This document shows positions 1 to 64,000 of a stretch of DNA of 64,000 nt, in pieces (position 1 is the first letter of the stretch; the number at the start of each line of letters is the position of its first letter). The stretch lies in contig CM074758.1 in NCBI GenBank assembly GCA_037355855.1, positions 4,437,001 through 4,501,000 on the forward strand, in the 5' to 3' direction. A program made the position numbers and the translations under genes. The notes beneath the pieces were generated by a model, which did not search any database, was not told the DNA's origin, and was given only the letters and a program-made list of their open reading frames with translations. This DNA is from Pseudo-nitzschia pungens. Its lineage: Eukaryota > Bacillariophyta > Bacillariophyceae > Bacillariales > Bacillariaceae.

Positions 1-965
1 CACTCGGATTGTAGTACTGTAATTCACTTGTGCCGCGTAATTTCTATCAGCCGTCTTTTGAGAAAAAAAAAAAAAGAAAAAGGGAGTTTGCATCGATGAT
101 GGATTCGACGAAACAGCTCCTAAACTCTCTGGTACAAATTTTTACGTAATTTAGTGTGCGATACGATCAATCGCGCTCTATTGTGCGCTCTGTTTTGACA
201 CCGTTGTCATACGGTAGCACTGATTTGGACCTACCGGTATCAGTAATTTCGAAATTACGAAGTAAGGTTTACGTAAGGTAAGATTACCGGTACCGTAGTA
301 CTTCGTAATCAGTTAAAAAAATAATTAACGCTCCGGTAAAGCGTGTGGAGTTGTAAATGTCCCGTCAGCGTGTGATTATGGTGCATTTTATAGCTATGCC
401 CTTCCAGTAGGATTTGTACCACCAGATCTACATAAAATTACCCCAACTCTTAGCAACCCAATATTATAAGATGTAAGGTTACCGTACAGGATGCTACTAA
501 GATGTGTCAAAAACAATTCTATCATAAACAACGGTTCACTTCCAATTCTGTAACTTACTTAAAAAGGATTGATCGACTGAACACCAAACAACAACAATCT
601 CAGTTACGAGTAACCTTACGGTAATTTACATTATTCTTAAAAATTATTCATCGAGAGGGATAAGTTCCGTCTAATCAAGTAAGGCTACTACTTAGCTCTA
701 TTGATACTACTACTTCGTACTTTGGAATCATAAGTCTGAATACTACTAGCATGATCTACAATTGCAGTATAAGACTAAGTAATCAATCAAAGGGGTATTC
801 AAAAGTAGTAACCGAGGAATTTCTAAAATATGTCCCTCAGTTTCCATAGAATTCGGTAAGTTGGTGAGACTGCGATCCGAGGAATGCCGGTGATTAAGGT
901 AGCCTTACCGAAATAAAAAACAATGATGCAACATTACTTATTGAGCGACTGAACAACAAATAACA
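1..965. other. Intergenic, no gene seen
   Basis: AT-rich spacer with many short variants of TTACGGTA, TACTTCGTA and ACCGGTA motifs, which recur in spacers across this window. The first 60 bases contain a weak match to the arm of the hairpin elements near 25.5 kb (TAATTTCTATCAGCCGTC). No open frame of convincing composition was found on either strand. Confidence 0.5.
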
Positions 966-970
966 AGCTC

Positions 971-1224
971 TCTTGTAAATTATCAAAACAAGAAGTCTAC
1001 AATCCGATGTAACATACTGTAAATGCACTAATTGTATTAATCTAAAAGAAAGTGAGATGTCGAGGTATTGCTTTGTACATCTCTTGACATATTTTTGATC
1101 ATTCAACTGACCACAATTTTCATTTCTGGTCCTCCAAAAATTTGTGGCTCTCCAACCTCCAATTTGGTGAACCCCACCGGTCAATCTTTATTTTGTAAAC
1201 CTTAACTTTAATATTTTCGTAACA
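971..1224 (-). repeat. Copia-1 3' LTR
   Basis: 254 bp. It begins TGTTACG and ends ACAAGA on the element strand. It matches 7549-7792 nearly throughout; the extra 10 bases are three small local duplications (AAG, AAAG and a GCTT-type insertion). It is flanked on the low side by the target duplication AGCTC. Confidence 0.9.
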
Positions 1225-1240
1225 CACTCCTGTGCTGGAT

Positions 1241-2476
1241 TTATTCCGGCTCTTCAGTGCTCGGTGTTAATCCAAACCTAACCATGGCGTCTTCATATTC
1301 CTTTTGATACTGTTTGTCATCGTCTTCGCGTGTCCCTAATATAAGGTCACGAAACTTTCGGAAGAGCGTTCCCTGCACCGGCTTGGTATAATAGTCTGCG
1401 ATCATCTCCTTTGTTGGGCAATGTCGGACCACAATCTCCTTTCTTTTAATGCGATCAGTAATAAAGAAATACCGGATATGGATGTGCTTGGAACCTTTTC
1501 CACATGATAGTCTCCCATTGTTTTCTAATAGTATTGCTGCCTCATTATCCTGATAGAGAACGTCTTCGTCACTATCTCCCCCCTGAGCCAACCAAAAGTA
1601 TCGGAACCATATGTGCTTTGGTAATCTTTCTCCCACAGCAACAATTTCAGTTTCGGTGGAGCTTGTTGTATTCAGTTTTGTTTTGTTCGATGAGCCGTAG
1701 ATGGTTCCCCGACCTCCTGTCACCATAACACCAACGTGTCGTCCTCTCATGTCCTCATGGACTGCATGTGCTCCATCGATATACAGTGAGATCTCTTTGC
1801 CATCGTATCGAAGAATTAGAGGTAAATGTTTAGTTCCTTGTAGATACTTCATCAGGTGCACCAGTTTCTTGTAATCATGCTCATCCGGTCTTTGAACTCG
1901 TGTACATAGAAACGCCACTGCTGTTTGTAGGTCTGGACGCGCCCTCTTCCCTAGATATAGTGCTCTTGACGTCATTGTGTGGAAATAATCCTTCTCTTGT
2001 TGGTCCAACAATCGAACGTTGGTATCATCCTCTGCTGCCGTTCGGAACAAGTGTTCCGGTGCTGCTGTAGGCTTCTCCCCTTTCATGTCCTCCTTAATAT
2101 CATTTAACATCTTCTGTACATAGTCATACATACTAATCTTGACCTCCCCCTTCACCCGGAAGTCGATTGTCATTCCAAGGTACTCGTGTAGCTTGCCCCA
2201 TACTTCGGTCATCGGATCGGTCTTCCCATATATGGCCTTCAGCTTGTTTATAATTGTTGTTACCTCATTTGGATCAACATGACTGACCTTCATGTCATCC
2301 ACATGGAAGGCTATTGTCATTTGTTTCCCTCCTATTGTTTTGTTCCACACACATGGATCGTACGGGTTCATCTCAAATCCCCATTCACCAAGGTGACCAA
2401 TGAGCTTCTTGGTGTATGATAGCAGTGCTGCGTTCAGCGTACCATATATTGCCTTACTACACTTCACAAATATCAC
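1241..2476 (-). pseudogene. Copia-1 reverse transcriptase C-terminal half plus RNase H
   Basis: The frame starts inside reverse transcriptase. The block AIYGTLNAALLSY is the Copia 'YGLKQAPR' region, and FHVDDMKVSH holds the catalytic VDD. RNase H residues follow: YIDGAH (D), STETEIV (E), YQDNEAA (D), and an HIHIRYFFITD block. The C-terminal tail ends normally just before the 3' LTR. The N-terminal half of the enzyme lies at 3372-4565, separated by an insertion; the two halves rejoin in frame across it (GRCV then IFVKC). It is not translatable as an intact polymerase in this copy. Confidence 0.88.
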
Positions 2477-3371
2477 CCATCTATGAAGATATTCAAGGTG
2501 GGTGCTATGATCTGTGCTAGCAAGGCTCCTGTGTAGGAGAGTGTACTGGGGCTACAGACAGCAGCACCCAGTAGCTGACCAACAGGTGCTGAGCTGAGTG
2601 CTAGGGCTGTGTGCTAATTGGTAGCATACAGGCTTAGCAACAGGCTTAGCAACAAGCTTAGCAACAGGCTTAGCAACAGGCTTAGCAACAGGCTTAGCAA
2701 CAGACCTATCCTGTTTAGTATGGATGCTAGCAGAAATTACTAGGGTCGTCGCGTACGATTTGTACCAATCGTACATACCCCGAGTAAAGCACCCTTTATG
2801 GTGTAGCTAGATGCTACAGGGTTAGGGTTGCTAATGCTACGAGATACTGAAAGATGCTAACCTACCATGATACCATGCTAAGATACTATGCTACCGCCGG
2901 GGTCAGGTCATTGGTGTATAATATGTACTATGACTGCATACCCGACCCAGACAGTTACCCAACGCGTTAGCACAAGCAAGCAAGCAAGCAAGCACACGAT
3001 TGAATATAATTAAGCGGAGCTTAATTAAGCTAAGCTACGCTACGCTACCCGTAGAATACAGTACCAGAGCTACAGAGCTCTGTTATTATACGAGTTATCG
3101 GAGCGCTGTCACGATACAATACGATACAGAGCTGAGCGCTTTGGCTCAGCTCCCTTTTATTCACTCTTTTCTTTATTCACCTAAATTAAACACATCCTAT
3201 CATGCCCTCCCCATGATCGATTCCGATGTACCTCTAGGGAAGTATCCTGTAGTATCTAAGTGTATGCAATAGAGCTTGAACAGTATCCACTGTAGCCTCA
3301 CCACTTGCCAAGGACCTACTTGGTATTATTGTTAATGTTATCCCCTATTTTATGCTGACGAGCAATATCAG
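2477..3371. mobile_element. Repeat insertion inside Copia-1 reverse transcriptase
   Basis: About 895 bp interrupt the polymerase frame; GTG occurs at both junctions and may be a 3-bp target duplication, but the boundaries are only good to about 20 bases. The insert carries a 12-bp tandem (CAGGCTTAGCAA, ~2628-2705). A ~300-bp segment (2720-3150, with CTACCGCCGGGGTC and GGTCATTGGTGTATAATA) recurs at 30190-30470, 31340-31740 and 32020-32228 in the TIR island. Its right part (3215-3310) resembles 38805-38880. No coding capacity is seen. It may be a solo LTR or a non-autonomous DNA element. Confidence 0.7.
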
Positions 3372-4565
3372 CACACATCTCCCTTTAACCTTCTGTAGGT
3401 GTGGTTTCCAACGATTGCTATCTAGGTCCACTAGTGCCAACGCTAGCTTGCCGTCCACCCTGAGGATAAGGCGTCCCTCCATTGGTGTTTGTAGGAAGTG
3501 TCCTGGCAAATCCAGTGTTGCTACGTCACATTCTTCATATGCGTTGACCATTAGCAGGTAGAACAGCCCTTCTGTTGATACAGTTGGTGATCGAGTGTCT
3601 TCTTTGTTCATCCAAATTCGCTGTTTCCTCCCGTCGGCACATGCCCGTCCCTTCACGCTCCCGTCTCTCTTCCTTGTTAGGAACAGTAGGATTGGCAGCG
3701 CTAGCTTCTTGTCTTCATTAGATAGGGTTTTATAATCAATCTCCTCAAACACCTCTCGGGATAACATCTGTTTCATCTCCTTAGCTGTTGCTGCTTTTCC
3801 TTCATCACCGAACATTTGGAGCCCGGCCTTTAATCCATACTGAGTCATTAAATAATGTGTGACTTTGTCCTGACACTTCTCCAATGTTGTGCCCAGGAAT
3901 GTCATTGCACGTTCATAGTTATACTGCTCATTTCCAGATGTTATTGGTTCAACATGCTCCTTAAATTCGATTGTTCTTTGTAGGTATTGGTATGCACTCC
4001 TGTGTTTTGTTCTCTGAGCCATCCTGTGAATGACTCCCTTGAACCGCTTATATGCAGATCCCTTCGTCATGACATTGACATATGCGTCTTTGTATCCTGG
4101 CCAAACATATGGTTGAACGTTGCGCCTGGGGCGCATTGTGAACCCATTGCTTTCCTCACTGTCGCTGTGATCATCCTGATCATCCTCATTTGTTTCGACG
4201 CTGTCCCCGTCATTATTATCATCCCCGTCCTCATCATCCGAATCACTTCCCTCCATCTGGCTGTCCGTCTCGAAAACAATTTCGATTTTGTCATCTGCCA
4301 CTCCTGCGTTTTCGATGGTGTTTTCTGGGAGGCTTTCATTGTCCACTCCTGTGCTTTCTTCATCTTCCTCGGATATGGGATCGGGGTCATCCCCTTCATT
4401 CTCGTCGGCATTGCTGTGGCTTATGTCCACCCTCGTTTCGCCGACGTCATCTTCCTCTATGTTATCCATATCCATTATTCGGTTATCCTCGCCGTCTGTG
4501 AACAACAGTCCCTCAGGTTGCTTCTCCCCCATGGTGTTGACTTGGTCAATCACCTCATCTGGCAT
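3372..4565 (-). pseudogene. Copia-1 integrase-RT linker and reverse transcriptase N-terminal half
   Basis: The acidic linker (many D/E/S/N residues) typical between Copia integrase and polymerase comes first. The polymerase follows: VKGRACADGRKQRIW, then SPTVSTEGLFYLL and DVATLDLPGHFLQTPMEG, which correspond to the conserved 'K.RLVA.G..Q', 'SPV' and 'DV..AFL.G.L' blocks of Copia enzymes. The aspartate of DLPGHFL sits where the first catalytic aspartate of the palm is expected. The frame is cut by the insertion at 2477-3371 just before the YG-LNAALL block. Confidence 0.85.
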
Positions 4566-4601
4566 GGGTAGGATATGGAAGTCGGATCTGTCTCTTTCAA
4601 T

Positions 4602-5465
4602 TCACCGTCCTGTTTTCAAGCTCATAAAGGTCATTCCTCCTTGTAGATTGTGCATGGGCCCCATGGCTATTGCCCCGAATGTCCTTGTTTTCAGCGTATT
4701 GTCGGTTCCCCGTCGAACCTGGGCGTATGACCCGTAAGGTACCATACAATGTAATTTATAGTCAAGTTTCTTTCCTGTAACTATGGTCATGGGCGATAGG
4801 ATCTTGGATATGCCCCCTTCCCATGATATGCCATTAATGTAGACCAACACCCCGGCAATGAGCCCGAGCACCATCCTGCTTGGTATTTTCTGAAAAGGAG
4901 TATTATGGAAGGCACATCTTGCCCTTTCTTTTATGACCCGAATGAATCGTTCGACATCAGGTACATGTTCGTCCTGTACTGCGATGTTAAGTAAAATTCC
5001 TGTGCCCGCAAGTTCATTATCTAAGCATTCGAATTGTTTGTCGCCCAACATAAGCCCAATTTTAAACCTGCGTCGCTTGAAAAATTTCTGTAGCTCCTCC
5101 AGTACTCTGAACATGGACTCGCCCATCATATCTTCAACAGGATTGGCTGTCCCATAGTGGATATGCTTGCTGATAGTTACCATGAATGGGATCTTGTTCA
5201 CCTTCATGATATCGATGGACACTGTTAGCTCCGTGTAGTGGTCCATTATTGTTTGTGGTATCCCGATCAGCGCTGTTTTTACCTCTTTTCGCTTCTGTCG
5301 GACCGTCTTCCCTTGTAGTTCAGCGACTCGTGGTCCGAATATCTTACCCATTACTGTCACGTCCCTTGGAGTGAATGGGTTGTTCAGTATGGTTCCATTT
5401 TTGATCGCTCTGATCATGTCCTTGTTACTCCAGTTGGTTACGTCTTGTAACTTTCTTACGGCCAC
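4602..5465 (-). pseudogene. Copia-1 integrase core
   Basis: A DDE integrase of the diatom Copia type. SIDIMKVNKIPFMV gives the first aspartate, LMLGDKQFE the second, and DEHVPDVERFIRVIKERAR the glutamate. The C-terminal KKLDYKLHCMVPYGSYAQV block is the SH3-like tail with a start of the linker. It is in a different frame from the protease block (5568-6098) and from the linker (3372-4565), so at least two indels or stops separate them. The plus-strand copy at 10913-12558 has the same segment nearly collinear. Confidence 0.85.
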
Positions 5466-5567
5466 TGCCGTCGCATTGTCTTTTCGAGAGAATTTTGCTT
5501 GGTTCCCTTTGATTGTCTCTACACCAATTTGTTCCAGTTTAATATCGGTTTCAATAAATGATTGTGC

Positions 5568-6098
5568 TTACATTATTGCGTCACTGCTGTCCCAATAGTA
5601 GAGCCCCTTTTTCGATGGCACAAATTTACGTGTTATTCCTTTTGGATTTGTCACACGGAACGCGTCTTCGATTCCGTTGTGATACTCCACAACATATCCT
5701 GGCATATTGGTCACTATGTGGAATGATAGGATGTTAGCGATTCCACCTGGGTAAAAATACACTTTGCCAAACCCTGGGAGATCACCGATTTGTGTTATGA
5801 TGGCCTTGCCAGCGTTGGTGTATAGATGTAACACCTTGGATGCGTTTCGAATGTTCTTGAGGAATCGCTTGTTATAAAAGACGTTGACGCTGGAACAGTT
5901 ATCGATGAGGATCCATTTTGGGTTCAGTCTTTTCTTACATTGGTTAAAGGCATGTTTGTTCTTGCCACGTAGGTCCTCCACTAGGACCTCAGCTTCGCCG
6001 TCGTCCATGTAAAATTGGATGTCATAGTCATCCCCATCCAGTTCTGATTCCCAGTCGTCGTCCTTATCCTCGATTATCTCCCCGTTGCTACCTTCCAT
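5568..6098 (-). pseudogene. Copia-1 protease region
   Basis: WILIDNCSSVNVFYNK is the retropepsin-like active-site block, with DNCSS in place of the usual D-S/T-G. It is followed by the hydrophobic sheet YFYPGGIANILSFHIV and the GLYYWD motif seen before the integrase zinc region in Copia polyproteins. The same DNCSSV motif occurs in the second copy (near 11110), so the unusual active site belongs to the family and is not a lesion of one copy. Confidence 0.8.
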
Positions 6099-6149
6099 AA
6101 TGTTACATTGACCGGATTCCCGTTGCGCTTTTGCCTGGTTGTATGCCTT

Positions 6150-7487
6150 TCACCGTTCGTCCCTTGTGGGATCCCCATTCTCTTTTGTTGTATGTGGGCA
6201 ATCAGATGCAATACAATCATTTTCCCGGTCACAGTTGTGGCATGTGTAGTTTCCTTTTGGTCTCCATTTTCGTGTTGTCGTTGACTCATCTTGTTCCCCG
6301 TTGTCATCCTCAATCAGGAACTGATGTCCGGAGAATCTACCCCGTGAGGATCCACCTGTTCGGTTCACTTGGTATAGTCTTGGATTGAATTTAAAGTCCT
6401 CCAACTCAGTGTGTGCTTCCACCACACTCTTTGGATATTCGTTGCGTCCCTTTGTCATGGCATTGTGACAGTCTTGCTTATATATTGCATATTTTGACTC
6501 ATTGGCGTTCATGAAAAAGATTACAGCTAATGCCCGGTCTCGTGCGGTTGCTCTCACCTGTTGCTTTATATTGGTTTTCAAACTTCCCCATGTCGATTTA
6601 GTCTGTTTCTCCACTTTCTGTTTTTATAGCTGTTGTGACTTCTTTCTTGATAGTGGGTTCCTCAGTTTCATCCCCCGATTCGGTCTCTGCGTCGCATGAC
6701 TCCATGTTAATGTATCCTTTTTCTGTCAGGACATCTTGTATGTCCTCCATGTCATAGAATCTTGCCCCATTCTTCTCAGCTACATTCACTAGGACTTCAA
6801 ATTTCTCCAGGTATTCGCCCAGGTCCATGTCATCCGTTTGTCGGAAGTTGTACACCTTTTTCTTCGTTAGGAATCTCTGTACCCGTCTGTTCCTTGTTGA
6901 ATCGCCTTGCTCGCATACCATTTCGATCAGTGTTAGGAGTCCTGTCACTGATTTTGTGGCGTGTACCTTGGTGTAATTGTCCTTGTGAGCCTTGATTTTG
7001 TTATGCATTATGGGACGATCGCATTGGTCCCAAAGTACTTTGTAGAGCTTTGTTAAGTTGTTTCTCGTTTTGTTCATAATGTCCTTGTATATCTTCAAGT
7101 CCTGTTTATACTCATCTTTAGTAAATTCCCTTTTCAGATCGGTTAGTTCTTGAGTTCTTCTTCAGTTGGTTCAACAGGCTCATCCATCGTAACAATTGTC
7201 AGCTTTCGCATCTCAAGGCTCGTCTCCTCATTTCTGCCGTAGGTCTTTGTGGCGTAGTTGATAGACTTCTTCCTGGCAGTAATCCACTTCTTTTTATGGA
7301 TTTGGCTATGGATGAATACGTCATCCTTGATTGCTGGGGTTCCCCCTTTGAAAGCCATGGGTCCTGGTCCGCTTGGCCCCTTCCCTTTGCGTCTGATGGG
7401 CCTGCGTTTCTTCTGTGATGTATCCTCTTCATCTTGTTCTTCAGCCTCTTGTCCGGCTATATTTTCATCTCTTTCTTTATCCGACAT
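6150..7487 (-). pseudogene. Copia-1 gag, with frame changes
   Basis: An N-terminal basic region (KKRRPIRRKGKGPSGPGP, 7143-7487) is followed by a capsid-like helical region (KIYKDIMNKTRNNLTKLYKV to VYNFRQTDDMDLGEYLEKF, 6598-7098) and a knuckle region (6150-6614). The first frame change is near 7147, where one G appears to be missing compared with the second copy. The zinc knuckle is unusual: CHNCDRENDCIASDC reads C-x2-C-x5-C-x4-C and lacks the normal histidine. The second copy has the same knuckle. Confidence 0.78.
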
Positions 7488-7548
7488 GGTCGTGAGTTAT
7501 CTATTTTTCTTGATCTTCCTTGTTTAACCTTGCCTTTTTAGATTAATA

Positions 7549-7792
7549 TCTTGTAAATTATCAAAACAAGTCTACAATCTGATGTAACATAATGTAAATG
7601 CACTAATTGTATTAATCTAAAAAGTGAGATGTCGAGGTATTTGTACATCTCTTGACATATTTTTGATCATTCAACTGACCACGATTTTCATTTCTGGTCC
7701 TCCAAAAATTCGTGGCTCTCCAACCTCCAATTTGGCGAACCCCACCGGTCAATCTTTATTTTGTAAACCTTAACTTTAATATTTTCGTAACA
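7549..7792 (-). repeat. Copia-1 5' LTR
   Basis: 244 bp, matching 971-1224. On the element strand it begins TGTTACG at 7792. The target duplication AGCTC follows at 7793-7797. The sequence just inside (7530-7548) shows no obvious match to an initiator tRNA end, so the primer is unknown. Confidence 0.9.
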
Positions 7793-8049
7793 AGCTCCCT
7801 TACATCATAGGCATAAGTTACTAAATCGTTAATTTTCGAACATTACAGTAAGGTATTACGGTAAATGTCCATTGCTTCCTTTCCTATTATTTTTACAGTA
7901 CCGTACTTTATGCGCCAGAGACAAAAAGAAGGATGCAAAAGAGCAATGAGCTAAAAAGAAGTGTCAGCAACAGAACTCTTTCACAGAAAATAATAATAAT
8001 TACTGGTGTATTTCCGTACGTTCGGTTATGGTGTTTATTGACTGACTAC

Positions 8050-8847
8050 ATGGAAATGGAGGCAACAATCGCACCAACAATGACATCCTCCGATGAAGAA
8101 GTTCTAGTCCCAGATTGGGTTCAGGCTGTGCTCATTTCTATGGACGTTCTCGGCAATATTATCATTGTTGGATGCTTGATCTTTCTCTGTTGGTTTCGGA
8201 GCAAACCAATCGTTGCGATGGGGCAACCTCAAATGCTAACCGTAATGTGCGTCGGGTCATTGTCTTTTTCATTTTCAAGAACAATGGGTCATGTGAATGT
8301 TTTGGAGGGAGATCCTGTTCTCAGCAATAATTATAAGATTAGGTGGGATATTATGTGCTCGGTCAGGACATGGTGTTGGGTATTTGGCGAATCTATCGTG
8401 GAACAAATCCTCTTTTTGAAGCTGTATCGGGTCTACAAAGTGATGAAATTCCGTCGCAACCAAACAGTTCTGGCGCGGCACGTCATCGCTCCCTTTTTGG
8501 TTGGTCTTAATTTGCCACTGGTGGTTGCGATTGGGTGGACAATATACACTAGAAATGATAGGAATGACGAAATTGATGAATGCGCAGATAATGCCACCAT
8601 TTGGAATTTGTGGTTTCCCATCAGCTTGTTAATGTCTGTGGCTGTTGCGATTTTAGCCTGGAAACTTCGACGTGTGAAGGAATCTGTTGGAGACACCCGA
8701 AGAATTCTGCATTGGGAAGTTTTCAAATTATTCACGTTTTCTTTCTGGATTGCCTTCTACATACCAATTGTTTGGAGGGCTCGTAGAGTTGGTAGATTTT
8801 GCACAAGTTTGGGGATTTTCTGTTGTTTTAATGTTTGCTTACTTTAA
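8050..8847 (+). CDS. Class C GPCR-like seven-transmembrane domain, truncated
   Basis: Six strongly hydrophobic segments are visible: around VQAVLISMDVLGNIIIVGCL, QMLTVMCVGSLSFSFS, WCWVFGESIVEQILFLKLYR, IAPFLVGLNLPLVVAIGW, WFPISLLMSVAVAILAW and VFKLFTFSFWIAFYIPIVW. The third carries the L-x-x-K-x-YRVYKV ending, as in the 7tm_3 (GABA-B/metabotropic) family, whose members are common in diatoms. The usual large ligand-binding ectodomain is absent and the seventh helix is not recognisable, so this is a 5'- and 3'-truncated gene or a pseudogene. An in-frame upstream ATG exists at 7933, but 8050 sits directly before a normal-looking polar N-terminus. Confidence is fair for the family and low for function. 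Confidence 0.55.
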   Translation: MEMEATIAPTMTSSDEEVLVPDWVQAVLISMDVLGNIIIVGCLIFLCWFRSKPIVAMGQPQMLTVMCVGSLSFSFSRTMGHVNVLEGDPVLSNNYKIRWDIMCSVRTWCWVFGESIVEQILFLKLYRVYKVMKFRRNQTVLARHVIAPFLVGLNLPLVVAIGWTIYTRNDRNDEIDECADNATIWNLWFPISLLMSVAVAILAWKLRRVKESVGDTRRILHWEVFKLFTFSFWIAFYIPIVWRARRVGRFCTSLGIFCCFNVCLL

Positions 8848-9849
8848 TTGTGAGCAGAAATGAATCCACTCTAATTTCCTAATTTTGCTAAATTTTATTT
8901 CTTTTGTCTCTCGATCACGCGCATTCTCGTGTTATCAATTATTTTCTTCCATGTATTCTTGTGTTATTTATTGGTTTCTTTGTCCCGGTCCATTCATTCC
9001 AAGCCCCCACATATTTGTGTACTGGCTCCTGTAGAATTGCACTTAAGCTATTGTAGACTCGGTACTTAACCTTTTATTTTTAGTTCTTGGGAATGTTCGG
9101 ACCGGTAGGAGGTAATTTTCCTTTCCTCTGAATCATGCATGTCAATCAAGTCATTGTTTCAAGCACGACTGAAGGTCACGTCCAAACACCAATACTTCAA
9201 AACAAGTTGAATGATGTGTTCGCTCATTCATTTACCGCGCAGAGGGTCTTCATAATTGTTTACAACACAGTAACGTTCTCAAACATGATGGGTCCGCCCT
9301 TCTTTTTGGTGTTCCCAAGGATGTATCTTTTGTGGTATGAGCGAGTCCATGGTCAACTGCCCGACTATGTCCAGGTGTACAGCGGCGGGACTGTTCATTA
9401 TTGCATCAGGTCGGGTACATTCACCCTCAGCAATCCGGATCAAAGATCAAGTACAACTGCCCGTACCACTTTGGAGAACACGGTGGGTACAAGCTCCCTT
9501 GCCACTATGGAGCTTCCACAAACGTGTCAGCAGTAGTGCAATCATTGACCAAGAAGTGCTTACACTGCAATTGCAGGAAGACAATACGTATTAATCAAGC
9601 TTGTTAAGCCTACATGCTGGATTGCAGGTTGCAATCGAACCGAAAGAATGCCTACGATTGAGAAGAACCAAGCCCTTCCGTATTGCGAAGAATAACTAAT
9701 CGCATGAACAACAAACAACTGTGCTCCGATTACGTGGACTCGTATGATTACAACGTGCCCTGCTACGAGTGCAACAGTATTGGCATTGGTATGGTGAACG
9801 TGCGGCTCCGACTGAGACTGATGGACGCCCTCCTGACGACCGAGCAGGG
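8848..9849. other. Spacer with no recognisable gene
   Basis: Open frames up to 133 codons exist (for example 9135-9536), but they overlap one another in different frames and show no family motif. The 9400-9540 segment encodes cysteine- and histidine-containing peptides in one frame; this could be a decayed exon. Confidence 0.35.
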
Positions 9850-9854
9850 AGGAG

Positions 9855-10388
9855 GTGCTCAAAGGACTAACCGATCTGAAAAGGGAGTTCACCAAAGATG
9901 ACTATAAGCAAGACCTGAAGATATACAAGGACATCATGACCAAGACACGAAATAATCTAACCAAGCTATACAAGGTGCTCTGGGATCAATGTGATCCCAT
10001 AATGCACAATAAAATTAAGGCCCATAAGGAAGAATACACAAAGGTGCATGCAACCAAATCAGTAACAGGACTCCTAACACTCATCGAAATGGTATGTGAA
10101 CAAGGAGATTCAACCCGAAACCGGCGAGTGCAACGATTCCTAACAAAGAAGAAAGTGTATAACTTTAGGCAAACTGATGAGATGGACCTAGGGGAATATC
10201 TGGAGAAGTTTGAGGTTCTCGTTAATGTAGCTGAAAAGAATGGAGCAAGATTCTACGACATGGAAGATATCCAAGATGTTCTTACAGAAAAAGGGTATGT
10301 GGATATGGAATCATCTGACGCGGAGACCGAATCAAGTGACAAGACCGAAGGAACAGAGACAAATATAAAGAAAGAAACAAAAAAATGA
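9855..10388 (+). pseudogene. Copia-1 family gag capsid region
   Basis: A 177-codon frame begins within gag (LTDLKREFTKDDYKQDLKIY) and ends at a TGA at 10386-10388. The next gag segment starts in another frame with an ATG that overlaps this stop (ATGA, 10385-10388). Copia-1 also changes frame at this place, but in the other direction, so this is probably decay and not a programmed event. Confidence 0.75.
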
Positions 10389-10912
10389 ACACAAGGAAAA
10401 TAGAAAGGCAAACCAAATCAAAATGGGGAAGCCTAGAAACTGCAACAAGGCAGCAAGTGAGATCGATCGCACGGGATTGAGCATTAGCAATCATTTTCTT
10501 CATGAACTCTAATGATTCGAAATATGCCATATACAAGCAGGACTGCCACAATGCTATGTCAAAGGGAAGGGACGAATACCCTAAGAGCCTAGTGGAGGCA
10601 CATACAGAACTTGAAGACTTTAAGTTCAACCCACGATTGTACCAGGTCAACAGGACAGGGGGATCAACATGAGGACATTTTTCTGGCCACCAATTCCTAA
10701 TTGATGAAGACAGTGATGGGCAGGATGAGAGGCCAACACGGAAATGGAGACCAAAAGGAAATTATATATGCCATAACTGCGATCGCGAAAATGATTGTAT
10801 TGCATCCGATTGTCCCCACACGACGAAGGAAAATGGTGATCCAACAAGAGATGAACGGCGCAAGGCATACAACCAATCAAAGGGACAACGAGAATCCGGC
10901 CAATGCAATGTA
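10385..10912 (+). pseudogene. Copia-1 family gag knuckle region with stops
   Basis: Homologous to 6150-6614. Reading from 10385 there are in-frame TGA stops at 10478 and 10670, at positions where the other copy has CGG arginine. The knuckle (CHNCDRENDC, ~10770-10815) is retained. Confidence 0.7.
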
Positions 10913-12235
10913 ATGGAAGGGAGTGACACACATTCAATGTCCGAAGATCAAGATGACGAGTGGGAGACAGAATTGGATGGGGATGACTATGAGGTACAGT
11001 TCTATATGAGCGATAAAGCCGGGGTATTAGTCGAAGATCTCCGGGGGAAGAACAAACATGCCTTCAACCAATGCAAGAAAAGGCTGAACCCAAAGTGGAT
11101 CCTCATCGACAATTGTTCTAGCGTAAATGTGTTCTACAACAAGAGATTCCTCAAGAACATTCGGCGAGCACCGAAGATATTACATCTATATACCAACGCT
11201 GGTAAAGCAGTCATAACACAAATCGGCGATCTACCAGGATTTGGCGAGGTATATTTTTATCCAGGAGGAATAGCAAACATCCTGTCATTCCACATTGTGA
11301 CCAACATGTCTGGATATGTTGTGGAATACCATAATGGGATAGAGGACGCATTCCGGGTAACAAACCCAAAAGGCATAATTCGGAAGTTCGTACCATCCGA
11401 CAAAGGATTGTACTACTGGGATAGCACCGAGGCCATCATGTCGACGTCAGGACAATCATTTGCAGAGACCGAAATTGAACTGGAAGAAATTGCTGTGGAA
11501 ACAGTGAAGGGGAATCAAGCAAAATTCTCACGAAAAGACAATACAACCGCAATTGCGGTGAGGAAATTACAAGCAGTAACGAACTGGAGCGACGCTGACA
11601 TGATTCGAGCCATTAAAAGCGGGACAATATTGAACAACCCATTTACACCAAGAGATGTTACAATCATGAATAAGATCTTCGGAACCCGAGTGGCTGGATT
11701 ACAAGGGAAGACGGTCCGACAGAAGCGAAAGGAACTGAAAACAAATCTTACTGCAATACCACAGACGATTATGGACCACTACATGGACCTGACAGTATCA
11801 ATTGATATCATGAAAGTCAACAAGATACCATTCATGGTCACCAACAGCAAGCACATACACTATGGAACTGCCAATCCGATTGAGGATATGACTGAAGAGA
11901 CCATGTTCAGGGTGTTAAAGGAGTTACAGAAATTTTATCAGCAACGGGGATTCAAAATTGGGCTTATGTTAGCCGACAAGCAGTTCGAGTGCTTAGATAA
12001 CGAACTTGCGGGCATAGGAATCCTACTTAACATTGCAGCACACGATGAACATGTGCCTGAAGTTGAACGATTCATCCGTTTTATAAAGGAGAGAGCAAGA
12101 TGTGCTTTTCATAACACCCCATTCAAGAAAATACCAAACAGGATGGTGATTGGGCTTATTGCGGGAGTTATGGTGTACATAAATGGCATATCATGGGAAG
12201 GGGGCGTGTCAAAAATCAAACGGGAAAGAAGTTAG
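10913..12235 (+). pseudogene. Copia-1 family protease-integrase, single open frame
   Basis: 440 codons encode the DNCSSV protease block, the GLYYWD linker and the integrase core: SIDIMKVNKIPFMV, LMLADKQFE and DEHVPEVERFIRFIKERAR supply D-D-E. Here protease and integrase share one frame, which suggests the family's ancestral polyprotein was continuous. A frameshift near 12210 (within GGVSKIK, where Copia-1 continues to a VTGKKLDYK block) passes reading to the frame 12193-12558. Confidence 0.82.
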
Positions 12236-12558
12236 ACTATAAACTACATTGTATTGTGCCCTTCGGTACATATGCCCAGGTTCGGAGGGGAACTGATAAT
12301 ACCCTGAAAACAAGAACGTTTGGAGCAATAGCCATGGGGCCTATGCATAATTTACAAGGTGGAATGACATTTATGAGCCTAACAACGGGCAGAAAGATAG
12401 AGAGAGATAGATCTGATTACCACATACTTCCCATGCCGGATGAGGTGATAGATCAAGTGAACACCATGGGGGAAAGGAACCCTGAAGGACTCCTATTTAC
12501 CGATGGACACAACAACGAAATCATAGACAATCATTGGAAGAACCCAAAAGAATATTGA
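12193..12558 (+). pseudogene. Copia-1 family integrase tail, end of truncated copy
   Basis: Continues the integrase C-terminus (KKLDYKLHCIVPFGTYAQV) and the beginning of the linker (DEVIDQVNTMGE). Homology to Copia-1 ends around 12520; the last residues and the stop are unrelated flanking sequence. Confidence 0.75.
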
Positions 12559-13558
12559 TTCATCGTGTCAACAAGACGAACGCTCCCCGATCCATCCTGC
12601 TAGGTTCGCACGCACGCACTCACTCACGCACGCACCGGCAGCATGGCGGGACACCGACAATGCCGCAAATGGAGCTCCGTTCGTGGCAGACACGATGTAG
12701 TATACAGTAATTAGTACTGCACGCAGTAAATTATCCGCCGCAACACACGCCGGTGGTCCACCCGGCACGGACTCCGGCTAGGATTGGAAATCATCGGACC
12801 GCGGAATCCAACGAATCCGAAAGCGAAGCGACGCGACGCGAAGCGAAGCGACGCGACGCGAAGCGACGAGCATTTGGGGAGCCACGCACGATGAAGAATG
12901 GCGTGGTGGTGGTGGTGGTGGTGGTGGTGAGCCTTTGTTCGCGACACGTTCACCGAGATTGCCACGGAGGAGGAAAGCGAGGCTCTTGTTGGAAAACGGA
13001 CAGACGAGTCATCGGATCGAGACACAATTATGACACAAAAAGACATTTGAAGATATTTGAAGTACTTCGTACTACTTACCGTACTTCGTATTTACGAGTA
13101 AGGTTACGGTACCGTTAAGTACCAAGGGTCATTGTACAAGTACGTAAAAGAATATGATCCAAAATACTGGGACAGTAGTAATCTTATTGAATACTGTAAT
13201 TAAGGTTTACGGTAGTAAGGTTAAGATTACTTCGGAATAATAGTAAGCCTTACGTATCGGTTAAAAAAATTACCGCAGTTCTATTCTTTGGTTGATTGTT
13301 ACAGTACAGTAATCTTATGATTTTTTGATTCTGAAAAGAATTTGCATCGAACGAATGAATGAAGACTAACCTTTTAACTTAGTACAAGTAAGACCTTACC
13401 GTCTTCCCGGAGAGAATCACCCAACGACGACAACCAACCCAAAAATAATCGGAGCCGCACCGCAAACGCATTTGGAAGAATGAACTATTATTGTTGTTGT
13501 TGTTTGGAGTGAGTCGGCTTGTTCGCACCGAGTGATCGCGGCGTTTTTGCGGAACCTC
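12559..13558. other. Spacer with simple repeats, no gene seen
   Basis: Contains (GCAC)-type tracts at 12608-12635, a GCGAAGCGACGC array at 12825-12870 and a (GGT) run at 12902-12930. The rest is AT-rich spacer with TTACGGTA motifs. Frames in the GC-rich part are biased by the repeats and not credible. Confidence 0.5.
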
Positions 13559-13563
13559 TTCTC

Positions 13564-13986
13564 TGTTGAGACAAAGTAGTCAAATGAAGAACGGACAGAC
13601 GAAATAATGAAGGAAACACAGTTATAAGGAGAAGAAATAATATTCGCAGGAGAAGAAAAGACAATATCTAACATCGACAGATGGCAGCCACGAGGTGCAA
13701 ACTAAGGAATATTTCAAGCTCACAAAGTCAATACTGAGGACACAAATATAGTGAATCTGTCCAGTACTAGACAAGACAGTTGAACAAAGATTCAGTATCT
13801 CCAACTGAAGGTACTTAGAGCAGTGACAAAAGAGATATTGGCGAGTTTATCACAGGAAGAGGTTTAGAAGTGATTTACAACGTTTGTTGGGATTATTGGA
13901 GGAGAATACCTGGCTCATATTTTGTAAAAGATAGAATCCAATAAAGTAACACTTCTATTAACCCGTATATTTCAACCATCTCAACA
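13564..13986 (+). repeat. Copia-3 5' LTR
   Basis: 423 bp. Contains AATAAAGTAA near its end, a possible polyadenylation region. Compared with the 3' LTR it has an extra ACT at about 13770. Confidence 0.93.
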
Positions 13987-14086
13987 TTCTTCGAAGAACG
14001 TTTTGAGTTATAAGCGTTGAAAGTCAATCGGATCAGTAGAAGATAAACAGAATATCCAAGTAAGTCACCAAAAGCAAAACAAGAAC

Positions 14087-15439
14087 ATGGTCGAAAGCAA
14101 ACCGAAATCCATAAAGGTGGATGTGCCAACCTTTAGTGTGGATACAGAAGATGGATTCGCGAGTTGGTGGGCTTACCTAAAAGCGTACGCAGCGCAAAAG
14201 GACTTTGTCGATATTTTGAAAGAGGATCGACACAAGGATTTGCCGGAAAAGGAGGAAGATGATGATCCCAGTAAACCCCATTCCGACAAGAATAAAGCAG
14301 CAGTGTTGAAGAACCAGTTAGCAGTGTCAGCCATGCAAATTGCTTTCGCAAAAGGAGAAATGATCGGGTGTTTGGCAATGGTACACACATCTATTTCTGA
14401 AGACTGACCAATTGGGCAGGCACATGTTATTGTGAAGGATCTGTTTGCCGAGTATCGAGGAGATCCGGCAACAGCAATGTTTGACCAGAGGAGAGAGATG
14501 GCTAGACTTACCATGGGAAACAAAGAGAACCCGAGAGATTTCTTTGCCAGACTAGCAAAGATCGAGTTGAAGTATGCGGATCGAACTCAGGGAATCAGCG
14601 AGGAAGAGAAGTTGGTGTTAGTCTACACCAAAGCACCCGATTTGTACCAGCAAACACTCATTCGGAAGCGAGAGGAAGCACTGAAAGAAAACAAGAAGGC
14701 ACCGCGAATTCGGGATATCAAACAGGCAATGATAACACTGTGGAAGGCAATGAACGAACGCGACAAAGAAAAGTCACGAGTAGAGTACAGTCTTACGACG
14801 AACGAATACAATTACGACGGTCAGAAAACCGGTAACGGCAAGAAGAACAATGGAAACAATCAGAAGAAATGTTACAATTGCGGGAAGCCTGGACACATGA
14901 AACGCGATTGTCCAGAGTTAGTAAAGAAGTGCAAACATTGTGGCAAGAAGGGTCACAACGAGGACAACTGTTGGGACAAGCATCCAGAAAAGAAGCCAAA
15001 GTGGTGGAAAAGCAAGCAGTCGACAGAGGTAGCGGCGTTGTCTATTGGTACAGAACTGGCTCTAGCAAGGATTGAGCAGTGCATGATGTGCCAGGAAATC
15101 CACCATGGTGAGGACTCGAACTCGGATATAGAAGAAGGAAGTGGTAGACTTACTGAACTGAGTAGACCGAAAGAAATGAAAGTCAAAGCAAAGAGACGCA
15201 GGCGCAAACGCGTCAAGAACAAGAAACAGGTACAAAAGGTACAGCGTGGCTACGGCAAGCAACCCAGCAAACAACGCTATACCGGATGTTGCAAGCAGTA
15301 CAACCGTGGACACGACCAAAGACTGTGTGACACTCCAATACAAAGACTTAAGACACACACGAGTAAACAATCAAAAGGGTGTTGCGGGAGTAATAAACAT
15401 GTCCTGGAAGGTGTGCGGGATTGGAGGGCCGACGCGTAA
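14087..15439 (+). pseudogene. Copia-3 gag with one in-frame TGA
   Basis: Reading is in one frame from ATG 14087 to 15439 except for TGA at 14405-14407. The N-terminus (KVDVPTFSVDTEDGFASWW) and the helical capsid region lead to two canonical CCHC knuckles, CYNCGKPGHMKRDC and CKHCGKKGHNEDNC (14868-14970), followed by a K/R-rich tail. The stop could come from CGA by a C-to-T change. The pol frame (+1) overlaps the last ~190 bases. Confidence 0.85.
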
Positions 15440-17134
15440 GAAACAAATTAAAATGGAGCGAAAAGGATGGTATCGCGCGCCAAAGCACACATATCAGAGA
15501 CCAATGCTAGGTCAAGTACAGTCAGTTACCAAAGTGATCGATTGCAACGGACAGATACAAGGCTGGAGTATGAAGTTGAAGGCAGTGCCAGCGAACACTG
15601 AGAGTGATATGTTGATATCCATGCAGCAATATATACATGCCGCTGAACAGCTGGAATCTCGAACACGCAGGACGTACATGATTCGGGACTGGTCGGACAG
15701 ACGCTCAGAGAGCGAGCAGGACGAGATTCAACGGATGCGGGGATACGAAAATGACGCGCTAGCAGGACCGGATGAATATGTCATGCTAAACGCCGGAACA
15801 GACACGGCACTCACAACAAACACGACATCGGAGTCGCTATACTCACCTTATATATGGATCGCAGATACAGGAGCAACGTGTCATATCACGAATAGCCGGG
15901 TAGGCTCAGTTCCTTCTAAGAACGCTAACGCACGACTAAAGACTGCAAATCACTCCTTGGATGCGAGTGGAAACAGGATGCAAGCAGTTGCAATAGTGGA
16001 TATACCGGGCATTGTACGAGGACCAAAGGGAACTACCACATTAATTCGAATGAAAGACTGCAGATATGGTGGATCTAAATTCAACCTTTGCTCCATAACC
16101 AAACTAACTGACAATGGTTGGACCATGAAGGGAGATAAAACAGGAATCTACTTGTATAAGGGCAAGCAGAAGTTACATTTCGACATACCAATCCACTCGA
16201 CAGAAGGAAAACTGTGGGCACTGAGGATCGAACGAACACACAACAACAACAGTCCGGAGGAATGCGCGTTGGCAACACAACAACAAACTACAGAAGGGAT
16301 TTCAATGCAGCAAGCACACGAGTTATGTGGGCATGCAAACGTTAGAAGCACCAAACAAACAGCAAAGCATCTGGGTTGGAGGCTGAAGGATACTAAACAA
16401 CAACCATGCGAGGCTTGCGCTGTGGGGAAAGCACAACAAACTAATCTTGGAGGTGGTGAGAGAATTGCGGCTACGAAGATCGGACAGAAGTGGTACCTCG
16501 ATGGACTCTCACTTAAAGAACCGAAGAAGGGAAGAGTGGTGTTTCCGTACAACAATTGTCTGACAGTGGCAGTGGAGGGTCTGACAGGAGGAACCATCAT
16601 GGGGTGGTACAAGTCAAAGAAAGGCTTCATCCAAGACTTCTGTACCAAATTCAATCGCTTCAAGAAGAACGGCAAGCCTATTGAGTATATTCGTTGTGAT
16701 GATGGCGGGGAGAACTACAAGTTCGAGAGTGCGTTAAACGGAAAGGACTGGAGAATGAACGCGCAGTTTGAATACACAGCAAAGACACCTCAACGAAATT
16801 CACGGGTGGAGACAAAACTGTATTATTTATGTGGGAAGACACGCTCAGCATTGGCTGCAGCAGGTGTGCCCGACAAATACAGATACGTGCTGTTCACACA
16901 CTTTCTTAAGTGGGCGGCACAAACGGATATGTTGACAGTAGTGAAGGTACACGACAAGCTGTTAACTAGGCATGAGCACATGTATGGGTGCTTGCCTAAA
17001 TGGGTCAACAATTTACAGGTGGCAGGAATGGCCGGGGTCGTCAAGACACATACCAGAGGTACGGCGAAAGTTAAGGCACGTGGCAAAACATGCTTGTTTG
17101 TCCATTATGCTGAGGACCATGCCGGTGCTATGTT
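15246..17134 (+). pseudogene. Copia-3 protease and integrase
   Basis: The frame is open upstream of 15246 and overlaps gag. Protease: YIWIADTGATCHITNS has the canonical DTGA. Integrase: an HHCC domain (HELCGHANVRSTKQTAKHL ... CEACAVGK) is followed by a core with D in WYLDGLS, D in IRCDDGGENY and E in TPQRNSRVETKL. The reading frame must change at about 17130, within the AEDHAG block, to continue as MYDPHTKKLLYSRDVQWL, a conserved segment after Copia integrase; one base has been lost or gained there. Confidence 0.85.
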
Positions 17135-17857
17135 ATGTATGATCCACACACAAAGAAACTGCTGTATTCGCGAGATGTACAATGGCTTGGAAGAATGTAC
17201 TACGAGAAGACAACAATGCCGGGAATACAAGTCGAAATTGATGGCGTCGACATAGTAGAAGATGAGCAGTCGGTGGAGACCGATGGAAGCAACAGCAGCG
17301 CCAACAGCCAAAACGAGTCGGTTCAAACAGAGTTTATCGATTTCGAGGCGGAACAGCCGTTGTACGATACACAAGACGAAACCGAAGCAAGTTATGAGTC
17401 AGATAGCAGTGAGAGTGTCCCAGATACAAGAATGATTCGCGCCGTAACGCGAGCCGGAAGACAAATCAGAGCACCATTGGCACACGATGGGACAGAGTTG
17501 GCAGCGCTGGCAATACAGGATGGATATGCAGAAGAAACTTGTCTGTTAGGACTAGACGAAGCTGGTGCAAGTGCGCTGGATGAGGTCTACGACGAGAGCA
17601 TGATGGCAGAAGAGGCAGTTCTATTTGCATTAACAAAAGGAGAGAAAATATTTGTGTCAGTCGAGCACGCTTTTGGGTACATAGACGCAACAAAACAGCA
17701 TCGATTGGTCGCAGCAGCACTATCAGACGACAGAGGAGAGTTATTTCTCGTGGGAGCAACAGGGGAGAACTACGGGAATACAGAAGAACTCAACGTAATG
17801 AATTACAAGCAGGCGATGCAGACAGTCAACCGAAAAGGAATGGGAGAAAGCTATTAA
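17135..17857 (+). pseudogene. Copia-3 integrase tail and acidic linker
   Basis: Starts with the conserved RDVQWLGRMYYE block, then a long acidic/serine linker that joins integrase to polymerase. The frame ends in TAA at 17855-17857; the polymerase continues in another frame (EWEKAIKVEHDKM) from about 17842, so another single-base indel lies at ~17835-17845. Confidence 0.8.
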
Positions 17858-17858
17858 A

Positions 17859-19376
17859 GTGGAGCATGACAAGATGGTTAAATACAACGTGTTCGAAGTG
17901 GTGAATCGAAAGGATATACCAGCTGGAACCAAGTTGTTTGACAGTACTTGGGCCATGAAGAAGAAGCCCAATGGAGTGTTAAGAGCCAGAAATGCATTTC
18001 GAGGGTTTCAGCAAGAGGATGGGAAACACTACGACAGCCACGACAAGTCAGCACCAGTGGCCACAGAAGTGAGTATCCGGGTCTGTTTCGTGTTAACCTT
18101 GGCGGCAAATTGGTACCAACACCTAGTGGATGTGGAAGGAGCATTCTTAAACGGGGAATTCCAGGATCCGGAGAAGCACCAGATCTATATGAAAATTCCG
18201 GAGGCATATGAAAAATGGTACCCAAAGTGGGGAGTGAAGACCCAGTACGGAACAGTACAGGCAGCGCTACAGTATTATCGGGAGTGCTGCAAAGCACTGG
18301 CATTTATGGGATTTAAGAGAAATCCGGTGGAACCATGTGTGTTCTATAAGTATGAGAAAGAGGAACTCGTGTTGTTTGTACTCTGGGTAGATGACTGCTG
18401 TATTTCGGGACCTAAGGATTTGGTCTTGAAAACAGTAAAACAGTTCATGAGCTTATGGGATTGTAAAGACTTGGGGCAATTGGAAGAGTATGTGGGCTGC
18501 CAGGTGGAAAGAGAACCAGGACAAGTCCGGCTAACACAACCAGTAAAGGTGCAGCGATTCGTGGATGAATTCGGATGCACGGGTGGTACAGGACCAGGGA
18601 ATAAAGCCCCAACTACACCAGCAGAGCCGGGAAGTGTTTTGGAGTTCAATCCGGAAACAGATAAGCCACTAATGCCGGAAGAACAGACTAAGTATCGATC
18701 TGGAGTGGGCATTCTGTTGCACATGATGAGATGGAGTAGGCCGGATGTACTCAATGCTGTAAGGGAATTATCGAGCCACATGCAACAAGCGGGAACGAGA
18801 AGCATGAAGGCACTAAAGCGAGTCATGAATTTTATCGTGTCAACCAAGAAGAAGGGATTCACAATTAAGGTAAATAAGCCCGGTAAATGGAACGGACGCA
18901 AAGGCAAGTACAAATTCACAATCAGTGGAAAATGTGACTCAGAGTACGCCAAACACAGTAGTAGGCAAAGTGTGAATGCCGGTATAGTATATTTAGAAGG
19001 GGCAGTGGTGAAACAGTTCAGCCGGATGATGCCGATTATTGCCCTATCAACAACAGAGGCAGAACTGTATTCAGCGGTATTGACAGCACAAGATATGATG
19101 TTCGTATACCACATAATAATCAACTTGGAGTTAGAGGTGGAATTGCCGATGATATTGTACTGCGACAACAAAGGTACAGTAGATCTGGCAAACAATTGGT
19201 CAGTAGGAGGAAGAACGAGGCATATAGATGTGAAACAGAATTTTCTCCGAGAACTGAAAGATAGAGGATTTCTAATCGTGAAATGGAGAACCGGAACTGA
19301 TATGACTCCAGATATGCATACTAAGAATTTGACTCGTGATTTATTTAACCGGTACAGTGCTGAATTGGTCAGCTGA
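17859..19376 (+). pseudogene. Copia-3 reverse transcriptase and RNase H
   Basis: An otherwise intact 505-codon frame: KLFDSTWAMKKKPNG, LVDVEGAFLNGEF (first palm aspartate), YGTVQAALQYYRECC, and VLWVDDCCISGP (catalytic VDD). RNase H follows with GKCDSEYA (D), LSTTEAELY (E), YCDNKGTVDLANN (D) and TRHIDVKQNF. It ends at the expected place, 20 bases before the 3' LTR. The enzyme itself looks intact, but it cannot be made from a continuous gag-pol frame in this copy. Confidence 0.88.
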
Positions 19377-19396
19377 ACAGGTTAAATAGGGAAGTG

Positions 19397-19816
19397 TGTT
19401 GAGACAAAGTAGTCAAATGAAGAACGGACAGACGAAATAATGAAGGAAACACAGTTATAAGGAGAAGAAATAATATTCGCAGGAGAAGAAAAGACAATAT
19501 CTAACATCGACAGATGGCAGCCACGAGGTGCAAACTAAGGAATATTTCAAGCTCACAAAGTCAATACTGAGGACACAAATATAGTGAATCTGTCCAGTAG
19601 ACAAGACAGTTGAACAAAGATTCAGTATCTCCAACTGAAGGTACTTAGAGCAGTGACAAAAGAGATATTGGCGAGTTTATCACAGGAAGAGGTTTAGAAG
19701 TGATTTACAACGTTTGTTGGGATTATTGGAGGAGAATACCTGGCTCATATTTTGTAAAAGATAGAATCCAATAAAGTAACACTTCTATTAACCCGTATAT
19801 TTCAACCATCTCAACA
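19397..19816 (+). repeat. Copia-3 3' LTR
   Basis: 420 bp, identical to the 5' LTR by eye except for one missing ACT. Target duplication TTCTC follows. Confidence 0.93.
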
Positions 19817-19821
19817 TTCTC

Positions 19822-19933
19822 TCTCTATCTATCTATCTTCCATCGGGTCGACCAATGTTTGGTACCGCTGCGGGTGCGTGTAGTGCTCCCGGTGAATGGG
19901 GTGAATGGCGAATGCGATGCAATGCTCCGGTGC

Positions 19934-19969
<36 letters not shown>

Positions 19970-20964
19970 TGGGTCTCGGAACTGGCACCGCGTGACTGCC
20001 GATTGCGAAACGGGCGCAGAAGCGACCGAATGCGCTCGAATTCTTCTTCTCGTTTAGGACATGATCTCGGTTCGCGTCACTGCTCACCCAAATGTAAATG
20101 TACCGGCATCACAATCGCATCCCCATCCACGGATCGTCGAATGGACTCACTCCGTGCGAGTCCGGTCCTGTTTCGGAAGGAAGCGATCGTGTCGTTGGCG
20201 AAAGAGAAAGGCGGTAAATTAGAGAAGCTCCGTGCATTGCATGGCATTGCATTGCATTGCGCCGCCGATAAAACCGGAAGCAAACCCGGGGTGTGCACGC
20301 ACGCACGCACGCACTCACGCACTCGCAACAAAAAGACTTCCGGTGTGTGGATGCGTCCGGCAGGAGAAACCATCCGCTGAGAGTCGACGGAAGGGAGTCT
20401 CTCGTTTGCGCTTGTGCGTGTGTGTGTCTCGTTCTCTCTCTCTCTCTCTCTCTTCTTGAGATGCTCAAAATACCCAGAGGTGCTGCGAAGGGAATGTCTC
20501 GCGCTGATATCTGGATGCGGCCCGACTACGGAGCGGCTTCGAGCAGTTACCATGTGTCAACGAGGTAGGCGCGTGGATAATTCTCCTTCGCACCGAGATT
20601 CCCGATGTATGTATGTTGTGTCTCGACCAAGGAAATGGGTGGTCACATTCCGATGTCAGTTAGATTGTTTTTGGCACACCAGTATGTATTTCACAAAACG
20701 AGTAAAATTTGACTATAAAGATTAACAATCTAACCAAAAACGAAAGACAGGGCCTCCGACATTGACAGAATCATGAAATTCAGATGTTTTGAAAAATTCC
20801 CAACGTCAGAAAGTGGACAAATTGAAGAGTTGCACAACCGACAGATTGGTGCTACTGAAGAGAATCGATGAATACCAACGCGTTCGCCACCAATGGGCTC
20901 TGAAACTCAACGAAGTTCGTCTCGAATCGGCGATGTGGAACTCAGTATTGATTTTCATTAACTA
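19822..20964. other. Spacer with microsatellites, 3' of the repeat-protein gene
   Basis: Contains a (CTG)n run at ~19938-19970, a (GCAC)n run at ~20296-20320 and a (TC)n run at ~20431-20455. Overlapping frames in all phases come from these repeats. No gene supported. Confidence 0.45.
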
Positions 20965-22440
20965 CTAGAAAGAGGTGCTGGGCTTCAGGCTTGGCTTCGC
21001 GCTTGGCTTCAGGCTTGGCTTGGCTTCATGCTTGGCTTCACGCTTGGCTTCGCGCTTGGCTTCAGGCTGGGCTTCGCGCTTGGCTTCAGGCTGGGCTTCG
21101 CGCTTGGTTTCAGGCTGGGCTTCGCGCTTGGCTTCACGCTTGGCTTCAGGCTGGGCTTGGCGCTTGGCTTCAGGCTGGGCTTCGCGCTTGGCTTCACGCT
21201 TGGCTTCGCGCTTGGCTTCAGGCTGGGCTTCGCGCTTGGCTTCAGGCTGGGCTTCGCGCTTGGTTTCAGGCTGGGCTTCGCGCTTGGCTTCACGCTTGGC
21301 TTCAGGCTGGGCTTCGCGCTTGGCTTCAGGCTGGGCTTCGCGCTTGGCTTCACGCTTGGCTTCGCGCTTGGCTTCAGGCTGGGCTTCGCGCTTGGCTTCA
21401 GGCTGGGCTTCGCGCTTGGCTTCAGGCTGGGCTTCGCGCTTGGCTTCAGGCTGGGCTTCATGCTTGGCTTCACGCTTGGCTTCGCGCTTGGCTTCAGGCT
21501 GGGCTTCGCGCTTGGCTTCAGGCTGGGCTTCGCGCTTGGTTTCAGGCTGGGCTTCGCGCTTGGCTTCACGCTTGGCTTCAGGCTGGGCTTGGCGCTTGGC
21601 TTCGCGCTTGGCTTCAGGCTGGGCTTCGCGCTTGGCTTCAGGCTGGGCTTCGCGCTTGGTTTCAGGCTGGGCTTCGCGCTTGGCTTCACGCTTGGCTTCA
21701 GGCTGGGCTTCGCGCTTGGCTTCAGGCTGGGCTTCATGCTTGGCTTCACGCTTGGCTTCGCGCTTGGCTTCAGGCTGGGCTTCGCGCTTGGCTTCAGGCT
21801 GGGCTTCGCGCTTGGTTTCAGGCTGGGCTTCGCGCTTGGCTTCACGCTTGGCTTCAGGCTGGGCTTCGCGCTTGGCTTCAGGCTGGGCTTCATGCTTGGC
21901 TTCACGCTTGGCTTCGCGCTTGGCTTCACGCTTGGCTTCGCGCTTGGCTTCAGGCTGGGCTTCGCGCTTGGCTTCAGGCTTGGCTTCATGCTTGGCTTCA
22001 CGCTTGGCTTCATGCTGGGCTTATCACTTGGCGCGACACTGGGCTTCTCACTTGGCTTCATGCTGGGCTTCGTACTTGGCTTATCACTTGGCGCGACACT
22101 GGGCTTCACACTTGGCTTCATGCTGGGCTTCATACTTGGCTTATCACTTGGCGCGACACTGGGCTTCATACTTGGCTTATCACTTGGCGCGACACTGGGC
22201 TTCACACTTGGCTTCATGCTGGGCTTCGTACTTGGCTTATCACTTGGCGCGACACTGGGCTTCACACTTGGCTTCATGCTGGGCTTCATACTTGGCTTAT
22301 CACTTGGCGCGACACTGGGCTTCATACTTGGCTTATCACTTGGCGCGACACTGGGCTTCACACTTGGCTTCATGCTGGGCTTCGTACTTGGCTTATCACT
22401 TGGCGCGACACTGGGCTTCACACTTGGCTTCATGCTAGGA
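20965..22440 (-). repeat. 12-bp-based coding minisatellite (K-P-S-x)
   Basis: Tandem AAGCCMAGC plus a variable codon, in higher-order blocks. The 21030-22000 part (KPSA/KPSL/KPSV) and the 22010-22440 part (DKPSMKPSVAPS) form two subfamilies; the latter recurs at 22560-22790. Long open frames on the opposite strand are a by-product of the 12-bp period. Confidence 0.9.
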
Positions 22441-24560
22441 ACCACGCTGGGCACACCGCTCGGGGTAGCACTTGGAGACAAACTGGGCACATTGGATGGA
22501 GAAACACTGGGGACAACGGATGGGGAGGTTGAAGGAGTGGAACTTGGAACCATGCTGGGCTTCATACTTGGCTTATCACTTGGCGCGACACTAGGCTTAA
22601 CACTTGGCTTCGTGCTGGGCTTATCACTTGGCGCGACACTAGGCTTCTCACTTGGCTTCATGCTGGGCTTCATACTTGGCTTATCACTTGGCGCGACACT
22701 GGGCTTCACACTTGGCTTCATGCTGGGCTTCATACTTGGCTTATCACTTGGCGCGACACTGGGCTTCACACTTGGCTTCATGCTAGGAACCACGCTGGGC
22801 ACACCGCTCGGGGTAGCACTTGGAGACAAACTGGGCACACCGGATGGAGAAACACTGGGGACAACGGATGGGGAGGTTGAAGGAGTGGAACTTGGAACCA
22901 TGCTTGGTGCATTGGAACCGACAGTGGGTTTGGAAGAAGGAGCCATACTTGGGGATGCGCTCGGAGAAGCTGAAGGTGAGGCGGAAGGAGAAGCACTTGG
23001 AGAAGCAGAAGGAGCCTGACTTGGGACATCGGATGGCGCCTCACTTTGAGCGACTGCAATCGCTGGTGGCTCTTTCCCTGTCGCTTCTCTAAAGATATCT
23101 CCAATGTTTCCTGAGTTAGCGTCGGCTTCAAGCTGTGCTTTGATGAGTAAAGGGTCGGTTCCGGCCGCAGACGGTGACTTGGACCACTCTACGAAGACGT
23201 CGAAGCACGCATTAGTACTACCTACGTCGGCACAAACACGATTGGTGACCTCAACGCTAACTGATGAGGCCAATCTCCTTGCGTCTGTTGACCCCAATCT
23301 CCTTCTCGCTACAGACGTTGCAACCGATGTGAAATCAGCTTCAACAGTATCGGCGGTTGTGCCAGCCGGGTAGTCGGCCTCGAGGATAGTAGCGGCAGCC
23401 GGAGTTTCGGTGGGAGCCATCGAGGGAGAAGCGGATGGCGAAGCAGAGGGCGACGCGGAGGGTGATGCAGATGGCGACGCAGAGGGCGAAGCGGAGGGTG
23501 ATGCAGATGGAGTAGAACTGGGTGAAGCAGAGGGTGATGCAGATGGAGCAGAACTGGGACTGGCACTGGGAGCATTTGAGATGGACGGGGCATTACTGAG
23601 ACTGGGGCTGGCACTGGGAGCACCGGAATTGGACGGGGCATTACTGAGACTGGGACTGGCACTGGGTGCAGCAGACAGGGTCGGGCTTACACTCGGGACA
23701 GTAGATGGCGCATCAGATGGACTGACCGAGGGAACATCGGTCGGCGAGGCGCTAGGAGAGGCAGACGGAAAGTCCGATGGGCTAGCCGATGGGCTTGCAC
23801 TCGGAGCGTCACTTGGGGAAGCGGATGGGGCAGCGGAAGGACTGGCAGAAGGACTTGCACTTGGAGAGGCGGAAGGGGAGGCGGAAGGAGTCATCGTTGG
23901 AGCAGCAGACGGAGATGCTGATGGAGCCATTGTTGGGCTAGCGGACGGGAACACGAAGCACGTGCCACACTTCTTCGGACAATAATCAGAAACAAGCCAT
24001 CCCTTAAAGGTTACAGTGTCACATTTTCCTACACCGATCTCAGAACAACTGGTGGTGACCTTTTTGGTGAGCTTGAACTTCCTCGAATTCTTGCAAGTGC
24101 ACCTCATATCACAGGCAGAAGGACAAGAGAACTTGACTCGCTTCTTGGTTGTTTGATCCTTCTTGCCGCATCTCTGGTTCGGCTTTAGAGCCGCCCATTC
24201 GCAAGTTTTGCTGGAGGATCCGTTCAAAGTGAAGTCTGGATCGTCTTTATAGCAGTACTGCTGTGCCTCAAATGTGGGAGAAGCGGACGGAGCGTCGGTG
24301 ATGTATTCCGAACACTTGTTCTTGCAAACAATGGGACAGTATTCCCGGACTTTCATTCCATCGGATTTTTTGTTACAGAACTTCTTGAAGTTACTTTTTG
24401 CGGCCACCCAGGCACAATTCTTTCCGCTCTTGCCCTTGTACAAGAAATCAGGATCGTCGACACAAGTCGTAGTAGGAGCAGCCGAAGGTGTTGCGGCTGC
24501 CTGAGGAGCGAGAAGCACCACTGAGGCGAGCAAGAAGGCTACGGAGGAAATCACACGCAT
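21009..24560 (-). CDS. Secreted ShK-like / P-S-A-S / K-P-S-x repeat protein (1183 aa)
   Basis: Residues 1-23 (MRVISSVAFLLASVVLLAPQ...) form a signal peptide. Three cysteine-rich modules follow to about residue 205: CVDDPDFLYKGKSGKNCAWV ... CKNKC, a second with CYKDDPDFTLNGSSSKTCEW, and a third ending YCPKKCGTC; this is the diatom ShK-like pattern. A P-S-A-S tetrapeptide region, a short globular part (~390-510, with two cysteines, ARRRLGSTDARRL), and more proline-serine tetrapeptides come next. The last ~430 residues are K-P-S-x units (x = A, L, V, M), so lysine occurs every fourth residue beside serine. No transmembrane anchor is seen. Such proteins act outside the cell or in the wall; the exact role is unknown. 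The array ends in an abrupt SQA stop that looks like a slippage frameshift. Confidence 0.85.
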   Translation of the reverse strand: MRVISSVAFLLASVVLLAPQAAATPSAAPTTTCVDDPDFLYKGKSGKNCAWVAAKSNFKKFCNKKSDGMKVREYCPIVCKNKCSEYITDAPSASPTFEAQQYCYKDDPDFTLNGSSSKTCEWAALKPNQRCGKKDQTTKKRVKFSCPSACDMRCTCKNSRKFKLTKKVTTSCSEIGVGKCDTVTFKGWLVSDYCPKKCGTCFVFPSASPTMAPSASPSAAPTMTPSASPSASPSASPSASPSAAPSASPSDAPSASPSASPSDFPSASPSASPTDVPSVSPSDAPSTVPSVSPTLSAAPSASPSLSNAPSNSGAPSASPSLSNAPSISNAPSASPSSAPSASPSASPSSTPSASPSASPSASPSASPSASPSASPSASPSMAPTETPAAATILEADYPAGTTADTVEADFTSVATSVARRRLGSTDARRLASSVSVEVTNRVCADVGSTNACFDVFVEWSKSPSAAGTDPLLIKAQLEADANSGNIGDIFREATGKEPPAIAVAQSEAPSDVPSQAPSASPSASPSASPSASPSASPSMAPSSKPTVGSNAPSMVPSSTPSTSPSVVPSVSPSGVPSLSPSATPSGVPSVVPSMKPSVKPSVAPSDKPSMKPSMKPSVKPSVAPSDKPSMKPSMKPSEKPSVAPSDKPSTKPSVKPSVAPSDKPSMKPSMVPSSTPSTSPSVVPSVSPSNVPSLSPSATPSGVPSVVPSMKPSVKPSVAPSDKPSTKPSMKPSVKPSVAPSDKPSMKPSVAPSDKPSMKPSMKPSVKPSVAPSDKPSTKPSMKPSVKPSVAPSDKPSMKPSVAPSDKPSMKPSMKPSVKPSVAPSDKPSTKPSMKPSEKPSVAPSDKPSMKPSVKPSMKPSLKPSAKPSLKPSAKPSVKPSAKPSVKPSMKPSLKPSAKPSLKPSVKPSAKPSLKPSAKPSLKPSAKPSLKPSAKPSVKPSMKPSLKPSAKPSLKPSVKPSAKPSLKPSAKPSLKPSAKPSLKPSAKPSAKPSLKPSVKPSAKPSLKPSAKPSLKPSAKPSLKPSAKPSVKPSMKPSLKPSAKPSLKPSAKPSLKPSAKPSLKPSAKPSVKPSAKPSLKPSAKPSLKPSVKPSAKPSLKPSAKPSLKPSAKPSLKPSAKPSVKPSAKPSLKPSAKPSLKPSVKPSAKPSLKPSAKPSLKPSAKPSLKPSAKPSVKPSMKPSQA

Positions 24561-25190
24561 TCTTCGTCATGTACCTAATGTACCTCTTTACAGAGGGAGG
24601 GGCCAGCGACGACAAGGAAGAACAGATGAGATTCGGTACCTTGTACGTGTGCACAGCGAGAGATGTGCGTGCATAACGGTTTGCAAGCGACAAATAACTT
24701 TGGGCCGTTCCACTCATCCGAGAATACTTCGATGATACAATCGGGCATGCACAGCTTCGGAGCTAGATTGCAACGAGCAGGCGCACGGAAAGAAAACTGT
24801 GTCATGCCGATCACCACTGGCACACAAATGGAATTTTTGCCCGAAGGCTACCATTGCGGTTGGTACATGATTGAGCGATTTCCATCCGAGAGAGGCAACT
24901 TATCAATAGGCAGAGCACATCCGGTGCCATTGTTATAGTACTTACTTAAAAATTGCAGTGTCAACTTGATCTTTCTCTCTGACTTTAATGTTACTAATCA
25001 GTACAAGTTCGTCGGAGTTCGCAAAAAGCGATATTCCAGATTCTCGAAACTATGAGGTGTATCGTTGAGCGGTGATACAAACGAACCTCTTTCGAACGAA
25101 TGCTTTTTTGCACCAGCGAAGGGAAAAAAGATTCCAAAACTGACGGTTAAGATTACGGTATAATTGGTACGAAGTAATTACGAAGCAATT
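24561..25190. promoter_or_regulatory. Upstream region of the repeat-protein gene
   Basis: The gene starts at 24560 and reads away from this segment, so its promoter should lie here. No TATA box stands out. Frames up to 91 codons (24663-24938) show no motif. From 25050 the sequence turns into TTACGGTA-type spacer. Confidence 0.3.
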
Positions 25191-25271
25191 TACTGTAGTT
25201 ACTTGTAAGATTACTACGGAATTCCTATCAGCTGTCGAACTTTCTAGTACCGGTAAGATGGTAAGTTACGT

Positions 25272-25715
25272 AGTGGAACATTAATTTATTTAAAGTCTTT
25301 AGACCCATGAGCCCTAAAATCTTCTTCTCGCAATAAAACAAAAATGCAAAAAAATAATGATGAGAGATTCTCATAACCTTACGAAAAGCAAGCCTTGCAA
25401 GAATTCACGCATCGATTCGACTATTCGAGAACATCTTTCGGGTAAGGTTACAGTACTACAAAATTCCTAACAGCTGTCCGTTGGTTCTACGCGCCTATTT
25501 ACTACAGTACTACGTAATTTCTACGTGGACTTGAGGACAGCTGTTAGGAATTTTGTAGTACCGGTATTGTTCAAAAACGGGCCATGGGTCATATATCCAT
25601 TTCGGAATTCATTTATGGAAACGACATTTCGAAATACTTCGTAAGTTACACGTACAAGAAAGCTAGAATTTAAGGTTTATGGGTCTAAAGACTTTAAATA
25701 AATTAATGTTCCACT
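25272..25715. mobile_element. MITE-like element with 37-bp perfect inverted repeats
   Basis: 25272-25308 and 25679-25715 are perfect inverted copies (core GTGGAACATTAATTTATTTA). The interior has no coding frame and contains a second hairpin element at 25454-25560. The size (~444 bp) and lack of genes fit a non-autonomous DNA transposon; the source transposase is unknown. Confidence 0.75.
25454..25560. mobile_element. Hairpin element, 26-bp perfect arms, nested
   Basis: Arms 25454-25479 and 25535-25560 are perfect inverted copies containing AAAATTCCTAACAGCTGTCC. The loop is ~55 bp. Related hairpin at 25922-26018; partial arms at 25210-25235 and 30-60. Confidence 0.75.
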
Positions 25716-25921
25716 AACTTACCGTACCTATGAAAGTAAATAGAATAAAGATCTAGATACTTTGGAATGAAGTATCAACCGCTTATGATACGTCCTGAAA
25801 ACGACATTTATTACGACTTACAGTTTGAAATGGATGATTTTTTAACGCAAATTAACAGAAATTAAAAACAGAAAATAAACAGAGATTCCGGTATCATTTC
25901 AACGTCAATTCTATAAATAGT

Positions 25922-26018
25922 GTACTACGGAATTCCTATCAACTGTCCCCCGGCTTCCGTAAAAATGAGTAGTTGGGGATGTAGAACCGGGGGACAGCTG
26001 ATAGGAATTTTGTAGTAC
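25922..26018. mobile_element. Hairpin element, 32-bp arms with three mismatches
   Basis: Arms 25922-25953 and 25987-26018 share the ATTCCTATCA(A/G)CTGTCC core with the nested element at 25454-25560, but have a different loop. Two complete members plus partial arms make this a small dispersed family. Confidence 0.72.
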
Positions 26019-26814
26019 CATAATTGAGGACTTTCTCTTTGCGAGACCATTCAAGTTTTAGAGCTTTGGTACAATGTCTACCACTAGTAATCTTAGTATC
26101 TCCTGCTTGTGATTCTGGTGTCCTCCCTTACAGAATTGACTACGAGTAAGGCTTACTACAACCAGCAACATTACTTCCTGGAGAATCCATATCTAGTAGG
26201 AGCCTGGAACGCAGATACGACAAACGATACGACAAACGATACGACAAACGAAGTCGAAGGGAACGCAGATAGGGTATTTTGAGTCGAAATTTTTTGTTCG
26301 GTACGCTAATAGGGTAAAAAACCAAAATGGGGATAAATTCGGAGGTGATATTTTGTAGTATGTGCTTGACAGTATTTTGCAGTAGGGCAATATTGCGTGC
26401 ACTGGGAGAAAAACACACACACGTGCACGATAACATGCACAATAACATGCACGATATAACATGCACAGTAACATGCACAGTAACATGCACAGTAACATGC
26501 ACAGCAACATGCACAGCAACATGCACAGTAACATGCACAGTAACATGCACAGTAACATGCACAGTAATAATAAGAGATTATTATTGGTATATCTAAACAG
26601 TATCTGACACCTCTCTTAACGATGTGCATGCAGTTTTAATCCTTACGATCCCTTTCTCTGACACACTATTGTAAGTGCTTGGGACTAATTATTAACCAAT
26701 CAAATTGAACCATAATACGTGTGAGCTTGTGAGAAGAATACTTTCAAAGAAACAAAGTTTCTGACACAGAAACAAAGTCTTTATGTATTAAGAAACTAAC
26801 AACTCTCTATGTAG
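26019..26814. repeat. Spacer with a 12-bp tandem array
   Basis: 26434-26568 is a tandem of ACATGCACAGTA/ACATGCACAGCA. 26216-26250 holds three copies of ACGATACGACAA. No gene seen in the rest. Confidence 0.6.
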
Positions 26815-27228
26815 TAAGAAACAAACACTGTTTAAAAAGAAACACATAAATTTCGATTCCAAACGCCGAAACACACACAACAAAAGAACAAACTCGACCG
26901 CAGCAACAACAATAAACAAACACATAAATTTCGAACAAACACGAAAAACGCCGCAACAACAACAACCACAACAAACAAGCAAGTACTAGAGCAAACAAAA
27001 CAACCACCACTATCCTCAACAAAACACTCCCCTTTCTCTCCAGCAAGCACCACCCACAAAAACGCCCAAAGGAAACTCCGAAACAAACGCCAAAACGAAA
27101 CGCCGAAACAAAACGCCGAAAGAAACGCTGAAACGAAACGCCAAAACAAACAACGAAACGCCAAAATAAACAACATCGAAAACGCTGTAACCACAACAAA
27201 ACGCTCCCCTTGATCTCCAACAAGCAGC

Positions 27229-27588
27229 ATGTCTTACACAAGTGGTTTATTTGCCCAAGCAGCAAGGCAGGTCCAACAGGATGACATCAATGGTGTTCCA
27301 GAGAATACAAGACTTGCCTACGCGAGCAAACAAGCAGAATTCAAAGAGTACTGTAGAACTGTATTTGGTTTCCTGGATTATCCCGAAACAGTGACAGAGG
27401 AAAAGGTGTTTGGCTTTGTTTTCTACCATGCGTATCGTGCAAGAAGAAAAAGAGGGCGCAAGAAGAAAACCGACGCAGTACAACCGATCTTCGACGTCGA
27501 TGATTTCAACGCCGTCATGGACAAGTACAACAGCAACAGCAAGTATTATCAACGTGTTGACGCGTTGCTGCTGCTGTCCCCCCTGTAG
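27229..27588 (+). pseudogene. Tyrosine-recombinase/Crypton-like N-terminal domain, truncated
   Basis: Starts at ATG 27229 immediately inside the left inverted arm. NTRLAYASKQAEFKEYC, VTEEKVFGFVFYHAYRAR and a KRGRKKK basic run followed by FDVDDFNAVMDKY resemble the core-binding domain of Crypton-type and GCR1-like proteins. No catalytic R-H-R-Y domain follows: after YYQRVDALLLL the frame runs into the minisatellite and stops. The protein is either a remnant or a short DNA-binding product. Family assignment is tentative. Confidence 0.45.
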
Positions 27589-28740
27589 TATATCGACGCG
27601 TTGCTGCTGTCCCCCCTGTATTATCGACGCGTTGCTGTCCCCTGTATTATCGACGCGTTGCTGTCCCCTGTATTATCAACGCGTTGTATTATCGACGTGT
27701 TGCTCGCTGTCCCCTGTATAGTATCGACGCGTTGCTGTCCCCTGTATTATCGACGCGTTGCTGTCCCCTGTATAGTATCGACGCGTTGCTGTCCCCTGTA
27801 TTATCAACGCGTTGAATTATCGACGCGTTGTATTATCGACGCGTTGCTGCTTGCTGCTGTTTAATCCCCCCCTTTGTATTATCGACGCGTTGCTGCTTGC
27901 TGTCCCCCCTGTATTATCGACACGTTGCTGCTTGCTTTATTATCGACGCGTTGCTGCTTGCTGCTGCATCGATTTATCTTGGCTGTGCTAGGGTATCTCT
28001 TTACAGTACAAAAACAACGCGTCGAACCTAGCAAAACCCAGTACGTTATTCGCTGCTCGCTGCTGCTGCTTGCTGTCCCCCCCGTATTATCGACGCGTTG
28101 CTGCTTGCTGCTGCTTGCTGTCCCCTGTATTATCTACGCGTTGTATTATCGACGCGTTGCTGCTTGCTGCTGCTTGCTGTCCCCTGTATATCGACGCTTT
28201 GCTCCCCCCTGCTATATCGATTTTGTCTTGGCTGCGCTAGGGTATCCCTTTACAGTACAAAAACAACGCGTCGGACCTAGCAAAACCCAGTACGTTATTC
28301 GCTGCTCGCTGCTGCTGCTTGCTGTCCCCCCCCTGTATTATTGACGCGTTGCTGCTGCTTGTTGCTATATCGATTTTGTCTTGGCTGCGCTAGGGTATCC
28401 CTTTACAGTACATAATCCACGCGTCGGACCTAGCAAAACCCTGTATTATTGACGCGTTGCTGTTTGCTGTCCCCTGTGTTATTGACACGTTGCTGCTTGT
28501 TGCTGCTTGCTGTCCCCCCTGTATTATTGACGCGTTGGTTGCTGTTTGCTGCTTGCTGTCCCCCCTGTATTATGGACGCGTTGGTTGCTGCTTGCTGCTT
28601 GCTGTCCCCCCTGTATTATCAACGCGTTGCTGCTGCTTGCTGTCCCCCCTGTATTATCGACGCGTTGGTTGCTGTTTGCTGCTTGCTGTCCCCCCTGTAT
28701 TATCGACGCGTTGCTTGCTGCTTGCTGCTTGCTGTCGCTT
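27541..28740 (+). repeat. Minisatellite of TATTATCGACGCGTTGCTGC units
   Basis: Irregular units of ~30-45 bp built on TATTATCGACGCGTTGCTGC plus TTGCTGTCCCCCCTG. Three longer segments (about 27972-28050, 28225-28300, 28378-28440) carrying GCTAGGGTATCCCTTTACAG are interspersed. The array begins inside the 27229-27588 frame, whose codons for YYQRVDALL match the unit. Confidence 0.8.
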
Positions 28741-28932
28741 CTGCGTTGCGGCGTTGCGGCGTTTCTGCGTTTCGGCGTTTCTGCGTTTCGGCGTTTGCTT
28801 GTTTCGTTTCGGCGCTTGTTTCCTTCTTGTTTGTTGGAGGTTTGCTTGCTGGAGACAAAGGGGAGTGTTTTTGTTGAGGGTAATGGGTGTTTTTAGCTGC
28901 TGTACTTGTTGTGGTTGTGGTTGTGGTTGTGG

Positions 28933-28964
<32 letters not shown>

Positions 28965-29075
28965 ATCGTTTCGAAATTTAAATTTATGTGTTTGTTCTTT
29001 TTGTTGCTGTGTGTTCGGTGTCTTAGCGTTTGCCCCCCCGGTGGAGTTGTAGTAGAAACAGTGTTTGTTTCTAGA

Positions 29076-29345
29076 GTGAATAGTTTGTTTCTTGTGTGTC
29101 CTAACTCTGAACTCCCGCATGCTTCTTGTCTCTTATCAAAACACTAAAGTCTTAGTAGTACTTCGTACGAAATAAGAAGTCCCTATTTTAACCCGTACTA
29201 ATTATACGCTGATACAGTAATCAATAAGTGTACTTATTAATTGAAGGAGTATTGATCAGTTATTATTAAATACTGCTTTTGTAAAGCGCGCACGCGCATG
29301 TATCTGACACAGCACGAAAGTATCTGACCCACGAACGTTTTTTGG
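29076..29345. other. Spacer, no gene seen
   Basis: AT-rich, with TACTTCGTA motifs and two short TATCTGAC copies near 29300-29330. Confidence 0.4.
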
Positions 29346-30010
29346 TAAATATAATACGTATTTAAATAACTTTAATCACCGAAGGTGATACTAAATTACC
29401 CGTACTCAGTCTGTAACCAGACTTTAATGTTGCCGGTGTCAAACAAACCTTGAACATCAGACAGGGAAAGAAACAGACCAAGTCCCACAAAATAGGGACT
29501 TGAGAGGAAGGGATATGGGACGGAAGATAGAGGGAGAAGACCCAGGATCAAAAGGTAGGGGACATGAGGAGAAGCAGGAAAAGAGAACAAAAACCAAGGT
29601 ACAAAGTGGAATCAACCCTAAGATCCAGTAAGCCAGGCTCGTAGGAGAGCAGCTTCTTGTTGGTACGGCTGCACCGGGGGGCAGGTGCTGCATACTGCTT
29701 CCTGGCAAGGTGGATGGTTGCAAGCCACTGCCTCTTGGGAGTCAGGGTCTAACCTTGTAGGACTTGGAAAGGGGTTTGTAAAAGGGAGTGTGACTGGGGG
29801 AGTGCACCAGCTGCACCAATGGCCAATTCAGAGGAAATGGAAGCATCAAGAGATTGGTGTTGTTCAGCGTCAAGGGTGCCCCCAGGACCATGGAGTCATT
29901 CATTCCGGTAAGTCCAAAGATCCCAGGAGGTAAGAAAGAACTGATGGATGATAGCTGTAGCCCACCGTCTGGGGAGCACTTGCTTCCAATGTGGGAGTAG
30001 TAGTCAGCCT
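29346..30010 (-). mobile_element. LINE copy, 3' part (5'-truncated, left half)
   Basis: Matches 43340-44036, the 3' end of the full LINE, including the tail TACGTATTTAAATAACTTTA and the C-terminal ORF2 region. The match stops at 30010, at the point equivalent to 44036; the next LINE bases resume at 38518. Many small changes and indels make it non-coding. Confidence 0.85.
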
Positions 30011-30189
30011 CGTCTAATAACTGTCACGCGACCCAACGCGACCCAACGCGACCTATTTTCCAGAAAATCAAGCCTAAATTTCGCCACGCGCAACCTTAAC
30101 CTTGATTTTCGCGAGGTTTCTTCCAAGTTTTTCTCAACCCCCCCACCTCGCGACAAAAACGCGCGCTGTAGCGCTCTATTCCTGTAGTA

Positions 30190-32228
30190 ACGCTACGAAA
30201 TACTGGTGATGATAACCTACCGTGATACCATTGCTAAGATACTATGCTACCGCCGGGGTCGGGTCATTTGTGTATAATATGTACTATGACCGGATACCTG
30301 ACTCAGACAGTTACCCAACGCTGAATCTAATTAATAAGCGGAGCTACGCTAGTACTACGCTACTCCGTACGCTACCCGTATAATACAGTACTGGAGCTAC
30401 AGAGCTCTATTATCTACTTGTACGAGATATCGGAACGCTGTCACGATACGATACAGAGCTGAGCTGCGCTCATCCCCTGTAGCGCTGCAGCGCTGTATCC
30501 CCTGCAGCGCTGCAGCGCTGTATCCCCTGCAGCGCTGCAGCGCTGTATCCCCTGCAGCGCTGTAGCGCTGTATCCCCTCCTGTAGCGCTGTATCCCCTGT
30601 AGCGCTGTATCCCCTGCAGCGCTGTATCCCCTGCAGCGCTGTAGCGCTGTATCCTGTTGGGCAAGACACAGGTCACCGCAACTGCAGGATGCGGGTGGGG
30701 ACACGCCCGCACCACCACGCGCACCACCTGTGAACTTGCCGCGCGCGCCGTGACGAGCACTACGACGTATGTGAGGAAGGTCCCAATGGTAGGTAGGTAA
30801 GTGTCACGAGAGGGCCGACAGCGCGCGTACCGTAGACGGGCACAACGCGGTGCCCGCACAAGGTACGCAGCCGCTACCGGGCACGGAGGTGCGGGACGAT
30901 GCCTTCCCCATCTGCTCACCTCATTGTCCCTTGGCCAACACCAAGCCGACGACAATGAGGAGTGCTGTTCCCTGTGGGAGCGGATCAACAAAACTCCCGC
31001 CCGCCCACCCGGCAAGGACTCTCTGTGCACTGTACTAACCCTACATACCCCTACTACATAGGGGTCCCACCCCGATTAGGGTTCGGGTTAGTGACTAGAT
31101 AGCTACCGCGCACACGCGCGCGCACGCTATACCACACATTCGCCTAAAGCTTCGTCAATCCGCCATCACTACAGAATAGACATAGTGTGTACCGCGTATG
31201 ACCTAGTATAGACAAATGTGAGCACAGAGTACGTGCACTCCGAAGTTGACGTACACCCGAGACGGCGCCGGGGTATCCCATAGGATACCCTCCTGTAGCG
31301 CTGTATCCCCTGCAGCGCTGTAGCGCTGTATCCCCTGCTTAGTATGGATGCTACCAGAAGTTACTAGGGCCGTCGCGTACGATTTGTACCAATCGTACGT
31401 ACCCCGAGTAAAGCACCTATTATAGTGTAGCTAAATGCTACAGGGTTAGGGTTGCTAATGCTACGAAATACTGGAGATGCTAACCTACCATGATACCATG
31501 CTAAGATACTATGCTACCGCCGGGGTCGGGTCATTGGTGTATAATATGTACTATGACCGGATACCTGACCCAGACAGTTACCCAACGCGCTAGCACACCT
31601 TTGAATCTAATTAAGCGGAGCTACGCTACGCTACTCCGCACACACTACGCTACCCGTAGAATACAGTACTGGAGCTACAGAGCTCTGTTATTTTACGAGT
31701 TAGCGGAGCGCTGTCACGATACCGGTATAGCTGCGCTCATCCCCTGTAGCGCTGTAGCGCTGTAGCGCTGTATCCCCTGCAGCGCTGCAGCGCTGTATCC
31801 CCTGCAGCGCTGTAGCGCTGTATCCCCTCCTGTAGCGCTCTATCCCCTGTAGCGCTGTATCCCCTCCTGTAGCGCTGTATCCCCTCCTGTAGCGCTGTAT
31901 CCCCTGTAGCGCTGTATCGTAGCGCTGTATCCCCTGCAGCGCTGCAGCGCTGTATCCCCTCCTGTAGCGCTGTATCGTAGCGCTGTATCCCCTGCAGCGC
32001 TGTAGCGCTGTATCCCCGGCTTAGTATGGATGCTACCAGAAGTTACTAGGGCCGTCGCATACGATTTGTACCAATCGTACGTACCCCGAGTAAAGCACCT
32101 ATTATGGTGTAGCTAAATGCTACAGGGTTAGGGTTGCTAATGCTACGAGATACTGAAAGATGCTAACCTACCATGATACCATGCTAAGATACTATGCTAC
32201 CGCCGGGGTCGGGTCATTGGTGTATAAT
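30190..32228. repeat. Island block 1: three copies of a dispersed repeat with GTAGCGCTGTATCCCCT arrays
   Basis: Copies at 30190-30470, 31340-31740 and 32020-32228 share CTACCGCCGGGGTCGGGTCA. Between them are arrays of (TGTAGCGCTGTATCCCC) and the CAGCGC variant at 30470-30655, 31290-31335 and 31738-32020. The same dispersed repeat forms the insertion in Copia-1 (2720-3150). A GC-rich part at 30655-31060 has no recognisable gene. Confidence 0.8.
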
Positions 32229-32238
32229 ACACCCCAAC

Positions 32239-32589
32239 AAAAATTCGATCCTATGGTAACTTACCGGTACGTCATTACGGTATGACAATAATAATAATAT
32301 ACGTATTTAAATACGAAGTAACTTTAATCACCGTAATGACGTATATTTGATTTATTATTATTTTTTGGTATCTTTTACGTCATTATGACAATAAATTCGA
32401 TTTTTCAGTACAAACTGTACAGGAATATCAGTAGAAAAAAATTCGATCCTATGGTAACTTACCGGTACGTCATTACGGTATGACAATAATATTAATATAC
32501 GTATTTAAATACGAAGTAACTTTAATCACCGTAATGACGTATTTGATTTATTATTATTTTTTGGTATCTTTTACGTCATTATGACAATA
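32239..32589. repeat. Island block 2: ~210-bp direct duplication with palindromic ACGTCATTACGG
   Basis: Two copies (32239-32400, 32449-32589), each with GTACGTCATTACGG and its complement CCGTAATGACGTA flanking TATACGTATTTAAATACGAA. The core nearly equals the 3' tail of the LINE (43340-43376), which lacks only the CGAAG insertion. Confidence 0.75.
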
Positions 32590-33170
32590 TGGGTGTCAAA
32601 AACGACCCGACCCGACGACACCCACTCTGTATTAATTCACTGTATTTTTCTTTTGCAAATCACTGTATTTTAAATCACTGTATTTTGCTCCTTCCCGTAA
32701 TCACTATCACTTTTTTTGTGCTCCACTCACTATTTTCAGGAATAACACAAATCACTGCTGTTTCGATTCACAATCCGACTTATTTTGAGTAGAGTTGCTT
32801 TATTGCACTCCGTCACGAGAACGAATACTAGAACCCGCCCTACGGTAGGCTCTTTTGCTCATTGTATTTTAGTCCGAATAACCTCCTTGAAGTGGTACAA
32901 GAAGGAATACCGATTGGTAAACACTTCAACACGGTCAAGTTCTTGGTTTTCGCGTCGAGGATTAAGAAGAGAACGTCAGTGTTCTTCGTTTCCCGCCCTT
33001 CTCCCTACTATCTATTCCTAGCCGGTAAGTGATCAGTTGATTCCGTTTATTTCAATCGAAGCCTTCGTTCCTTTCAATGACCTCACGATCATATGATAAT
33101 CATCCCTCTTTCGATCGATTCCAAGCCTGTGTACATTCCCCCTACGATCGATTCTATCGGATCGATTCAA
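32590..33170. other. Island block 3: non-repetitive stretch, no gene seen
   Basis: Short overlapping frames only (67-78 codons), without motifs. A small array of CACTGTATTTT-like units lies at 32636-32690. Confidence 0.4.
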
Positions 33171-34250
33171 CCCTACGATTCATCGGATCCAAGCCGCCTT
33201 CTCCTACGATTCATCAGATCGATTCAACCCCACGATTCATCAGATCCATCCCAAACACCGATCGATTCAGCAACCCTACTACGATTCATCCCAAACCCCG
33301 ATCGATCGATTCAGCAACCCTACTATGATTCATCCCAAACCCCGATCGATTCAGCAACCCTACTATGATTCATCCCAAACCCCGATCGATTCAGCAACCC
33401 TACTATGATTCATCCCAAACCCCGATCGATTCAGAAACCCTACTACGATTCATCCCAAACCCCGATCGATTCAACAACCCCAAACAACCCCAACCCCGAT
33501 CGATTCAGCAACCCTACTACGATTCATCCCAAACCCCGATCGATTCAGCAACCCTACTACGATTTTTCCAAACCCCGATCGATTCAGCAACCCTACGATT
33601 CACCCAACCCCGATCGATTCAGCAACCCTACTACGATTTTTCCAAACCCCGATCGATTCAGCAACCCTACGATTTTTCCAAACCCCGATCGATTCAGCAA
33701 CCCTACTACGATTTTTCCAAACCCCGATCGATTCAGCAACCCTACGATTTTTCCAAACCCCGATCGATTCAGCAACCCTACGATTCACCCAACCCCGATC
33801 GATTCAGCAACCCTACTACGATTTTTCCAAACCCCGATCGATTCAGCAACCCTACGATTTTTCCAAACCCCGATCGATTCAGCAACCCTACTATGATTCA
33901 TCCCAAACCCCGATCGATTCAGCAACCCTACTATGATTCATCCCAAACCCCGATCGATTCAGCAACCCTACGATTCACCCAACCCCGATCGATTCAGCAA
34001 CCCTACTATGATTCATCCCAAACCCCGATCGATTCAGCAACCCTACTATGATTCATCCCAAACCCCGATCGATTCAGCAACCCTACTATGATTCATCCCA
34101 AACCCCGATCGATTCAGCAACCCTACTACGATTTTTCCAAACCCCGATCGATTCAGCAACCCTACTACGATTTTTCCAAACCCCGATCGATTCAGCAACC
34201 CTACTACGATTTTTCCAAACCCCGATCGATTCAGCAACCCTACGATTTTA
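33170..34250 (+). repeat. Island block 4: ~40-bp tandem with CCCCGATCGATTCAGCAACC
   Basis: About 25 units of 28-41 bp; variants end in CTATGATTCATCCCAAA or CTACGATTTTTCCAAA. Long frames in several phases are by-products of this period. Confidence 0.9.
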
Positions 34251-34680
34251 ATATTAAACGATAATTTAAAGTAGGCCGCAGCGTTGTAGATCTCCCTTGT
34301 AACTGGATGCGTTGTTCCTCTCCCGTCATCCCCTACAATCCTTCAATTTAAAGTAGGCCGTAGCGTTGTAGATGTTCCACTGGATGCGTTGTTTGTCTCC
34401 CTTCATTCCCTACGATCCTTCAATCCAAGCTGGAGGTTTGTTTGTTTACAATCCCAACAAAGCAGCAAGGTATTAATCCCCCTACGATCGATCGATTCCA
34501 AGCCGGTGTGGTATGTGGTATTCATTCCCCTTACGATCAATTCCAAGCCTGTGTGGTATTTATTCCCCCTACGATCGAGACCAAGCCGGTGTGGTATACG
34601 ATTAATTCCAAGCCTGCTGTGTGGTATTCATTCCCCCTATGATTGATTCCAAGCCGGTGTAACAACCCCAACAATTAGTG
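34251..34680. repeat. Island block 5: degenerate CCCCCTACGATCGATTCCAA repeats
   Basis: Units related to block 4 but with AAGCCGGTGTGGTAT inserts; a ~100-bp duplication containing AAAGTAGGCCG and GCGTTGTAGAT lies at 34268-34395. Confidence 0.65.
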
Positions 34681-34684
34681 TCCC

Positions 34685-35480
34685 CCCTAGCACAGTTGAG
34701 TTCTGTTAATCAGTTTAGCACCCCCTGTAGACCTTCCAATATTGATCTGATAAGAGATAGGGTATGTAGATCTGGTACAAATTTTACTACAAGGGCCCAG
34801 CATCCTGCTTACCATCCTGTTAAGTGTTCCCCTTAGCACAGTAGAGTTTGGTAAAGCAGTTAGCACCCCCTGTAGATCTCTCAGCAATATTGGTCTGATA
34901 AGAGATAGGGTATGTAGATCTGGTACAAGTTCTACATAGAAGGCCCAGCATCCTCATGCTCAGCATCCTGTTAAGTGTCCCCCTTTGCACAGTAGAGTTC
35001 GGTTATTCAGTTAGCACCCCCTGTAGATCTCCCAATATTGATCTGATAAGAGATAGGGTATGTAGATCTGGTACAAATTCTACTAGAAGGGCCTAGCATC
35101 CTGCTTAGCATCCTGTTGAGTCCCCCCCTTAGCACAGTACAGTTCGGTTTATCAGTTAGCACACTGAATATCTTAATAATATTGGTCTGATAAGAGATAG
35201 GGTATGTAGATCTGGTACAAGTTCTACATACAGCAGGGCCCAGCATCCTGCTTAGCACCCTGTTAAGTGTCCCCCTTAGCACACTACAGTTCCATTTATC
35301 AGTTAGCACCCCCTGTAGATCTCCCAATATTGATCTGATAAGAACAGGGGCATGTAAATCTGGTACAAATTCTACATACAAGGCCCAGCATACTGCTTAG
35401 CATCTTGCTAAGCGTCCCCCTTAGCACACTACAGTTCCATTTATCAGTTACTAGCACCCCTGTAGATCTTCTAATACGGT
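34685..35480. repeat. Island block 6: ~148-bp tandem, five copies
   Basis: The marker TCTGGTACAA recurs at about 34771, 34919, 35067, 35211 and 35359. Units also share GATAAGAGATAGGGTATGTA and CTTAGCACA. Confidence 0.88.
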
Positions 35481-35512
35481 CTTCTAATACGGTAACATAC
35501 TGTATCATAGTG

Positions 35513-36560
35513 AAATGTGCCAGTACTGGAGGAAATGTGCATTAAATAGATGTGACATCCAAAGTATTGGGTGTTTCTGACTCAGACTTTTTTCATAGTC
35601 CCAAGCATACACAGAGTGAGGACTATTGGCACTGGAATGGTGGAAATAATCCATTTCTGAATTTACATAGGTCATTTTGTATATTTTCTAGTGAAATATG
35701 CCAGTACTGGAGGAAATGTGCATTAAATAGATGTGACATCCAAAGTATTGGGTGTTTCTGACTCAGACTTTTTTCGTAGTCCCAAGCATACATAGAGGGA
35801 GGACTATTGACGGTGGAATGGTGGAAATAATCCATTTCTGAATTTAGATAGGTCATTTTGTATATTTTCTAGTGAAATATGCCAGTACTGGAGGAAATGT
35901 GCATTAAATAGATGTGACATCCAAAGTATTGGGTCTTTCTCACTCAGACTTTTTTCATAGTCCCAAGCATACATAGAGTGAGGACTATTGATGGTGGAAT
36001 GGTGGAAATATTCCATTTCTGAATTTAGATAGGTCATTTTGTATATTTTCTAGTGAAATATGCCAGTACTGGAGGAAATATGCATCAAATAGATGTGACA
36101 TCCAAAGTATTGGGTGTTTCTCACTCAGACTTTTTTCATAGTCCCAAGCATACATAGGGTGAGGACTATTGACGGTGGAATCGTGGAAATAATCCATTTC
36201 TGAATTTAGATAGGTCATTTTGTATATTTTCTAGTGAAATATGCCAGTACTGGAGGAAATGTGCATTAAATAGATGTGACATCCAAAGTATTGGGTCTTT
36301 CTCACTCAGACTTTTTTCATAGTCCCAAGCATACATAGAGGGAGGACTATTGGCACTGGAATGGTGGAAATATTCCATTTCTGAATTTAGGTAAGTCACT
36401 TTGTATATTTTCTAGTGAAATATGCCAGTACTGGAGGAAATGTGCATTACATAGACGTGACATCCAAACTATCAGGTCTTTCTCACTCAGACTTTTTTCA
36501 TAGTCCCAAGCATATATAGGGTGAGGACTATTGGCACTGGAATGGTGGAAATATTCCATG
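35513..36560. repeat. Island block 7: 181-bp satellite, nearly six copies
   Basis: Unit marked by GAAATATGCCAGTACTGGAG and TTTTTTCATAGTCCCAAGC, period exactly 181 bp. The 77-codon frames repeated on the minus strand follow the satellite and show no family resemblance. Confidence 0.92.
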
Positions 36561-36899
36561 TATTGATTTACATAAGTCGTTTTATAGTAGTTTAATAGTT
36601 ACTGCTGTTTGTACTAGTAGTAGTGTATTTTTTAGTGTCTTTTTGCTGATTTGGGAACGGATGTCTGTCCTTTGTCTGTCCTTTGTCTTTTTTCCTTGTC
36701 GGGTGCACCAGGTTTTGGAGTATTCTTAGCACTAATTAACGTTACGTGAATGTGTACGTGTACGTACACATGTACGTAGTCAAAAATTAAATGGAGTCAA
36801 AAATTATGGCGCGGACTGCAAATGCTGCAAACACACAGCAAAAAAAAGCAAGCAAAAAATGCACATAAAATATGTGTGCCAAACTTCACAAAATTACTG

Positions 36900-37760
36900 A
36901 AATCCAATCCGACGGTGAGTGAACTGCATCAAGAACGGGGGAATCGATCATGGACTTCACTTCTAATCATGCATTTAATTGCCTGCTTGCTCCTGGTAGG
37001 GAAGAACACAATGAACGCAACTGAAATAAGATGCAACGGGAACTGGAATACGATACGACGGGAGCTGCTGGAATACAATATGACGGGAACTGAAATCCAA
37101 TCCGACGGTGAGTGAACTGCATCAAGAACGGGGGAATCGATCATGGAGTTCACTTCTAACCATGCATTTAATTGCCTGCTTGCTCCTCGTAGGGAAGCAT
37201 ACACTGAACGCAACTGAAATACAGTGACGGGAACTGAAATACAATACGATGGGAACTGAAATACAATACGATGGTGAGTGAACTGCATCAAGATTGGGCA
37301 GGGGTATCGATCATGGAGTTCGCTTCTAACCATGATGCATTTAATTGCCTGCTTGCTCCTCGTAGGGAAGCATACACTGAACGCAACTGAAATACAGTGA
37401 CGGGAACTGAAATACAATACGACGGGAACTGAAATACAATACGACGGGAACTGAAATACAATACGATGGTGAGTGAACTGCATCAAGATTGGGCAGGGGT
37501 ATCGATCATGGAGTTCACTTCTAACCATAATGCATTTAATTGCCTGCTTGCTCCTCGTAGGGAAGCATACACTGAACGCAACTGAAATACAGTGACGGGA
37601 ACTGAAATACAATACGACGGGAACTGAAATACAATACGATGGTGAGTGAACTGCATCAAGATTGGGCGGGGGTATCGATCATGGAGTTCACTTCTAACCA
37701 TGATGCATTTAATTGCCTGCTTGCTCCTCGTAGGGAAGCATACACTGAACGCAACTGAAA
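36900..37760. repeat. Island block 8: 166-194-bp tandem, five copies
   Basis: Marker GTGAGTGAACTGCATCAAG at about 36915, 37108, 37274, 37468 and 37643, with AATTGCCTGCTTGCTCCT in each unit. Unit length varies because an internal GGGAACTGAAATACAATACG subrepeat changes copy number. Confidence 0.85.
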
Positions 37761-38375
37761 TAGAATGCGACGGCAAATACAATGCAACGGCAACTGAAAT
37801 ACAATGCAGCGGCAACTGAAATACGATGCAATGGCAACTGAAATAGGATGAGACGGCAACTCAAATAGGATGAGACGGCAGCAATGCAATCCGACGGCAA
37901 CTCAAATAGGATGCAACAGCCACTTAAATACAACGTTGATTTTCGCAACCACATTTGAATTGTTTCAGAATAGTGTGACATTGATTTTCGCAACCCCATA
38001 GACTGATTTTCGCAACCACATAGGAAGTAATTCAGAATAGTAAGAGGTTGCGTTTCACAACCACAGAGTCTGATTTTCGCAACCACATAGGAAGTATTTC
38101 GGAATAGTAAGAGGTTGCGTTTCACAACCACGGAGTCTGCGTTTCGCAACCACGGAGTCTGCGTTTCACAACCACGGAGTCTGATTTTCGCAACCACGTT
38201 GATATTGTTTCAGAATAGTATAGGTTGCTTTTCGCAACCACAGAGTCTGATTTTCGCAACCACATAGGAAGTAATTCAGAATAGTAAGAGGTTGCGTTTC
38301 ACAACCATGGAGTCTGATTTTCACAACCACGGAGTCTGCGTTTCACAACCACGGAGTCTGATTTTCGCAACCCCC
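37760..38375. repeat. Island block 9: GGAACTGAAATA and TTTTCGCAACCACA arrays
   Basis: Block 8 subrepeats run on to about 37930. Then come units of CGCAACCACAGAGTCTGATT and CAGAATAGTAAGAGGTTGCG to 38375. Confidence 0.8.
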
Positions 38376-38517
38376 TGGCGCGACCCAAACCGCGCAATAA
38401 CCTTGAACGTATAGGTTGTGCAACGCAAGGTGATGCAAACATATGTCGTGTTAAATTTGCACACAAATGAGGTTGCCACGGGGGGTCGCTACGGGGTTGC
38501 GTGACAGTTATCAGACG

Positions 38518-38715
38518 CTGGATTTGATACCAGCAAGGAGACCACCTACCAAGGAGCCAGTTGTGCCAACCAATTGTCCTCTGTGCCCTGACAGCCAAAG
38601 CTATTGCAGGGGAGTAGGATGATGGATAAATGTTCTGGCCCTTTTGAACCCTGGTGAGAAGATCCACAATGGCAGCAACCAAGGCTGGGTCGGTCTGCTC
38701 AGCCTGAGAAGCTCT
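38518..38715 (-). mobile_element. LINE copy, 3' part (right half)
   Basis: Matches full-LINE positions 44035 to about 44230 (ORF2 segment LLTRVQKGQNIYPSSYS, RTIGWHNWLLGRWSP). It continues exactly where the copy at 29346-30010 stops. Homology fades near 38715, the 5' truncation point. Confidence 0.8.
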
Positions 38716-39095
38716 CAATTGCAGAAGCTCTCACTCTTTGGAATTCAACCACCTTAAAAGGAGCCTCTAGAACAACACATCATGCCCAGCACCTATTTTG
38801 ACATCTCTAATGTACCTCTAGAGTGGTAGCTAGTGTGCTCATGGTATATGCAACAGTGTTTGAACAGTATCCTCTGTAGTCGAACTATTTGCCAGCACTC
38901 CGTGCGGCAGCACTCCGTGCTGTACTGTTGTTGCTGCTCTCTATTGCCGAAGGGCAAATATCTTTACAGATTTTGGTTTATGACCGTTAAATTATGGTCG
39001 CTCAACATAATTAAAAATATAGAAGAGCCGTTAGTGCCCTAAGATTTTTTGATAGTAGTCGCCCGCACAATGTGCATGAAAATGGAAATTTTCCA
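38716..39095. other. Spacer, no gene seen
   Basis: 38805-38880 resembles 3215-3310 in the Copia-1 insertion. 38896-38922 has two copies of GCAGCACTCCGTGC. Confidence 0.4.
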
Positions 39096-39487
39096 GGGCC
39101 CTCCGGAACTGAAAAAAAAATCGCGCGTACCGCACTTTGTGTCGAGTCCCGTTAAAAAATATCAATTTTTACAACCGTGCCGTTCCCTAATGTAAAAGGG
39201 GGAAAATAATTTTTTAAGGGGTAAAAAACGTGGGTTTTTTTTCACCATCAATAACCCACGGGTTGCAACGTGGGTTTTTTTTCACCGTGAAAAACCCACT
39301 TGAACCCACGTGACTCCACGAACCCACGAATGGAATAATTGTGGGTTCATATGAACCCACGTTAACCCACGTTAACCCACAAAAATAACCCACGATAACC
39401 CACGATAACCCACGAAAACCCACGAAAACCCACGAAATAACCCATGATAACCCACGACTTTTTTCCGTGAACCCACGAACCCACGAT
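39096..39487 (+). repeat. Transposon left end: 15-bp TIR plus AACCCACG array
   Basis: TIR 39096-39110, ~115 bp of spacer, then a GTGGGTTTTTTTTCACC / AACCCACG segment and about 17 AACCCAC motifs on the plus strand to 39487. It aligns in inverted order with 58030-58380 over most of its length, including shared phrases TTAACCCACGTTAACCCAC and TTTTTTCCGTGAACCCACG. Confidence 0.88.
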
Positions 39488-39540
39488 TGTGGGTCAACTT
39501 TCGGTGAATGTTACACCGACAAGACGTGAGCGCTCATTAG

Positions 39541-39795
39541 CTCAACTTTCCGTGAAGCTAGTGAGCGCTCAGCTCATTTCCGTGAACGCTCTATATCGAC
39601 ATCAACTTTCCGTGAAGCTAGTGAGCGCTCAGCTCATTTCCGTGAACGCTCTATATCGACATCAACTTTCCGTGAAGCTAGTGAGTGCTCAGCTCATTTC
39701 CGTGAACGCTCTATATCGACATCAACTTTCCGTGAAGCTAGTGAGCGCTCAGCTCATTTCCGTGAACGCTCTATACATCGACATCAACTTTCCGT
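39541..39795 (+). repeat. 60-bp tandem upstream of gene A
   Basis: Four-plus units at 39541, 39601, 39661 and 39721, nearly identical, each with two TTTCCGTGAA motifs and AGCGCTCAGCTC. The array ends 12 bases before the gene A start, so it lies in the leader or promoter. Confidence 0.92.
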
Positions 39796-39806
39796 GAACC
39801 GTGAAA

Positions 39807-40598
39807 ATGCCGACAACACAGAAATTAAGAGCAGGATCGGGAGCTCAAGCAACAATTCTTACGAAATACATCAAACCTCCTCAATTACTTCCGAATCCAC
39901 AGCATCGGAGCAACATAGTGCTCCTAGGCCGCAAAGGAAATGAGTATGAGTTTTGTTATCTTCATGACAACGAATCAGGAAACGAAGATTTTGTTTCCAT
40001 GACTGGACCTTGCCGTTTTGTGAAGGTTGTCAAAGAAGGAGATCCGATGCTTTTTTTTAGTAAGGTCTACCAAGAGCCTAGTATTCCATGGGCAAATTCG
40101 AAAGCAAAGAAACTATTGTACAAAGATATAATGAACGGAGTAGTTCCTCTTGAACCCAAAGACCATAACCGGAGGATTACAATGCCGCTAAAAGAAATAT
40201 ATTTGATGCATCCAGAATATGCGGAATATCACTTCAGTAAGTTCTCAAGTAGATTGAGTAGCCTTCGCAAAACAATCAAATCAAGCAATCAAAGAGCAGA
40301 GACCGACCAAAAAGCTTTTGAATTGTTTATTGCAAACAACCCCATTTCATATTACAGTCACAAAGGCTATATTCAATGGCAGGGGTCGGAACAGCAGAAA
40401 TTGTTGTTGAAAGACATTGAAGATGGAATTGTGGAGGAATTCGGAAGTCGAAAGAAAGATCTATGGGAATCAAGAGACGAATATTTAGCTTTCCCCCTGC
40501 ATGTATTCTGTGACAAGGTTAAACAAGAGATTCGTACATCGAAATACTTCTACACATTAAAAACAAGGGGCAAGCAGGCAACTTACAAATATGCATAA
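39807..40598 (+). CDS. Transposon gene A: W-x-x-S repeat protein (263 aa)
   Basis: Start ATG 39807 (MPTTQKLRAG). The N-terminal ~90 residues (IVLLGRKGNEYEFCYLHD ... FVKVVKEGDPM) form a compact unknown domain. Two copies of a ~65-residue module follow: IPWANSKAKKLLYKDIMNG ... YLMHPEYAEYHFSKF and YIQWQGSEQQKLLLKDIEDG ... YLAFPLHVFCDKV, sharing W-x-x-S-x-x-x-x-L-L-x-x-D-I-x-x-G and a Y-x-x-x-P...F end. Modules like this, helical and rich in K, may bind DNA (inference). No intron is evident. It may be the transposon's second, DNA-binding protein, as PIF/Harbinger elements usually carry one. Confidence 0.72.
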   Translation: MPTTQKLRAGSGAQATILTKYIKPPQLLPNPQHRSNIVLLGRKGNEYEFCYLHDNESGNEDFVSMTGPCRFVKVVKEGDPMLFFSKVYQEPSIPWANSKAKKLLYKDIMNGVVPLEPKDHNRRITMPLKEIYLMHPEYAEYHFSKFSSRLSSLRKTIKSSNQRAETDQKAFELFIANNPISYYSHKGYIQWQGSEQQKLLLKDIEDGIVEEFGSRKKDLWESRDEYLAFPLHVFCDKVKQEIRTSKYFYTLKTRGKQATYKYA

Positions 40599-40672
40599 AT
40601 TAAATAGTGCACTACAAAATATAACTACAGCGACACAAAATTCCTACCGTACACCGAATTGGTTGTTTCGAA

Positions 40673-42080
40673 TCACAATTCTTCTTCGATTCGTTTTCTC
40701 TTCATTTGTTTGTTTGTACCTTGGGATTTAAATGATTTTTCCCCATACACAAATTTGAAAAAACGTTCTACTTTGTCTGTGAATGCCCAATTATTACCAG
40801 ATGAGGTTTCCGATCGCTTCATATCTTTTCCAATCTTCTGCAACATTGAACCGAAAGTCTTTTTGTCGAAGTCTTCAGGGATAAGAAAAAATAGCTCAGG
40901 TTGATGCTCTCCACTAGTGTTTTGTCGGAAAAAGTGCTTCATATCTTTGGATGCCTTTCCCTTGATTTGACTTGGTTGCGCAATCATTTCATCAAATACA
41001 ACCATCATTGTTTGAAGTTTGGGCTTTCCATTGCGCTTTTCTGCTTCCCATGTCGTGCTATACTGGAATTGTTTGATCATCTCTGAACACACGGTAAATT
41101 TTCTGGACGACGCATCATCTTTCACTTGTGCACAGGAAGATGGCCTTGAAAAAGTAGACCTCCTATATCCTTTTTTTTTCTTTGTTGAAAGTTGTTTCCT
41201 CTGTTTGCTGGTAGGATGAGGAAGTGAATAATGATCAAAAAGCATTTCTTCGAATGTCTTCCTCTTGCGATTTGGGAACTCAGAATACAAGCTCTTCACT
41301 GTGGTAGCCAAATCAGCGTAACTCAATGATAGAATAACTTGAAGTTTCTCCTCAACAGTTTTCCCTTTCAAATCCATACCATCGATCTCCTCATCCGCAG
41401 TATCAAGGTTATCGCTGCCTGTATCGTCACCGTGACCATCGCTTTTTCCCTCTGTATCCGAATGTTCACCGTCATTGCTTTCGCTGCGATGAGTATCATC
41501 GATCTCCTCATCCGCAGTATCAAGGTTATCGCTGCCTGTATCGTCACCGTGACCATCGCTTTTTCCCTCTGTATCCGAATGTTCACCGTCATTGCTTTTG
41601 CTGCGATGAGTTTCAGCACTGTTGCCGTTGCCGTTGCTCTCATCGAACTCAGGTTTGTTGCTGCGATTAGGAGTTTCACCATTGTCAATCTCAGAAGTTT
41701 CACCATACCCAAATTCGTCTTCGTCAGCATTGTTGCCGTTGCCGTTGCTCTCATCAAACTCAGGATCCAACCCAGGAGTTTCACATTCACCATTGACAAT
41801 CTTGAACTCAGGAGTTCCGCCCCTGTCATTGTCAACATGTTCTGCTTCTGGAAAACGCTTTTGTTTCTTCTTTGGGGGCTCACAACTTTCCTTGTTCCTT
41901 CGTGCAGCCTTGATTGCTTCCACTTGCGCTAATACAGCCAAACAAAAGAATGTCAGAAGCCTTGTCTCCATCGTAGTAGTACTGGACTTCACAGCAGGTC
42001 GACTCACCATCCAAGCATTTGCCTTCTATCGAAACAGGCCAAGCCAAGTTGAGATATTGCTCCCAAATGCAGAATTTCAT
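40673..42080 (-). CDS. Transposon gene B: acidic nuclear-type protein, one intron
   Basis: Best model: exon 1 42080-42008 (start MKFCIWEQYLNLAWPV), intron 42007-41929 (79 bp, GTGAGT ... TATTAG), exon 2 41928-40673; the phase-1 join puts both in one frame. Reading straight through 42010 instead would give a false signal-like leader made of intron sequence. Features: a basic PPKKKQKRFPE run (possible nuclear localisation), a long acidic D/E/S/N region with a 117-bp (39-residue) direct duplication (HSDTEGKSDGHGDD, 41384-41610), then a basic K-Q-R-K-Q-L-S-T-K-K-K-K segment and a conserved-looking C-terminus. No known domain recognised. It is divergent from gene C. Confidence 0.68.
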
Positions 42081-43108
42081 CCTGGATAATTAGTTTATGA
42101 CCTACCAAAGCAGCAGCTTCTGCTGCAGCAGCAGCAGCATATTCACATCATGGCTCAGTTTTTGTCACGATTTTCATGGTATATGTTTCGGATTTCGTGA
42201 AGGTTTTGATGAAAACACAAAAAATGTTGGCGTGGGAATGGAACATAATGAGTATGTTGGGAGTATGCGTTTCGGTTGTGATATTTCGTGAAGGTTTTGA
42301 TGAAAACACAAAAAATGTTGGCGTGGGAATGGAACATAATTAATAGACCGTTGGATCGCCTGGAGCGGAAGAAAATTTGCGCTGATTCGTTCTACACAGT
42401 GGTAGTGGTAAGGTTACCTAGGTAGTACTTTATGTTTCCCGCCAACAAAGACCAAGAAAAGCCAACACGAGGAATAAGCCAAAGTGCGAGGCAGTAAAAA
42501 AAAACAACATAGGCCCGTGTGCCCTTGGGAGGAATGAAAATTGATAGGTTGAACCGCGCGCATACTCCGGACGTTGGATCGCTGGCTAACGCTGAGGCGC
42601 TTCAGAACTACCACCACCCACATATGAACCCACGTTAACCCACAAAAATAACCCACGATAACCCACAATAACCCACGATAACCACGATAACCCACGAAAA
42701 AAGTGCTCCTTCTTTAAGCGTGAGGGTGCATCTATCTTGCTTCTTTGCACGTGAAGGATCCACAAACCCACGACTCTACTGATTCCGCAAGTAAAATGAA
42801 TCGTAAACTTGCTTCTTTCAAAGAAGCAAGGTTCACGGAGAAGGGTGCATCTTGCTTCTTTGCGCGTGAAGGATCCACAAACCCACGAACCCGCCACTTG
42901 GTCGTGTACTGATTCCGCAATCGTAAACTGTCTTGCTTCTTTCAAAAGAAGCAAGGTTCACGGAGAATGGCTGAACATTGATTGTCATTGGTTTTCTGCA
43001 AAATGAACGGGCACCGAATCGGTGCCCGTCAAATTTTGTCGCAATTGGCAGGGTTTGGACGCTCGAGAGTGAACTTCTCAAATTTTAGATCGTCGCATTT
43101 CTCTCACA
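42008..43108. promoter_or_regulatory. Divergent B/C promoter region with internal AACCCACG array
   Basis: Between gene B (start 42080) and gene C (start 43109). 42112-42140 is a (GCA) run. 42190-42247 and 42283-42340 are a ~58-bp direct duplication (AAGGTTTTGATGAAAACACA). 42614-42700 is an AACCCACG/ATAACCCACGATAACC array like those of the ends. 42730-42965 has two ~100-bp units with CTTGCTTCTTTC and its complement GAAGCAAG (hairpins) and GTGAAGGATCCACAAACCCA. No gene inside. Confidence 0.6.
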
Positions 43109-43336
43109 ATGGTTGTTTCCATAGCAGTGAAAAAGCAATTAGCAGAAAAAATTGAAAGTGCTGGAGGACTAGGCAAGTTTTTCAACGCTAATCGAGCCGA
43201 TCAAACACTTTCAAAGTTTCTTGACCAGGATATACGTTCTTACGGAAAGAGAGGTACAGCAAAACGCAAAACAATTCGTGATTTGTTGAAAAACTGGAGA
43301 AGCTATCCAGAAAAGAAATACGAACAGCTTCTCAAA
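43109..43336 (+). pseudogene. Transposon gene C, exon 1 (5' part, cut by LINE)
   Basis: ATG 43109 begins a basic domain: AVKKQLAEKIESAGGLGKFF, DQDIRSYGKRGTAKRKTIRD and LLKNWRSYPEKKYEQLLK. The composition suggests nucleic-acid binding (inference). The frame stops only because the LINE starts at 43337; the last 18 bases (TACGAACAGCTTCTCAAA) are repeated at 54268-54285, after which the exon continues. The joined model (this exon, 54286-54378, 54442-55228, 55301-56952) would encode about 919 aa. Confidence 0.75.
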
Positions 43337-43635
43337 TAATAATAATATACGTATTTAAATAACTTTAATCACCAAAGGTGAAACTAAATTACTCAGTCTG
43401 TAACCAGACTTTAACGTCGCCTCCATCATAGAGTCAGGACCCCAAGTGGCAGAACGACAAATTTTCAAACAAACCTTGAACATCAAGCAGGGAAAAGGAC
43501 AAACAAGTCCCACAAAAGAGGGACTTGAGAGAAAGTGAAATGGGAATGAAGATATTGGGATAAGATCCAGTATCAAAAGGGATGGGACAGGATGAGAAGC
43601 AGTAACAGAAGACAAAACCAAGGTACAAAGTGTAA

Positions 43636-46600
43636 TCAACCCTGAGGTCCAGTAAGCCAGGCTCTGAGAAGAGCAGCCTCTTGTTGGTATGGCTGCACTG
43701 GTGTGACAGGCGCTGCATATTGCTTCCTTGCAAGGTGGATGGTTGCAAGCCACTGCCGCTTGGCAGTCAGGGTGTAACCTTGTAGGACGTGGAAAGGGGT
43801 TTGTAACAGGGAGTGTGACTGGGGAAGTGCACCAGCTGCACCAATTGCCAATTCTGAAGTGATGGAAGCATCAAGAGATTGGTGTTGTTCAGCATCCAGG
43901 GTACCCCCAGGACCATGGAGTCGTTCATTCCTATAAGTCCAAAGATCCCAGGAGGTAAGAAAGAACTGATGGATGATAGCTGTAGCCCAACGTTTGGGAG
44001 AGCGCTTGCTTCCAATGTGGGAGTAGTAGTCAGCCTGAATTTGGTACCAGCGAGGAGACCACCTACCAAGAAGCCAGTTGTGCCAACCAATAGTCCTCTG
44101 TGCTCTGACAGCAGAAGCTATTGCAAATGAGTAAGATGATGGATAAATTCTCTGGCCCTTCCGAACTCTGGTGAGAAGATCCACAATGGCAACAACCAAT
44201 GATGGATCAGTTTGTTCAACTTCAAGCCTCTTCTGCAGTGGTCCCTTGAAAGCTGACACACTATGCGTGACAGCCCCAGTGTCCTTGCAGGAGAGCACAT
44301 GAGAAACCTTCTCGTTGTCTGCATCACACAATGGGCACCTGGAGTGATCCTGATACTGGTAGTGAAGGAGTTGGTTGCCAACACCAATGCATCCAGAAGC
44401 AAACTTGACAAACCACCTTTGCATGCCAGGAGGTAATCGCTTGAAGGCAGACAGATGGGCACACCAATGGATGGAACTCAAAACAGGTTGTGGAATGGGA
44501 ATATCATGGTGGGTCTGCCAGTATTTAAGAAGAGGAGGACCAGAAATGGCAACATGCAGAGCAATCTGATCAAACCTTGAACACTTGCATCCATTGAGAG
44601 AAAATGCCCAAGCCTCAAACACAAGTCTGGGATAGTGATGGGCAGAAGCTCTATGAACAGAGAGAAAGGCCTTTGCCATGCTGTCAACCTGATGATTGCG
44701 AAGGGCCCACCAATCAAGAAAGATTCCAGCTTGATGTCCCTGAACCCACTGAAAGTGCACAGAGATTGGCAGGGCAGAAAGCATGTTTCTGATGACATAA
44801 ACATAATCAAAAGACTTCTGGGAAATAACCAAAGGCCAAGATCCCTGAGCCTGTTTGAGAGCTGTGTCACCATCCAGAGCAATAGTGATAGAGCCAGAAG
44901 CAATATCAAAAAGATTCACCAGAGCAGTGCAACAGGTGAGAACTCCAATGATACCCGCCAGTTCACTCCTGTAGGATGACTGATCCTCAGGGGATCCACT
45001 GACAAAATTACAGCCAGTGAGGAACAATGAAGCAGTCTTGGTGGAGGTATTGGGTGACAAAATGAAAGCAGAAGTTCCTCTGAGAAGGTCCGGATCAAAT
45101 GAACCATCACATACAGCACTGGCAGTACCACTCTCAATAGCATCAACAAGGTGCTGACAGCCAGCCTGTGGTAGGGAATATTTGTGGAGAAGTACTCTTG
45201 GAGACGCACAGAGTGCATCAAAGGCATCTACTGGGGAGTCTGGAAGAGAATCAAATGGATTGTACTCCAGAGGATCCATGTCAGGAGGTTCAGAAACAAA
45301 AGCAGAGGACCCAACAACGCGTACAACTTGTCCACAAATAACAGGGCAGACAAGCACATCAGCACAGGCTGGTTTGTCAGAAATGAGTTCAGAAGTGACC
45401 CTGTATCTACCCCTGCCCTGGGAGGTGCTCACAATCCAGCCAGTAGAAGTTTTGAAGAATATTCTGTTGGTGGATGGAGACAAAAACCAAGGCCAGAGAG
45501 AAGCTGTCTGGGCAGAGAGCCAATGCCCAAGATGGAAAGAAGGAGCCAGTGCCCTGGCTGCAGGGGGTGGACAGGGGGGAAGAAAACATGTCTGAAGAGC
45601 CTTAGTCCATAAGCGCTTTGCTGCTGGAGGCCAAGATGGAGGACATCTCGGCCAGTCAAGATGATCCCTCAAGTGATTGGAGGAGGTCAGCTGGAAAGCC
45701 ATGGGAGAGAGTCTTTTTCCATCTGGAGTACAAATGTCAGCAAGGGAAATAGCCTTGAGGGACATGCGCATGTGATTCAAGAGGGACAAGTCAGCACCTC
45801 GGAAGCCAGAGTTGACAAAGGCTTGCATGAGATAACAGTCATTGGAACGTAACAGAGGAAGATCTGGGAAGTCTTCAAACAAGCTCACAGGGTGAACAGA
45901 GAAAAACTTCCACACATGTTTGTACCAGCAAGGAGTGACGTAGGAAGCAAAAGGATGATATGGGGTGACACCAAGATGGAGAGGAATGCCAAGTTCGAGC
46001 CGTAGAGACTCAGCAGTTAGCCTGAGAATCCTACCAGTTTGTGAGGACCTGACAGATTCCTGAAAGAGGGTGGCAATATGACTGAACTCTTGGAGGAGGT
46101 ATGGATGGATGAATCCAAAGCCTTGATAGAGGGAAGGACCATAGAACACATGTCTGGGAAATGTCCGTGACATCCCTGCTTTATTCAGCACAGGAACAAG
46201 AGCTGGGTGAATTATCTTAGTCCAAGTGGCCTCATCAAGTTGCGTGACAGGCATGGGGTATTCAACAGACTTCATGAAAGAATACTTGAAGGTGTAGAGG
46301 GATGCGCGCTTCTCACACTTGGAAGCCCTGAGTTGAGAGCCAAAAGACTGAGACTGTGACTTCAAGTGAGCAATCTGTGCTTCCTCATTGCCATCCATGG
46401 AGATAAAAACCCCAAGGGTCTTGTCAGCATGATCAACTTCAAAACGATCCAGGGTAGCGCGATTGCCATTCTTGTCAGCAACTGAGAAGTCACCAGGCAT
46501 GTCAGCAATGGAGCGATAATCCCAACCGGATCCATTCCATTTGAAATCAATCAAATAACAGAAGGATTTGGCAGGTTCAATAGCACCACCAGTGGCAATA

Positions 46601-49476
46601 ATCCCACCAGCCCACCGGTCAAGAGCTGCCTGAAAGTCAACAGCTAATTCCTCACCAGATGTGGAGGAATCAGAGCCAGCACAAAACAAATCTGTGTCAT
46701 CCACAAAGGCAAAACCCACAAGAGAAACAAGTTGCAGTGACAATGAAGTGATAAGATGGACACCATGCCCAGCCTGTTGCATCATTCGGAAGACAATTGT
46801 TGACACCAAAGCCCAAAGAGTTGGACCAATACCATTGCCTTGGCCACAACCACTGAGAGGAACAGGTTCAGCACCATACACAGGACCTGACCGACCAAAA
46901 CCAGTTTTGATGTGGTGCTTGGCAAGTTGCAAAGTAGACAAAAGAACCTCACACACATGTGCAGGAACCCCAAAGCTTTGGAGAGTGAGACCTGCAATGG
47001 GATGAGAGATCCTATCATAGCAGCCCTTAGCATCATTCATAGCAACAGCACCAGATCTGCGCTTCTGCCTCAACACATCACAGATGAGCTTCTTGTTCAG
47101 GCAGGTGTTGATGGCCTTGTGGTGTTTCCTGCTTCCATGTTGATCAACAGCCACGGCATTGGCACGTTCAGCATGGGCAAGAATGCGTCTGCCAATCATC
47201 TTGTTGTTGATTTGGAACTCAGGAGACATCAGCTGAATAAGCCTCATCTTATCCACTCTATATTCACCAGGTTTCTTGAAGATCTCAACATCAGTGATGA
47301 CCTGCCAAGCAGAAGGAGAGAAGCCAACAATCAATGGGACGGATCTCAGGAGAGTGTCAAACTTGTTCAACTGGGGATCAAGGGCAAAAGCCTTGTGGTG
47401 GGCAAAACTCAAACAAGAAGGTTCACTTGCTGTGCGTTCCCTCTGACGTTTCCAGGCAGCAGCATTGTCAGCTGGACACACTGAATAGTCAAAGGGGGGC
47501 AAACTCAGAATAGAGTCAGGGACTTTGAGACAGGCAAGAAATTCAGAAAGGTATTTGTCAGTGGCAGGAGGAGGGATGTATGTGCCATCAAGGACTTGGG
47601 AAGCAGCATGGGCAGTGCCTAGGTAGCCAAGGTCTTGAATGAAGGAGGGAGTCATGGAAGGAGTGCCAAGACACTGCTGTTGACGCCGGACATTGGATGC
47701 AGCCATAGCTGGTACCATAGTAGACTGGGACTCCAAGACCTGTTCAACACCATCATGGCCAACTGCAATAGCGCGCAAGACTGCTGACTTGTTGACACGT
47801 CCCCGAATAGACCGAGCAGCGAGACCAAGCTCTCGTTGAAGACGTTCCCTACGCATCCTGGCACGAATCTGAGAAGCATGCTGGTTGTGAGGCTTGCCTT
47901 CAGCAAGAAGTGCATCCACCAGGCCTTGATTGAAGGAGTCTCTCCATGAGGGGGCCAATTTCTTCACTGCCCGGTATTGCTTGTAAGCTTGTTTCAGATG
48001 GAGGAGAGCACTGGAAAGGTCACTGTGTTCTCCTTTGTAGAGAGAAAGCTTGCAGGCCAACCTTTTCAAAACAGTATGACTGGTGGACACACCCTGTCTC
48101 AACTTAACAACACGCCGCCAAAAGTCAATGGTATCACGATAGACTTGCAGCTTAGGTGACCATGGAACCAAACCAGCTCTAGTGTGGCAGAGGTTTTGTT
48201 CAACAGAGAGCCTGAGAGAGGTAGAGGTGGCATGGAGTACTTCATATGTGGTGATGAGATCAGTTCGCACAGAAATATCCCCAGACTGAAACTGAGCCAG
48301 TAGGTGCTCCAGCTTAGCTTGGAGAGAAAACACTCCAGCCTTGAGAAAGCAGTGCCTCACTCGCTTGAAATACCGTTGTCGCAGATGAGGATGGGAGGAC
48401 TGGAGTTTGGAAAGAGAGAATCTCACAGGAGGTGGCAAATATTTGCCCATGAGGCTGCAATTACAAACCTCAATCCAGAGCATGCGATGGTCAGATTCCA
48501 TACCATGGGCACCTCCAAAGGGACAATACCCAGCCCTGAGAACATCAACATTCTCAGAGACCCAAATGGCATCAATTGGTGTTCTGGTAGTGTTTCGGTT
48601 GTGAGTGGCAGGAGGAGAAGACGTACTATGAAGGGTAAGAATGGCATCTCTGAAACCAAGAGCCTTGAGCTCAAAAGACAAGCCATCAGTCCTGACATCA
48701 GCATTCTGGTCAATCCCAACAATGACTTGATCACCTGCACCCAGGCAGACCTGAAGGGCAGCAGTTAAATCCCTGTGAAAGAGAATGCATGGATTGGGAC
48801 TGAAAAGATTTTCAGCGGCTTGAAAGTATCGGTACTGTTGATTCCAGACTGAGCCAAGATCCCTATCATTTTCAACTGGGCAGTAGGCAGAAAACATGGT
48901 GACATTGTAGCCATCCCTGCCCTGAAACTTGACAAAGGACCATCTACCAAGACCAGATGGATCAGCTCCATGTGCAACCTTGTGTGAGCTGAACAGCTGG
49001 TCAATGGAAAAACCTGTACCGCCAGGCTGAAGCCAAGAGCAGGCAGAAGCTTCATGCTTGTTGTTAGCAAGATAAGAAAAACTTGAGGGACTGACATGCT
49101 TCATGCGCCGATTGAAAAGGTCACAGGGCAGGAGTTTGGATTCATTCAAACAATGTTCAGCAAAAAGAGCCACACTGGCATTGCTCTTGACAAATTGACG
49201 GGCGTTGTGCTTGGACATGGACATAAAGGCAGCTCTGCGCTGTGGTCCAATGTTTTGGAATGTGATGATGGTGGAGTTAGAGGATGGAGCTTGAGGAAAG
49301 GAATGACCAAAAGTGTCAGAATCCTTAGCAGCAAGAGATTCTCCATGAAGAGTTAATTGGACAAAATGAGGGACAGGGGAAGAGTCGGAGGGGGAAAAAG
49401 GAGAAACAGGAGAAGCATTGATGGGATTTGGATTGAAAGGCATCCCATCACACCTCATATCAGAAGAGCTAACCAT
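43636..49476 (-). CDS. LINE ORF2: endonuclease, reverse transcriptase, RNase H (1946 aa)
   Basis: Start chosen at ATG 49476, which overlaps the ORF1 stop (ATGGTTAG); the open frame itself extends to 49548. Residue positions counted from 49548: AP-endonuclease to ~360 with QNIGP (~92), AEHCLNESK, GIDQNAD and ESDHRMLW (the SDH motif). Reverse transcriptase ~760-1000 has AVAMNDAKGCYDRI and FAFVDDTDLF (catalytic VDD, ~951). RNase H ~1480-1630 has CDGSF, YRSELAGI, ALDGDTAL and NHQVDSMAK. A zinc-like CPLCDADNEKVSHVLSC lies at ~1740. All key residues are present, so the enzyme could be functional. It nicks target DNA and primes reverse transcription of the LINE RNA. Confidence 0.93.
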   Translation of the reverse strand: MVSSSDMRCDGMPFNPNPINASPVSPFSPSDSSPVPHFVQLTLHGESLAAKDSDTFGHSFPQAPSSNSTIITFQNIGPQRRAAFMSMSKHNARQFVKSNASVALFAEHCLNESKLLPCDLFNRRMKHVSPSSFSYLANNKHEASACSWLQPGGTGFSIDQLFSSHKVAHGADPSGLGRWSFVKFQGRDGYNVTMFSAYCPVENDRDLGSVWNQQYRYFQAAENLFSPNPCILFHRDLTAALQVCLGAGDQVIVGIDQNADVRTDGLSFELKALGFRDAILTLHSTSSPPATHNRNTTRTPIDAIWVSENVDVLRAGYCPFGGAHGMESDHRMLWIEVCNCSLMGKYLPPPVRFSLSKLQSSHPHLRQRYFKRVRHCFLKAGVFSLQAKLEHLLAQFQSGDISVRTDLITTYEVLHATSTSLRLSVEQNLCHTRAGLVPWSPKLQVYRDTIDFWRRVVKLRQGVSTSHTVLKRLACKLSLYKGEHSDLSSALLHLKQAYKQYRAVKKLAPSWRDSFNQGLVDALLAEGKPHNQHASQIRARMRRERLQRELGLAARSIRGRVNKSAVLRAIAVGHDGVEQVLESQSTMVPAMAASNVRRQQQCLGTPSMTPSFIQDLGYLGTAHAASQVLDGTYIPPPATDKYLSEFLACLKVPDSILSLPPFDYSVCPADNAAAWKRQRERTASEPSCLSFAHHKAFALDPQLNKFDTLLRSVPLIVGFSPSAWQVITDVEIFKKPGEYRVDKMRLIQLMSPEFQINNKMIGRRILAHAERANAVAVDQHGSRKHHKAINTCLNKKLICDVLRQKRRSGAVAMNDAKGCYDRISHPIAGLTLQSFGVPAHVCEVLLSTLQLAKHHIKTGFGRSGPVYGAEPVPLSGCGQGNGIGPTLWALVSTIVFRMMQQAGHGVHLITSLSLQLVSLVGFAFVDDTDLFCAGSDSSTSGEELAVDFQAALDRWAGGIIATGGAIEPAKSFCYLIDFKWNGSGWDYRSIADMPGDFSVADKNGNRATLDRFEVDHADKTLGVFISMDGNEEAQIAHLKSQSQSFGSQLRASKCEKRASLYTFKYSFMKSVEYPMPVTQLDEATWTKIIHPALVPVLNKAGMSRTFPRHVFYGPSLYQGFGFIHPYLLQEFSHIATLFQESVRSSQTGRILRLTAESLRLELGIPLHLGVTPYHPFASYVTPCWYKHVWKFFSVHPVSLFEDFPDLPLLRSNDCYLMQAFVNSGFRGADLSLLNHMRMSLKAISLADICTPDGKRLSPMAFQLTSSNHLRDHLDWPRCPPSWPPAAKRLWTKALQTCFLPPCPPPAARALAPSFHLGHWLSAQTASLWPWFLSPSTNRIFFKTSTGWIVSTSQGRGRYRVTSELISDKPACADVLVCPVICGQVVRVVGSSAFVSEPPDMDPLEYNPFDSLPDSPVDAFDALCASPRVLLHKYSLPQAGCQHLVDAIESGTASAVCDGSFDPDLLRGTSAFILSPNTSTKTASLFLTGCNFVSGSPEDQSSYRSELAGIIGVLTCCTALVNLFDIASGSITIALDGDTALKQAQGSWPLVISQKSFDYVYVIRNMLSALPISVHFQWVQGHQAGIFLDWWALRNHQVDSMAKAFLSVHRASAHHYPRLVFEAWAFSLNGCKCSRFDQIALHVAISGPPLLKYWQTHHDIPIPQPVLSSIHWCAHLSAFKRLPPGMQRWFVKFASGCIGVGNQLLHYQYQDHSRCPLCDADNEKVSHVLSCKDTGAVTHSVSAFKGPLQKRLEVEQTDPSLVVAIVDLLTRVRKGQRIYPSSYSFAIASAVRAQRTIGWHNWLLGRWSPRWYQIQADYYSHIGSKRSPKRWATAIIHQFFLTSWDLWTYRNERLHGPGGTLDAEQHQSLDASITSELAIGAAGALPQSHSLLQTPFHVLQGYTLTAKRQWLATIHLARKQYAAPVTPVQPYQQEAALLRAWLTGPQG

Positions 49477-52396
49477 GATCAGAAGGAAACCGAGTCTGTC
49501 GCACGGAAGAAAGAGTTGCCGGAGCTGATTTGGTGGAGACATTGGCATGGCTCAAATCACTGACACTAGCATCATGACTGGAAGAGAAAGCAATTGCAGC
49601 AACTCCAAGCCTCAATGCAGAGGCTGCATCTTCCCCACCACCGGCAGCAGGAACTGCAGTTGAGGACTCAGGAGAGGCCACAGGGAGGTCACCTGCCATG
49701 GCATCATGGGGAGGGTCAGGAACTTCAGGGGGAACAACAGGAGAGATACCAGGGGAGGCATCAGTCTTGGCCACATGGGTAGGATCACCGCCAGGAGGAA
49801 CAGCACCTGCAGGCGCTGAGGCCTGGACATCAGTGAGATTGGAAGTGCCGGTCGCTAAAGTATCCATAGATTGAGAGTCATCAAAGCCTCCACCACCACT
49901 GTCAGCACGGGCTTGGAGGTTAAAGTGCAAATCCAGATCAAAAGTGAGGTCTGGGGCAAGGTCAACTGACAAGTCATCATCAACAAGTTCCCAATCTCGT
50001 GCATCCCCATCACCAAAAAAGGGAAGAGAGTCATCCTGCATTGGATCTGCAGCAGGTGCAGTTTCCACAACACAATTGACAGCAGCATCCCAATGGTAAG
50101 CTTCCATTTCAGTCAAGCACTCAGAAGAGAACCATTGTCTAACACAAGAACCATAATGAGCTTCCAGTATAATAGGCAGGAAAGACAACATGGCCATTGC
50201 TTCAGCCTTGGTAGTGATATTGTACAAAGCAAGGATCTCGCCTCGGTATGAACTGGTATCAACAGAAAGAAAAAGAGGCCATGACCAATTGTCACGGGTT
50301 CTGATGCCCAGAAGCACACTGCGCAGTGTCTTCAAACCCAGCCCTTGGCCCAAGTCAACTGGAAGATCAAGATCAACTACCCCCAAAACAGGAGCAGTTT
50401 CATGGCTCTCAATAAATTTGGCTTGGCGGTGCTTAGCCTGGCGAACAGTCTTGAGCTTGGAGGGGGGAAGAGGTCTGTCAGAAGGATTGGTAGCTGTCTC
50501 AATAAACTTGTAGAATTTACCATCAGGTAAAGAGGCAATGTCTGAAGGGTTGCAACGGTTGAACTGGGCTTTGAGGAGCTTAACAGTTTGGGCGCGCTTT
50601 GTTGCATCACATAAAACATGAGCAGCCAGAACCGGATTGGAATCAGGAGTTCTGGAGTTGTCAAGACTGATATTCTTCCTGATAACAGCAATAGGACATG
50701 CCTGAAACCTGGGATGAGTCTGAAGCAATTCGTTGTAGTGGTCAAGATCAAAACTCTGCATGTAAGATCCAAGGAGAAAGCCACAGGTGACAACAACTGG
50801 GGCCTGTATGTGGTCATATTTCAGCTCCATGTCACGGTCTCTGAGCCTCTGGAGCAATTGTGCTGAAAAGAGTTTCTCCAGGGAAGCACTGTGTCCCAAA
50901 AAGAAGCGTAGATGAGGGGCAGTTCTACTGCGAAGCCAGAGCTGAGCAACATACAATTCCAAGGTCTTCCTGTCAGGAAGTGTCGTCCAAAACTTGGTAA
51001 CAGGCTTGGCCTTGGGGTTGAGCCTGGCTCTGGAGGGAAAAACATACAACACCAGGCGCTTGTCAACAGTCCATAGAAGATCCAAAGCTTCCTTGAGAGA
51101 CTTGAGCAGCTCATCATATAGTTCCCCAGGGCGTTGTGACATCAACCTTGGAAGGGACAGAGTGACATAAGAACTATGAGAACACTTGGTGCCAGCAGTG
51201 ACATCCACTGGAGCTCTAGAATCACTGGAGCAAACCCCTCGGCGTTGGAGGAAATGCCCAGCAGAGGAGGACAAGACAGTAGCATCACCACCACCAGGAA
51301 GAAAGGACACTGATTTGGAAGTGGAAGCATCATCAACTGCAGTTGGCGCAGGTGTAGGAGGTCGCTTCTTGAAATGCCAGTGGGAGCCAAGCACCTGATT
51401 GGCTGCCAACCAAACTCTTCCTTCAGTGCTGGGCAAAAGGTTACCTTCACAATACAGGTCATCAAAACACTCAGGAGACATCTTGGCCAAACCAATAAGA
51501 CATCTCTTCAGAGCATGGCCTGAAGGTTGCTTGGTCCAGTCTGCAGAGGCTTGAAAGCAGAGAGAAGCAAGGGAAACCAGGGACTCCACAGAAGCAGTTC
51601 TCCACTCAGGGTTGTCAGGAAAAGCTTGAGCATATGCTGGAGGGATGGCAGACTGACAGACATCATGGATGGATTTCTTGTCATTCCCATCTTTCTTGCT
51701 GAAGAAGTGAGTGGGACTAGGACACCCAGTCCATAGCCGGGATCCTGCTGGAGTTTTACGAAGAGTGTGGATAGGGGTGGGAATGGAAGCACGACCAGTA
51801 AAAGGCCCCTTACCGTAGAAGCACCAGAGGAAGGAATCTGAGTGAGCTTTGTTGGCAGCAGCCAGGGCTTTCTTGCGCAGGGCATGTCGCTCTGCAGACG
51901 GTGTGTCAGAAAGAAATGCAAGAGTAGCTTGTTTCAGACTAGACTTGGAAGGAGAGACCTTGGAAGGAGGGTGCTTAGAGTCTGAGTGCTCAGAGCCTGG
52001 CTGGCCATCCCTAGACGTCGCACTGTTGGACTTTCCACTGTTGGGCTTCCCACTGTTGGACGTCCCACTGTTGGAATTTCCACTGTTGGACTTCCCACTG
52101 TCGGACTGCCCACTGCCTGAATGCCCTGTGTCTGAATGCCCAGTGCCTGACTGCTCAGTGCTCATATCAACATCATCTAGTGCACCAGTAGACACAGCAG
52201 AAGTGAAGGACATATCATCATCAGAAGGGAGTGAATCCCTAGCTGTACGGGGAGAGGGAGGGGGAGAGGGAGTAGCCTGAAGAACGGAACCAGCAGGTAG
52301 TCGGCGGGAAGGGGTCCCCGTAAAGGCGCGTTTGTTTGAAGGAGTGTTAGCCAAGGTAGACCTTTTTCGCCTGGAAGCTGGCGGGGGGGGAGGCAT
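49469..52396 (-). CDS. LINE ORF1 protein (975 aa)
   Basis: The start at 52396 (MPPPPPASRRKRSTLANTPS) is favoured over the upstream in-frame codon at 52594, because the stretch between looks like leader (TFVGVLQYIFWIH ... YQRPSQ). After a basic N-terminus comes an S/N/G repeat (NSGKSNSGNSNSGTSNSGKP, near 52020-52150), then a long globular part (SLPRLMSQRPGELYDELLKS, FWTTLPDRKTLELYVAQLWL), and an acidic, proline-rich C-terminus. No CCHC knuckle. By analogy with other LINEs it should bind the element RNA. Its stop TAG overlaps the ORF2 start. Confidence 0.85.
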   Translation of the reverse strand: MPPPPPASRRKRSTLANTPSNKRAFTGTPSRRLPAGSVLQATPSPPPSPRTARDSLPSDDDMSFTSAVSTGALDDVDMSTEQSGTGHSDTGHSGSGQSDSGKSNSGNSNSGTSNSGKPNSGKSNSATSRDGQPGSEHSDSKHPPSKVSPSKSSLKQATLAFLSDTPSAERHALRKKALAAANKAHSDSFLWCFYGKGPFTGRASIPTPIHTLRKTPAGSRLWTGCPSPTHFFSKKDGNDKKSIHDVCQSAIPPAYAQAFPDNPEWRTASVESLVSLASLCFQASADWTKQPSGHALKRCLIGLAKMSPECFDDLYCEGNLLPSTEGRVWLAANQVLGSHWHFKKRPPTPAPTAVDDASTSKSVSFLPGGGDATVLSSSAGHFLQRRGVCSSDSRAPVDVTAGTKCSHSSYVTLSLPRLMSQRPGELYDELLKSLKEALDLLWTVDKRLVLYVFPSRARLNPKAKPVTKFWTTLPDRKTLELYVAQLWLRSRTAPHLRFFLGHSASLEKLFSAQLLQRLRDRDMELKYDHIQAPVVVTCGFLLGSYMQSFDLDHYNELLQTHPRFQACPIAVIRKNISLDNSRTPDSNPVLAAHVLCDATKRAQTVKLLKAQFNRCNPSDIASLPDGKFYKFIETATNPSDRPLPPSKLKTVRQAKHRQAKFIESHETAPVLGVVDLDLPVDLGQGLGLKTLRSVLLGIRTRDNWSWPLFLSVDTSSYRGEILALYNITTKAEAMAMLSFLPIILEAHYGSCVRQWFSSECLTEMEAYHWDAAVNCVVETAPAADPMQDDSLPFFGDGDARDWELVDDDLSVDLAPDLTFDLDLHFNLQARADSGGGGFDDSQSMDTLATGTSNLTDVQASAPAGAVPPGGDPTHVAKTDASPGISPVVPPEVPDPPHDAMAGDLPVASPESSTAVPAAGGGEDAASALRLGVAAIAFSSSHDASVSDLSHANVSTKSAPATLSSVRQTRFPSDHG

Positions 52397-54267
52397 GGTG
52401 GGGCTAGGATCGTCTGAATAGGCGTGTTGGCTCGGGCGCTGGTAGGCTGTCAGTGTTAACCTGTATGGATATATACAGATGGGTGTATCCTGGAAACAGG
52501 GTACAGCAGCAACAACAAGGGTAACCTTGGTCTGGACAAGGAAAAGGTCCCTGTGGATCCAAAAAATATACTGGAGCACACCCACAAAAGTCACTGGGGA
52601 ACTCAGAAATTTTTGCTAAAAAACGAGCAAAATTTGTCTCACACTTGGAGCACAAAAACTCTGCGCGCGGAAGAGCTCTGCAAATCGTGTAGCTTGTAGG
52701 CTTGTACTCGGCAAATCGTGTAGGCTTGTACTCGTACTGTACTCCTAGCTTGAAAATTGTGCAAATTTGAACAATTTTGCAGCTACTGCAAATCGTGTAG
52801 GCTTGTAGGCTTGCAAATTCGAATCGGATACGGTTCGAATTGAAATACAGCAGCCCACCGGGAAGCTAGTGGCTTGAAAACAGGGGCTTTAGTAGGAACA
52901 CTTAGGGACCGGGGAATATCAATGGCAGGGCACACTTAAAAGGCTCAGGAGGGAACTTGAAGTTCAAACTCGCGAGTACTTATAAGTGGAAACAGTATCC
53001 AGGGGCAATTGGCTTGAAAACAGGGACCTTGAGCGAGACACTTAGGGACCAGGGAAGCTTCTTGCTTGAAAACAGGGGCTGTAGTAGGAACACTTAGGGA
53101 CCGGGGGAAATCAATGACAGGGCACACTTAAAAGGCTCAGGAGGGAACTTGAAGTTCAAACTCGCGAGTACTTATAAGTGGAATCAGTATCCAGGGGCAA
53201 TTGGCTTGAAAACAGGTACCTTGAGCGAGACACTTAGGGATCAGAGAAGCTGCTTGCTTGAAAACAGGGGCTTTAATAGATAGATCTAGGGACCAGGGGG
53301 AGGCTTGTGTCTTGAAAACAGTGTCGAACTTGAAGTTCAAGTTGGGGTTGCTTAAGAGCGAAAACACTTAGGGAGCAGGGAACTCGCGAACACTTAGGGA
53401 CCAGGAGAATTGTAGTCTTGAAAACAAGGGGCGGTAGTAGCTGTAGTCTTGGAAACAAGAGTACACTAAGTAGTAGGTACTTAGGGATCGGTTGGTCTTG
53501 GCTCGAAAACAGATGTAGTAGGGGAGCCTTAAGCGAAAACACTTAAGGACTAGGGGGGTTGGCTAGGAAACAGGGGTACTCTTAAGTGATAAACACTTAA
53601 GGAGTAGTGGGCAATTGGCTTGAAAATAAAGGGGGAACTGGAAGATATGCTCGCGAGGGACCTTCTAGAGAGGGGGGTATGTATGTGTTCGACAACTTCA
53701 ACTTGAAAAGACTTAGGGAACTCAGCAAGGAACCTTGAAGAATGTAGAACATTAAGTGGATATCACTTAAGGGGCTTGAAAGACTGTATAGCGTTAAATA
53801 ATAAGGTAGCTTGGAAACAGATCGAAAAACAAACCGAGCTCGGAGACAAACTGAGCGTGGAGACTAACCGGAGCAGAGCTGCTGTAGAATTAGTACGGCA
53901 ATTGCTGTAGAAAATTATGTGTCCTTGTTTTCGGTCGTGTTGCTTGTTGCTTGCCGACAGAGCTGCTGTAGAATTAGTACTGGGAGCGCTGTAGAAAATT
54001 ATGTGTCCTTGTTTGCTTGTGTTGCTGCCGAATCGATCGACCGACCGACAGGAAACAAGGAACCAAAGCAACCAAAGGAAGCAAGGAGCAGCCAAACAAA
54101 CAGCAGAATCAGATAGAGGAGGTCACTGTTAATAGGTGTAGTGCTTGGTGTTGTTGTAGGAGCTTTAGAAGTGAGGGAGATATTAAAGGGGAAATGTGTG
54201 TAGAAAACTACGTGTTTTAAGTACTGGAACATCGGAACGTCGGACAAAATCGCGCGTCGCAAAATTG
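52397..54267 (-). promoter_or_regulatory. LINE 5' region with 192-bp monomers
   Basis: GGCTTGAAAACAGG-type monomers start at 52872, 53064 and 53256 (period 192 bp), then degrade into CACTTAGGGACC/CTTGAAAACA fragments up to 53770. A separate ~85-bp duplication (GAGCTGCTGTAGAATTAGTA at 53875 and 53960) lies near the 5' end. Such tandem monomers in a LINE 5' UTR usually act as promoter units (known from mouse L1; inference here). Confidence 0.75.
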
Positions 54268-54285
54268 TACGAACAGCTTCTCAAA

Positions 54286-56952
54286 ACTTTGAATGTTCTT
54301 CCGCATTCAGCACGATATCGAACGGCTGAGGAGGACGAGGAGGACGACTACGAAGAAGAAGAAGAAGAGGAAACAGAGGTGAGATTGTTTTTCCGTGAAC
54401 TTGATTTTATTTTCTGTGAATGTTATCTCACTTCTTTCTAGCTGCCATTTCAATCCCCCCGACGAGTATTGTTCCAATCACCATTTGAGACTCGTTCTAA
54501 ATCTGAAGCACGTCCAACGCCAAAGTCAAGTGAAGAAATGGGTCCTACGGTTTTTCCAACGATTCCAATGAACATTGTGCGCAAGATCAATATTGACTTG
54601 CAGAATCCACACAAGAATGGCCCGTGGATGTTTGTTGTTGCCAATAACTGCTATGTCCCAGAAAGCGGTGCTAAGATGGATAAGATTGTCATGTCTACAC
54701 CCCTCACTGATGGACTTGATATGGCACAGGGTCGATACATCGTGAAAGTCAGCGTAGATGGGAAGATCATTTATGCGCGAACACCCTTTCATCCCAACTT
54801 CTTGATGACCGGTGGTGATAAGAACTTCGTAGGGTGTGATACACAGACAATTGATGCACACAAGGCTTTTGCTTTGAAACTCACTCGGGATGAAGTCACA
54901 AGAGATGATCGTACGGAGTGGATCGAGTATCATCTACCACACGGCTACCATGTGACCACCCAGTACTTCAACAATGTCAATGGAGGCAATGTTGGTGTTC
55001 CCGACTGTGGGGCAGATGGACTATGGTCAACTCATCTCAGATGTGAAATGTATAGTGGTTGGATGGTACCTCCAAATCCGCGTTCATCTGATGCTTCTCT
55101 GCGTGAAGGTTATCCACATACAAAAGCTGTACTTTATGTCCAGTTGGCCATCACCAATACAATTGAACTTGTTGAGAGGACCTCAGTCGACCGAGTACAG
55201 TCAGCATTTGCAGATGCTTTTCGTCTGGGTGAGTGGTAGTAAATTCAATGCATAATGGGTAGTAACACAATGATACGAAACTAAACATTTTTTTTTCTAG
55301 GTTCTCCATCACCTCCTCCCGACGGCCCAGATAATGTATCTAGTTCGCAAACAACTAAAATAGAAACAGGAGGAGTCAGTTCGCAAACAACTAAAACAGA
55401 AACAGGAGGAGTAGTCAGCTTTCAAACTCCAACAACGGAATCCAAAGGTGGACAGTCTGTGGCAAGCTCATTTGCTGCAAGCTCATCGCAATTTGCTTCC
55501 AGACAGTCATCGCAACCATCTTTCGCTTCCGGACAGTCATCGCAACCATCTTTCGCTTCCGGACAGTCATCGCAACCATCTTTCGCTTCGGGACAGTCAT
55601 CGCAACCATCTTTCGCTTCCGGACAGTCATCGCAACCATCTTTCGCTTCCGGACAGTCATCGCAACCATCTTTTGCTTCCAGACAGTCATCGCAACCATC
55701 TTTTGCTTCCAGACAGTCTGCTGCAAGTTCATCGCAACCTTCGAGACAGTCATCGCAACCAACTTTTGCTTCGAGACAGTCTGCTGCAAGTTCATCGCAA
55801 TCATCTTCTGCTTCGACTGCTGCAAGGTCATCTTTTGCTTCGAGACAGTCTGCTGCAAGTTCATCTTTTGCTTCGACTGCCGCAAGGTCATTTGCTTCGA
55901 GGTCATCTTTTGCTTCGACTGCCGCAAGTTTTGCTTCGAGACAGTCTGCTGCAAGCTCGCAACCATCTTTTGCTTCGAGACTGTCTGCTTTTGCTTCGAG
56001 ACAGTCTGCTGCAAGTTCATCGCAACCATCTTTTGCTTCGGGACAGTCATCTTTTGCTTTGTCTGCGTCGTCACTACCTTTGTCTGCAAGCTTATCACAA
56101 CCATCACAGCCATCTTTTGGAACGTCTGGTGGGCACGGTCAGCTTGCCAGAAACTCTCCCGATGAGCAACAACGTCCTGCAGCCGGTGAGCAAGGAGACG
56201 GTCAGGAGTCTATAGATTTTCCATCTCCGGCAGCTCCATCTCCGCCAGCACCATCTCCGCCAGCTCCATCTCCATCTCCATTTGCAAAATATAGTCAAGA
56301 AATTGATGAGATGCTTGAGGACATTGAACTGCCAAATATTACTGTAGATTGGTTCTCACCGCCTGAAAATCCTGACCAGCACAAGCCCCCACCACCCGGT
56401 CCTCTTGACCAGCAGCGCAAGCCCCCACCACCCGGTCCTCCTGACCAGCGCAAGCCCCCACCACTCGGTCCTCCTGACCAGCGCAAGCCCCCACCACTCG
56501 GTCCTCCTGACCAGCGCAAGCCCCCACCACCCGGTCCTCCTGACCAGCGCAAGCCCCCACCACCCGGTCCTCCTGACCAGCGCAAGCCCCCACCACCCGG
56601 TCCTCCTGACCAGCGCAAGCCCCCACCACCCGGTCCTCTTGACCAGCAGCGCAAGCCCCCACCACCCGGTCTTGACCAGCGGAAATCACCATCACCCGGA
56701 CAGAAGCGCAACGAGGCACCACAGTGGAGTTCTGATGATGAGGATGAGTTTCCGAAACGTCCTCCTGGTCAATTTCGTAGAAATCTGCTTCGTGAACAAC
56801 TCCATGGCAAGTTTGGTACTCCTGATAATCCTGCGTTCATCAGTACATCAGTACGTGTAGGGGGCAAGAAGTTGAAGCTGAAATCTAATCGCAATCCGAA
56901 CAGTGCTGTCATTGACGATCTTCATACTAACATTTGGTCCAATATGAAGTAA
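54286..56952 (+). pseudogene. Transposon gene C, rest of exon 1 and exons 2-3
   Basis: Exon 1 resumes at 54286 and ends 54378 after an acidic run (EEDEEDDYEEEEEEETE). Intron 1 is 54379-54441 (63 bp, GTGAGA ... TTTCTAG), intron 2 is 55229-55300 (72 bp, GTGAGT ... TTTCTAG); both keep the frame. Exon 2 (54442-55228) encodes a globular domain of unknown family (NIVRKINIDLQNPHKNGPWM, VPESGAKMDKIVMSTPL, GYHVTTQYFNNVNGGNVG). Exon 3 holds ten-residue repeats (SSQPSFASGQ, 55500-55730), an S/A/F-rich region, and eleven-residue repeats (RKPPPPGPPDQ, 56400-56690), then a basic C-terminus (RVGGKKLKLKSNRN). Silenced at its start codon side by the LINE. Confidence 0.72.
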
Positions 56953-57006
56953 ACTTTGTAAATTATACTACGAGTACCACCTTCACAAAACGTGATGGAT
57001 ATGCTT

Positions 57007-57954
57007 CTAAATTTCCAATGACGCCATCAATTCTGCAACTTCATCCTCCGGTCCACCAAAGACAACATCTTCAATGAGTACGTCAAACAAAGGTTCATTT
57101 GCCTCAATTTTGTATTCGCAAATAACAGCAACAGCTTCAAAGGCATTAGCAATCTTTCCCACACCGTGCCGAAATCTGCTGCTTAGAACTTTAAAACTCT
57201 TACACATCCCATTAAAATCTTCGTGTCCTTTGAGAGCTCGGGTTTTGAATGTCTTCACTCCGTAACTGTCATGAAGGTTTGGGTATGAAACTGTTTTGTC
57301 GTGGCCACGGTATATTCCATCTCCGATTGCCTTCTGCTTTAACATTAGTAGCCGTTCTTCCAATCCTTCTTCAACAAAGATATTCAAATCATTTCTTCCA
57401 GCTTTGAATGGACCATTCATCCATATTACTCTTCGTGTTGCGAGAGAAATTCCTATTTCATAATTGATACCGGCTTTGTTGAATTTATGACTGAAGTATT
57501 CCGAATCTTGTGAATATATTTCATGTCCGGGCTCTTCAATCCATACATGTGTGCCATCAACAGTCATCACCCATGTTTCACCAAAGCTCAAGTCATCAGG
57601 CCACACTATCTTTCTTGTTTTCAATGCCTGTATTTTTTCAATCATCTGCCAAATTGGGCCACGAGCGTAGCGTGAAGTCAAACCGAATAATGTTTCGAAA
57701 TCGTCTTCAAGGGGATACTTTCGAAGGTATAGAACTGCACGGAGAAACCATTTAAAGTTTACTTCGAACCCTTCCTCTGCCTGCAGATCCTTGTAGATTG
57801 TGCATAGCACATCGGGTGAGGCACCAAACTTTGAGTTGAATCTACCGCCGTTGCTCTTTTCGTTGCCCCGGTCGATTTGTTTTCTTGAGTAGTTTGCAAT
57901 TAGCAGGCCTTCAATGAGCATGTCATCTTTGGTGACAACAAGATCGTTATCCAT
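57007..57954 (-). CDS. Transposon gene D: PIF/Harbinger-IS5-type DDE transposase (315 aa)
   Basis: Catalytic triad by spacing and context: D133 in TVDGTHVWI, D212 in AIGDGIYRG, E245 in RALKGHEDFN (D-79-D-33-E). Around it are family-like blocks: SHKFNKAGINYEIGISL, VIWMNGPFKAGRNDLNIF and VLSSRFRHG. The N-terminal ~120 residues include FNSKFGASPDVLCTIYKDL and WFLRAVLYLRKYP, like the helix-turn-helix region of these enzymes. Single exon, intact. The start (57954, MDNDLVV) lies ~75 bases inside the right AACCCACG array, in the same relative position as gene A at the other end. It would cut and join the 39096/58380 ends. Confidence 0.85.
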   Translation of the reverse strand: MDNDLVVTKDDMLIEGLLIANYSRKQIDRGNEKSNGGRFNSKFGASPDVLCTIYKDLQAEEGFEVNFKWFLRAVLYLRKYPLEDDFETLFGLTSRYARGPIWQMIEKIQALKTRKIVWPDDLSFGETWVMTVDGTHVWIEEPGHEIYSQDSEYFSHKFNKAGINYEIGISLATRRVIWMNGPFKAGRNDLNIFVEEGLEERLLMLKQKAIGDGIYRGHDKTVSYPNLHDSYGVKTFKTRALKGHEDFNGMCKSFKVLSSRFRHGVGKIANAFEAVAVICEYKIEANEPLFDVLIEDVVFGGPEDEVAELMASLEI

Positions 57955-58029
57955 GGTAGTTCAGTCGACGTTCACGCACAATTGGTGTTGGGTTGACGGA
58001 AAAGGTGATGGGACATTCACGGAGGTCGA

Positions 58030-58380
58030 AGGTGGGTTCTTTAATCATGGGTTCGTGGGTTCACGGAAAAAAGTCGTGGGTTATCATGGGTTATTTCGTG
58101 GGTTTTCGTGGGTTTTCGTGGGTTTTAGTGGGTTTTCGTGGGTTATTTTTGTGGGTTAACGTGGGTTAACGTGGGTTCATTCGTGGGTTCTTTTTCACCG
58201 TGAATAACCCACGAATGCAACGTGGGTTTTTTTTCACCGTGAAAAACCCACGTATTTTAGGGGGAGGAAAAAATAAAGGGGGCGGTCACGGAGAATGAAT
58301 GTAAGTTCACGCAAAACAAATCAGTCCCGAGTTGACACAAAATTGCATGCGCGCGCAAATTATTTAGTTCCGGAGGGCCC
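58030..58380 (-). repeat. Transposon right end: AACCCACG array plus 15-bp TIR
   Basis: Inverted counterpart of 39096-39487. On the plus strand it reads as CGTGGGTTTT and GTGGGTTAAC repeats to 58255, then ~110 bp of spacer and AGTTCCGGAGGGCCC (58366-58380). Confidence 0.88.
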
Positions 58381-59639
58381 AGAAAAGTTTTTTCCATAAT
58401 GTTCCAGTGCCGTGGAACACAGCAGGGGATCATAATGGTAGAAAATACTGATAAATCAAACATCTACTAAGTGAATCTGGCCCATATTTGTATGATTCCA
58501 GTGTTAATATTCCTCAACCTACTATGTATGACCAAGACTGTCAAAAAAGAAGAAATTATAAATTGGTTTAGGTGTAACCATTGATTAATTGATGTTAGGC
58601 GGTGATTAATTGATATTAGGCCCAGTACTGGGGATTTCAGTAGAAAATGCTGTCAAAAGCAAACATCTGAGTGAATCTGGCCTATATTTGTGTGATTTCA
58701 GTGTGAATATTACTCAACCTATTCACTGTTGAGACAACAATGAAAAAAAGAAGAAACACCAAAGATCACTGATAGTTTAGATCTCAGCACTGATAAATTA
58801 ACTTGGGGACACATCACTACTACAGTACTACCAAAGAGTACAACATGCTACTGACCATGAGGTATTGAGGACCACAGTAATCAGACGAAGGAGCTCCTCC
58901 TGTAAACGTTGTGATCCCAGCAATCGTTGTTGGCCACGAAGAAATTTGCTCATGTTTCCTAGGTTATGCTGCTGCTGTGTAGACTTCTTCGATAAGCATC
59001 CAAGTGAAACATCGCAACACTGTTCGTTCATTTCTTTTGAATGCTTTCAATTACCAACATCACACACATTATGGCTCCTACTCTGAGAAAAACTTAACAA
59101 CCGTTGATGACACTGTGTGCACAATCGAAGACAGTCATACTTGCAGTAGCTACTACTACGAAACCGCACAAGGTACTACCAGTTGTAGGCAAGTTGAGGT
59201 CCTGGTGCTGAGCAATCCATCTCGTCCGGACAGATTGTAATTCCGATGATTTTGGTTACTGCTGTGTGTACGAGTTTCTACATTGGAGCTCCACGCCATC
59301 TCCAAAACTTACTGCTGTCTACGGAACTTGTTCCTTCTGGTGTCTAAATGCAATGCGTAACAGGATTTATATTTTCTAAGTTACTCGGTTTTTACTTGTT
59401 CCTGATCACGACTGACTCGGGGCCTCCAAAACACCAATCTAACACAGAAAAATCTACGTGTACAGTAAGGTTACGTACCGTACGTCTACCACGAAACGAA
59501 TCAATCCATCGATGCACGAACGCCGTCGTGTAGAGACGCAACTCAACTCGACTGGAATCGACTGCACTCATTCCCAGGATACTCCGCACAGGGTCCCATA
59601 TCGACCAGGGCACAGGTCTCCCGGAATCGTCCGAGACCT
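58381..59639. other. Spacer, no gene seen
   Basis: 58434-58560 and 58640-58760 are a diverged direct duplication (GTAGAAAATRCTG ... AAACATCT...AGTGAATCTGGCC). Frames up to 99 codons (59458-59757) have no motif. Confidence 0.4.
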
Positions 59640-61230
59640 TGCTTTTCCCGCTGACCTTTTTCTCGCATTTTTACATGGTCTTATTGTTGTTCTTTTTGTT
59701 GATGAGTTTGTTCTTGCCCTTTCCGATCCACTAGCGTTCTTTTTTTCTTGCCCTTGAACCGAAAGTCCTCGTCATCCTCACAATTCAGGGTTGATGTTGA
59801 AGTCCTAGACCAAGAGAAATGCGGAGTGGGTGATGGGGTGGGAAGGGGCCCCACGCCGCCACTGTTGGAGACGATGACGATGGCATGCTTCAAACGGTTT
59901 TGAACGGCTTGAAAGTCAATGTAGACGTCGGGTAGGCCTGCGGCCGGCAGAAAGATCGTGAATCTCTGCCCGGGCGATACTACCCATCTATCGGTCTGGC
60001 TGTACCCGTACTGGCCACGGTCTCCTTTTCCAATTTCCAATCATTATCACCGTGTCGGCGGCTGCCGGCACGCCCGAGTTGATTCCTCTTGCTTGGTTGT
60101 ATCCGGCGTAGTAATCCCAGGAGTTGAAGGAACCTCCGTAGTAGACAAGGCGCAACACAAGAAGTTCCCGGCCGAAGGACCCGCCCAGTTGGTGGTCATC
60201 AACTCCGTTCCTGATAAAGGTCTGTGGACCAGACAATTGCATGGGCTTGATGGACAGCTGCTGCTGCTTGTACCATCGCAATTGGTAGTTGTTGGAGGGG
60301 TTGAAACACATGTACGGGCCATCGTCCGGTATGGGACCATCCTCCACCCACGTTGTAGTATCGCCGTGTTCATTGCCATTCCTCATGTTGTGTCCCAGTC
60401 CCAGGTTGTGGCCGACTTCGTGTAGCTGAAAGCGCGGAATCGAGCAATACCCAACGGAGGAATAGCTGTCAAAAGTAAATAAAGTGGCAAAGCCACCAAA
60501 GTCCTGACCGGGAGGGAAGCGGAACATGACCAAGTCGTAATTCTTTCCAAGACCCTCACTTCCGCCGTACTTCTGGTTCGCTGCATCTTTGGCCACAACT
60601 CCGAATATAAGAACGTCGGTGTCGCTGAGAACAATGTCAACCTTGACATCCACAATGCCGGCTTCCTCGATTGTCATCTGGCTATGGCAACAGACCTTGA
60701 ATTGTGTCTTCACATTGAAGGGATCGTTGAAGATCTTGCTCCTCAATTGATCTTCACTATCTTCTTCTTGGTTGGTGCTGTCAATCACGCGGAATACCAA
60801 AGTTCAAAAATTGCCAGTGGTCCTGAAATTGTTGTTTTGAGGTAGTCGCGGGGGTCCTCCTCGGACATGCCCATCACCTCTGCCCATTCCTCCCTCGCGC
60901 TCGATACTACCGTGGACTGTTTTGGTTTGATGAGTGCACCGTTCTTGAACTTGAGGACGCTTTGCTCCGGAAACTGCCGATTCCAACGCTTCCTCCGGGA
61001 CACCCTCCGTTTGCAATGTGGTGGAGGGAATGCCGAGCTTTTCTTTTTGCTCCCTCGTGAATCGACAGGTCCGCGTTTGTTTTGTCTCGTGCCACCGTCA
61101 GATACAGGACGCATTCTGTCTCGTCATTGGTCGGGTGACGAATTGCTACCTCGTACTGCAGCTATTCTTGTTGTTGATGCTGCCGCAGGTGATCGGCAGG
61201 AGGCAAAGCGTATGCACTTGCAGGACATTG
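59640..61230 (-). pseudogene. Gametolysin-like (peptidase M11) metalloprotease with ShK-like tail, decayed
   Basis: The middle frame (60800-59988) has the zinc site HEVGHNLGLGH (60424-60392) and the downstream YMCFNPSNNYQLRWY block of M11 enzymes. The N-terminal part lies in other frames: a propeptide-like TECVLYLTVAR segment near 61090 and a frame 61114-60785. Single-base shifts occur at ~60806 (before LVFRVIDS) and ~60035 (I-E-I-G-K-G-D-R continues in another frame). After a P-x-P-T-P linker comes NCEDDEDFRFKGKKK, the start of the same ShK-like module as in the protein at 21009-24560, itself frame-shifted. Four or more lesions make this a pseudogene, unless some are sequencing errors. Confidence 0.78.
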
Positions 61231-61619
61231 ACTAGGATGGTAATGAAACCGGAGAAATGAAACTTCACGGTTGGTGGATAGACACCGGTGGGTTCGTGTA
61301 GTCTTGGTATTCACCGGCAATCGCTTTTAACTTCATTGAGGACTGTTTTCTGCAGCATCATTAGGTGATTGCAATACGACAGCCTCAATGAATCCAGGGA
61401 AAGAGAGAGACAGCGAAGACAGACGACTAATGTTCAAGGAGTGACACGCGAAAGCAACAAAACAAGCCAGCAGGAAAAATTGCAGGTCTGGCTCATGAGT
61501 GTGCGTTATTGCAGCAGTAACGTGGTCATTCAGCTCAATAAAATGGTGCTTTTCAATCGATGACTCTCGACATACGAATCCAGAGAATTACAAAGAACTA
61601 TCCGTTGCTTTTGCATCCG
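61231..61619. other. Spacer, no gene seen
   Basis: Lies between the 3' end of the methyltransferase gene and the 5' end of the protease remnant, so promoter sequence of the latter may be here. Short frames only. Confidence 0.35.
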
Positions 61620-62567
61620 TTATTGAATCACTTCGTCGTTCCTTCTCGCCATTGCAATACTAACTCGTTGATATGCCTTTCGATCACACGTTTCAGGCGG
61701 CACTGCGATGGAGGGTAGATCAAAATCAAACTCCCATTCTAGACCGAAAGTCTTTCCGACAGTTACCAAAAAGTCTTTGGTAGAAGATGGCAACTTGTAG
61801 CTAATCAGAAGATATTTTCCTGTTCCCCTTGGTAGAACTTTGGCCGCTTCGTACAATAGTTGCTCCAGTGGCCCGTCCCACCCTTCCCCGCAGAGTATGG
61901 CATCTGTCAATCCTTTATCGATAATGATATCAAACGATGACGATTCCTCGCCTTGCTTGTTGTGACTATCTTGGCTTTGATCCCCCACAAGATAGCCGTT
62001 TGGGTGTTCCTCGTTGTCGTTGACGTGAACAACAGCATTGAAGTACCGAGAAAGCTGGGTAGCATCTCCACAAACATATTCTATCTCCGTGTTGCAACCA
62101 TTGCCCACAACACCAGTTACATCCTGATATCTGCGTCGCAATTGATCCAAGCACACCGAGGATGAATCGAGGAGCACGAGTGATCGCGGTCCATCCTTTC
62201 GCTGCAAAATTCGGTCGGGCAGAAAGGAATTCCCGCATCCAATCACGAGACACCTTCCATTGGGTGGAACCGTCAACGCGATATCATCCAATGGAACGCT
62301 GGAGTGCCATTCCGTCGCTGCTGCTTCTGCTGCTGCTGCCGGCAGTGTTGTTTCACCGTTGGTGTTCGTTGTTTTCTGGTAGAAACGATCCCATTCGGCC
62401 TTGGAAGCGAAATCGAAAGAGCAAAAAGCTGTTGTTGCAGGCGTGCTTGTTGACTGTTCGAGCAGAAAAGGACAGCTTCGGTCGAGTATTGCGAATACAG
62501 TCAGCAATACAAACACTAGTCGCGATGATGCACAAAACGCAATCATTTTTGAGTGACAATCAAGCAA
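61620..62567 (-). CDS. METTL13-like class I SAM-dependent methyltransferase (315 aa)
   Basis: A Rossmann-fold methyltransferase: motif I is CLVIGCGNSFLPDRIL (residues 106-121), the acidic loop LVLLDSSSVCL follows (130-140), then YVCGDATQL (164-172), and FDIIIDKGLTDAIL (212-225) matches the D-K-G-x-x-D-A motif of the METTL12/13 (eEF1A lysine methyltransferase) group. Substrate unproven. The N-terminus (M1 or M8) is a hydrophobic leader (RLVFVLLTVFAILD) followed by TPATTAFCSF; a signal peptide plus an A-F type cleavage motif resembles heterokont plastid leaders, so plastid import is possible (inference). An alanine run (LPAAAAEAAATEW) is present. No intron seen; intact. Confidence 0.75.
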   Translation of the reverse strand: MLDCHSKMIAFCASSRLVFVLLTVFAILDRSCPFLLEQSTSTPATTAFCSFDFASKAEWDRFYQKTTNTNGETTLPAAAAEAAATEWHSSVPLDDIALTVPPNGRCLVIGCGNSFLPDRILQRKDGPRSLVLLDSSSVCLDQLRRRYQDVTGVVGNGCNTEIEYVCGDATQLSRYFNAVVHVNDNEEHPNGYLVGDQSQDSHNKQGEESSSFDIIIDKGLTDAILCGEGWDGPLEQLLYEAAKVLPRGTGKYLLISYKLPSSTKDFLVTVGKTFGLEWEFDFDLPSIAVPPETCDRKAYQRVSIAMARRNDEVIQ

Positions 62568-62966
62568 GGTTACTTCGTATTCGTAATATTTTGTCGACCT
62601 CTGCTACCAACATGATATTCATTTCGGATTGAAATCGTGATCATACGAGTTAAGTTAAAACATGAAACACGTGTGTTGAATGCGCCAAAATATATGAAGG
62701 CATATAATCTAGGATAAATCTTTTTGTATTAGTTTTATTACATTCAATGTGACGTGGCACACATATTGTTATGTGCTCACAAACATAAATCTAAATTTCT
62801 GTGTATGAAAAATTTAAAATCTCTCCGAGCATCTGAACGCTCCGACAGATTTAAAACACTTGTTTAGATTATTTAAAAACAGAATCTTGAAAACAAGAAC
62901 CGACTCAAATTTCAGTCACTCAACGGATGTCAATCAACCAACAGTCAACAAAAATATGATCTAAAA
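62568..62966. other. Spacer, no gene seen
   Basis: AT-rich. Divergent to the methyltransferase (start 62567), so its promoter should lie in the first part. No TATA box stands out. Confidence 0.35.
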
Positions 62967-63797
62967 ATGTGTTTCTTTTGGCGAGCTGGAGTATCTTTTT
63001 TTGTCTATCATTTTTTTCAGTTTGCTGTTGCTGTCTATTACAGTCCCCCATCCTACAGTCGGTGTTTTGCCACAGTCCGTGTTGCCTCTGTTGTTGCTGC
63101 TGTTGCTGTTTTATTGCACCTCTTTTATCCAGGACCATCCATTCAAAGAACACTGACACAAATGGCCAACCTAGCGTGTATAACCACCGCAATGATTGCG
63201 GGAACAATGCTTTCCAAAACCACACCACTGCCATTGCTCTGTGCCTCTTGTGGTTGCAAAATTGCACCTCCTAATCCAAAAATTCCAAAATCAATAACAG
63301 TCAACCAAAACATGCCAGCAACAGGAGCCGGCGTTGGATCAGGCGGGAGAGCTGGGTCTGCTAATTATACTGATGCAGAAGTCAGGCACTTGTACAGTGT
63401 GTTGAAGGAGGTCTTACCAATTATTTTGACTCCGGGGACTACTAGTACCATTCTGGTGACTACTTCCATTTCTGGTTTGGCAAGTACAGCTACTTCCAGA
63501 AAAAGACAATACCACAGAAGAGGAACCAATCAAGAGGAAGTCCTTGGCGTCCTTAAGAACTCTGTGGACTTGCAGAAAGAGGCTCTCCTCGTGGATGCTA
63601 AAGAGCACCAACAGATGGTTCTGCAAACAATCCAAGCTTGTATTTCAGGTGCTGTGGAGTTCTCTAAGAATATTCTTGCCAATAATTCACTAGTTAGGCT
63701 ATTGGTATTGGTCTACCTTTCATTGGGACTCAAAGTCAGCTTTCACTGCCCTATAAATGTGATTTTACCGGTTGAAAGCCTTCCACCGGTCATTTGA
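62967..63797 (+). CDS. Myb/SANT-like fragment with coiled-coil tail
   Basis: Open for 276 codons, but the first ~100 residues (hydrophobic, FFWRAGVSFFVYHFFQFAVA) look unlike the rest. A plausible start is MPATGAGVGSGG at 63313. Then SANYTDAEVRHLYSVLKEVLP resembles the first helix of the Myb/SANT-like domain frequent in diatom transposon-linked proteins, but the expected remainder is missing (ILTPGTTSTILVTTS is atypical). RKRQYHRRGTNQEEVLGVLK and a helical VDLQKEALLVDAKEHQQM segment follow. Likely a remnant or misread gene; identity uncertain. Confidence 0.35.
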   Translation: MCFFWRAGVSFFVYHFFQFAVAVYYSPPSYSRCFATVRVASVVAAVAVLLHLFYPGPSIQRTLTQMANLACITTAMIAGTMLSKTTPLPLLCASCGCKIAPPNPKIPKSITVNQNMPATGAGVGSGGRAGSANYTDAEVRHLYSVLKEVLPIILTPGTTSTILVTTSISGLASTATSRKRQYHRRGTNQEEVLGVLKNSVDLQKEALLVDAKEHQQMVLQTIQACISGAVEFSKNILANNSLVRLLVLVYLSLGLKVSFHCPINVILPVESLPPVI

Positions 63798-64000
63798 AAC
63801 TCTGGAAAGTTCCCCCAGCAAGCTGAGACAATAACCTTTCATTATTATATAAGTAGTGTGAACCAGAAGAGTGTTCTTGACAACGATATTTGTCTTCCAA
63901 ATTGAGCCATTTTTTCTCAACTGACGCTAAAAGCAACATGATAGCGCTAGTAATTTAATTTTGTGTGTGTTTTATCACGGTGGTTTTGATGCGCACCTAT
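63798..64000. other. Window end, no gene seen
   Basis: AT-rich; nothing recognisable on either strand. Confidence 0.4.

Follow-up and report, generated by a model that had tools for sequence, protein, structure and literature searches.

The 64,000-nucleotide window analysed here (C1:4437001-4501000 of a 66.9-Mb diatom genome in 28 contigs, which was searched throughout) contains a real and recently mobile transposon with terminal inverted repeats (TIRs), near-identical copies of which were found elsewhere in the genome. A diatom host accords with 11 matches to the silicon transporter family PF03842, a diatom marker, every one above the cut-off (best 774.7 bits); among 14 control genomes a single one gave a match, below that threshold. 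The element is regarded, with a probability of about 0.76, as a multi-gene cut-and-paste transposon of the PHIS (PIF/Harbinger-ISL2EU-Spy-Nuwa-Pangu) superfamily, ~8.3 kb in length and with a non-canonical partner protein, which was later split by a LINE. A preliminary description had proposed a Harbinger/IS5-type transposase accompanied by three further genes, and this was borne out, as the transposase (gene D) matches DDE_Tnp_4 and genes A, B and C lie between the TIRs. The features of the element are listed in Table 1.

Table 1. Features of the transposon and of the nested LINE, in window coordinates
Feature	Position	Strand	Remarks
Left target-site duplication CAG	39094..39096	.	Identical CAG at 58380-58382
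Left TIR GGGCCCTCCGGAACT	39096..39110	+	First G common to the CAG duplication
Left subterminal region with AACCCAC array	39097..39488	+	18 AACCCAC, either strand, in 405 bp
Gene A	39807..40598	+	ORF, 263 aa
Gene B	40673..42080	-	442 aa, acidic; intron 42007-41929 (GT..AG) separating exons 42080-42008 and 41928-40673
Third AACCCAC array	42616..42697	+	Flanked by the start codons of the divergent genes B and C
Gene C	43109..56952	+	Exon 1 43109-43336 + 54286-54378 (LINE-split), exon 2 54442-55228, exon 3 55301-56952
Nested LINE	43337..54267	-	Absent from L009-L012; later insertion, foreign to the element
LINE ORF2	43636-49551	-	RVT_1 by Pfam, E 1.6e-11
LINE ORF1	49469-52615	-	Long open frame
Gene D, DDE transposase	57007..57960	-	ATG at 57954, 315 aa
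Right subterminal region, mirrored AACCCAC array	58043..58365	-	14 AACCCAC, either strand, in 340 bp
Right TIR	58366..58380	-	15-bp partner of the left TIR
Right target-site duplication CAG	58380..58382	.	Matches the left copy at 39094-39096

Transposase, target site and classification

Gene D matched the Pfam family PF13359 (DDE_Tnp_4) with an E-value of 1.2e-07 and 31.9 bits, above the cut-off of 24.8, and has the catalytic triad D135-D214-E247 (P0001 numbering) with spacings of 79 and 33, as had been noted from the translation. Both aspartates are invariant and E247 is nearly so in an alignment of 22 relatives, and 69 of 957 database candidates were homologues of gene D. In a midpoint-rooted tree of 24 gene D sequences, containing no outside reference sequences, the window protein grouped with those of the diverged families fam2 and fam35 and with metagenome proteins, apart from fam5 and fam6 (100/100) and from the long fam54 branch. 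A lysine replaces the catalytic glutamate in two of the three fam5 copies (L041 and L042), which may therefore be dead, and L040 retains the glutamate.

The perfect 15-base TIR reported at both ends is present and has 42 exact matches in the genome, compared with none for a backward-read control, so that an origin of the TIRs by chance was rejected. Thirty-two of these matches form 16 facing pairs, and the two ends thus occur together at 16 places. Identical three bases were found on both sides in 16/16 pairs examined (CAG in 10, CTG in 5 and CCG in 1, that is, CWG in 15/16), a count made without the 10 of the 42 matches that have no exact facing partner, one of which (L026) has a partner with one mismatch. 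Because the duplicated target is CNG, the G common to repeat and duplication belongs to the latter, and the TIR proper is the 14-bp GGCCCTCCGGAACT. Inverted ends of ~390 bp had also been described; the ends are indeed inverted, but measure 393 and 338 bp with 74% identity over 338 aligned bases, only the inner ~138 bp reaching 97%, and consist largely of AACCCAC arrays.

The DDE_Tnp_4 match and triad, together with TIRs and a short target duplication at all 16 pairs, are PHIS features. Target duplication is the criterion by which Han et al. 2015 (PMC4482050) divide the PHIS elements, with TWA for PIF/Harbinger, AT for ISL2EU, ANT for Pangu and CWG for NuwaI, among others, and they describe NuwaI from 16 animal genomes as having mostly two ORFs, the second with Myb/SANT, and a mean length of ~4.5 kb. 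The window element shares with NuwaI a Harbinger-kind DDE transposase, a 3-bp CWG duplication and, if the shared G is counted, TIRs starting with GGG, but differs in its four genes, the lack of a Myb/SANT match, a length of 8.2-8.5 kb, the diatom host and one CCG target. PIF/Harbinger elements proper mostly have two genes (PMC4482050), one of them encoding a Myb-like partner that moves into the nucleus together with the transposase and also binds to the TIRs (PMC9179366). With these the window element has in common a DDE_Tnp_4 transposase, a 3-bp duplication, a separate partner gene and short derivatives. Their target is TWA, in contrast to CNG in 16/16 pairs here, so the element does not belong to the classical PIF/Harbinger group, and of the earlier Harbinger assignment the transposase stands while classical membership does not. 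ISL2EU likewise combines a related transposase with a second protein, and its TIRs often begin with GG, but it has an AT duplication, a YqaJ partner and a THAP-bearing transposase (PMC4482050), as opposed to CNG and no YqaJ or THAP match by Pfam here. Pangu differs in its ANT duplication. Spy elements have a single transposase ORF and are not known to produce a target duplication, in contrast to the four genes and 3-bp duplication of the window element. The element is therefore classed within PHIS, its target being of the NuwaI type and its gene set a variant one, and its likeness to NuwaI follows from the target-site rule. Harbinger-like elements have been reported in Thalassiosira pseudonana, their gene content not being given in the part of that report consulted (PMC2806351), and no description of the A-D gene set was found in the literature searched on Harbinger elements and diatoms, a search outside which Repbase lay.

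Accessory genes and their recurrence in diverged families

The product of gene A has 60 database homologues, one of them from a Bacillariaceae assembly, as named, and two with a SAP domain. Its structure model (mean pLDDT 91) consists of a small N-terminal beta-barrel, Tudor/KOW-like by model comparison, followed by two tandem three-helix modules with a weak fold likeness to FF, homeodomain or SANT. The duplicated W-x-x-S module recognized earlier corresponds to W98/S101 and W194/S197. As to the further statement that no protein resembles a Harbinger partner, A regularly accompanies gene D, as described below, while the Pfam search gave no Myb/SANT match for it and its fold comparison is weak. 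Gene B is the acidic spliced protein of the preliminary description, with one intron, and its C-terminal domain is common to other transposase-linked loci. Gene C has two introns, and its exons of 321, 787 and 1652 nt in the window give the expected 919 aa once the LINE is skipped in exon 1; the L012 protein has 960 aa.

Separate genome searches with D, A, B and exon 2 of C, in which matches within 20 kb were grouped, yielded 26, 25, 24 and 7 loci, respectively. Gene D lay within 20 kb at 19/25 A loci, 15/24 B loci and 6/7 C loci, and A or B was near 24/26 D loci. Random placement, covering A and B only, gave means of 0.40 and 0.35, respectively, and never more than 4 in 2000 trials. The accessory genes therefore mostly travel with the transposase, and their being lone host genes without the ends was rejected by this co-location, though 6/25 A and 9/24 B loci had no D within 20 kb. 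In metagenomes, the A homologue P0125 and the D homologue P0037 each list one 8,222-base contig from the same two sources, and are thus probably on one contig.

All four genes were found in three diverged families, namely that of the window, fam2 (9.4 kb, target duplication CTG, with the B/C pair inverted) and fam5 (7.8 kb, target duplication CAG, in another gene order). Genes A, C and D occur in five, the others being fam35 and fam6, in neither of which B was found; fam6 has in addition a long frame resembling an Ulp1-type protease (a match below the cut-off in the piece scanned). The family fam54 has B, and A and C were not found in the 3.9 kb of it examined. Between the window family and fam2, pN and pS were 0.17 and 0.79 for D and 0.20 and 0.88 for A, with synonymous sites saturated, and B and C were the least conserved (33-35% at the amino acid level). 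Homology of B was detected between the window family and fam2 (E 7e-11), fam2 and fam54 (6e-17), the window family and fam54 (1.5e-06) and at the fam5 locus (1.1e-07). For C, E-values were 3e-45 (29%) between the window family and fam2, 7e-06 between fam2 and fam6, 0.001 between the window family and fam6 and 2.1e-05 between fam5 and fam35; the single-sequence comparison of the window family with fam5 was not significant (7.5), and a profile of the window family and fam2 matched one of fam5 and fam6 with E 3.3e-05 and probability 72.

These distributions bear on an alternative in which the element is a two-gene NuwaI/Harbinger-type transposon of D and its partner A, and B and C are captured passengers without a role in transposition. 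Most known PHIS elements consist of a transposase and one partner (PMC4482050, PMC9179366, as far as drawn on here), and both the B loci without D and the low conservation of B and C agree with such an origin. The presence of C in five diverged families (window family, fam2, fam5, fam6 and fam35) and of B in four (window family, fam2, fam5 and fam54) speaks against it, and since the two recur in orders that, as far as known, differ between families, retention is favoured over a single chance capture. The passenger reading is accordingly judged unlikely, though it keeps appreciable weight, and the multi-gene PHIS transposon is preferred, with a confidence slightly lowered by the weak single-sequence scores of C and by the restriction of the random trials to A and B.

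The AACCCAC motif of the ends is also repeated 6 times in a 140-bp stretch separating the starts of the divergent genes B and C; in the 6,492 bp of element interior examined it was found 0 times. In fam2 and fam5 the end motifs (AAAAGTGCAAGTTT-type and GTCCTCAAC, respectively) differ from AACCCAC but likewise form mirrored arrays at the two ends and are almost missing from the interior; no array was seen between B and C in either family. Judged from the sequences, this layout is what would be expected if a family-specific protein binds the ends, and the array between B and C points to possible self-regulation in the window family. En/Spm (CACTA) TnpA-type systems have an accessory DNA-binding protein on subterminal motif arrays, an analogy that would extend to the manner of working only, their transposase being of another superfamily.

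We infer that A, B and C have roles in transposition. In the mechanism proposed, D would cut and join the ends at CWG sites, and A, taking the part that the Myb-like partner plays in Harbinger, would bind DNA or chromatin at the family-specific subterminal arrays. The domain encoded by C exon 1 may also bind DNA or chromatin and recognize the arrays, and A, perhaps with this domain, would bring D to the ends. B and C would be further subunits or regulators, and the array between the divergent B/C promoters could let the same DNA-binding protein regulate both. A wider interpretation, which is tentative and given somewhat less than even odds, is that of an ancient diatom Harbinger-type lineage with a four-part machinery of D, A (a chromatin-type barrel with tandem FF-like modules and no Myb/SANT) and dedicated B and C proteins, in which each family's array would be read by its own A or C and the array in the window would control the B/C promoter. 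Harbinger-type elements are usually described as two-gene machines, and here four genes are kept together across diverged families; a partner without a Myb/SANT match suggests that accessory proteins of quite different kinds can serve a Harbinger-type transposase.

Several related loci were noted. The fam6 locus L046+L061+L062 (C6, about 2995.4-3007.6 kb) has A, D, C and the Ulp1-protease-like frame, which is 1224 aa long with a C-terminus that appears zinc-finger-like by eye; fam6 is present in five copies, and in a comparison over 3.8-3.9 kb four of these reached 97.8-99.6% of L043. L065 (C5:5021500-5030500) and L066 (C6:3317300-3326300) are copies, 99.3% identical, of a duplicated block at least 8.9 kb long, in which no transposase match was obtained; the block encodes a 304-aa protein, a B-domain protein and an Ulp1-type protease (PF02902, 4.1e-21), and is possibly another transposon with gene B. 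The six copies L051-L056 make up a family that has a B-domain protein and a distant D. Of five right ends read in it, four have ...CCGACCGCTC, with CTG after it in three and CAG in one, and the fifth ends in ..CTC followed by TTG or a variant of TTG. At C1:4311206-4319988, C and A of the fam35 type were found with no D match within 20 kb of the A locus.

Nested LINE, copies and empty sites

Five full-length copies were found, namely the window copy and L009, L010, L011 and L012, the last four LINE-free, 8,183-8,484 bp long and with both ends and the same gene set. Alignment to these resolved the window copy into the shared 8.3 kb and the nested LINE of 10.93 kb, which landed inside exon 1 of gene C, so that this gene is broken in the window copy. 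The LINE is bounded by an 18-bp target duplication (43319-43336 = 54268-54285) and carries a TTATTATTATT-type tail at its 3' end; its Pfam matches to endonuclease, RNase H and zf-RVT were all under their cut-offs. The size of 19.3 kb first given for the element was therefore rejected: its ends were placed correctly, but an ~8.3-kb element has been more than doubled by a LINE that had gone unmentioned. That the locus is a composite of at least two elements, its four genes not belonging to one transposon, is very improbable. The window copy is composite in the one respect of the LINE inside it, whereas in L009-L012 the same ends enclose all four genes and no LINE, and in fam2 and fam5 the four genes are enclosed by TIRs belonging to those families, with duplications CTG/CTG and CAG/CAG.

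The five full copies differ by substitutions at 0.23-0.57% of aligned bases, gaps left out, and this near identity indicates recent mobility. L011 and L012 retain open frames for all four genes. In L009, A is interrupted by a stop and part of C exon 2 is missing, and in L010 both B and D contain stops. There are also 11 short derivatives of 896-1,228 bp with the same ends as the full element, made up of pieces of both ends, mostly 300-500 bp each, with a short middle between. With copies only 0.2-0.6% apart, two of them with all frames open, and short derivatives at hand, the roles of the extra proteins can be tested directly, and the element is also a candidate tool for gene delivery in diatoms.

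Empty sites were present for L009/L010, where the joined flanks equal the next minisatellite unit by eye except for the length of a G-run, and for L025, where the joined flanks matched at 40/40 scored places (369 candidates), each match covering 196 or more of the 200 bases that span the junction and the best one reaching 98% over all 200 bases. L009 and L010 have identical flanks, consisting of minisatellite, and could be one insertion duplicated along with its surroundings. A spread of the copies by segmental duplication or recombination instead of transposition, to which this shared minisatellite would point, is less credible still than a composite origin and can be dismissed, as the flanks printed for the remaining 14 pairs are unlike those of L009/L010 and unlike one another, with perfect 3-bp duplications, and an empty site exists for L025.

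Some features of the surrounding window were also recorded. A minisatellite with units of 22, 44, 67 and 177 bp (38003-38372) lies immediately left of the element, and, judging from 39060-39096 and 58380-58405, the element sits in the last ~30 bp of a sequence that by eye is similar to a fam5-type right end (TTTTTTCCATAATGTTC then CAG). The region 20001-24000 has 56-57% GC, compared with ~40-49% in most of the window and 55% in one other 2-kb step, and contains long frames overlapping on both strands, the longest of 1185 aa.
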